Origin: Oscillospiraceae bacterium
GTDB taxonomy: Bacteria; Bacillota; Clostridia; Oscillospirales; CAG-272
DNA length: 33,200 bases
Assembly (NCBI GenBank): GCA_015065215.1
Contig: SVQT01000023.1
Coordinates: 1 to 33,200, forward strand
Reading direction: 5' to 3'
This document shows positions 1-33,200 of this stretch, one piece after another. A model generated the notes under the pieces. The model saw only the letters and a program-made list of their open reading frames with translations. It was not told the origin of the DNA and searched no databases. Position numbers and translations under genes: made by a program. How positions within the stretch are numbered: the stretch's first letter is position 1; the number at the start of each line of letters is the position of its first letter.

Positions 1-620
1 CTGGCAGTTTGCCGCCTCACCAACGGTATGATCCTCGGGAACGAATTCGCCGCAGCAGGTATGGATCTTCTTGTGCTGGGTGGAAAGCGCACCACCCTCG
101 CCGGGAATGACCTCGTAACGGAAGGTCGCCTCGGTATGAACGGTCATATCCTTGGCGGTATACTCGGCTTCGCAATGCTCGCAGATCGCGCCGGACTGGC
201 AGTTAGCCGCCTCACCAACGGTATGATCCTCGGGAACGAATTCGCCGCAGCAGGTATGGATCTTCTTGTGCTGGGTGGAAAGCGCGCCACCCTCGCCGGG
301 AATGACCTCGTAACGGAAGGTCGCCTCGGTATGGACGGTCATATCCTTGGCGGTATATACGGTTTGGCAATACGCGCAAATCGATCCGGTCTGGCAGTTA
401 GCCGCCTCACCACCGGTATGATCCTCGGCAACAAATTCACCGCAGCAGGTATGGATCTTCTTGTGCTGGGTGGAAAGCGCGCCGGCCTCGCCGGGAATGA
501 CCTCGTAAGTGAAGGTCGCCTCGGTATGAACGGTCATATCCTTGGCGGTATACTCGGCTTCGCAATATTCGCAAATCGCGCCGGACTGGCAGTTTGCCGC
601 CTCGCCAACGGTATGGTCCT
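1..620 (-). repeat. 195-bp in-frame tandem repeat, about 3.2 copies, continuing off the left edge
   Basis: The same string starting caacggtatgatcctcggga begins at 21 and 216, with a close variant at 411 and a diverged one at 606. The period is exactly 195 bp, which is 65 codons, so the frame is kept. Copies differ at only a few positions. Beyond about 620 the similarity falls to the level of the older modules. This indicates recent expansion by unequal recombination or slippage. Copy number may vary between strains and may be collapsed in short-read assemblies. Confidence 0.9.
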
Positions 621-2004
621 CGTTCTCAGCGGGCGCGTTGCAACACTGATGCGTTCTGCTATGCTGCGTGGTAGAAGAATCGTTATTGATAATCGCAGCG
701 TAGTTGTACTCGGCACTTTCGTGATTGTCGGCATCAAGCTCGCCGTAAGACATGTCGCAGTAGTCACATACCGCTAAGGTCTTACAGGTTGCAGTACCGC
801 CAACATGATTTGCGCAAACATATTCACAGGTATCGCAGGTGCTATCACCGTTCCAATCGTGCTCGGTTTCCGCTACAATCGCATCACAGCAGGAATAATC
901 GCCCGTATGGGTGGTTACGGTAACAGTCCAGGTAATGGTGTAACCCTCGGCATGGTTGGTTTCGTTATAGCTACCGTAAGAAGTGCCACAATGCTCGCAA
1001 ACCGCCAACGTGTTACAGGTAGCGGTGCCACCGGTATGGCCAACAGTTTCCGCCACCTGATTGCAGCAGGTATGCTTCTTATCGTGCTTGGTGGCATCGG
1101 TCCCGTTGACCTCGTAATAGAAGTCGGGGCTGGTATGGTTTTCAAGGTTCTTTTCGCCGTAGGGCTGGCCGCAATCGGTACATTCCGCCTCTGCCACGCA
1201 GGTAGCGGTGCCACCGTGGTGATTGTCGGGGTTTATTTGGCCATAACCCTTGCCACACCAGTCACAGATAGCGACGGCAACACAGGTCGCCTCGCCGCCG
1301 GTATGCTGACACTCGTACTCGCAAATATCACAGATGTGATCCTCGCCCCATACGTGGTCGGTTACATCCACAACCAGACCGCAGCACTTATAAATGCCCT
1401 GGTGTGTGGTCTCAGTCTGCTCCCAGTAGCCGCCGTCAACGTGAACGCCGCCGTTGACACCACCGTAGGATGCGTCACAGGTGGTACAGGTTGCCTCTTC
1501 AAGGCAGGTCGCGCTACCGCCGATATGCGCCTCAAGGTTGGCCTTGTAGCCGCAAACACACTCGTTCCAGTGATTGTCACCGTCAGTGTGCCAATCATCA
1601 GTATCAATGTAGGTGTCGTGCGCCACAGGCGTGATGGTGGGGAATATATCAGACTGCTTTACGCCGCAGGCGCACTCCAGCCAGTGAGCGGTATCATCGT
1701 ACTTCCATACGCCAAAGCTGTGGGGCACCGGCACACCGGGGGCAACAGCGCCGCACAGCGAGCAAACGCTCTGATGATAATAATTTGCATAATCCCCTTC
1801 TTCAATGGGGGTAACAACGCTATAATCGTGCGCGCCGTCATCACAGGCACCCGCGGTCACGGCAACAGCGCCGGCACCGACCGCGTCCAGCTCGTCAACG
1901 GCGGCGGCCACTGTGCCGTCTTGCGACAGCACAGTGAACATGCCAACGATACAAACCGCAGTCAACATCAGTACGGCAAGCGCGGCAAATAAGAATTTTT
2001 TCAT
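1..2004 (-). CDS. Exported Cys/His-rich repeat protein (3' end outside window)
   Basis: The frame is open from an ATG at 2004 to the window edge (668 codons, no stop), so this is the N-terminal part of a larger protein. Residues 1-27 form a hydrophobic signal peptide or signal anchor (MKKFLFAALAVLMLTAVCIV). The rest is a chain of modules of the type H-TGGTATC-x4-C-x2-C-x3-YG followed by an acidic linker and a TCC or CC motif. Cysteine pairs and histidines recur roughly every 60 residues. The last third becomes an almost perfect 65-residue tandem repeat. The start is supported by a purine-rich GAAGGGAAG site upstream. It lies 30 bp after the stop of the GLUG protein, which carries the same modules, so both are probably one transcript and act at the cell surface. 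Metal binding by the Cys/His sets is plausible but unproven. The function is unknown; an adhesin or surface scaffold is my inference. The opposite strand is also open over long stretches, but only this frame gives a signal peptide and regular modules. Confidence 0.85.
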   Translation of the reverse strand, partial: MKKFLFAALAVLMLTAVCIVGMFTVLSQDGTVAAAVDELDAVGAGAVAVTAGACDDGAHDYSVVTPIEEGDYANYYHQSVCSLCGAVAPGVPVPHSFGVWKYDDTAHWLECACGVKQSDIFPTITPVAHDTYIDTDDWHTDGDNHWNECVCGYKANLEAHIGGSATCLEEATCTTCDASYGGVNGGVHVDGGYWEQTETTHQGIYKCCGLVVDVTDHVWGEDHICDICEYECQHTGGEATCVAVAICDWCGKGYGQINPDNHHGGTATCVAEAECTDCGQPYGEKNLENHTSPDFYYEVNGTDATKHDKKHTCCNQVAETVGHTGGTATCNTLAVCEHCGTSYGSYNETNHAEGYTITWTVTVTTHTGDYSCCDAIVAETEHDWNGDSTCDTCEYVCANHVGGTATCKTLAVCDYCDMSYGELDADNHESAEYNYAAIINNDSSTTQHSRTHQCCNAPAENEDHTVGEAANCQSGAICEYCEAEYTAKDMTVHTEATFTYEVIPGEAGALSTQHKKIHTCCGEFVAEDHTGGEAANCQTGSICAYCQTVYTAKDMTVHTEATFRYEVIPGEGGALSTQHKKIHTCCGEFVPEDHTVGEAANCQSGAICEHCEAEYTAKDMTVHTEATFRYEVIPGEGGALSTQHKKIHTCCGEFVPEDHTVGEAANCQ

Positions 2005-2034
2005 GACTTTCTTCCCTTCTATATTATTAGAGGT

Positions 2035-5000
2035 TTATTTCGCCTTTCTTTTTTTACTAATAACAAACGCGGCAATAACACCACCGACAAGGAGCACTGC
2101 GCCACCAAGGACCAGAACGCCAAGCCAGGTGAAATCCTTTTGTCCGTCGTGATCGGTTACAGAATCCAACGCGCTTTCGGGATTGGTGATAACAGAAACC
2201 GAAGCGGTTTGGGTCTTGCCACAATTGCTACAAGTGCGCTCTTGCGTACCAAATTCTGTTTCTGTGGCCTCTTTGGTTACAGTCCAGTCGCCAAATGCGT
2301 GGGCACCGGGAACGCGGGTTGTGCCACAGACATCACAGCTCTCATCACAAGCGCTGCTATAGTCGTGTTCCCCGATCGCCGCGCCGTAATAATTGTTACA
2401 AAGCGAACATTTCGCGGGAACATTACAGGTTGCGGTGCCGCCGGTATGCGCCTCAGGCAGTACGGTGCCACAGCAATCGCCATAAATCACATTATGCCTT
2501 GCGGGATCATCGGGATCCGGTTGATATGCAGAGGGCTCAGCCTCATGATTGAGCAAGTTGACGGAGCCGTAAAAACCGCACAGCTCGCATTCCGCCGGCT
2601 TGCGGCAGGTTGCGTCCGCTTTATGGTTCTCTTCACCGTGATCGGTGGTGTCGATCAGCTCATCACAGCAAGCGCGCAGCTTATCGTGCTTGCTAGCGTC
2701 ATCCGCATTGGGTACATATTTATAATTGGTAGAAGCGTGATCCTCTGCCTCCAGTACGCCGTACTCGTGCTCGCAAACCTCGCACTGGGCAAGGGCGTTA
2801 CACTTGGCATCGCCGCCGCTACAAGCCGCCTCGGCGCTTCTTGCGGGGCAATCGGAATTAGAGCAAGCGTAATAGTGCTTTTCGGTATTGCGGTCAAAGC
2901 TCCATTCTGTCTCAAATACGTGATGGTCGGGATCAATCTCACCGTAGCTCATCTGGCAGGTGCCGCAGTACGCGGGGCTCTCACAGTTGGCAACGGTGCT
3001 TTCCGCATGTGCCTGGTCATGGAGACACACATAACCGCACACGCTACAAATACCGTCCTCATACGCATGGGGCTCGTTCTCAATCACAACACCACAGCAA
3101 GTGTGGTTGGTCGAGTGCCCGTTGGCATCCTTGACCCACTCGTAAGCATTGACGTGGTTATCCGCGTCTTTTGAGCCGTAGGGTTGCTCACAAACCGTAC
3201 ATTCTGCCGGGCTCTGGCAATTGGCAGTGCCGCCGGTGTGCTCCTGTACCGTGGTGAGGTCCTTTGCCCCACACACCTCACACTGATACCAGTGGGTGGT
3301 GTCATCATTGTTCAATACAGTATAATAATCGCAGTTTTCATCCGAATGGGTTCTGGTCATGTTAAAGGTAGCGACAGTATCCTTATAGATGGGGAAGCTC
3401 TCACCCTCGCAGGTGGTGACCATCACAAAGGTGCCTGCGCCTGCGGCATCGTTCAAGGTATTGATAAATGCAGCGGAGGAGGTGTCGGAGGTAATGGGAG
3501 CGGAATTCTGAGTGGAAACGCTCCACTGCTCACTGCCTGATGTAGTAACGGATTTATGATAGAACAACGGATAGGTGTTGACCGAGAAGTTGGCGACCAG
3601 CTTAGCGGCCACCTGCTCATCCGACAGCTTTGAGCCGACCACGTTCTTGACCAGGATCGCGGTACCGTGCGTACCGGCATTCAGCGTGCCGGTAAAGTAG
3701 TTGTACATATAGTCACCGTTGGAGGAGTTCTGGTAGGAAGCAAGACCGCCTACGGTCAGCTCGGTGCCATCCTTAAATGTATCTTTGTTATAATCGGCGG
3801 TCACATTACCGAGAGATGCGGAGTAGGAAATAAAGCCCTCATTATAGATGTAACCGGCAAGACCGCCTGTGGTATGGGATTTATCAGTCACCTTTGCCGC
3901 ATCGCTATAGACATCACCGGTGTTTACACAGCCCACCATGCGCTGCTGTCCGTTCGCGCTGCCAAAGGTACCAACAATGCCGCCCACTCGATGGGAGCCC
4001 TTTACGTATCCGGTATTCACACAGTAGGAAATGGTGTTGCCACTCTTGCCGCAGCTACCGACGATACCACCCGCCGCGCCACTGCCGGCAATAACGGTAC
4101 CGGTGTTAGCACAGCTGGTGATCGTAACAACCTCGCCCACGCTGGCAACAAGACCGCCGGCAGGGCCCACAGTCTCTATATCACCGTAGTTGAAAGAATT
4201 CTCAACGGTCACCCGGACAGCGCCCACGTTACCGAGCATACCGCCGACACCATTGGGGCCGGTAGCACCCGATTCGCCGCCAACCATTCTGGTTTCAATA
4301 TCACCGGTGTTGACGCAGTTGACCACGCGCATGCTACCGTCGGAGGTAATGGCACTGTTCAGGCCGGACATACCGCCCGCCGAGTCGTCCCACGCGCTGA
4401 CATCACCGTTATTCACGCAATTGATGAAAGCGATCATGTCGTCGTAATCAAAGCCAGAGACCGCCTTGTTCGGGCCGGTGCGGTTGACACGGCAGGAAAT
4501 GCCGCCGGCGTAGTTATTGTTGGAATATATGTCACCGTCGTTCACGCAATTTTTAAACTGCACCTTTTCGGAGCGAAGCACCACCGACACGATACCCGCA
4601 ACGCGGTTACCGGTAGCATCACCGGAGTTATAGCAATTTTCTACGCGAACCTTGGCAGTCGTGGTCATGTCATCGGCGCCGCCGAAATGCGCAATGATAC
4701 CGCCAACGTCAGAGTTGCCGCCGGTGATATTGCCGGTGTTGCTACAGTTAAAGGCAAAATAATTACCAATACCATCGTTGCCGTTAAATCTAATTATCGC
4801 GCCGATACCGCCCGCCTGGGAACTGGTCTGTACATCACCCTCATTGCGGCAGTTGCGGAAAACAATGCTCTTAAGATTTTCCTCGCACAGCGCGACGATA
4901 CCCGCGCCGTAGGAGTTGGATACCGTTACCGGAGCGGTGTTGACACAGTTTTCTACCAAAATATCCAAACCGCCGAAACGGGCAGCCAGGCCGCCGGAAT

Positions 5001-5871
5001 AATAGCCGCCACTTGTGGCACCGTCCTGGCGGATCGAGTTCATCGGCGCGTAGTTGCCGCAGTTGCGCATAATGATCACACCAAAATGATTGTTACTACC
5101 AGTGTCAACACCAGCGCAGCCAAACAGACCGCCGCAGCGCTTGGTACCGTGGATGGTACCGTAGTTGGCGCAGTGCTCTACCAACAAAAGGCTGCCGGCA
5201 TCGCCCTGATAACCCTGCATATAGCCCACAAAGCCGGCCGTATCATTATAGCCGCTTCTGCCATCAATGACACCATAGTTAGCGCAGTAGGAGAACACCA
5301 CCTCGCCCACCATCTTGTTTACACTGCCAAAAAAGCCGCCGACATTGGTCTCGGCATTGGTCGTGGTCGTTACATTGGCGTAGTTGACCACATTATACAG
5401 CTTGGGGAGCTTTGCCGTATTGGCGAGCGCGCCCAAGGAGCCGGCACCCGCGATCTCACCGCGAATGGTCAGATCGTAAACCTCAACATTCTCCAAGCTG
5501 TTGAACACCGGCACCGTGGTGGTGATGGTGTGATTGTTGCCGTACAGAACACCGCCCTTGAAGCCGGGATGCGTCGCCGTCAGCTCCAGATCGGTGGTCA
5601 GGTAGTAAATACCACCCTCCTGCATCATGTAAAAGCCGGCAAGCGTGCTGATCGGCTTCGCGCCCATCGGGAAAACGGTTACCGGCTTATAGCCCGACCG
5701 GTCCGGTCCCAGCTCATCGGCTTCGGATGCACCCACATTGACGCTTTCGTCAATGACTGCTCCCACATTGGCGGAATGAACGTGCTCCGCGGCGAATGCA
5801 GGGAGTATGCCGCCTACGCTGAGAGTCAGCGTCATCAGAACGGCAAGTGCGGCAATCATGATTCTTTTCAT
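2035..5871 (-). CDS. GLUG-repeat surface protein with Cys-rich modules and C-terminal membrane anchor
   Basis: The protein has 1278 residues. The chosen ATG at 5871 follows a strong GGAAGGAAG site and starts a classical signal peptide (MKRIMIAALAVLMTLTLSVG, ending near PAFAA). An upstream in-frame ATG at 5985 lies between promoter elements and is rejected. Residues of about 90-800 hold some fifteen GLUG-like repeats (GGIVGTFG, GGLFGCAG, AGIVALCE) alternating with CVNTGDI-type strands, the signature of a right-handed beta-helix. From about 850 to 1200 come five or six Cys/His modules (TATCNVPAKCSLCNNYYG) like those of the next gene. The C-terminus has a transmembrane helix (WLGVLVLGGAVLLVGGVIAA) and a KKRKAK tail, with no LPXTG motif, so it is membrane-anchored rather than sortase-linked. 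The 30-bp gap to the next gene suggests an operon. It is probably an adhesin or glycan-contact protein; the ligand is unknown. Confidence 0.9.
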   Translation of the reverse strand: MKRIMIAALAVLMTLTLSVGGILPAFAAEHVHSANVGAVIDESVNVGASEADELGPDRSGYKPVTVFPMGAKPISTLAGFYMMQEGGIYYLTTDLELTATHPGFKGGVLYGNNHTITTTVPVFNSLENVEVYDLTIRGEIAGAGSLGALANTAKLPKLYNVVNYANVTTTTNAETNVGGFFGSVNKMVGEVVFSYCANYGVIDGRSGYNDTAGFVGYMQGYQGDAGSLLLVEHCANYGTIHGTKRCGGLFGCAGVDTGSNNHFGVIIMRNCGNYAPMNSIRQDGATSGGYYSGGLAARFGGLDILVENCVNTAPVTVSNSYGAGIVALCEENLKSIVFRNCRNEGDVQTSSQAGGIGAIIRFNGNDGIGNYFAFNCSNTGNITGGNSDVGGIIAHFGGADDMTTTAKVRVENCYNSGDATGNRVAGIVSVVLRSEKVQFKNCVNDGDIYSNNNYAGGISCRVNRTGPNKAVSGFDYDDMIAFINCVNNGDVSAWDDSAGGMSGLNSAITSDGSMRVVNCVNTGDIETRMVGGESGATGPNGVGGMLGNVGAVRVTVENSFNYGDIETVGPAGGLVASVGEVVTITSCANTGTVIAGSGAAGGIVGSCGKSGNTISYCVNTGYVKGSHRVGGIVGTFGSANGQQRMVGCVNTGDVYSDAAKVTDKSHTTGGLAGYIYNEGFISYSASLGNVTADYNKDTFKDGTELTVGGLASYQNSSNGDYMYNYFTGTLNAGTHGTAILVKNVVGSKLSDEQVAAKLVANFSVNTYPLFYHKSVTTSGSEQWSVSTQNSAPITSDTSSAAFINTLNDAAGAGTFVMVTTCEGESFPIYKDTVATFNMTRTHSDENCDYYTVLNNDDTTHWYQCEVCGAKDLTTVQEHTGGTANCQSPAECTVCEQPYGSKDADNHVNAYEWVKDANGHSTNHTCCGVVIENEPHAYEDGICSVCGYVCLHDQAHAESTVANCESPAYCGTCQMSYGEIDPDHHVFETEWSFDRNTEKHYYACSNSDCPARSAEAACSGGDAKCNALAQCEVCEHEYGVLEAEDHASTNYKYVPNADDASKHDKLRACCDELIDTTDHGEENHKADATCRKPAECELCGFYGSVNLLNHEAEPSAYQPDPDDPARHNVIYGDCCGTVLPEAHTGGTATCNVPAKCSLCNNYYGAAIGEHDYSSACDESCDVCGTTRVPGAHAFGDWTVTKEATETEFGTQERTCSNCGKTQTASVSVITNPESALDSVTDHDGQKDFTWLGVLVLGGAVLLVGGVIAAFVISKKRKAK

Positions 5872-5970
5872 AGTTGCTTCCTTCCTGTGTAGAGAATTTT
5901 GGTCGCTCGTGCGCCCGCGTGTACAGCCCCGCAACGGGGCAAAACGCAAGCATACAAATCTACAAAATAC

Positions 5971-5999
5971 ATTGTAGCATTTCAATATCCATTTGTCAA
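5971..5999 (-). promoter_or_regulatory. Sigma-A promoter of the surface-protein operon
   Basis: Read on the minus strand, TTGACA (5994-5999) and TACAAT (5971-5976) are 17 bp apart. Transcription would start near 5964 and give a leader of about 90 nt. The leader contains a small hairpin, GCCCC-gcaac-GGGGC at 5926-5940. This promoter position excludes the ATG at 5985 as the start of the gene. Confidence 0.8.
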
Positions 6000-6340
6000 C
6001 CTAACTTTGAAAGATTTGGATATTTTAATGAATTTTTTTATTATTTTTTGTATAATATATAAAAACGATCAAAACACCACCGCGATCGGCGTATGCGCCG
6101 AGCCTTCAAGACTATGGTACCGGCACATCTTAAGACATACCGAAGCAATGATCATGAGCAACAAGCACACCGCAGCCAAAAAATCGGAGAAGCCCTCATT
6201 CCGGGCAAGAGTTGCCCTCACTTTGCGAGCGCGCCGACGCGCCGTTTCGCGGCGGTCGCGGTAAAACACACATCCCGACACCGGCGAGGTGGCGTGACGG
6301 AAAGGGCCCTCTCAGTCGCACCTTCCCGCCGAGCAAATAT
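6000..6340. other. Intergenic stretch without a convincing gene
   Basis: Bases of about 6000-6060 are very AT-rich and lie upstream of the surface-protein promoter. Bases 6070-6340 are GC-rich with overlapping short frames on both strands. None has a good ribosome site. The best candidate is the small membrane-protein frame at 6069-6281, listed separately at low confidence. Confidence 0.5.
6069..6281 (-). CDS. Possible small single-pass membrane protein (doubtful)
   Basis: A 70-residue frame with an Arg-rich N-terminal half (RDRRETARRRARKVRATLAR) followed by one hydrophobic segment (FLAAVCLLLMIIASVCL) and a short polar tail. The positive-then-hydrophobic layout would suit a type II membrane protein. 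No Shine-Dalgarno sequence precedes the ATG, the region is GC-rich so chance frames are expected, and no family is recognised. It may equally be non-coding. Confidence 0.2.
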   Translation of the reverse strand: MSGCVFYRDRRETARRRARKVRATLARNEGFSDFLAAVCLLLMIIASVCLKMCRYHSLEGSAHTPIAVVF

Positions 6341-6387
6341 GAAAAAGAGAGAACGCACCAGTGCATACTGCCGTGTTCTCTCTTTTT
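6341..6387 (-). terminator. Symmetrical hairpin, probable terminator of the J-domain operon
   Basis: A 14-bp stem, GAAAAAGAGAGAAC at 6341-6354 with its complement at 6374-6387, carries T runs on either strand. A smaller inner hairpin GCAC/GTGC sits in the loop. It lies about 125 nt beyond the stop of the J-domain gene. With no plus-strand gene upstream, minus-strand termination is the likelier role. Confidence 0.6.
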
Positions 6388-6511
6388 CTGTTCGCGGTAT
6401 ATTCACGGGGCAAACGCGATATAGCCCCATTTTATCCTGACTTACAAAACAAGCCGATCGCGCGCGGACATATGGCATAAAACCCACATCGCCGCGTGAC
6501 TCTGTGCCCCA

Positions 6512-7165
6512 TCAGCAGCAGGGAATCAGATCGCCGCCCAAGCACTCAAAGCATCCGTTGCCGCAATTCTTAAAGCGGCTGGATCGACGGTTTTTTCCAA
6601 ACCGTTCAGCCCCTTCCCGCATTTTCTCCTTGAACATCCAGTATTCGTCGTTCGTGGGCTCCATGCGATAGGCCGTATCAAAGGAATACTGCGCGTCTAC
6701 ATAATGATGGCGGTGCAGCTGTAGGCATCCCGACAGAAAAAACCATTCGGCGCCACGGTCAGCCTCCTCAATTTCGGCTAACATCCGCGCGGCCTCCTCC
6801 ACTTCTCCCTCATTGATGCAGGTGCGAATTCTGATAAAGCACTCTCTTGCCTTTGCGGAATAATTCCGGCTGTGATAGTTCCCCGCCTTAGCGCCCTCGT
6901 GCCCGGCATGTGTCGACTCTCGCCGCCCGTCATAGGGCCTGGAGGGCTCACGCGCTCCGGCCGCTTCATCCGCGGCACGCAATCGCTGCACCTCTTCATA
7001 AGCGGCGTTCACCTCTTGCATCTTCTCGTTGGCAAGATCGGCAAGATCGCTGTCAGCATAGCGATCCGGATGATATTTACGGGCCAAGACGTGATAGGCG
7101 TGCTTGATTTCATCATCGGTGGCGGTGGGAGAAACGCCCAACACCTGATACGGGTTTTTACTCAT
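6512..7165 (-). CDS. J-domain (DnaJ-like) protein
   Basis: A 217-residue protein. Residues 1-60 are a J-domain with the diagnostic HPD at 32-34 (YHPDRY), which in this family stimulates the ATPase of an Hsp70 (DnaK) partner. A low-complexity linker follows (about 65-100), then a helical, TPR-like region of about 100-190 ([20 protein letters not shown]). The C-terminal tail is cysteine-rich ([18 protein letters not shown]). The Gly/Phe, zinc-finger and C-terminal substrate domains of true DnaJ are absent, so this is a specialised co-chaperone. Its ATG overlaps the stop of the upstream DUF5685 gene (ATGA, 4 bp), so the two are translationally coupled and probably work together. The client is unknown. 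Confidence 0.9.
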
Positions 7166-8043
7166 ATGTAGTCGGCCTCCTCCCTCTCATCGGTTTCGTC
7201 GCGCAAAACCCGCCGTACGGTGGCGGGCATGCCAAAATATAAAATGTTCTCCAGCACCGCGCCCCGCTCCGCAACAGTCTGCTCCGGAACAAGGTCAAAC
7301 GCGGTCTCTAAATCAGCAAGGCAGGCAGTTAAAGCGTGGCGGACGCCCTCTTTTTCTGCCGGCTCCGGCAATCTGCCATAAAGCAGCAAAAAGGGGTTAA
7401 AGCGCTTTCTTTTCAAATCCTCCGGCAGGTCATCCAAGGCATCCACAATATAGATAAATCGCCCCGTTTGCCACCCAATAGCGCGCGCAACGCGCTCCTG
7501 CTCCCCTGTCATGCCCTCGGCCACAATGTCAGCGAGCAGGTCACCAAAAAGAGCGGCAATCTCGTCTACCGACGGGCGCTGCTCGCTTTCTTTTTCGCGC
7601 AGGCGCCCAAGGTGATCGCTGAGCCTTTCTGCCAACAAAGGGTAGTGTTTCTTGGCACGTTTATAGGCTTTTTTCAAAAAAAAGCACCGCAGACGCGCTC
7701 TGATTTTGCGCCATCCGCGCTCATCTGTCATATCATCCCGGCACTTTTCAAAAGCCAAAAGCGCCGCGGCCTGCGCCGTGTAATTGAGCTCCTCATTCGG
7801 CTCCATCATCCTGCGTTTTTTGATCGGATGCGCAAGACAACGCCGGCGGCGAAAGACGGGAACCGTCCCCCGCAAAGACATACGCACATTGGCCAGAAAG
7901 ACAAAATCATAGCTAAGAGCGAGACGGGAGCACTGTCCGGTGCATTGCCCCATAGAACGGCAAAGCCCGCAATAAGAGGCCCGATAATATTCATATTCAC
8001 GCAGGCGCAATTCTCCCTGCACGGTTTTGATATAACCGAACAT
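7162..8043 (-). CDS. DUF5685 family protein
   Basis: A 293-residue cytosolic protein. The start [20 protein letters not shown] at 8043 matches the conserved beginning of the family and follows AAAGGATGACGGC. An in-frame ATG 51 bases upstream lies in the predicted -10 box and is not used. Conserved features are [13 protein letters not shown] near residues 22-34, whose Cys pair may bind metal, and a Cys in RRRRCLAHP (about 68). A long helical body follows, with [20 protein letters not shown] near 195-215. The function of the family is not known. The start of the J-domain gene overlaps its stop codon, which suggests that a chaperone-assisted step is tied to this protein. Confidence 0.85.
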
Positions 8044-8089
8044 GCCGTCATCCTTTCTCACACAGCCGTAACCGGCCAACATACGCTTT

Positions 8090-8118
8090 ATCATACCGCA
8101 TTTTGATCAAAAATACAA
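8090..8118 (-). promoter_or_regulatory. Promoter of the DUF5685/J-domain operon
   Basis: Minus strand: TTGTAT (8113-8118), 17 bp, TATGAT (8090-8095). The -35 is weak and the -10 is one base from consensus. Predicted transcription start near 8083, about 40 nt before the ATG. Confidence 0.55.
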
Positions 8119-8145
8119 GTGGATTTTGTGGATATACGAAAAAAA

Positions 8146-9039
8146 TCATTCTTTTTTCTTGCGATACTGCAAGGGGGACATATTCATATAGCGCCGAAAA
8201 ATCTCGGCATAGTAGCTGGCGCCGGCAAATCCCGCCCGTTCCGCCACTTCGGTAATCGAAAGCGAGCGATCCTGCAAAAGCGGTAAGGAGCGGCGCACAC
8301 GCAGATGCTGCAAATAGGAAAAGGGAGTGCGCCCCGTATAACGGCGGAAAATGCGGCAAAATTCACTGCGCGAAAAATTGCAGACCTCCGCCAATTCCTC
8401 CAGCGTCAATCGCTCCGCGTAGTGCCCCTCCATATGCGCGATCGCCGTCTTCACGGCAATCACCCCACGGTCGGGGCAAACGCTTTCCTCTCCCTTTCCC
8501 CGCATGTAGAGCTGAAACCACAATTGACAAAGCGTTGCTTTGACCAAAAGCTCATAGCCCTCCTGCTTTTCCGCCAGCAGTCTGTGGCACTCCCACATCA
8601 GCGAAAGGATGGGACGATCCTCCTCATTTTTGGCGAAAAAGGCGGCAAACGGTATGAGATTATCCCGCAAAACGGGCTCCACGTACAGCTGCTCGATACG
8701 GCTGTTTTCGTGCCCGGAAACCATAACGGTAGCAAAATTCATCGGCAGATAAGCGCAATCGGATTGCCCGGTCAGCCAGCCGGCGTGCATCACATTGGAA
8801 TTTACAAAAATGCCGTCTCCCTCTCGCAAAAGAAAAACTTTTTCGTTGGCTTGATAGTACATTTCCCCTTCCGCGATCAAGGTCATTTCGGTCTCCGGAT
8901 GGAAGTGACACTCAAATCTGCCCCCCTCATAGTGGGATAAACGCCCCGGCCTGGCACTGCCCGTGACCGGGAAAGCCCAGGAGCCGCGGGTGCCCAATTC
9001 CAGGCCGGTTTTATCCAATTTCAGCCTTGAATACTTCAT
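8146..9039 (-). CDS. AraC-family transcriptional regulator with N-terminal cupin
   Basis: A 297-residue protein. Residues of about 40-100 form an AraC-type cupin sugar-sensing fold (FHPETEMTLIAEGEMYYQAN, then a VFLLREGDGIFVNSNVMH strand pair). Residues of about 195-295 form the double helix-turn-helix DNA-binding domain (LTLEELAEVCNFSRSEFCRI; SITEVAERAGFAGASYYAEI), ending in the typical FRRYMNMSPLQYRK. The ATG follows GGAGGGACAA. It is transcribed away from the GH4 alpha-galactosidase gene with about 150 bp between the starts. By analogy with MelR, MsmR and RafR it most likely activates that gene in response to an alpha-galactoside. The effector is not readable from sequence. Confidence 0.93.
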   Translation of the reverse strand: MKYSRLKLDKTGLELGTRGSWAFPVTGSARPGRLSHYEGGRFECHFHPETEMTLIAEGEMYYQANEKVFLLREGDGIFVNSNVMHAGWLTGQSDCAYLPMNFATVMVSGHENSRIEQLYVEPVLRDNLIPFAAFFAKNEEDRPILSLMWECHRLLAEKQEGYELLVKATLCQLWFQLYMRGKGEESVCPDRGVIAVKTAIAHMEGHYAERLTLEELAEVCNFSRSEFCRIFRRYTGRTPFSYLQHLRVRRSLPLLQDRSLSITEVAERAGFAGASYYAEIFRRYMNMSPLQYRKKKE

Positions 9040-9087
9040 TTGTCCCTCCGTTACGCAATATTGTTATAAAAAACAGCAATATTTCGG

Positions 9088-9116
9088 TTGACTGCGCCAA
9101 GATTTCGTACTATACT
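9088..9116 (+). promoter_or_regulatory. Promoter of the GH4 gene
   Basis: TTGACT (9088-9093), 17 bp, TATACT (9111-9116). Predicted start near 9123, giving a 60-70 nt leader that begins at the inverted repeat described next. Confidence 0.75.
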
Positions 9117-9124
9117 GATTACAA

Positions 9125-9146
9125 CGAACACATTATAACATGTTCG
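9125..9146. promoter_or_regulatory. Candidate operator, inverted repeat CGAACA-N10-TGTTCG
   Basis: Two perfect 6-bp arms (9125-9130 and 9141-9146) are separated by ten AT-rich bases and sit directly at or just after the predicted GH4 transcription start. This position suits a repressor. AraC proteins more often bind direct repeats upstream of -35, so a second regulator or a dual role is possible. Confidence 0.4.
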
Positions 9147-9186
9147 GCGCAAAAATGCAACAAAAACATTTTCGGAGGTATTAAAA

Positions 9187-10524
9187 ATGGGAAAAATCAC
9201 CTTTATGGGTGCCGGTAGCACGGTATTTGCCAAGAACGTTTTGGGCGATTCTATGCTCACGCCGGCGCTTCGCGATTTCGAGATCGCTTTGTACGACATT
9301 GACGAAAAGCGCCTGGAAGAATCCTACACCATGATCACCATCCTCAACAAGAACATCAACGAGGGCCGTGCCAAGATCAGCAAGTATCTGGGCGTTCCCA
9401 ATCGCCGCGACGCGCTCCGTGGCGCTGATTTCGTGGTCAACGCCATTCAGGTGGGCGGCTATGATCCCTGCACCATCACCGACTTTGAGATCCCCAAGAA
9501 ATACGGTCTGCGCCAAACCATTGCGGACACTTTGGGCATCGGCGGTATCTTCCGTGCCCTGCGCACCATCCCTGTTCTCGCCGATTTTGCCGAGGATATG
9601 CAGGCTGTCTGCCCCAATGCCTGGTTCCTCAACTACACCAATCCTATGGCCATGCTGGCAGGCTTTATGCAGCGCTACACCGATGTGAAAACGATCGGCC
9701 TTTGCCACAGCGTCCAGGTCTGCACCAAGAGCCTGTTCAAATCGCTTGGCATGTTAGAGGAGTTCGAAAGCTTTAAGCCCTTGCGCGAGAAGATTGCCGG
9801 CATCAACCACATGGCATGGCTCCTTGAGGTCTACGATGCCAAGGGCAACGACCTCTATCCCGAGATCAAGCGCCGCGCCGCCGAGATCCTGGAGCATCCC
9901 GAAAACTACGAGACCAAGAACCTGGTTCGTCTGGATTACATCCGCCGCTTCGGCTACTACTGCACCGAGTCCAGCGAGCACAACGCCGAGTACAACAACC
10001 TTTACATCAAGTCCAAATATCCTGAGCTGATCGACCGTTACCGCATCCCGCTGGACGAATATCCCCGCCGTTGTGTCAATCAGATCGCCAAATGGGAGCA
10101 GCGCCGCCTGGATTATCTGAACGGTGAGGTCTCTCACGAGCGCACCCATGAATACGCTTCCTACATCATGGAGGCTATGGTGACCGGCAAGCCCTATGAG
10201 ATCGGCGGCAATGTGCTGAATAGCGGTCTCATCACCAATCTGCCCCACAACGCCTGCGTTGAGGTTCCCTGCCTTGTGAACCGCCAGGGTATTCTGCCCA
10301 CCTTTGTCGGCGATCTGCCCGAGATCTGCGCCGCTATGAACCGTACCAACATCAATGTGCAGCTGCTGACCATTGAGGCCGCTGTAACCCGCAAAAAGGA
10401 GGCTGTATACCAGGCCGCCATGCTGGATCCCCACACCTCCTCCGAGCTCTCCATTGACGACATCATCGCCATGTGCGACGAGCTCTTTGAGGCGCACAAG
10501 GATTGGATGCCCCAATATAACTAA
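9187..10524 (+). CDS. melA: GH4 alpha-galactosidase (NAD- and Mn-dependent)
   Basis: A 445-residue protein, the usual GH4 length. The N-terminal Rossmann fold carries GAGST (residues 8-12) for NAD binding. NYTNP at 149-153, the metal-ligand Cys in GLCHS (Cys173) and His208 in GINHMAW are the conserved active-site elements. GH4 enzymes cleave by a redox-assisted elimination/addition, with NAD as a bound cofactor and Mn2+ held by Cys and His. The CHS signature points to the alpha-galactosidase (MelA) branch rather than 6-phospho-glucosidases, which have other residues there. It acts in the cytosol on imported melibiose- or raffinose-type sugars. The ATG follows GGAGG with 8 bases spacing. The AraC gene is divergent and no transporter gene adjoins. 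The exact substrate is an inference; alpha-glucosidase activity is possible. Confidence 0.88.
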   Translation: MGKITFMGAGSTVFAKNVLGDSMLTPALRDFEIALYDIDEKRLEESYTMITILNKNINEGRAKISKYLGVPNRRDALRGADFVVNAIQVGGYDPCTITDFEIPKKYGLRQTIADTLGIGGIFRALRTIPVLADFAEDMQAVCPNAWFLNYTNPMAMLAGFMQRYTDVKTIGLCHSVQVCTKSLFKSLGMLEEFESFKPLREKIAGINHMAWLLEVYDAKGNDLYPEIKRRAAEILEHPENYETKNLVRLDYIRRFGYYCTESSEHNAEYNNLYIKSKYPELIDRYRIPLDEYPRRCVNQIAKWEQRRLDYLNGEVSHERTHEYASYIMEAMVTGKPYEIGGNVLNSGLITNLPHNACVEVPCLVNRQGILPTFVGDLPEICAAMNRTNINVQLLTIEAAVTRKKEAVYQAAMLDPHTSSELSIDDIIAMCDELFEAHKDWMPQYN

Positions 10525-10564
10525 AAAACGCAAAAATCCGCACCCGTTTGCGGATGTATCCTTA

Positions 10565-10592
10565 AAAGCCACCGCCCGCGGGCGGTGGCTTT
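10565..10592 (+). terminator. Rho-independent terminator of the GH4 gene
   Basis: A 28-base perfect palindrome (arms AAAGCCACCGCCCG) is followed by a T-rich CGCTTTTC. A weaker hairpin, ATCCGCA/TGCGGAT at 10536-10555, precedes it. Confidence 0.8.
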
Positions 10593-10606
10593 CGCTTTTC
10601 TTAGCA

Positions 10607-10640
10607 ACAAAAAACACCCTCCGAGGAGGGTGTTTTTTGT
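10607..10640. terminator. Bidirectional terminator between convergent genes
   Basis: Arms of 16 bases (ACAAAAAACACCCTCC and complement) around a 2-base centre, with A and T runs on the outer sides. It can serve both the GH4 gene and the minus-strand lipoprotein gene that stops at 10649. Confidence 0.85.
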
Positions 10641-10648
10641 AAAACGGT

Positions 10649-12319
10649 TTAAGCCTTAGCCAACACGTAGGTGGTCTTCAAGTTGCTCTCCGCGTCGTAT
10701 GCGGAAATTGCAATCAGAACATTGTTGTTGCTATCGGCCACGTGAACGACGGTTGCGCTTACAACCTTCTCAGCAGTGTAGATCGCGTTGCCGGCAGCGT
10801 TGTACGCGGTAGCCTTAACATTGGTCATATCGCTGGTATCCAGGATTACGAAGAGACCGTTTCTGTAGTAGCTACCCCAGCTGTTGTAGAAAGACAGATT
10901 GGTGGCGTCCTTGGCGATCAGCGTCTTGGTGCTGCCGTCAGCCATAGCCATGATGATGGCGCCGTCCTCATCTTCAAATACTACACCCTCATCGGTACAG
11001 AACAGGATGTCATCCAGCTTCAAAGTAGCCAGATCCAGCTTCTCATTCAGATCCCAGTCGTAGATCTTGTTGTTCATCAGAATGTAGTTGAGAGTGTAAG
11101 AGTCATCATCGCTACTCATCAGAGCCGTCACTTCACCCAGCACCTTGCCCTTCTCGTTGAGCAAGAAGGCCTGGCCTGCCATATTCGCGACGATCCAACG
11201 GCCGGGAGCGACCATTTCAAACTCGCCGAACTGATTCTCGATGGCACCGTCCAGAGTGCCCTCAACCTTACCCTTATTGGAAAGCGAGAGAAGCTTCGTG
11301 GAATACTCATCATAGGATACGCGGCCGTTTTCAATGGGAAGGCTAATAGCGACATTGTCGATCTTCTTGTTCAAGCCCATTTCGGCCAATGCGCCTTCCA
11401 TCTCGACGCCCTTCATATCACGGGCAACGATCTGCATAAACAGATATTCGGTGTCCAGATCCTTAACATCGCCGTTTCTGGCGTTGATCAGCTGAGTCAC
11501 AACGGTGTATTTTTCACCATCTTCGTCGATATAGGTGTAATCCTCAGCCAATGCATCCTCAAGATATCTATACTGTAGCAACACATTGCCATTGTTGAGA
11601 ACGAATGTACGCCCGCTGTCTGCTGCGTAAGCGGGAGCCTTTACGACGGTGATCAAATTCAGATTAGAATCGTAAACGTTGGCCGCGATGCCATTCACTT
11701 CGTAGTAGTAGCCTGCCAGAGTATAATCTACCTCGGGCAGCTCTGCAAAGGGAGAGTAATCGAACACCTTGGAAACGCTACCGTCATCGGCAATGCGGAA
11801 CATCTGACCGTCGATACCGATCAGGTCCAGGGCCATGTAAGGCTCCTCCATGCCGTCCTCCATCATCTCTTCGGTGCCGCTCTTGGTCCAGAAAGCGTTG
11901 CCGTTGATGTCGCACAAGCTAACCTCATAGGTCATATCGCCGTCAGCGGATGCAGGCGCGGTAGCTTTGATAATGTTGATCAACGTGGTGTCCCACTGCT
12001 CCATCGGCATAACCATATAAGAAACGGTCTCAGATTCGGTAGCGGTCCAAACGGTAGCGCCGGTTGCAACGTTATACACCGTCCAAACGGTGTTGTCGTT
12101 GTCATCGACACCCTCAAACACAACCAGGTCACCTGCTTGTTCCTCAATCTCACCCTTGATGTCAACCACAGCGGTCGCGGTCAGGGTGGGGTTCTCGTTG
12201 AGGAATTCTGCCTTTTTGTCAACGATCTTTTTAAACTTCATGGAAGTGGTTCCACAAGAGCACAAGAGCGTGGCAAAGCAAAGAAGTACTGCAACAAGAA
12301 CAAGTATTTTCTTTTTCAC
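10649..12319 (-). CDS. Lipoprotein of unknown function
   Basis: A 556-residue lipoprotein precursor. The signal sequence MKKKILVLVAVLLCFATLLC ends in the lipobox LCSC, with lipidated Cys22. The start is a GTG preceded by AGGAGG at 8 bases. The mature part is acidic and rich in short beta strands with recurring W and Y residues (TVWTVYNVATGATVWTATES; DINGNAFWTKSG), which recalls the blades of a PQQ-like or WD-type propeller. I cannot assign a named domain. It has its own near-perfect promoter and lies between terminators, so it is a single-gene unit. It probably sits on the outer face of the membrane. The role is unknown. Confidence 0.85.
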   Translation of the reverse strand: MKKKILVLVAVLLCFATLLCSCGTTSMKFKKIVDKKAEFLNENPTLTATAVVDIKGEIEEQAGDLVVFEGVDDNDNTVWTVYNVATGATVWTATESETVSYMVMPMEQWDTTLINIIKATAPASADGDMTYEVSLCDINGNAFWTKSGTEEMMEDGMEEPYMALDLIGIDGQMFRIADDGSVSKVFDYSPFAELPEVDYTLAGYYYEVNGIAANVYDSNLNLITVVKAPAYAADSGRTFVLNNGNVLLQYRYLEDALAEDYTYIDEDGEKYTVVTQLINARNGDVKDLDTEYLFMQIVARDMKGVEMEGALAEMGLNKKIDNVAISLPIENGRVSYDEYSTKLLSLSNKGKVEGTLDGAIENQFGEFEMVAPGRWIVANMAGQAFLLNEKGKVLGEVTALMSSDDDSYTLNYILMNNKIYDWDLNEKLDLATLKLDDILFCTDEGVVFEDEDGAIIMAMADGSTKTLIAKDATNLSFYNSWGSYYRNGLFVILDTSDMTNVKATAYNAAGNAIYTAEKVVSATVVHVADSNNNVLIAISAYDAESNLKTTYVLAKA

Positions 12320-12373
12320 AACTTTTTCCTCCTAAAAATTTTTGTCAGAGCCTGAAAAGGTCTCCGCGCTTTC

Positions 12374-12402
12374 ATTATATAATTCCTTTGCCATTTTGTC
12401 AA
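12374..12402 (-). promoter_or_regulatory. Consensus promoter of the lipoprotein gene
   Basis: Minus strand: perfect TTGACA (12397-12402), 17 bp, perfect TATAAT (12374-12379). Expected to be strong. Predicted start near 12367, giving a leader of about 48 nt. Confidence 0.88.
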
Positions 12403-12418
12403 CACCAAAAAGCGAAAA

Positions 12419-12496
12419 AGCGCCAAATTCGCATTGTTTTTGGCCAACCTGCACAAATATATAAAATTTGCACAAAAAATATTGCGAATTTGGCGC
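12419..12496 (-). terminator. Long-loop inverted repeat, probable terminator of the 12505-13512 gene
   Basis: A perfect 15-bp inverted repeat (AGCGCCAAATTCGCA at 12419-12433 and its complement at 12482-12496) encloses a 48-base AT-rich loop with a repeated TGCACAAA. On the minus strand the distal arm is followed by TTTTTCGCTTTTT, which suits termination. The loop is unusually long for a terminator. Confidence 0.55.
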
Positions 12497-12504
12497 TATA
12501 AAAT

Positions 12505-13512
12505 TCATTCATTATAGGAATATGCATAAATTTTTCTACCGGTAGTGATCTTTCCGAATATGTATTTATTGCTGGCTGACTCGTTCATAATATAGATTTT
12601 ACCGTCCAGATACACCAACTCCTCTGACATGGGGGGTGCCTTGATCACCTCGGTTTGACAGCTGCTTTCCAAATAATAAATGGGCAGCTCCGAAAAAGAA
12701 AAGTCCACGCCGTCCTTGGTCGTACCGGCAAAAGCCCTGACATCAGGTTCCGCGATTTTATTTACATCATACACCAGCAGCTTTGAGCTTGCCATACCGT
12801 AAGAGGTGGAAAGTACAATTTTACCGTTATCATTGATGCACATCCCCTGCACTTGATCGGGTGTGGAAATGACTGCCCTCATAACCGGATCGATGCCGAA
12901 CGCGGCGTTAGCGTCCAATTGGAACACCGCCATCATCGAGCGGTTCTGATCGCCGCCGGGGGTCGCCATGCGCTGATACGCTTCGGTTTCATAATTCCCC
13001 GGTCGATAAAAAGAGCCAACCAGAATATAGCCGTTGTAGGTGTAGCAATAGGCAGGGTCGTTATAGGTTTCTACCGTACCAAGGCATTTTGCGCTCTTTG
13101 CGCCGGCAAGAATTTCCTGATAAGAAAAGACGTCCAGCCCCTTACTGCCTGTAATGTAAATGTAGTCACCGAAATGCGCGATGCCGCCGGTATGTCCCCG
13201 ATAATCGGTGCCGTCCGCCTTTTTAAGCTCGGTATAGCTCTCGCTGCCGTCGTCACGGAGCAAATACACACGGGAGGCAGCCTCCCCCTTCATATAGCCG
13301 GCAACAAGAAACGCCTCTTCACCCTCCACATAGTCAAAGCCCTGCTGCACAAAGCCGTCACGAATGCCGGGCATCTTCATTTCCCCATCCGCCTTACGGT
13401 AAAAAGCGGCGTGACGAATACCGTCTACCAGCTTAAAGCCAAGCAGGATCAGCAAAACAAGGCATATTATGCCGATCAGAACACCAAGTAGGATCTTGAC
13501 AGATTTTTTCAT
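12505..13512 (-). CDS. Membrane-anchored extracytoplasmic protein, propeller-like, function unknown
   Basis: A 335-residue protein. One N-terminal transmembrane segment (VKILLGVLIGIICLVLLILL, about residues 5-25) anchors it, with the remainder outside. The outer part reads as successive beta-strand groups (GHTGGIAHFGDYIYITGSKG; MCINDNGKIVLSTSYGMASS; EELVYLDGKIYIMNESASNK), a layout typical of beta-propellers or quinoprotein-like folds. The ATG follows AAAGGATACAAT. It has its own perfect promoter and is divergent from tRNA-Ser. No catalytic motif is visible and I do not recognise a named family. Confidence 0.85.
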   Translation of the reverse strand: MKKSVKILLGVLIGIICLVLLILLGFKLVDGIRHAAFYRKADGEMKMPGIRDGFVQQGFDYVEGEEAFLVAGYMKGEAASRVYLLRDDGSESYTELKKADGTDYRGHTGGIAHFGDYIYITGSKGLDVFSYQEILAGAKSAKCLGTVETYNDPAYCYTYNGYILVGSFYRPGNYETEAYQRMATPGGDQNRSMMAVFQLDANAAFGIDPVMRAVISTPDQVQGMCINDNGKIVLSTSYGMASSKLLVYDVNKIAEPDVRAFAGTTKDGVDFSFSELPIYYLESSCQTEVIKAPPMSEELVYLDGKIYIMNESASNKYIFGKITTGRKIYAYSYNE

Positions 13513-13550
13513 ATTGTATCCTTTCTGTATTTCCGATTCGTTTATCTATG

Positions 13551-13579
13551 ATTATAGCAAGATCTCAAGCTTTTGTCAA
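13551..13579 (-). promoter_or_regulatory. Consensus promoter of the 12505-13512 gene
   Basis: Minus strand: TTGACA (13574-13579), 17 bp, TATAAT (13551-13556), both perfect. Confidence 0.88.
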
Positions 13580-13647
13580 CTTGAGCTCCGGCAAGCGCCG
13601 CACCCGCAATTTTTTTCAAAATAAAGCAACTTTTTTTCACAATCCTC

Positions 13648-13676
13648 TTGACAAACCAACAAAAATTTGATATGAT
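13648..13676 (+). promoter_or_regulatory. Promoter of tRNA-Ser
   Basis: TTGACA (13648-13653), 17 bp, TATGAT (13671-13676). The tRNA begins 13 bases after the -10 box. Confidence 0.88.
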
Positions 13677-13689
13677 ATACAAGTCGTTT

Positions 13690-13781
13690 GGAGAGATGGC
13701 TGAGCTGGTCTAAGGCGCACGACTGGAAATCGTGTGTAGGCTAATACCCTACCGAGAGTTCGAATCTCTCTCTCTCCGCCA
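13690..13781 (+). tRNA. tRNA-Ser(GGA)
   Basis: A 92-nt class II tRNA with encoded CCA. The acceptor stem is GGAGAGA/TCTCTCC, and the anticodon arm is CACGA-CTGGAAA-TCGTG with anticodon GGA at 13725-13727. The long variable arm is characteristic of tRNA-Ser, and the T arm is GAGAG-TTCGAAT-CTCTC. It decodes UCC and UCU. It has its own promoter and terminator. Confidence 0.97.
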
Positions 13782-13787
13782 TGGCAG

Positions 13788-13815
13788 GCGGCCCCCAATC
13801 GGGGGCCGCTTTTTT
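13788..13815 (+). terminator. Terminator of tRNA-Ser
   Basis: A 9-bp GC-rich stem GCGGCCCCC/GGGGGCCGC with loop AATC is followed by six T residues. It starts 6 bases after the tRNA 3' end. Confidence 0.9.
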
Positions 13816-13902
13816 GTCGTGGCGGAGGGATGAGAGTGAGAACCGCGAGCGCGTGGGCGCGAGCGGCAAGATGCTGTTTTTGCGCAAAAGAGTCGGGGAT
13901 AC

Positions 13903-13929
13903 AAAAAGGGCTTGCGAGAGCAAGCCCTT
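13903..13929 (-). terminator. Terminator of the 13941-14915 lipoprotein gene
   Basis: Stem AAGGGCTTGC/GCAAGCCCTT with a GAGA loop. On the minus strand the T run follows directly. It lies 11 bases after the stop codon. Confidence 0.85.
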
Positions 13930-13940
13930 GTTATTTGAAA

Positions 13941-14915
13941 TTACATTTGCGCGTTCATGGCGTTCATGTACGCTCTGCTGCCAATCGAGCAGTAACGATC
14001 AAATTCCTCCGCCAAATCACCGGTAATGGTCTGCCCTTCCGCCTTTTTGGCTTCAAACGCGGTCATCAGAGCGTCAGCAGCCGATGTGAATTCGGGCGTA
14101 AATTCACTGCGCTTATAAAACTTACCGTCCGCGCTCATTTTCTGCTCACTGTAGCTCTTGTCACCTCCGCCTTGGATCATCACCAGATGAAAGGAGGTCA
14201 CACCCGCATCTCCCTCAAAATCATATCCCAAAACAAAATGATAATATGCGGTATTTGACAGCTCCGGCATATCCAAAATCATTTCGAGATAGATTTTACC
14301 GTTTTCTGTATCCAGTCGCGGCAGCAATGTGATTTCAACAGTCACAGGCTGCGACATCAGGGAATTGGACTGAATGGTAAAGCTGACCGCATCGGTTGTA
14401 ACGATAAAGGCGTCATTCTCGTAATATTCGCCGATCATATTGACCAGCGCGAACATGGTACAGGCATCCGCCTTGAGAGATTTGAGGGTAGAGCCACCAG
14501 TAATTTCAGGGAGCTCACCGGGGAGGTTGAAGGATAACGGGCTCAGCAGCAAGGAAGCCGCGCCTGATGTTGGCTGAGGCTGCGCCTCTTGCGTGGGATC
14601 TCCCGCTCCCAAGACCTGCCAGGCGGTCTTTGCCGCCGTCTTATAAATGGTCGCAAGATCCGCTTTTTCATATTCCGCTTTTCCACACACCGAGCATACA
14701 CCGTTTGCAAACATATGTGTCTGCGCCACCGGGATCTCACCGGTCTCTACCGTCTCTCCGCATTCGGTACACGCCTTGTGCTTGGTCCCCTTTGCTACAC
14801 AGGTTGCCTCTAAATCGGTCACCCAATCACCGGGCGTATGAGTATGTCCCTTGCACGCCACACAAGAAAGGCACAAAAGCAATGCCGCAACAACAGCCAC
14901 AATTCTTTTCATCAT
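13941..14915 (-). CDS. Probable lipoprotein with Cys/His module at its N-terminus
   Basis: About 324 residues. AAAGGAG lies only 2 bases before the ATG at 14921 but 8 bases before the ATG at 14915, so I choose the latter. The signal sequence ends LLLCLSCVACK; the likely lipidated Cys is the last one, although the box is not ideal. Residues of about 25-80 form a Cys/His module (ATCVAKGTKHKACTECG; HMFANGVCSVCGKAEY), the same theme as in the two large surface proteins at 1-5871. The remaining 230 residues, after a Gln/Pro/Ala-rich linker, are a mixed alpha/beta domain I do not recognise (SFTIQSNSLMSQPVTVEITL). It has its own promoter and terminator. It is probably extracytoplasmic; the function is unknown. 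Confidence 0.82.
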   Translation of the reverse strand: MMKRIVAVVAALLLCLSCVACKGHTHTPGDWVTDLEATCVAKGTKHKACTECGETVETGEIPVAQTHMFANGVCSVCGKAEYEKADLATIYKTAAKTAWQVLGAGDPTQEAQPQPTSGAASLLLSPLSFNLPGELPEITGGSTLKSLKADACTMFALVNMIGEYYENDAFIVTTDAVSFTIQSNSLMSQPVTVEITLLPRLDTENGKIYLEMILDMPELSNTAYYHFVLGYDFEGDAGVTSFHLVMIQGGGDKSYSEQKMSADGKFYKRSEFTPEFTSAADALMTAFEAKKAEGQTITGDLAEEFDRYCSIGSRAYMNAMNAQM

Positions 14916-14959
14916 CTTCATTTCTCCTTTGGGTGTATTTGCATATCAATTGTAGCTTT

Positions 14960-14988
14960 ATTATAACACTCCAATGTGCAAAAATCAA
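14960..14988 (-). promoter_or_regulatory. Promoter of the 13941-14915 gene
   Basis: Minus strand: TTGATT (14983-14988), 17 bp, TATAAT (14960-14965). Confidence 0.75.
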
Positions 14989-15001
14989 TAATGGGTAGAA
15001 G

Positions 15002-15038
15002 AAAAAGCACCGCCCGATTGAGATCGGCGGTGCTTTTT
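15002..15038 (-). terminator. Terminator of the rplU-prp-rpmA operon
   Basis: Stem AAAAAGCACCGCC/GGCGGTGCTTTTT, extended by GAT/ATC with a one-base bulge. It lies 11 bases after the rpmA stop. The outer A/T runs would allow termination in either direction. Confidence 0.88.
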
Positions 15039-15048
15039 CTCTTGAAAA

Positions 15049-15327
15049 TCAGTCAGCGTAAACGCTAACCTGCTTCTTGTCCTTGGTCTTCTGCTCGAAC
15101 TTGACCTTACCCTCGATGAGAGCGAACAGGGTGTCGTCCTTACCAATGCCGACGTTGTTGCCGGGATGGATCGCAGTGCCTCTCTGGCGAACGATAATGC
15201 TACCGGCAGTAACGGTCTGGCCGTCCGCTGCCTTCACACCAAGACGCTTAGACTCGCTATCGCGGCCGTTCTTGGTGGAACCAACGCCCTTCTTGTGGGC
15301 GAAGAACTGCAAACTAATTCTCAACAT
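15049..15327 (-). CDS. rpmA: 50S ribosomal protein L27 (precursor with cleavable N-terminus)
   Basis: A 92-residue protein that is clearly L27 ([33 protein letters not shown]). It carries the Firmicutes-type N-terminal extension MLRISLQFF before AHKKG. In Staphylococcus this extension is removed by the Prp protease so that the mature N-terminus can reach the peptidyl-transferase centre. The prp gene lies immediately upstream. An AGGAGG site precedes the ATG. Confidence 0.98.
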
Positions 15328-15397
15328 GGTTCGTAATCCTCCTTATCAAATTGGCGCGCATACATGATGCGACGCGGGTTCCGTGCCATTGCACGGT

Positions 15398-15778
15398 TTA
15401 CACAAAATCCTTGTCCTCGACCTTTATGACGAGGCCGCCATCACCGGTAAACTCATACAAATCGCCGTGCAGGAGCATGTCCTCCAGCATGGCGTAATAA
15501 GTAAGGAACAGACCGGAAACAGCAAACCGTACCCGCTCATCCTCCTCATAGGCAGGAAGGGCGGAACGGGAGCGAACGGTGATCACGGTATCATCATCGT
15601 TGATGTCATAGCGAACCTCGCCATGATATACATCCTCGATGGCATTCACGATATACATGGTCAGCGAGGAAAGCATGGCGCAAAAGGGATCGCTCCCCCA
15701 TTCGGCATAACCGACATGGCCCTTTTCCTCAAACCCGTAAAAGATACCGTCGCTTCTGAAAAATGTGATGGTCGTCAT
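15398..15778 (-). CDS. prp: Ribosomal-processing cysteine protease Prp
   Basis: A 126-residue protein of the YsxB/DUF464 family. The catalytic His and Cys lie in GHVGYAEWGSDPFCAMLSSL (His21, Cys33), the conserved spacing of Prp. It removes the N-terminal extension of L27, which the next gene encodes with a matching LQFF extension. The start lies 8 bases after the rplU stop with its GAAGG site inside the end of rplU, so translation is probably coupled. The gene order rplU-prp-rpmA is conserved in Firmicutes. Confidence 0.95.
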   Translation of the reverse strand: MTTITFFRSDGIFYGFEEKGHVGYAEWGSDPFCAMLSSLTMYIVNAIEDVYHGEVRYDINDDDTVITVRSRSALPAYEEDERVRFAVSGLFLTYYAMLEDMLLHGDLYEFTGDGGLVIKVEDKDFV

Positions 15779-15786
15779 AGCTCGGA

Positions 15787-16098
15787 TCAGCCTTCGATGG
15801 CAGTGATCTGAACCTTCGTGTAGGGCTGGCGATGACCCATCTTCTTCTTCTCGTTCTTCTTGGACTTGTACTTGAAGACAACAATCTTCTTGCCCTTGCC
15901 CTCTTTGACAACGGTCGCGGTAACCTTGGCACCCTCAACAACGGGAGTACCAACCTTCAGAGCGCCGTCCTTGGACAGAGCCTTAACGCTGGTGAACTCT
16001 ACGGTCTCACCCTCAGCAACGCCGAGCTTTTCAACGAAGATAACGTCGCCCTCGTTGACTTTGTACTGCTTTCCGCCGGTTTCGATAATTGCGTACAC
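15787..16098 (-). CDS. rplU: 50S ribosomal protein L21
   Basis: A 103-residue protein ([20 protein letters not shown] to KVQITAIEG), the standard L21 length. I take the GTG at 16098, since family members begin [11 protein letters not shown] and AGAGAGGTG is suitably placed upstream. A GTG nine bases earlier would add MLF and overlap that site. L21 binds 23S rRNA and needs L20 for assembly. It is the first gene of the rplU-prp-rpmA operon, behind an L21-type leader. Confidence 0.97.
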
Positions 16099-16182
16099 GA
16101 AAAGCACCTCTCTTTCTTTATAGACTCGCTGATTTCAGGCGGTGTCGCAAGCAACACACTTTGATAGGCCTTTTTCAAGCGG
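16099..16182 (-). promoter_or_regulatory. Probable L21 leader RNA (ribosomal-protein autoregulation)
   Basis: The 5' leader between the promoter and rplU reads, on the minus strand, GGCCGCTTGAAAAAGGCC, then a hairpin GTGTTGCTTGCGACAC, then a purine-rich ribosome site. Position, length of about 85 nt and the two-hairpin layout agree with the L21 leader family known upstream of rplU in Firmicutes. I identify it from context and structure; a covariance-model scan would settle it. Confidence 0.6.
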
Positions 16183-16188
16183 CCATTC

Positions 16189-16218
16189 ATTATACCATAA
16201 TCAGAAGATGGATGTCAA
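16189..16218 (-). promoter_or_regulatory. Promoter of the rplU operon
   Basis: Minus strand: perfect TTGACA (16213-16218), 18 bp, perfect TATAAT (16189-16194). Confidence 0.88.
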
Positions 16219-16241
16219 GGCTTTTTTGATTTATTTTTGAT

Positions 16242-16706
16242 TTATTTTTCGATTTTTTTGCGGCGACCGGCAAAAAGCGCAGAAAGTGCCCAAACGGTAC
16301 AGGAAAACAACAAAATGCCGCAAGCGGCGCCGGCACTGTCCAACAGCACATCTCGAAAAGAGGCAACCCGCCCGGGGAAAAATTTTTGAATGCTCTCATC
16401 GGCACAAGCGACAAGAAAGCAGAGCGGCAAGCTGATGATGCGGTAATGGGTAAATTCAAAAAGCCATAATGTAAGCGAGACCCAGCTCCCTAATATGAAA
16501 TAACCTATAAAATGTCCGATTTTGCGCACCGTTATATGGGCAAATTGAAAGGAGATACCCCAATCAGAAAGTATTTGATTCAAAAAAGCCAACGCTTTGC
16601 CGCTGGTAATGGCAGAGCGTTCGCCGTCTGCCATAGAGAAGTGCCAGATATACAGACAGCCCAGAATCGCTGCCGCCAGCACCACCCACCGCCCGATTTT
16701 TCGCAC
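16242..16706 (-). CDS. VanZ family membrane protein
   Basis: A 154-residue protein with four hydrophobic segments at about residues 7-22, 66-86, 90-105 and 122-145. The family motifs are present: RKIGHFIGYFILG and DESIQKFFPGRVASFRDVLL-DSAGA. VanZ was named for low-level teicoplanin resistance, but most family members, including chromosomal ones like this, have no proven role. The start is a GTG with GGGAGG at 8 bases. The gene precedes the rplU promoter in the same direction with no clear terminator between, so some read-through into rplU is possible. Confidence 0.88.
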   Translation of the reverse strand: MRKIGRWVVLAAAILGCLYIWHFSMADGERSAITSGKALAFLNQILSDWGISFQFAHITVRKIGHFIGYFILGSWVSLTLWLFEFTHYRIISLPLCFLVACADESIQKFFPGRVASFRDVLLDSAGAACGILLFSCTVWALSALFAGRRKKIEK

Positions 16707-16745
16707 TTTCCGCGCCTCCCACTTTCCCTAAATTGCAAAAAGCCC

Positions 16746-16774
16746 TTGCCTTTTCATCTGAAATATGTTATACT
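16746..16774 (+). promoter_or_regulatory. Promoter of the ancestral tRNA-Arg
   Basis: TTGCCT (16746-16751), 17 bp, TATACT (16769-16774), about 40 bases before the 5' tRNA half at 16815. No promoter is evident directly before the intact tRNA at 16994, so that tRNA probably depends on read-through from here. Confidence 0.6.
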
Positions 16775-16812
16775 GTTTAGCGATCATCTATGCCTTCTTC
16801 CATAATTTATAT

Positions 16813-16853
16813 ACGCCTGCATAGTTAAATGGATATAACAAGCCCCTCCTAAG
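16813..16853 (+). pseudogene. 5' half of a split tRNA-Arg(CCU)
   Basis: This stretch repeats the 5' part of the intact tRNA at 16994 almost exactly: the acceptor strand GCCTGCA, the D arm GTTAAATGGATATAAC, and the anticodon loop CTCCTAA ending at 16852. After 16853 the tRNA sequence stops and is replaced by unrelated DNA. Its anticodon-stem strand AGCCC pairs with GGGTT of the 3' half at 20494-20537 (one G-U) but mismatches GGGAT of the intact copy. Confidence 0.8.
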
Positions 16854-16993
16854 TAGCAGGTCTATCCCATAAGATAGATTGAAACCCTATGAAGATAGAC
16901 TAAAACACTACAAGGATTTTGTGTCCTAAACTCGCCAAACGCAGTTTTGTACACCCTTTGTACGCCCAAGCGAAAATCACAATTAAATAGCAC
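16854..16993. other. Non-coding spacer between the 5' tRNA half and the intact tRNA
   Basis: This 140-bp stretch has no credible gene. It holds two similar 14-mers, aagatagattgaaa at 16871 and aagatagactaaaa at 16892, spaced 21 bp, and a repeated TTGTAC near 16955-16973. CTTGTACACCC recurs near the right end of the element (about 20347). Such repeats may be recombinase arm sites, which is only an inference. Confidence 0.4.
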
Positions 16994-17068
16994 GCCTGCA
17001 TAGTTAAATGGATATAATAATCCCCTCCTAAGGGATAGTTATGGGTTCGATTCCCGTTGCGGGTGCCA
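16994..17068 (+). tRNA. tRNA-Arg(CCU)
   Basis: A complete 75-nt tRNA with encoded CCA. The acceptor is GCCTGCA/TGCGGGT (two G-U pairs, one at 1-72). The D stem is GTTA/TAAT, and the anticodon arm is ATCCC-CTCCTAA-GGGAT with anticodon CCT at 17027-17029. The variable loop is AGTT and the T arm ATGGG-TTCGATT-CCCGT. It reads AGG codons. It lies inside the split ancestral tRNA and is presumably the functional copy. The G-U closing pair and the lack of a near promoter are unusual. Confidence 0.9.
17025..17068 (+). repeat. attL-type direct repeat (3' part of tRNA-Arg)
   Basis: From the anticodon loop to the CCA end this 44-bp segment matches 20494-20537 at 42 positions. The differences are at 17035 (A versus T) and 17057 (T versus C). 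A core running from a tRNA anticodon loop to the 3' end is the usual attachment site of tRNA-targeting integrases. Confidence 0.75.
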
Positions 17069-17076
17069 CTCTCTTG

Positions 17077-17106
17077 AAAGGTAGTCAAAAAAATGACTAC
17101 CTTTTT
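17077..17106 (+). terminator. Terminator after tRNA-Arg
   Basis: Stem AAAGGTAGTC/GACTACCTTT with an A-rich 8-base loop, ending in five T residues. It begins 8 bases after the tRNA. Confidence 0.85.
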
Positions 17107-17125
17107 GTTACGATACTTTTTAATA

Positions 17126-17154
17126 TTGAAAAAAGTGGTTATTTATGATAGAAT
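17126..17154 (+). promoter_or_regulatory. Promoter of the DUF2971 gene
   Basis: TTGAAA (17126-17131), 17 bp, TAGAAT (17149-17154). Confidence 0.65.
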
Positions 17155-17187
17155 ATATACATATCAACGATCAAGAGGATTTAAACA

Positions 17188-18210
17188 ATGAATAACGATG
17201 AAAGAAAGATTTTCTGGGACAATTTGTGTTCTTTAGATGCCGACAGTAGCTCTAAGGACATTTCAAGATTTTTTGATTCGATTAAATATCCAAGATTTAT
17301 TTGTAGATATAGACCAATAACTATGCGTTCTATAGAAGCATTACAGACCAACAAAATGTTTTTCTCTTCCGCATACTATTATGATGATCCGTTTGACACA
17401 TATCTGCATATTGATTGGAAACGCATTGAAAGCATTATAAATTCTATAGACTTGCAATCCCCAAAAGCGTTCGAATATTTTCAGAAGGCTTGCGAACAGT
17501 TTAATATTAGACCAAGCGAAGAATTTAAATGTTTGTTTGAGTCGTTAACACACGGGGATTTATTGAAGGTTGCAATTTCAACTTTGAATGAAAAAATTAG
17601 ACCACAAATGCAAAAATACTCTTATTCCATTTGTTTTTCAGAAGATCCTCTAAACGAAACTCTTTGGTTAAAATATGCGAGTAATCACACAGGCTTTTGC
17701 CTTGTGTATGATTTGGCAGATGAGCCGAAATACAGATGCGGAAAAGAAGAAAAATGCAAAATTTGTGCTAATAATCAGAGGGCGTCAATTTACCCTGTTT
17801 ACTACTCAAGTGAAAAATACGATGCTACAAATTATGCTTTTAGCCAAAGTGTTTTTTCATTTATAGCAAACGATTTGAACAATGAAGAACTTGCCAAACG
17901 ATACATATCAGATATTCCTATGTCATGGGAAGCCGAAAAAGTGGCTTTAATCAAACACAAATGTCATGAATATGACTCTGAATGGAGAATTATCTCGCAT
18001 AACCGTTTCGCAGAAAACACCTTTATTAAGTGGATACCCTCTAAAATTATTATAGGGTTAAAAACCGAACAAACAGAGGAAACGTTAATTGTTCGTGCTG
18101 CTATGACTGCAGGAATTGAACATATTTACAAAGCATATATTTCGCCTACAGATGATTTTGATGCATACGAGCTTAACAAAGAGCAGATTTCGCAAATAAT
18201 TAGCAGGTGA
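17188..18210 (+). CDS. DUF2971 domain protein (island gene 1)
   Basis: A 340-residue protein. DUF2971 features appear in order: FICRYRPITMRSIEALQTNK near 37-56, FFSSAYYYDDPFD at 58-70, CFSEDPLNETLWLKYASNHT from 149, GFCLVYDL, and MSWEAEKVALIKHKCHEYDS with EWRII near 250-275. The domain function has not been established. It contains CGKEEKCKICANNQ, a Cys set that may bind metal. DUF2971 genes often occur as accessory genes in variable islands, and some lie near defence genes. The ATG follows AGAGGA at 8 bases. It is AT-rich compared with all chromosomal neighbours, in keeping with transfer. The next gene encodes a GmrSD-like protein with its own promoter; joint function is an inference. Confidence 0.85.
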   Translation: MNNDERKIFWDNLCSLDADSSSKDISRFFDSIKYPRFICRYRPITMRSIEALQTNKMFFSSAYYYDDPFDTYLHIDWKRIESIINSIDLQSPKAFEYFQKACEQFNIRPSEEFKCLFESLTHGDLLKVAISTLNEKIRPQMQKYSYSICFSEDPLNETLWLKYASNHTGFCLVYDLADEPKYRCGKEEKCKICANNQRASIYPVYYSSEKYDATNYAFSQSVFSFIANDLNNEELAKRYISDIPMSWEAEKVALIKHKCHEYDSEWRIISHNRFAENTFIKWIPSKIIIGLKTEQTEETLIVRAAMTAGIEHIYKAYISPTDDFDAYELNKEQISQIISR

Positions 18211-18244
18211 TTAAATCATCTTTTGGTCAACTTGACTGCTTTCT

Positions 18245-18268
18245 CGCAAGGTGGGTATCCCACTTGCG
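18245..18268 (+). other. Bulged hairpin after the DUF2971 gene
   Basis: CGCAAGGTGGG (18245-18255) pairs with CCCACTTGCG (18259-18268) with one bulged G and a 3-base loop. It is not followed by a T run. It may protect the 3' end or form part of a compound structure with the next hairpin. Confidence 0.4.
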
Positions 18269-18276
18269 AAACTCTC

Positions 18277-18322
18277 GGAGAGGGGTTAAATTGTCAAAGT
18301 GATGGCAATTTGACCCCTCTCC
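18277..18322. other. Strong 17-bp stem-loop between the two island genes
   Basis: GGAGAGGGGTTAAATTG (18277-18293) pairs with CAATTTGACCCCTCTCC (18306-18322), 17 pairs including one G-U, around a 12-base loop. No T run follows on the plus strand. It could be a weak terminator, a processed RNA or a protein-binding site. Confidence 0.5.
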
Positions 18323-18387
18323 TTATCCTGTTCCCAAAATTGCATTACGTAAATGAAGATGGATTGGTTATATATTTATCAAAGTGC

Positions 18388-18416
18388 TTGCAATAAATGT
18401 ATATTTATAGTATAAT
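18388..18416 (+). promoter_or_regulatory. Promoter of the DUF262 gene
   Basis: TTGCAA (18388-18393), 17 bp, perfect TATAAT (18411-18416). Confidence 0.75.
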
Positions 18417-18449
18417 AAGTTAGATAATGTCACTTATAAGGAGGCATAT

Positions 18450-20282
18450 ATGTCCTATTATACAATTGAAACGTGGACGATTAGAGATGTGGCTAAAGCT
18501 TTTAATTTTAGAGACACATCAACGTCATTTACTGATCGAAAAGTTGTTATTCCTATTTTTCAACGTGGACTTCGTTGGGAACCCAAAAAGCGCAGTCAGT
18601 TTATAGATTCTCTTGACAGAGGGTATCCGTTTGGCTCATTACTTTTTGCAAAACAAGAAGGAATCAATAAGTATTCGGTTGTCGATGGTTTACAACGTGG
18701 GTCCACTGCTTGTGATTATGTATTTAATCCTCTCGCCAAAAATAATATTAATAGTGTAGATGAGGAAGTTTTAGATGCTATAAGAATAGCTTTGTTTCCC
18801 GATAACGAATCTAAATCTATAAACAAGAAAATTGAGGAACAAATACTTTCATATTTCTATGAAAAGAAGCGCTTTGATTGCGTGGATTTATCTGATTTAG
18901 CCGACATAATATACGATAGTTTTCCAAACACCGAAGACTATAGAATATGTAGAACAAAAATCAAAAATGCGATCTCTCCTTTTTATGCCAAACGAAAAGA
19001 AAAATACGATAATATTTGCGCCTCTAGCGTTCCTATTGTTGTATATTCGGGGCCACAAGAATTGTTGAATGAAATATTCAATAGGATTAACAAAAATGGT
19101 ACTCCTCTAAATGATTTTGAAATTTATTCCGCAACTTGGAGTCACAAACCAATTCTTGTCAATAACACAGAAGTTATAGAAAAAGTGATTAAAAAGTATT
19201 GGGCATTATCCGATCTAGGTTATGAAATAGACGGATTCGATGCAACATTAATGCGTACAAAAAAAGAATTAACAGCTTTTGAATTCTTATTTGGGTTAGG
19301 AAAGTATTGGTATGATAAGTTTGACTGTTTAAAAGTAGAATCCAAAAACAAAGATGACGATGTGAATGAAATCAGTTTTGAAATCGTTGATGCTTGTATA
19401 AATCAAACCAAATCCATTTCAAATTTGGATAAAGTTCTTCAACGTTTGAACATTAATAAGTTACAGCGTCGAATAGAGGAGTCTATAACTTATGTGTCCA
19501 ATGCTATCGCAGTTGTTAGTAGTTTTAAGGGTAATAAACGCAAGTTTAATGTTCTACACTCAAAGTATCAGATTATTTCTTTAATATCCTTTACATTTCG
19601 AGAAATGTATGACATAAACAACCTTGAAACTAAAAAAGATGATTGGAATAGAAAATCTCAGATTATAGCGAAGAAATTGCTATCGCATTACGTTGCAGAC
19701 ATAATATCTGGAGAATGGCATGATGGCGGTGCTGCAAAAGTGTACTCATTTACTAAAGAACGAAAATATTTAGAAGATATCTCGTTAGATCGTTGGGGAT
19801 CATTGCTTGACAATCATTATTTTGCTCAATTGCAAAACAAGCAAAACGAAAGGTTTACCAATCCGGTGAATGCGGATTGTGTAATTTTAAACTGTATTTA
19901 TGTAACATTATTTACAGCAAGTGATCAGTTATCTTCTCAAAAATTTGACATTGAACATTTGGCTACTAAAGAACGCATGAAAAATATTTTAAATAATTTC
20001 AATGACTTAAAATTGCCAATCTGTTGTATTGCTAATTTGTGCTATCTTCCTGAAGATATTAATAGGGGCAAGAAAGAAAAGACAATATATGAGGCTACAA
20101 ATCTTTCTTTACCAATTTCTGTTATTGAAGAAAAGTACAGTTTTACAGTAGAAGATGATTTGAAATGGATTACATATCCGTACACATCCGAAGATCAAAC
20201 ACTTTTCGTGAGCAATTATGAAAAATTTATTGCTTCAAGATATTCGAAAATAAAAGCGCGTTTTTTAGAAATGTTTAAATAA
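18450..20282 (+). CDS. DUF262/DUF1524 (GmrSD-like) protein, candidate anti-phage nuclease
   Basis: A 610-residue protein. The N-terminal DUF262 (ParB/Srx-like) domain shows VVIPIFQRGLRWEPKKRSQF at 32-51 and VDGLQR at 78-83, where the family usually has DGQQR; this half corresponds to the NTP-dependent GmrS part. The C-terminal part has an HNH-type DUF1524 pattern: DIEH (His503), ANL (Asn529) and INRGKKEK (Asn538), corresponding to the GmrD nuclease. GmrSD enzymes are type IV restriction systems that cut DNA with modified, often glucosylated, cytosines. A fused single chain is common. The Q to L change in the DGQQR motif is unusual and may alter NTP use. It has its own promoter and an AAGGAGG ribosome site. 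The AT-rich composition and place in a tRNA-bounded island support a mobile defence role. Confidence 0.85.
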   Translation: MSYYTIETWTIRDVAKAFNFRDTSTSFTDRKVVIPIFQRGLRWEPKKRSQFIDSLDRGYPFGSLLFAKQEGINKYSVVDGLQRGSTACDYVFNPLAKNNINSVDEEVLDAIRIALFPDNESKSINKKIEEQILSYFYEKKRFDCVDLSDLADIIYDSFPNTEDYRICRTKIKNAISPFYAKRKEKYDNICASSVPIVVYSGPQELLNEIFNRINKNGTPLNDFEIYSATWSHKPILVNNTEVIEKVIKKYWALSDLGYEIDGFDATLMRTKKELTAFEFLFGLGKYWYDKFDCLKVESKNKDDDVNEISFEIVDACINQTKSISNLDKVLQRLNINKLQRRIEESITYVSNAIAVVSSFKGNKRKFNVLHSKYQIISLISFTFREMYDINNLETKKDDWNRKSQIIAKKLLSHYVADIISGEWHDGGAAKVYSFTKERKYLEDISLDRWGSLLDNHYFAQLQNKQNERFTNPVNADCVILNCIYVTLFTASDQLSSQKFDIEHLATKERMKNILNNFNDLKLPICCIANLCYLPEDINRGKKEKTIYEATNLSLPISVIEEKYSFTVEDDLKWITYPYTSEDQTLFVSNYEKFIASRYSKIKARFLEMFK

Positions 20283-20493
20283 TAAAAATATTTTGAAATC
20301 AAAATAAATAATTACCAATTTTCTATCTAGATATTGCTGTCCACCCCTTGTACACCCGTACACTACAAAGCACCGCAAAAACCACCTATAAACCCACGAC
20401 CCACCAAGCGTAAAATCTGTCTTTTGAGTGGATTTTACACTCATTTCGCAAGAAAAACACCCACACGCAGATAGGCACGAACACCTATGAAAA
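20283..20493. other. Non-coding right end of the island
   Basis: About 210 bp after the DUF262 gene hold no gene. Features seen: an inverted repeat GTAAAATC/GATTTTAC (20410-20417, 20431-20438), and TTGTACACCC resembling the left-end spacer. The base composition changes from AT-rich to more balanced toward the tRNA fragment. Confidence 0.5.
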
Positions 20494-20537
20494 CTCCTAA
20501 GGGTTAGTTATGGGTTCGATTCCCGCTGCGGGTGCCA
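20494..20537 (+). pseudogene. 3' half of the split tRNA-Arg (attR)
   Basis: It begins in the anticodon loop (CTCCTAA), then GGGTT, AGTT, ATGGG-TTCGATT-CCCGC and TGCGGGT-G-CCA. It has no 5' half next to it. GGGTT pairs with AGCCC of the 5' half at 16813-16853, so the two halves are remains of one tRNA. A weak hairpin followed by a T run (about 20542-20569) may be the ancestral terminator. Confidence 0.85.
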
Positions 20538-20586
20538 TTTTTGAGGCGATCGAAAAGACCTCTTTTTCTCTGCCGTGTCATTCTGA

Positions 20587-21402
20587 GCGAAGGAAAGAGG
20601 GGCGTTCTTTTCCTGCAATGCTCTGACTACAGTAAATCTCTCTAACACACTGACCTCTATCGGTTCGTATGCGTTTTTCCTATCCGGCGCGCTTGCCAAT
20701 CTTTCTCTGCCCGCCACGCTGACCAGGCTGGGTGATGGAGCCTTTCAATACTGTCAATCGCTGAAATCCGTCACCGTTCCGGCAGGACTTACCGAATGGG
20801 GGCAGTTCGCATTTACCTCATCCGGTTTAGAGAGCGTGGTTTTGGAGGAGGGACTGACCGAGATCGGAGAATTTGCTTTTTCCAACACCAAATTGCAATC
20901 TGTCGTGCTGCCGAGTAGCATTCGCACCATCGAAGCAAGCGCTTTCGGCAGTTGCAGCAAATTGGAAACGATCACGCTAAACGAGGGCTTGCAAATAATC
21001 AAAAATGAGGCGTTTTCCTGGTCCGAATTAACGTCCATCACACTCCCTTCTACCATAACAAGCGTGGGGGAACGCGCCTTTGAAAAATGTAGTTGTTTGG
21101 CAGCGGTTTCACTGAACGAGGGACTGCAAAGCATTGGCGACTTCGCCTTTGATTCCGCCAAATCACTGACCGAGATCGCGATCCCCTCCACCGTTACGGA
21201 TATGGATGAATCGGTATTCAACGGCTGCACAGAATTGACTGCCGTAAAATTTGAGAGCAACGCACCCGAAGCATACGAAAACGAAAAAGCCGGCGTTGTT
21301 CACGGCTCTTCTTACGGTGTTTCCTACACCGTCTATTACCACGAGGGCGCAACCGGATTTACGCCCGATGATTGGTGCGGTTACGACACGGCGATTTGGT
21401 GA
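20587..21402 (+). pseudogene. 5'-truncated BspA-like leucine-rich repeat protein
   Basis: The open frame begins right after a TGA at 20584 and encodes leucine-rich repeats of the LRR_5/BspA type from its first residues (GAFFSCNALTTVNLSNTLTS, then IGSYAF). About eight repeats of 22-23 residues follow. The C-terminal part, YTVYYHEGATGFTPDDWCGY, is a usual ending of such proteins. There is no signal peptide, no ribosome site and no early start codon; the first usable start is a GTG at 20836 in mid-repeat. The N-terminus has therefore been lost, leaving a 3' remnant of a surface protein. It starts 50 bp after the attR tRNA fragment, next to TGTCATTCTGAGCGAAG, which resembles a widespread intergenic repeat. 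Expression from the GTG cannot be excluded. Confidence 0.75.
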
Positions 21403-21439
21403 TCAATAGATAATACAATTTGATGGAAGGAGGAGGCTG

Positions 21440-21952
21440 ATGAGAAAGAAACTGTTTTGGATCATCTACTACGGTATTACAATTAGTGGCATTATCGTGG
21501 CTACCATCCGGCTTCGCGAGCACGTCAATTTTAATTGGTTTTCGGCTTTTCCAATCGTCAGTGCGCTCCTTTTGATCGCCCAGTTTTTCTTCTTACCCAG
21601 CAGATTAAGAATAAGACTATGGGTGGAGTCTTTCGAGCGCGGGCAATACACACATGGGTATAATACAGTATTGTCCCCTGAAAACGAAGAAGAGCTTTTT
21701 CAGGGAGAACTTCCCTTTGCACGTATGGCAGCCAAAATCGCTCTTTTTTGTATCCCTTTTGTCATTATGTTCGTTTGTTTCTTTTCAAAATCTGCAAAAA
21801 TTGTTGTAAGCTTTATGGCACTGCTCCCTTACATTATAATGTATACCAATTTGATTATTTCCTGCGTCAAAGAAGCCAAAGAAAACGACAAAAAACGGGC
21901 GAGAGAATTAGAGGAACAAAAGAACAAAGAAAAAAACGGTTACATAAAGTAA
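21440..21952 (+). CDS. Membrane protein of unknown function
   Basis: A 170-residue protein with four predicted transmembrane segments: about 5-22, 36-54, 97-115 and 118-140. The C-terminal tail is highly charged and coiled-coil-like (EAKENDKKRARELEEQKNKE). The ATG follows GGAAGGAGGAGG, a very strong ribosome site. It lies 37 bp after the LRR remnant in the same direction and may once have been its operon partner. No family is recognised. Confidence 0.8.
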   Translation: MRKKLFWIIYYGITISGIIVATIRLREHVNFNWFSAFPIVSALLLIAQFFFLPSRLRIRLWVESFERGQYTHGYNTVLSPENEEELFQGELPFARMAAKIALFCIPFVIMFVCFFSKSAKIVVSFMALLPYIIMYTNLIISCVKEAKENDKKRARELEEQKNKEKNGYIK

Positions 21953-21953
21953 T

Positions 21954-21994
21954 GTCAAGAAAAAGGGGCTGAAATTCAGCCCCTTTTTCTTGAC
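21954..21994. terminator. Bidirectional terminator between convergent genes
   Basis: A perfect 20-bp inverted repeat (GTCAAGAAAAAGGGGCTGAA) around one base, with A and T runs usable in both directions. It serves the membrane protein gene and the GH3 gene. Confidence 0.9.
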
Positions 21995-22003
21995 TTATTT
22001 TAA

Positions 22004-24412
22004 TTATTCACAATATAGCAAGAAATCTTCTATCGTTTGTTGAGTTCCATCATCGTGCAAAAACAGCACATTGTATTGCTTCTTTTGTCGGTTAGATGCC
22101 TTTGCCCCGGAACCGTTGGCCAGGCGCAGCAGCAGCTTGGCCAACGGTTCGCCAAGCTTGCCGCCGGTGTTGATGACCATCGCGCGCATGGGGCAATCCA
22201 TCGCGCCGGTCAAAACCATGCGGTAGGTAGGGTCATTCGGATTCTTTTTGCCCCCCAAGGCGATCGAGATCACCGCCTCGGCGGTTTTGCTGAGCCATTC
22301 GATTACCGGGGCGTCCGCTCGCATTTCCATACAAGTGCTATCCATGCCATACTGCCCTTTTTGCGGCTCTGGCGTGAGAGGAACCTTGTGGCCCATCAGA
22401 CATTCCCAATCGGCGCGGCTCGGTGTTCCCTTTGCCGTTTGATAAAAAGACGCCGCTTGCCATGCGGGAGCGTCGATGCTCTCACCGCTGAGATCGATCC
22501 GCTGGCGCAAGCGAATATCTCTGGACGATGCGCCAACCTCAACGGTGTACGCGCCAGCCGGTACGCGCCAGCCTTCTTGCCAGATCGCAAAGCTGCGCCG
22601 GTTTAAGAAAAAGGTCAGCGTTTTGCTTTCACCGGGCGCCAGCTCTACACGTTCAAATCCCTTTAATTCCCGTTTGGGTCTGAAAACACCCTGTTGCGGC
22701 GGCGCAATATAGAGCTGCACCACCTCGGCGCCCCTGACGGCACCTGTATTGGTAATGGTAACCCTTACCCGATGACCTTCAACCGAAAGATCGCTATAGG
22801 CAAACGCAGTATAGGAAAGGCCGTGACCGAAGGGATAGCGCACCTCTTTTTCCGCTTTGTCATAATAGCGGTAGCCCACATAGATCCCCTCTCGGTATTC
22901 TGTATTCTTCTGGCCAAAGGTCTCTTTTGAGATAACATCCTCATAGCAAAGCGGCCAGCTCTCTGTCAGCTTACCCGAGGGCGACTCCTTACCGGTCAGC
23001 AATTCAGCCGCCGCCTGCCCGCCCGCTTGACCGGGTAACCCCATATACAGGATCGCCTTAACACGATCGGCAAAAGGCAGTTCAACGACACTTCCACCCA
23101 GTAAAACTACTACCGTGTTGGGGTTTATTGCCGCAACCGTCTCTACTAAGCGGCAGTGATCCTGTGGCAATCGCATGTGGGAACGGTCAAAGCCCTCAGA
23201 CTCATAGCTATCCGGCAAGCCGACCACCACGACGGCGGTTTTTTTCTTACTTGCCGCCTCTGCGGCCATGGCAAGCTCTGCTTGGCTGACAGTACCCTGG
23301 CCGTCACCGCAAGCCAAACAAAGGGCTTGCGGCATAGCCTTTTCAATGCTCACCAACTTGGTGGGATTGATATGACTGCTACCGCTGCCTTGATAGCGCA
23401 GCTCCTTTGCCATATAACCAATCAGCACCGTATCTTTTTCCACAAGTGGCAAAACGCCCTCGTTTTTTAGCAAAACAGCGCCCTGCAAGGCAATCTGCAA
23501 GGCCAGTTGATGATGGGCCTCACGGTCAAAGTGTTTTCTTTTTTTACTTTGCCGCTTTTGCGCCAAACGCAAAATCCGCACAACGGAACTGTCGATAGCG
23601 CTCTCGGACAGCGCGCCGCTTTTCACCGCTTTAACCGTTGCCCGCTCCATATAGCGGCTACCGCCCGGCATATTCAGATCGCATCCCGCCTCAAAAGCGG
23701 CAATGCGATCATGAAGCGCACCCCAATCGGTGATCACAGTGCCGTCAAATCCCCATTCGTCGCGCAAAATATAGGTCAGTAGCTTTTTATTATCGCTGGC
23801 ATGAACACCGTTGATTTTATTGTAGGAGCACATCACTGTTTCCACTTTTCCCTTTTTCACGGCGGTTTCAAAAGGGGGCAAATAGAGCTCTCGCAAAGTA
23901 CGCTCGTCTACCTGGCTATCGCCGTTCATACGCTTGTACTCTTGGTTATTGACCGCAAAGTGCTTGACGCAGGAGGCGACACCGCTTTGCTGTTGACCTT
24001 GTATAAAGGCCGCCGCCATTTGCCCGGCAAGATAAGGATCCTCTGAAAGATATTCAAAATTTCTGCCGCCAAGCGGGTTGCGTTTGATATTGCAACCGGG
24101 GCCAAGCACCACCGAAACGCCCGCTTCGCCCGCTTCTTTGCCAATAGCAAAGCCCTCTCTGGCAAAAAGCGCCCTGTTCCAAGTGGCGCCCGCGGTAACA
24201 GCGGGCGGGAAGCAGGTGGCGGGTAGGGCGTGATTGATACCAAGCATCGAGGCGTGGTCGGGCTGACAGCGCAGGCCATGGGGACCATCCGACATTTTGA
24301 TAGAAGAAAGGCCACAGCGCTTGATCGCCTTGGTATGCCATCCATCTTTACCGGTGCAAAAGGCAATCTTTTCTTTTAGCGTCAACTTCGAAACAATCTT
24401 TTTGATCTTCAT
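22004..24412 (-). CDS. GH3 family glycoside hydrolase (beta-glucosidase type)
   Basis: An 802-residue cytosolic enzyme without a signal peptide. The start at 24412 (MKIKKIVSKLTLKEKIAFCT) follows AAAGGAGG; an in-frame ATG at 24472 lies in the -35 box and is excluded. The N-terminal barrel shows KMSDGPHGLR (39-48), CVKHFAVNNQE (148-158) and the nucleophile Asp229 in VITDWGA. The alpha/beta sandwich (about 320-520) has YQGSGSSHINP and VVGLPDSYESEGFDRSHM. A fibronectin-like domain follows (YPFGHGLSYTAFAYSDLSVE onward, about 540-660). About 130 extra residues at the C-terminus are not typical GH3 sequence. Family members release terminal glucose, xylose or similar residues from beta-linked oligosaccharides; the substrate here cannot be told. 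It is a single-gene unit. Confidence 0.92.
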   Translation of the reverse strand: MKIKKIVSKLTLKEKIAFCTGKDGWHTKAIKRCGLSSIKMSDGPHGLRCQPDHASMLGINHALPATCFPPAVTAGATWNRALFAREGFAIGKEAGEAGVSVVLGPGCNIKRNPLGGRNFEYLSEDPYLAGQMAAAFIQGQQQSGVASCVKHFAVNNQEYKRMNGDSQVDERTLRELYLPPFETAVKKGKVETVMCSYNKINGVHASDNKKLLTYILRDEWGFDGTVITDWGALHDRIAAFEAGCDLNMPGGSRYMERATVKAVKSGALSESAIDSSVVRILRLAQKRQSKKRKHFDREAHHQLALQIALQGAVLLKNEGVLPLVEKDTVLIGYMAKELRYQGSGSSHINPTKLVSIEKAMPQALCLACGDGQGTVSQAELAMAAEAASKKKTAVVVVGLPDSYESEGFDRSHMRLPQDHCRLVETVAAINPNTVVVLLGGSVVELPFADRVKAILYMGLPGQAGGQAAAELLTGKESPSGKLTESWPLCYEDVISKETFGQKNTEYREGIYVGYRYYDKAEKEVRYPFGHGLSYTAFAYSDLSVEGHRVRVTITNTGAVRGAEVVQLYIAPPQQGVFRPKRELKGFERVELAPGESKTLTFFLNRRSFAIWQEGWRVPAGAYTVEVGASSRDIRLRQRIDLSGESIDAPAWQAASFYQTAKGTPSRADWECLMGHKVPLTPEPQKGQYGMDSTCMEMRADAPVIEWLSKTAEAVISIALGGKKNPNDPTYRMVLTGAMDCPMRAMVINTGGKLGEPLAKLLLRLANGSGAKASNRQKKQYNVLFLHDDGTQQTIEDFLLYCE

Positions 24413-24443
24413 CAAAACGGCCTCCTTTTGAGCTTCTGCATTC

Positions 24444-24472
24444 ATTTTAGCACAAAAAAAGCGTGAAATCAA
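24444..24472 (-). promoter_or_regulatory. Promoter of the GH3 gene
   Basis: Minus strand: TTGATT (24467-24472), 17 bp, TAAAAT (24444-24449). Predicted start near 24437, leaving a leader of about 25 nt. Confidence 0.65.
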
Positions 24473-24557
24473 CCTTTCGTGCTCTTTTCACCAAAATCCT
24501 ATCGCCAGAACACGCTACATTTATAAAATAAATATAAGAGTTTTTTTCAAAAAAGCC

Positions 24558-24586
24558 TTTACTTTTGCGTTGAATTGTGTTATAAT
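24558..24586 (+). promoter_or_regulatory. Promoter of rpsO
   Basis: TTTACT (24558-24563), 17 bp, perfect TATAAT (24581-24586). Confidence 0.75.
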
Positions 24587-24593
24587 ACCTCCT

Positions 24594-24692
24594 GCATGAC
24601 GCTTTCTCGGTCGCAGGACAAAGCCGCCTATGGCGGCATTCACCAACCTGCCGCTGGGGTTGCGCATAGTAAACAGAAAGGTGAATAAAACC
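24594..24692 (+). promoter_or_regulatory. Structured rpsO leader, probable S15 autoregulatory element
   Basis: A leader of about 100 nt contains the outer stem GCAGG (24613-24617) / CCTGC (24647-24651), which encloses the hairpin GCCGCC-TAT-GGCGGC (24623-24637). A second possible fold involves GCCGCTGGGGTTGCGC. S15 represses its own mRNA in several bacteria through leader RNAs of varied shape. Assignment is by position and folding, not by a known consensus. Confidence 0.5.
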
Positions 24693-24956
24693 ATGCTCAA
24701 AGAAGAAAAGCAAGCAATCATTGCGCAGTACGCCACACACGAGGGCGACACCGGCTCCCCTGAGGTTCAGATCGCGATCCTTACCCATCGCATCAACTCT
24801 CTGACCGAGCACCTCAAGTCCAACCATAAGGATCATCACAGCCGCCGCGGCATGCTGAAGATGGTTGGTCACAGAAGAAACCTTCTGGGCTATTTGCAGA
24901 AGATCGATATTGAGCGTTACCGCGCAATCATCGAGAAGCTGAACCTGCGTAAGTAA
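24693..24956 (+). CDS. rpsO: 30S ribosomal protein S15
   Basis: An 87-residue protein beginning [20 protein letters not shown], with [20 protein letters not shown] and the RNA-binding [20 protein letters not shown], all diagnostic of S15. It binds 16S rRNA helices 20-22 early in 30S assembly. The ATG at 24693 follows AGAAAGGTG; upstream in-frame codons belong to the leader. pnp follows on the same strand, the widely conserved order. Confidence 0.98.
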
Positions 24957-24962
24957 GCTGTT

Positions 24963-25011
24963 ATAGGAGTGAGGAGCGGAGATCTTCGGCTCCTCACTCC
25001 TATCGCTTTTT
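24963..25011 (+). terminator. Terminator after rpsO
   Basis: A perfect 15-bp stem, ATAGGAGTGAGGAGC/GCTCCTCACTCCTAT, with a loop of 11 bases, followed by CGCTTTTT. Since no clear promoter precedes pnp, it may be leaky. Confidence 0.82.
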
Positions 25012-25045
25012 CATCCAAAAAACCGCAATTCTCCTGCATGGTTAG

Positions 25046-25089
25046 CAGTTAAATATGCGGCCGACCCCGGTGGGACGCGTATTTAATTG
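25046..25089 (+). promoter_or_regulatory. Long stem-loop in the pnp leader
   Basis: CAGTTAAATATGC (25046-25058) pairs with GCGTATTTAATTG (25077-25089), 13 pairs including two G-U, with a small GC-rich hairpin in the loop. It lies about 40 bases before the pnp start. In E. coli a leader stem cut by RNase III lets PNPase control its own mRNA. A similar role here is an inference. Confidence 0.5.
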
Positions 25090-25130
25090 TTATCGATGTA
25101 GGTGAAAATAAAATTTCAGGAGGGACTATC

Positions 25131-27251
25131 ATGTCCGAAAATGCTATCAGCACCCCCATGGAGTTCAAAAACTACAAGGTGTTCCGCTACACCCTTGCGG
25201 GTCGCCCTCTGGTGGTAGAAACCGGTAAGCTGGCCGGCCTTGCCAACGGCTCCTGCCTCATTCGTTATGGCGAAACCGCCATTCTCTGCTGCGCCACCGC
25301 CTCCGTCCGTCCCCGCGACGGCATCGACTTCCTGCCCCTGTCCGTTGACTTCGACGAGAGAATGTACGCGGCCGGCAAGATCCCCGGCGGTTACCTCAAG
25401 CGCGAGGGCAAGCCCTCTGAGAAGGCAGTTCTGACCTCCCGTGTCATCGACCGCCCGATCAGACCCCTGTTCCCCAAGGATCTGCGCAATGACGTCGCGC
25501 TGACCCTGACTGTGATGTCGGTTGACCCCGACTGCTCGCCCGAGATCACCGCTATGATCGGCGCCTCCATCGCCCTGTCTATTTCCGACATTCCGTGGAA
25601 TGGCCCCATCGGCGGCGCTCTGGTTGGCCTTGTTGACGGCAAGCTCGTCATCAACCCCACCGCTGAGCAAAACAAGAAGAGCGATCTGCAATTGACTGTT
25701 GCCGCCTCCGCGCAGAAGGTGGTCATGATCGAGGCCGGCGCAAACCAGGTGGACGACCAGACCATGTACGATGCCATCATGCTGGCGCACCGCGAGATCA
25801 AGGATCTGCTGGTATTCATCAACGCCATCATCGACGAGATCGGCAAGCCCAAGTTTGACTACCCCTCCTGCGAGCTGGATCACGACATGTTTGACGAGAT
25901 CTTCGCCTTCTGCGAGGAGGATCTGAAGGTGGCACTTGACACCGATGACAAGAACGTTCGTGACGCTCGCGTAGCTCCCATTTACGATGCCATCGTTGAG
26001 AAGTTCTCTGAGAAGTATCCTTCGCTCTCCACCCAGATGGAGGAGCTGCTCTATAAGATGCAAAAGAAGATCGTGCGCAACTGGCTTCTCAAGGATAAGA
26101 AGCGTGTTGACGGCCGCCGCATGGATCAGATCCGCCCCTTGGGCTCTGAGGTAGGTCTTCTGCCCCGCGCGCACGGCTCCGGCCTGTTTACCCGTGGCCA
26201 GACCCAGGTGCTGACCGTTGCTACCCTTGGCACGCTTGCCGAGGCCCAGATGCTGGACGGCATCGACAACGAGACCAGCAAGCGCTATATGCACCACTAC
26301 AATATGCCCGGCTTCTCTACCGGTGAGGCCAAGTCCACCCGCAGCCCCGGCCGTCGCGAGATCGGCCACGGCGCGCTGGCAGAGAGATCTTTGGTGCCTG
26401 TTCTCCCCTCTGAGGAAGAATTCCCCTATGCCATTCGTTTGGTCTCTGACGTTGTTTCCTCTAACGGCTCTACCTCTCAGGGCTCTGTTTGCGGCTCTAC
26501 CCTTGCGTTGATGGACGCCGGTGTTCCGATCAAGGCTCCCGTTGCCGGTATCTCCTGCGGTCTGATCACCGCCGAGGATGGCTCTTGGGACGTCATGATG
26601 GACATTCAGGGTCTGGAGGACTTTTACGGCGATATGGACTTTAAGGTTGCCGGTACCCACAAGGGTATCACCTCGATCCAGATGGATCTGAAGGTTGACG
26701 GTCTCACCCCTGAGATCATCAAGGCCGCCCTGGAGATGACCCATAAGGGCCGCGACTATATCATCGACGAGGTGTTGCTGAAGGCCATTCCCGGTCCTCG
26801 TGCCGAGGTTTCTAAGTACGCCCCCAAGATGACTACCATCAAAATCGACCCTGATAAGATCCGCGAGGTCATTGGTAAGGGTGGCGCGGTGATCCAGAAG
26901 ATTACCGCTGAATCCGGTGCCAAGATTGACATTGACGACGACGGCACCATTCGCATCGCCGCCATCAACGGCGAAAGCGCCGCCATCGCAAAGGCAGCTA
27001 TCGACGCGATTTGCTTTGAACCCCAGGTCGGCACCGTTTACACCGGTACCGTCACCGGCATCAAGGAGTTTGGCTGCTTCGTGGAGTACGCCCCCGGCAA
27101 GGAGGGCATGGTCCACATCTCCAAGATCGCCAAAACCCGCATCGAAAAGGTTGAGGATGTCCTCAAGCTGGGCGACGTGGTTAAGGTCAAGTACATGGGT
27201 CTGGACAAGAAGGGCCGCATGGACTTCTCGATCAAGGATGCTTTGGACTGA
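25131..27251 (+). CDS. pnp: Polyribonucleotide nucleotidyltransferase (PNPase)
   Basis: A 706-residue protein, full length for the family. In order: a first RNase PH domain (about 15-230), a helical linker domain (about 240-320), the catalytic second RNase PH domain (about 330-545, with [36 protein letters not shown] and [15 protein letters not shown]), a KH domain ([20 protein letters not shown], about 573-592) and a C-terminal S1 domain ([20 protein letters not shown] to the end). It degrades RNA 3' to 5' by phosphorolysis as a trimer and can add nucleotides. TTTCAGGAGGGACTATC gives a strong ribosome site. It follows rpsO and ends at a strong terminator. Confidence 0.98.
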
Positions 27252-27269
27252 TTGAACCAATAATCACAC

Positions 27270-27309
27270 AGAAAAGGAACCCCGTTTTTTAAAACGGGGT
27301 TCCTTTTCT
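27270..27309. terminator. Bidirectional terminator after pnp
   Basis: A 19-bp inverted repeat (AGAAAAGGAACCCCGTTTT) with a tiny centre. It lies between pnp and the convergent gene ending at 27358. Confidence 0.88.
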
Positions 27310-27357
27310 CTTGTTTTGTAGCCGTCAAGTAATCAAAAACCTTTTACAATCACCATT

Positions 27358-27687
27358 TTAATCTCTGCCCTGCTGCTCGTATGTCTTCAATAATTCAACA
27401 CACCACACAACGCATGGCAATAGCTCCCCGGCATCGTACCGTGATACATCAAAGATGTTTTTGATGTCGCCCCTGCGCACACGGTACGAGTCTATTCTTT
27501 CAAACGCGTGATTGCGCATAATCTGTATCATTTCGTTTTTTTCCAGCATTTGCGGATACGCCCGACAATAGCGCATGACGATGGCGGAAATAATCACATC
27601 TAAATTTTCTAAAAGCTCCTTTTCACGCTCCTCAAACAAGCTCAATTGCTTTTCAAGCCAAATTTTCTTATACTCGAGGGTTTTCAT
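27358..27687 (-). CDS. Small helical protein of unknown function
   Basis: A 109-residue protein predicted to be almost wholly alpha-helical. The N-terminal half is a charged, coiled-coil-like segment (EKQLSLFEEREKELLENLDV). The C-terminal half contains RVRRGDIKNIFDVSRYDAGE. There is no signal or membrane segment. The ribosome site is weak, but a good promoter lies just upstream. It is divergent from the XRE regulator gene with about 135 bp between them, so that regulator may control it. I recognise no family. Confidence 0.7.
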   Translation of the reverse strand: MKTLEYKKIWLEKQLSLFEEREKELLENLDVIISAIVMRYCRAYPQMLEKNEMIQIMRNHAFERIDSYRVRRGDIKNIFDVSRYDAGELLPCVVWCVELLKTYEQQGRD

Positions 27688-27721
27688 TTTTATATCTCTA
27701 TTCTAAATAGATGTTTTCTTT

Positions 27722-27750
27722 ATTTTATCCCGTTTAGCAGGATATGTCAA
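27722..27750 (-). promoter_or_regulatory. Promoter of the 27358-27687 gene
   Basis: Minus strand: perfect TTGACA (27745-27750), 17 bp, TAAAAT (27722-27727). Confidence 0.78.
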
Positions 27751-27822
27751 GTATAATACGCCGTTTGGTGAGATAAAATTCACTCATGTATATGGTACAA
27801 TCAAATACAGGTGGTGATAGCT

Positions 27823-28146
27823 TTGTTTGGTGAAAATAGCTTTATGGAGAAAACATTTTATCAACGATTGACTGCATTACGCGAAAAGAAGGGAGTTTCC
27901 GCGCGGGAAATGAGCCTAGCACTTGGTCAAGGTGAAGGATATATTAATAACATTGAAAACGGAAATAACTATCCCGCCATGGCCACTTTCTTTTATATCT
28001 GCGATTATCTGGGCGTGACACCAAAGGAGTTTTTTGATACCGAGACACAAAATCCCAGCAAAATCACAGCCATCTGCGAAAAAATGAAGCGTCTGAACGA
28101 CGCTCAGTTGGCCCTCATCGACAGCATGATCGATCAGATCAAATAA
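27823..28146 (+). CDS. XRE-family helix-turn-helix regulator
   Basis: About 107 residues. A helix-turn-helix of the Cro/CI (XRE) type spans about residues 10-65 (LTALREKKGVSAREMSLALG, then YINNIENGNNYPAMATFFYI). A short helical tail follows (KMKRLNDAQLALIDSMIDQI). Three starts are possible: GTG 27811, TTG 27823 with AGGTGG at 8 bases, and ATG 27844 with GGTGA at 10 bases. I use 27823 for its ribosome site, but the family core begins at MEKTFYQRL (27844). It is divergent from the small helical gene and may act on that intergenic region. Confidence 0.85.
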   Translation: MFGENSFMEKTFYQRLTALREKKGVSAREMSLALGQGEGYINNIENGNNYPAMATFFYICDYLGVTPKEFFDTETQNPSKITAICEKMKRLNDAQLALIDSMIDQIK

Positions 28147-28153
28147 ATAGCAC

Positions 28154-28195
28154 TCACCCGCCCTCACTCGATTGCGCAGGGCGGGTGACTTTTTT
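28154..28195 (+). terminator. Terminator of the XRE gene
   Basis: Stem TCACCCGCCCT/AGGGCGGGTGA, 13-base loop, then CTTTTTT. It begins 8 bases after the stop codon. Confidence 0.88.
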
Positions 28196-28259
28196 CTTAA
28201 ATTTTCTTTGTATGCTCACTTTTGACTGTTAAACACTAATATAAAAAAGGAGCGGCAAA

Positions 28260-29348
28260 ATGAGAAAAATGCGATTTTGGGATCAGACTCTGATCCTGCT
28301 GTCTGCCTTGGGACTGGTTGTGGGAGGCGTGGGGCTAAGTCTATTTCCCTGCGCGCGACTTTCCGTCCAGGAAAACCGTTTACTGGCAGAATTTCCCACG
28401 CCTACAGCCGCAGGACTGGCGGACGGTAGCTATACTGCGGCACTGGATACCTACGCCACAGAGCGGTTCCCGGCGCGCCAAATTTTGCGGCAGACAAGGT
28501 CGCTATATCAGATTCTGATCGGCCAACGGGAGGTAGGCGGTGTCCTTCTTTGTGTCGATGGCAGTCTTGCCAAGCGGACTGCGGTGAACGAACGGCTTTT
28601 TTTGCAAAATTTAGCGGTGATTGAAAGGTGGCATACACAGTACGGCAAAAAACTGACGGTTGCCATCTCCCCACGCCGCATCGATGCCAGAGAAGATGTG
28701 TTGCCATCGCTCTATGACGCGAGCGAAAACCAAGCCCCGTGGCAAACGCTACAGAAAAACTGCCCTTACGCGATCACTTTTCCGGATTTGAACACAGATG
28801 CATGCTGGTATCGCACCGATCACCATTGGAGCACACAGGGCGCTTATCTTGCCTACCGCCACTTAGCCCGCTCGCTTGGCTACACCCCTTTCCCAGAGCA
28901 AGCATTCACGCCGGTCACGGTGAGCAACCATTTTTACGGCACCTCACACGCGGCGGCAGGTCTCCCCTTTATTGCTCCTGACAGTATTACTCTGTACCGC
29001 TATGAAAATGACAGCGCTTGCGTGGTAAAGATCAATGAAAAACCCGCACCGTTCGTGGGGTTTTATGATTTTGATCGGTTGGAAACCCGAGATGGCTACG
29101 GTGTGTTTTTTGGGGGGAATTATGACAAATTGACAATAGAGAGCGACGGCAATCGCCCCCATTTATTGGTGGTGAAAGACAGCTTTGCCAATGCGCTGCT
29201 CCCCTTTCTGGCAAGACACTATGATCTGACCGTCATTGATCCCCGCTACTGCAAGGAACCAATAACCTCCTATCTGGATACCGCCGAGCGCGTCCTTTTG
29301 CTTTGTGGGATGCAAAGCCTTTGCGAAACTTCGTTTTTAAAACAGTAA
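28260..29348 (+). CDS. DHHW family exported protein (SGNH/AlgX-like)
   Basis: A 362-residue protein. An N-terminal hydrophobic segment (TLILLSALGLVVGGVGLSLF, about 10-29) serves as signal anchor. QENRLLAEFPTPT near 37-49 and RFPARQILRQ near 69-78 are typical of the family. The signature YRTDHHWSTQGAY contains DHHW at 187-190. VVKDSFANALLPFL near 303-316 carries the Asp-Ser pair found in the SGNH/AlgX fold. Related proteins act on cell-surface polysaccharides, for example as O-acetyl transferases or esterases; activity is unproven here. The ATG follows AAGGAG. It stands alone between terminators. Confidence 0.88.
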   Translation: MRKMRFWDQTLILLSALGLVVGGVGLSLFPCARLSVQENRLLAEFPTPTAAGLADGSYTAALDTYATERFPARQILRQTRSLYQILIGQREVGGVLLCVDGSLAKRTAVNERLFLQNLAVIERWHTQYGKKLTVAISPRRIDAREDVLPSLYDASENQAPWQTLQKNCPYAITFPDLNTDACWYRTDHHWSTQGAYLAYRHLARSLGYTPFPEQAFTPVTVSNHFYGTSHAAAGLPFIAPDSITLYRYENDSACVVKINEKPAPFVGFYDFDRLETRDGYGVFFGGNYDKLTIESDGNRPHLLVVKDSFANALLPFLARHYDLTVIDPRYCKEPITSYLDTAERVLLLCGMQSLCETSFLKQ

Positions 29349-29393
29349 AAAAGCGAGCGCTCACGCGGCATGAAGCGTGAACGCTCGCTTTTT
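29348..29393. terminator. Bidirectional terminator between convergent genes
   Basis: Stem AAAAAGCGAGCG/CGCTCGCTTTTT, one mismatch, then TCACGC/GCGTGA. It overlaps the last base of the DHHW stop codon and precedes the end of the BspA-like gene at 29406. Confidence 0.88.
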
Positions 29394-29405
29394 GGTTGAT
29401 GAAAG

Positions 29406-30191
29406 TTAGGCGCTTACAGTACCGTAGAAGGCGTTGGTGCCAATCTCGACAGTCTCATCCAAAGCGGGTCTGGTAAAGGCGGTGCAGTTTGCAAAGGCAT
29501 ACTCGCCGATGGCGGTTACACTGGCGGGTAGGGTCAAGCTGCTCAACAGGGAGCAACCCATGAAAGCGTAATCTTCAATGGCTTCAACCTTATCACCGAC
29601 AGTAACGCTCGTCAGCGCAACGCAATTCATAAAGGTTTGCTTTTGAATTGCCGTCAATTCAGTGGACAAGGTAACGGTTGCCAAATTCTGGCAGTTAAAG
29701 AATGCCATTTGACCCAAAGCCAAAACGCTATTGGGCAAGCTAATCTCGGTAATGGCGGTATTGGTAAATGCGGCTTCACCGATCAGGGTCACACTGTCGG
29801 GAATATTGATCGAGGTCAAGGCGTTGCACGCGGCAAAAGCCATATCCTCAATCACAGCAATGCCATTCGGCAGGGTAACAGCGGTAAGATTTACCTTGTT
29901 CATAAAAGCGCCCGCGGCAATGGTGGTGACCGGTCGATTATCAATTTTTTCAGGGATCACCAAAGCGTGAGGCACATGAGAAGCGGCAAAACCGGTAATC
30001 ACAACCTCGTCACCGTTGATGTAATCAAAGTAAAGCTGATCGTTATACTGGCTCCCCTCTACATTATGGATACTCACATTGCTCTCAACGGGGGTGATGG
30101 TGCCGCCCTCGTTTGTCTGATCGTTCGAGCAAGCAACCAATGCGCAAAGCACAAACAGCATTGCCAGTGTCAAGGCAAGAACTCTTTTCAT
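29406..30191 (-). CDS. BspA-like leucine-rich repeat lipoprotein
   Basis: A 261-residue lipoprotein precursor. The signal sequence MKRVLALTLAMLFVLCALVA ends in lipobox LVAC with Cys21. After a short linker, about seven LRR_5 repeats run from about residue 75 to the end (INIPDSVTLIGEAAFTNTAI; VTVGDKVEAIEDYAFMGCSL). This BspA/Treponema pallidum type of repeat is common in adhesins of gut and oral bacteria. The protein is short and has only the lipid anchor. AAGGAG precedes the ATG at 8 bases. It has its own perfect promoter. It is related in repeat type to the broken gene at 20587-21402. Confidence 0.92.
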   Translation of the reverse strand: MKRVLALTLAMLFVLCALVACSNDQTNEGGTITPVESNVSIHNVEGSQYNDQLYFDYINGDEVVITGFAASHVPHALVIPEKIDNRPVTTIAAGAFMNKVNLTAVTLPNGIAVIEDMAFAACNALTSINIPDSVTLIGEAAFTNTAITEISLPNSVLALGQMAFFNCQNLATVTLSTELTAIQKQTFMNCVALTSVTVGDKVEAIEDYAFMGCSLLSSLTLPASVTAIGEYAFANCTAFTRPALDETVEIGTNAFYGTVSA

Positions 30192-30254
30192 TTTTCATTC
30201 TCCTTCTAACAGGTTTTGGGCTGTCAAAGCACACCCATAGGTATAACTATCCAT

Positions 30255-30283
30255 ATTATAGCGCAGTTTGAGTCAATTGTCAA
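30255..30283 (-). promoter_or_regulatory. Consensus promoter of the BspA-like lipoprotein gene
   Basis: Minus strand: perfect TTGACA (30278-30283), 17 bp, perfect TATAAT (30255-30260). Confidence 0.88.
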
Positions 30284-30372
30284 GTAAAAAGATACAAAGT
30301 AAACGATTTTTCAGCGCAAACATTTGACTTTGAGACAACATTTTTTTGTCGACGCTTTTTCTGCCGCTTTTC

Positions 30373-30402
30373 TTGACAAAAAAAGTATGCTTCTGCTATA
30401 AT
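30373..30402 (+). promoter_or_regulatory. Consensus promoter of recG
   Basis: Perfect TTGACA (30373-30378), 18 bp, perfect TATAAT (30397-30402). Predicted start near 30409, which rules out translation from the in-frame ATG at 30401. Confidence 0.88.
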
Positions 30403-30436
30403 GAAAAGAGATTTTAAACAGGAGGGAGGTGAGCAT

Positions 30437-32560
30437 ATGGCCAAACCAAGTAACAGCATCTCTACCCTGCGGGGGGTCGGTCCTGCCAAAGCGGCAGCCT
30501 ACGCCAAGCTGGGCATTCATACCACCACCGATCTGCTCTATCATTTCCCCAGGGCTTATGAAAATCGAGGGGATGTGCGGCTACTCTCCGAGGCACCCGA
30601 AGATCAGCGTACCGCCACTGTTTTGACAATAGGCTCCGAGCCCAAAAGCACTCGTATCAGGGGGCGAATGACCCTGCTGAAATTCAAGGCCTTTGACGAA
30701 AGCGGCGTTTGCGAGATCACCTACTTTAATCAAGATTACCTAAAAAATCGCTTTCTGTTGGGTTCCACCTTCCGTTTTTACGGCAAGGTACAAAAAACCG
30801 CCAGGCGATACAAAATGACCTCACCGGAATCCGAGCCAATCGACGAGAACGCTCCCCTGCCGGATCTGTTGCCTGTCTACCGCCTCTCAGAGGGACTTTC
30901 GCCAAAGCAGATGATCAGCAACGTGCAAACCGTAATGGCGCAAGCAACGCAGACAGAAGATCCCTTACCCGATGAAATCCGCACCGCCGAAAAGCTTTCC
31001 ACCCTTGGGTTTGCCTTGCGAAACATTCATAATCCCACCGACTACGTTTCGCTTGCCGCCGCCAAACGGCGGTTGATCTTTGATGAGTTTTTTATCTTCG
31101 CACTTGGTCTTTCGCTGACCAAACAAAGGGCTGTGCGCAGCGGAGCGCCCATCTGTGACAAAAATGATCTGACCCCCCTGCTCTCACAGCTCCCCTACAC
31201 ACTGACAAGCGCGCAGGCCCGTACCATTGACGAAATCTGCGCCGATCTGGCAAAGCCCACACCGATGAGCCGCATTGTGGTAGGTGATGTAGGGTGCGGC
31301 AAAACGATCTGCGCCGCGGCCGCTATGCTGGTTGCGGTACAAAGCGGCAGGCAAGCTGCCTTGATGGCACCTACCGAAATTCTGGCCCGTCAGCATTATG
31401 AGGATCTTGCCCCCCTCTTTGAAAAAATAGGCATCCGAACAGAGCTGTTGGTCGGCGCTACCGCTCCGGCCAGGAAAAGAAAGATTAAGGAATGCCTTGC
31501 GAACGGCAGCTTGCCCCTTGTGATCGGCACCCAGGCTTTGCTTTCTGAGGGGGTAGAATTTGCCGCCCCCGGTCTGATCGTCACCGACGAACAGCATCGC
31601 TTTGGCGTGCGCCAACGTGCGGCGCTTTCCGAAAAAAATGAGCACGCCCACATGCTGGTTATGAGCGCGACCCCCATCCCCCGCTCACTGGCTCTTGCCC
31701 TTTACGGTGATTTGGAGCTTTCCCGCATTGACGAGATGCCAGCCGGCAGGCAGAGGGTGGATACCTTTGTGGTAGATGAAAGCTATCGCCCCCGTCTTTG
31801 CGCTTTTATCGAAAAGCTCTGTGCCCAGGGGGGGCAGGTCTATATCGTTTGCCCCGCGGTGGAGGAACGGGATGCGGAAATTGACGAGCTGCTTTTGACT
31901 GAAATCGGCGAAACGGCACCGCTGACCGATGACAAGCCCCCGCTGAAAGCGGCGGTGCAGTACGCTAAAGAGCTGCAAGAAACCCTACCCGGGCTCTCGG
32001 TCGCCTTTGTCCACGGCAAAATGAAAAGCAAGGATAAGGAAAAGGCTATGGCGGATTTTGCCGCCGGGAACACCAACATTTTGGTCTCTACCACCGTGAT
32101 TGAGGTTGGGGTCAATGTACCCAATGCCTGCCTGATGGTGGTGGAAAACGCGGACCGTTTTGGGCTTTCCCAATTGCATCAGCTCCGCGGACGTGTGGGG
32201 CGCGGCAAGCGAAAATCCTATTGCATCCTTGTTTCCGACACCGACAGAGGCGGCGAAAGCACCGCCGCAAAGCGCCTTTCGGTGATGCGCTCGACCCACG
32301 ACGGTTTTGCCATTGCTGAGCGGGATCTTGCCTTGCGCGGTCCCGGTGATTTTCTTTCCGGCACCGATAGCGATGCCATCCGCCAAAGCGGTGGCGTAAA
32401 ATTCCGCCTTGCCGCCCTTTGTGACGATACTGGCTTACTCACTGCCGCTTTTACACGGGCACGCGAGTTGATTACCGCGGACCCGGGACTCTTGGCCCAT
32501 CCGCTGCTCAAAAAGACGGTAGACAATATGTTCACATTGGATGCGGATACCATCAGTTAA
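30437..32560 (+). CDS. recG: ATP-dependent DNA helicase RecG
   Basis: A 707-residue protein, close to the usual 680-700. The N-terminal wedge/OB region includes STLRGVGPAKAAAYAKLGIH and the RFYGKVQ strand. The helicase motor has Walker A GDVGCGKT (283-290), the DEQH box DEQHR (384-388), motif III SATPIPRSLALALYGDLELS, and the C-terminal motifs VSTTVIEVGVNVPNACLMVV and QLHQLRGRVGRG. RecG remodels stalled replication forks and branch-migrates junctions. The ATG at 30437 follows GGAGGGAGGTGAGCAT. The next gene starts 23 bp after the stop, so the GH43 gene may be cotranscribed. Confidence 0.97.
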   Translation: MAKPSNSISTLRGVGPAKAAAYAKLGIHTTTDLLYHFPRAYENRGDVRLLSEAPEDQRTATVLTIGSEPKSTRIRGRMTLLKFKAFDESGVCEITYFNQDYLKNRFLLGSTFRFYGKVQKTARRYKMTSPESEPIDENAPLPDLLPVYRLSEGLSPKQMISNVQTVMAQATQTEDPLPDEIRTAEKLSTLGFALRNIHNPTDYVSLAAAKRRLIFDEFFIFALGLSLTKQRAVRSGAPICDKNDLTPLLSQLPYTLTSAQARTIDEICADLAKPTPMSRIVVGDVGCGKTICAAAAMLVAVQSGRQAALMAPTEILARQHYEDLAPLFEKIGIRTELLVGATAPARKRKIKECLANGSLPLVIGTQALLSEGVEFAAPGLIVTDEQHRFGVRQRAALSEKNEHAHMLVMSATPIPRSLALALYGDLELSRIDEMPAGRQRVDTFVVDESYRPRLCAFIEKLCAQGGQVYIVCPAVEERDAEIDELLLTEIGETAPLTDDKPPLKAAVQYAKELQETLPGLSVAFVHGKMKSKDKEKAMADFAAGNTNILVSTTVIEVGVNVPNACLMVVENADRFGLSQLHQLRGRVGRGKRKSYCILVSDTDRGGESTAAKRLSVMRSTHDGFAIAERDLALRGPGDFLSGTDSDAIRQSGGVKFRLAALCDDTGLLTAAFTRARELITADPGLLAHPLLKKTVDNMFTLDADTIS

Positions 32561-32583
32561 TTTCACACAAGGAGATAAAAATT

Positions 32584-33200
32584 ATGATCATTACCGACAT
32601 TACCAAAATTGGTGATCCCCAGATCCTGCTTTTTGAGGATACTTACTATTGCTACGCCACCTCCCCCTTTCAATCCGAGGGCTTTTATGTGTGGGAAAGT
32701 AAAAATTTGACCGAGTGGGGCGAGCCTGTGCTCTGCTTTAGGGCCTGCGACTACTGGGGAGAAAAAGACTTTTGGGCACCTGAGGTCATCTACCATAAGG
32801 GCAAATTTGTCATGCACTACTCCTCTCGGCTAAACGGCTCTCTGCGTTTGGGCGTGGCGGTTGCCGACAACCCCAAGGGCCCCTTTCAAGATGTTCATGG
32901 CAAGCCCATGTTCGATCTGGGCTACGCCACCATTGACGGCTCAGTTTTGGTATGTGAAGAAGGAAACTTCTTTTATTACTCCCGCGATTGCTCTGAGAAC
33001 TGGATTGACGGCGTGCGTAAGAGCCAGACATACTGCATGCGCATGAACGACGACCTGACCGAGGTGGTGGGCGAGCCGATGCTGATGACCACTCCTACCG
33101 AGCCCTTTGAGCTGAAGTCCTTGCACGTGCGTGCCAAGCCAACCCTGTGGAACGAGGGCCCTTGTGTTATCAAGGTGGGTAACAAATATGTTATGAACTA
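32584..33200 (+). CDS. GH43 family glycoside hydrolase (3' end outside window)
   Basis: The frame is open from the ATG at 32584 (AAGGAG 9-10 bases upstream) to the window edge, giving 205 residues. Family motifs of the five-bladed propeller are present: IGDPQILLFEDTYYCYATSP with the catalytic base Asp11, FWAPEVIYHKGKFVMHYSS (63-81), IDGSVL with the pKa-modulating Asp118, and NEGPCVIKVGNKYVMNY with the general acid Glu191. No signal peptide is seen, so it acts in the cytosol. GH43 enzymes release arabinose or xylose from plant oligosaccharides; the subfamily is not clear. Placement behind recG with a 23-bp gap is unusual for a carbohydrate gene. Confidence 0.92.
   Translation, partial: MIITDITKIGDPQILLFEDTYYCYATSPFQSEGFYVWESKNLTEWGEPVLCFRACDYWGEKDFWAPEVIYHKGKFVMHYSSRLNGSLRLGVAVADNPKGPFQDVHGKPMFDLGYATIDGSVLVCEEGNFFYYSRDCSENWIDGVRKSQTYCMRMNDDLTEVVGEPMLMTTPTEPFELKSLHVRAKPTLWNEGPCVIKVGNKYVMN

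What the first reader, a model, noticed from the sequence alone, without database searches (positions are those of the whole stretch)
16813..20537. A tRNA-Arg(CCU) gene split at its anticodon loop by an insert that carries a replacement tRNA
Three tRNA-Arg segments are seen: a 5' half (16813-16853), a full tRNA (16994-17068) and a 3' half (20494-20537). All share the core CTCCTAAG. Anticodon-stem pairing is decisive: AGCCC of the 5' half pairs with GGGTT of the far 3' half, ATCCC of the middle copy pairs with its own GGGAT, and the crossed combinations mismatch. The outer halves are therefore one ancestral gene, broken by 3648 bp. Most tRNA-targeting elements restore the gene at the junction; here a separate, diverged tRNA lies 179 bp inside. 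The ancestral promoter (16746-16774) still points at the dead 5' half, and the new tRNA has no clear promoter.
Basis: partly seen in the sequence, partly recalled or inferred. Interest (0 to 1): 0.8.

Follow-up and report, generated by a model that had tools for sequence, protein, structure and literature searches.

The report
Gene cassette carrying a spare tRNA
A small mobile gene cassette has landed inside a bacterial tRNA gene, broken it, and brought a complete substitute tRNA with it; related cassettes with other cargo genes, and no tyrosine integrase gene found in them, sit in the same tRNA gene in other gut bacteria.

Summary
A tRNA-Arg(CCU) gene is cut in its anticodon loop (core CTCCTAAG at 16846, 17025 and 20494). 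The outer halves pair with each other and the middle copy is complete. The nearest relative with an intact site (G001) has the outer type of tRNA behind the same promoter region.

The insert belongs to a family of small cassettes (mostly 0.7-3.9 kb between cores) in gut Clostridia MAGs, found at this tRNA. They share a ~170-bp right end (R), a ~100-bp module (M, once in nearly every cassette) and diverse cargo. Pfam found no tyrosine integrase among 52 ORFs from 20 loci. One subtype (the window and seven other genomes) also carries a 140-bp spacer (S) and a complete tRNA, with core1-core2 spacing of 177-180 bp. In the five loci where it could be tested, outer halves pair perfectly and crossed halves mismatch.

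R and S both carry TTGTACACCC pairs and GATAG...AA repeats, so R-core-S looks like a full tyrosine-integrase attP. The substitute tRNA probably uses the host promoter by read-through. The integrase must then act in trans; none was identified. Closest analogues: integrase-less tmRNA islands and integrase-less integron arrays.

The parts
16746..16774 (+). Host tRNA promoter-like site (TTGCCT-17-TATACT); region shared with the empty site in G001
16815..16853 (+). Broken 5' half of the host tRNA-Arg(CCU), ending in core1 (16846-16853)
16854..16993 (+). Spacer S: presumed P' arm of attP; GATAG...AA repeats at 16873 and 16894, TTGTACACCCTTTGTACGCCC at 16947-16967, then a leader resembling native tRNA leaders (by eye)
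16994..17068 (+). Complete replacement tRNA-Arg(CCU) with core2 (17025-17032)
17069..17107 (+). Stem-loop with T run after the tRNA (read by eye, not flagged by the scan); similar sequence follows the tRNA part in G015, G005 and G167
17188..18210 (+). Cargo gene A: DUF2971, resembles PADLOC candidate family PDC-S31
18240..18347 (+). Module M: conserved inverted repeat, second stem, conserved tail CTTATCCTGTTCCC
18450..20282 (+). Cargo gene B: GmrSD_N (DUF262) protein, 610 aa
20324..20493 (+). Right end R: presumed P arm of attP; arm pair at 20337-20357, 16-pair inverted repeat, GATAGGCACGAACACCTATGAAAA beside the core
20494..20537 (+). Remnant 3' half of the host tRNA-Arg(CCU), starting with core3 (20494-20501)

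Best explanation
The insert is a non-autonomous mobile gene cassette that integrated by conservative, tyrosine-recombinase-type strand exchange in the 7-base anticodon loop of the host tRNA-Arg(CCU) gene. Its attP was R-core-S, with arm-type repeats on both sides. Because S does not encode a tRNA 3' half, integration truly breaks the host gene; the cassette makes up for this by carrying a complete tRNA-Arg(CCU) right behind S. That tRNA sits about 220 bp downstream of the host promoter with no terminator-like site found between, so it is most likely transcribed by read-through and freed by RNase P. Cargo (a DUF2971 gene and a GmrSD-type gene, both resembling defence proteins) lies between the tRNA and R. 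The cassette encodes no integrase and no transfer gene, so it must be moved in trans. Shown: the split gene, the complete middle tRNA, the recurring R, S and M parts, near-identical cargo in different genera, and no tyrosine integrase among the cassette ORFs scanned. Inferred: the identity of attP, read-through expression, trans mobilisation, and a defence role for the cargo.
For: Stem pairing decides which halves belong together in the 5 loci where it could be judged (window, G004, G167, L138, L146). Empty site in G001. M: 9 of 59 genomes including the own one, one copy each, all beside this tRNA. Arm pattern TTGTACACCC-N-TTGTACACCC with up to 2 mismatches: 13 of 22 genomes, every hit in a cassette at this tRNA or its remnant, 0 in the reversed-pattern control. 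Core1-core2 spacing 177-180 bp in the eight loci with complete S. G017 and G167 (different genera) share cargo gene A at 93% over 817 bp; as a rough yardstick, the window's flank query matches other genera of the family at 68-79% where the match exceeds 250 bp. All 52 ORFs of at least 85 aa that one search lists for 20 cassette loci were scanned with Pfam: 0 Phage_integrase, one serine recombinase (G294). None of the PF00589 matches in 23 genomes, 17 of them with R, S or M, lies between the tRNA and R.
Against: No integrase that recognises R-core-S was found: R and S patterns gave 0 viral contigs, R, S and M gave no convincing match in phages and plasmids, and clustering of 60 recombinase frames from those 23 genomes gave no cassette-specific group. 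No excision or circular form has been seen. Many cassettes lack S and follow the ordinary scheme in which only the 3' half is replaced (G015, G017, G027, G162, G177, G192, L144, L150), so the window could be the product of two events. R is not tied to a tRNA remnant in every hit: the G294:C51 copy has no 3' half behind it, and a 37-bp partial hit in G003 shows no tRNA nearby. Expression of the middle tRNA is untested.
Confidence: 0.75

Rival explanations
1. Two-step composite: an earlier element left the footprint 5' half-core-S-tRNA, and a later ordinary cassette (3' half, cargo, M, R) integrated into that second tRNA.
For: Ordinary S-less cassettes with the same R and M exist. The stretch after the middle tRNA resembles that of the S-less cassette G015b and of G005. 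Loci with partial S and weak or unfound R exist (G298, G204).
Against: Inner tRNA halves match each other without mismatch in the anticodon stem in all eight loci with complete S, although exchange at core2 could have mixed them; selection might explain this. No undegraded footprint without a cassette was found.
Confidence: 0.25
2. Decayed ICE or prophage: the cassette is the remnant of one large element that has lost its integrase and transfer genes.
For: Related replacement events with heterologous tRNA-Arg(CCU) do have a tyrosine integrase beside the tRNA (G076 full-length frame, G016 C-terminal fragment).
Against: The cassettes compared mostly keep both ends, are small, differ in cargo and nearly always hold one M, which does not look like independent decay; no tyrosine integrase domain was found in the 52 ORFs.
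Confidence: 0.2
3. Local tandem duplication of the tRNA gene followed by an unrelated insertion.
For: 5' tRNA fragments are duplicated in tandem in G036 and G010 without any R match.
Against: Homologous S with near-constant spacing in several genera, and stems that assign the middle copy to a different source than the outer halves.
Confidence: 0.03

Closest known systems
tRNA/tmRNA-targeted genomic islands, anticodon class (Islander; PMC4383910, abstract and passages read)
   Same: Target in a tRNA anticodon loop, repeated core, 3' fragment left at the far end, attP of about 250 bp.
   Different: There the island carries only a fragment that restores the gene, and the search filters test for an integrase gene. 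Here a whole tRNA is carried and no integrase is present.
Dehalococcoides ssrA islands (PMC3146451, passages read)
   Same: Tandem islands at one tmRNA gene; the paper counts 31 islands, 15 without an integration module, which it calls possible cis-mobilizable elements.
   Different: CcrB-like (serine, recalled) integrase, T-loop site, direct repeat of the tmRNA 3' end, islands with integrase present in the same genus.
CALINs, integron cassette arrays without integrase (PMC11389934, passages read)
   Same: Small cargo cassettes with a shared recombination site, integrase supplied in trans.
   Different: Site here is a tRNA anticodon loop with long arms, not attC; an additional conserved module M; usually one cassette, two in G015 and L151.
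Tycheposons (PMC10872708, passages read; original paper not held)
   Same: Cargo-carrying elements bordered by a tRNA.
   Different: 4-200 kb with a tyrosine recombinase according to the passages read; the cassettes here are mostly 0.7-3.9 kb without one.

Membership tests
Classical tRNA-targeted island | Core shared by both junctions within a tRNA gene | tested here: met
   CTCCTAAG at 16846, 17025, 20494
Classical tRNA-targeted island | Host tRNA restored at the junction by an element-borne fragment | tested here: not met
   Host 5' half is followed by S, not by a 3' half
Classical tRNA-targeted island | Integrase gene within the island | tested here: not met
   Two ORFs of at least 100 aa in the insert (non-overlapping list), neither an integrase; no PF00589 match on the window contig C68
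Integron / CALIN cassette | attC site (IntI substrate) | not tested
   No attC search was run; the inverted repeats of M and R were not compared with attC models
Cis-mobilizable element (CIME-like hitchhiker) | Both attachment ends kept, no integrase, no transfer genes | tested here: met
   R, S and cores kept; the two genes are DUF2971 and GmrSD_N
Cis-mobilizable element (CIME-like hitchhiker) | Excision and integration by a helper in trans | not testable with these tools
   Needs reads across an attP junction or a bench assay
Tycheposon | Tyrosine recombinase and 4-200 kb size | tested here: not met
   3.65 kb, no recombinase

The most novel reading that the evidence does not exclude
An integron-like cassette economy built on an essential tRNA: the tRNA-Arg(CCU) anticodon loop acts as the landing site, cassettes with a common R end and M module carry interchangeable gene modules, and one subtype serially replaces the host's tRNA-Arg(CCU) with a mobile tRNA. 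M might be a cis-acting origin (transfer, replication or packaging) that makes the cassettes complete hitchhikers.
Probability: 0.35. Interest if true: 0.8.

Novelty: new variant of a known kind. Interest (0 to 1): 0.62.

Why it matters
The usual rule is that an element entering a tRNA gene rebuilds it at the junction. Here the gene is really destroyed and a whole substitute is imported, in at least eight genomes, so the only tRNA-Arg(CCU) detected in this host (in an 84.6% complete genome) is mobile-element DNA. The cassettes also form a compact vehicle for small gene modules, several of them resembling defence genes, for which my paper searches found no description. They raise a testable question: which integrase moves them? 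Island finders that test for an integrase gene, such as Islander, would be expected to pass over them.

Tried and rejected
Helper integrase: 79 PF00589 matches in 23 genomes. I fetched 60 regions covering 62 of them, 51 regions from the 17 genomes with R, S or M and 9 from the 6 others. 60 frames passed my motif filter and were clustered; at least two fetched regions (G204:C15, G015:C8) gave none. The one broad cluster (22 of 23 genomes, with and without cassettes) is XerC/XerD-like; its G000 member scores below the cut-offs of both NCBIfam models. No other cluster exceeds 4 members. The G076 integrase beside a heterologous tRNA has no close relative among these frames (at most 34.5%, over 145 aa). 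The genomes behind L138-L151 were not searched with PF00589.

Helper in viruses or plasmids: R, S and M patterns gave 0 viral contigs. The arm pattern gave 2 viral contigs without tRNA or further R or S likeness, judged chance. BLAST of R, S and M against phages and plasmids gave nothing except one phage match to bases 41-72 of the S query (E 0.04).

M as an origin: its tail CTTATC reminded me of a pC194-type nick site (recalled, not tested); kept only as an idea. Its first inverted repeat shows covariation (4 pairs with two-sided changes, 0 of 500 shuffles as high), but a DNA hairpin or protein site could too; RNAalifold paired the second stem only in part. One of the 21 M copies (G298) was left out of that alignment.

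Pattern for other CCU tRNAs: my gap range of 14-24 excluded the native type (13), so it tests only longer-gap types: none in G000, heterologous ones at this site in G016 and G076. Native-type copies in G000 rest on the BLAST.

Nesting in L151: two R ends and two remnant starts fit tandem insertion, but the upstream 5' fragments are scrambled (their cores lie 188 bp apart), so I do not claim nesting. G036 and G010 5' fragments lack the core and look like local duplications.

Right flank: no DNA match of the window's right flank in G001. A 30% protein homologue of ORF 21440-21952 lies about 0.95 kb behind the intact tRNA in G020, and a 54% homologue of ORF 20836-21402 about 4.8 kb behind it in G013. 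The empty site rests mainly on the left flank.
Full report
The window contains one complete tRNA-Arg(CCU) at 16994-17068 (Rfam 58.9 bits), a 5' half ending in CTCCTAAG at 16846-16853 and a 3' half starting with the same eight bases at 20494. The anticodon stem of the outer halves pairs (AGCCC/GGGTT, 0 mismatches), as does that of the middle copy (ATCCC/GGGAT); both crossed combinations mismatch once. The window is contig C68 of an 84.6% complete, 85-contig genome in which BLAST with the stretch 16740-17110 finds only the window's own copies.

Comparison with relatives confirms the direction. Left-flank genes are conserved in the genus genomes compared. In G001 the flank is 91% identical over 1057 bp, the promoter region matches (83% over window 16740-16853), and the tRNA is intact with AGCCC/GGGTT, nearer to the outer halves (1 and 4 differences) than to the middle copy (3 and 6). 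Of six sites of the genus without R or M match, four are nearer to the outer halves (G001, G019, G020, G011) and two (G018, G013) to the middle copy. Apart from G001 these are about equally distant at the flank (75-80%), so the native gene evidently varies and only G001 carries much weight.

The insert is one of a family. Counting the window's own genome, its right end matches in 7 of 21 genomes of the genus and 11 of 246 of the family sample. A pattern of its terminus found 14 stretches in the species-genome collection, all MAGs named Clostridia or Oscillospiraceae bacterium; 11 of the 14 titles name sheep, goat or deer gut. Five of them (L140, L141, L142, L145, L149) have the contig lengths of loci already met. 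In 20 aligned copies R (about 170 bp) holds a TTGTACACCC-type pair (degenerate in L144), a 16-pair inverted repeat and GATAG...AACA..T.TGAAAA or close variants directly at the core. In the repeat 95.9% of cells pair and 8 cells have two-sided changes, 0 of 500 shuffles as high; by number of pairs with such changes (3) the control is weaker, 64 of 500. Left out of that alignment were the copies of G167, G009, G111, G235, G298, G003, the first G015 cassette and G294:C12, most of them partial or weaker matches.

There are two subtypes. In S-less loci the left junction is a normal restored tRNA: host 5' half plus element 3' half, with a remnant 3' half behind R. Clear cases are G015 (two cassettes in tandem), G017, G027, G162, G177, G192, L144 and L150. 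In S-bearing loci the host 5' half runs into a 140-bp spacer S and then a complete tRNA: window, G004, G167, G294, L138, L139, L146 and L151. Their core1-core2 spacing is 177-180 bp. G204 (shortened S, about 156 bp by the match ends, no R found) and G298 (partial S and R) look decayed. Core2-core3 lengths are 0.7-3.9 kb, except 0.35 kb in G298 and 8.5 kb in G294.

Stem pairing could be judged with distinct halves in five loci (window, G004, G167, L138, L146): outer with outer and inner with inner give 0 mismatches, and every crossed combination fails in the anticodon or the acceptor stem (the acceptor stem was not scorable in L146). L139 (5' half cut by the contig end), L151 (identical anticodon stems, scrambled 5' halves, one acceptor mismatch in the outer pair) and G294 (no 3' remnant) could not decide the matter.

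S repeats the features of R: the TTGTACACCC pair and two GATAG...AA repeats. Over 22 genomes the pair pattern with up to two mismatches occurs in 13, every time in a cassette at this tRNA or its remnant, and never in the reversed-pattern control. R-core-S therefore looks like a full tyrosine-integrase attP with arms on both sides, of the order of the ~250 bp given for attP in PMC4383910 (abstract and passages read). This is inference from layout; no recombination has been shown.

The scan finds no promoter-like site in S on the + strand, and no terminator-like site on that strand between the host promoter (16746-16774) and the tRNA; promoter-like matches in the region as a whole are no more than in shuffles (16 against 15.4). 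The simplest reading is read-through from the host promoter. [quoted passage not shown] The last bases of S resemble native tRNA leaders by eye, as if the tRNA had been picked up with its leader. In G294 the inner tRNA is of a clearly different type from the outer half.

All 20 cassette loci compared carry a ~100-bp module M in the same orientation, 21 copies in all, one in each of the two L151 cassettes; the short first cassette of G015 has none. A genome search found M in 9 of 59 genomes including the own one, only beside this tRNA. Its first inverted repeat is kept by two-sided changes. In G017 and G167, from different genera, cargo gene A is 93% identical over 817 bp and identity runs into M, while the gene B proteins do not match at 1e-8, so M sits at a switch point. 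Its function is unknown; an origin or a regulatory site are options.

Cargo is diverse. Window: DUF2971 (PADLOC candidate PDC-S31) and GmrSD_N. Elsewhere: Fic (PDC-S04 match), DUF4379, SHOCT, DUF4238, DUF4352, HNH, an N6 methylase with a specificity subunit, zinc ribbons, and many unknowns. PADLOC was run on 12 of these proteins. All 52 ORFs listed were scanned with Pfam: none is a tyrosine integrase. G294 holds a large serine recombinase in its 8.5-kb insert, beside a GmrSD_N-HNH gene and an EcoRI-type methylase. PF00589 matches in 23 genomes fall outside the cassettes, and clustering gave no cassette-specific integrase. The helper remains unknown.

The same anticodon loop is hit by other elements. 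In G016 and G076 the host 5' half is followed by a complete heterologous tRNA-Arg(CCU) with a tyrosine integrase beside it; in G076 a second broken heterologous 5' half lies in between. In G035 the contig ends inside such a tRNA. In G059 the gap between tRNA and remnant holds a thiamine-biosynthesis operon (ThiF, ThiH, ThiE, ThiD, ThiC and thiamine diphosphokinase above NCBIfam cut-offs) without integrase, with a right end also seen in G030.

Placed against what is known, the anatomy breaks two defining features of classical tRNA islands: restoration at the junction and an integrase inside. It fits the loose class of cis-mobilizable hitchhikers, as proposed for the 15 of 31 Dehalococcoides ssrA islands without integration module (PMC3146451, passages read) and comparable to CALINs (PMC11389934, passages read). 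Nine paper searches listed, by title and start of abstract, no description of a tRNA-island family that imports a complete tRNA or of these cassettes. The library lacks most subscription papers, including the original tycheposon paper and Williams 2002.

Noticed in passing
L083 (G059), reverse strand, oriented 1420-9298: A 7.8-kb block with a thiamine-biosynthesis operon (NCBIfam: ThiF, ThiH, ThiE, ThiD, ThiC, thiamine diphosphokinase) lies between the complete tRNA-Arg(CCU) and a remnant 3' half, without integrase and with a different right end (CTCAGTAT|CTCCTAAG), also seen in G030 (L084).
   Followed up: partly
L073 (G016), L100 (G076), L101 (G035): The native tRNA-Arg(CCU) is broken at the same loop and followed by a heterologous tRNA-Arg(CCU) (cut by the contig end in G035); in G076 two in series with a full-length tyrosine integrase frame beside them.
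   Followed up: partly
window 18240-18347 and 19 homologues (alignment A1): Module M, a conserved element with an inverted repeat and a conserved tail CTTATCCTGTTCCC, present once in nearly every cassette; function unknown.
   Followed up: partly
L075 about 1780-1930, L127 4960-5116, L124 10190-10430, L125 1-130: A structured-looking leader recurs, by eye, in front of cassette genes in several genomes; it may be an undescribed RNA.
   Followed up: no
L080 (G036) 7683-8011; L068 (G010) oriented 1830-2010: Tandem duplications of the tRNA 5' part and its leader without the core, apparently unrelated to cassette ends.
   Followed up: no
L133 (G294) 10765-17311: Large serine recombinase just inside the S-bearing left end, with a GmrSD_N-HNH gene and an EcoRI-type methylase, in an 8.5-kb insert.
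   Followed up: partly
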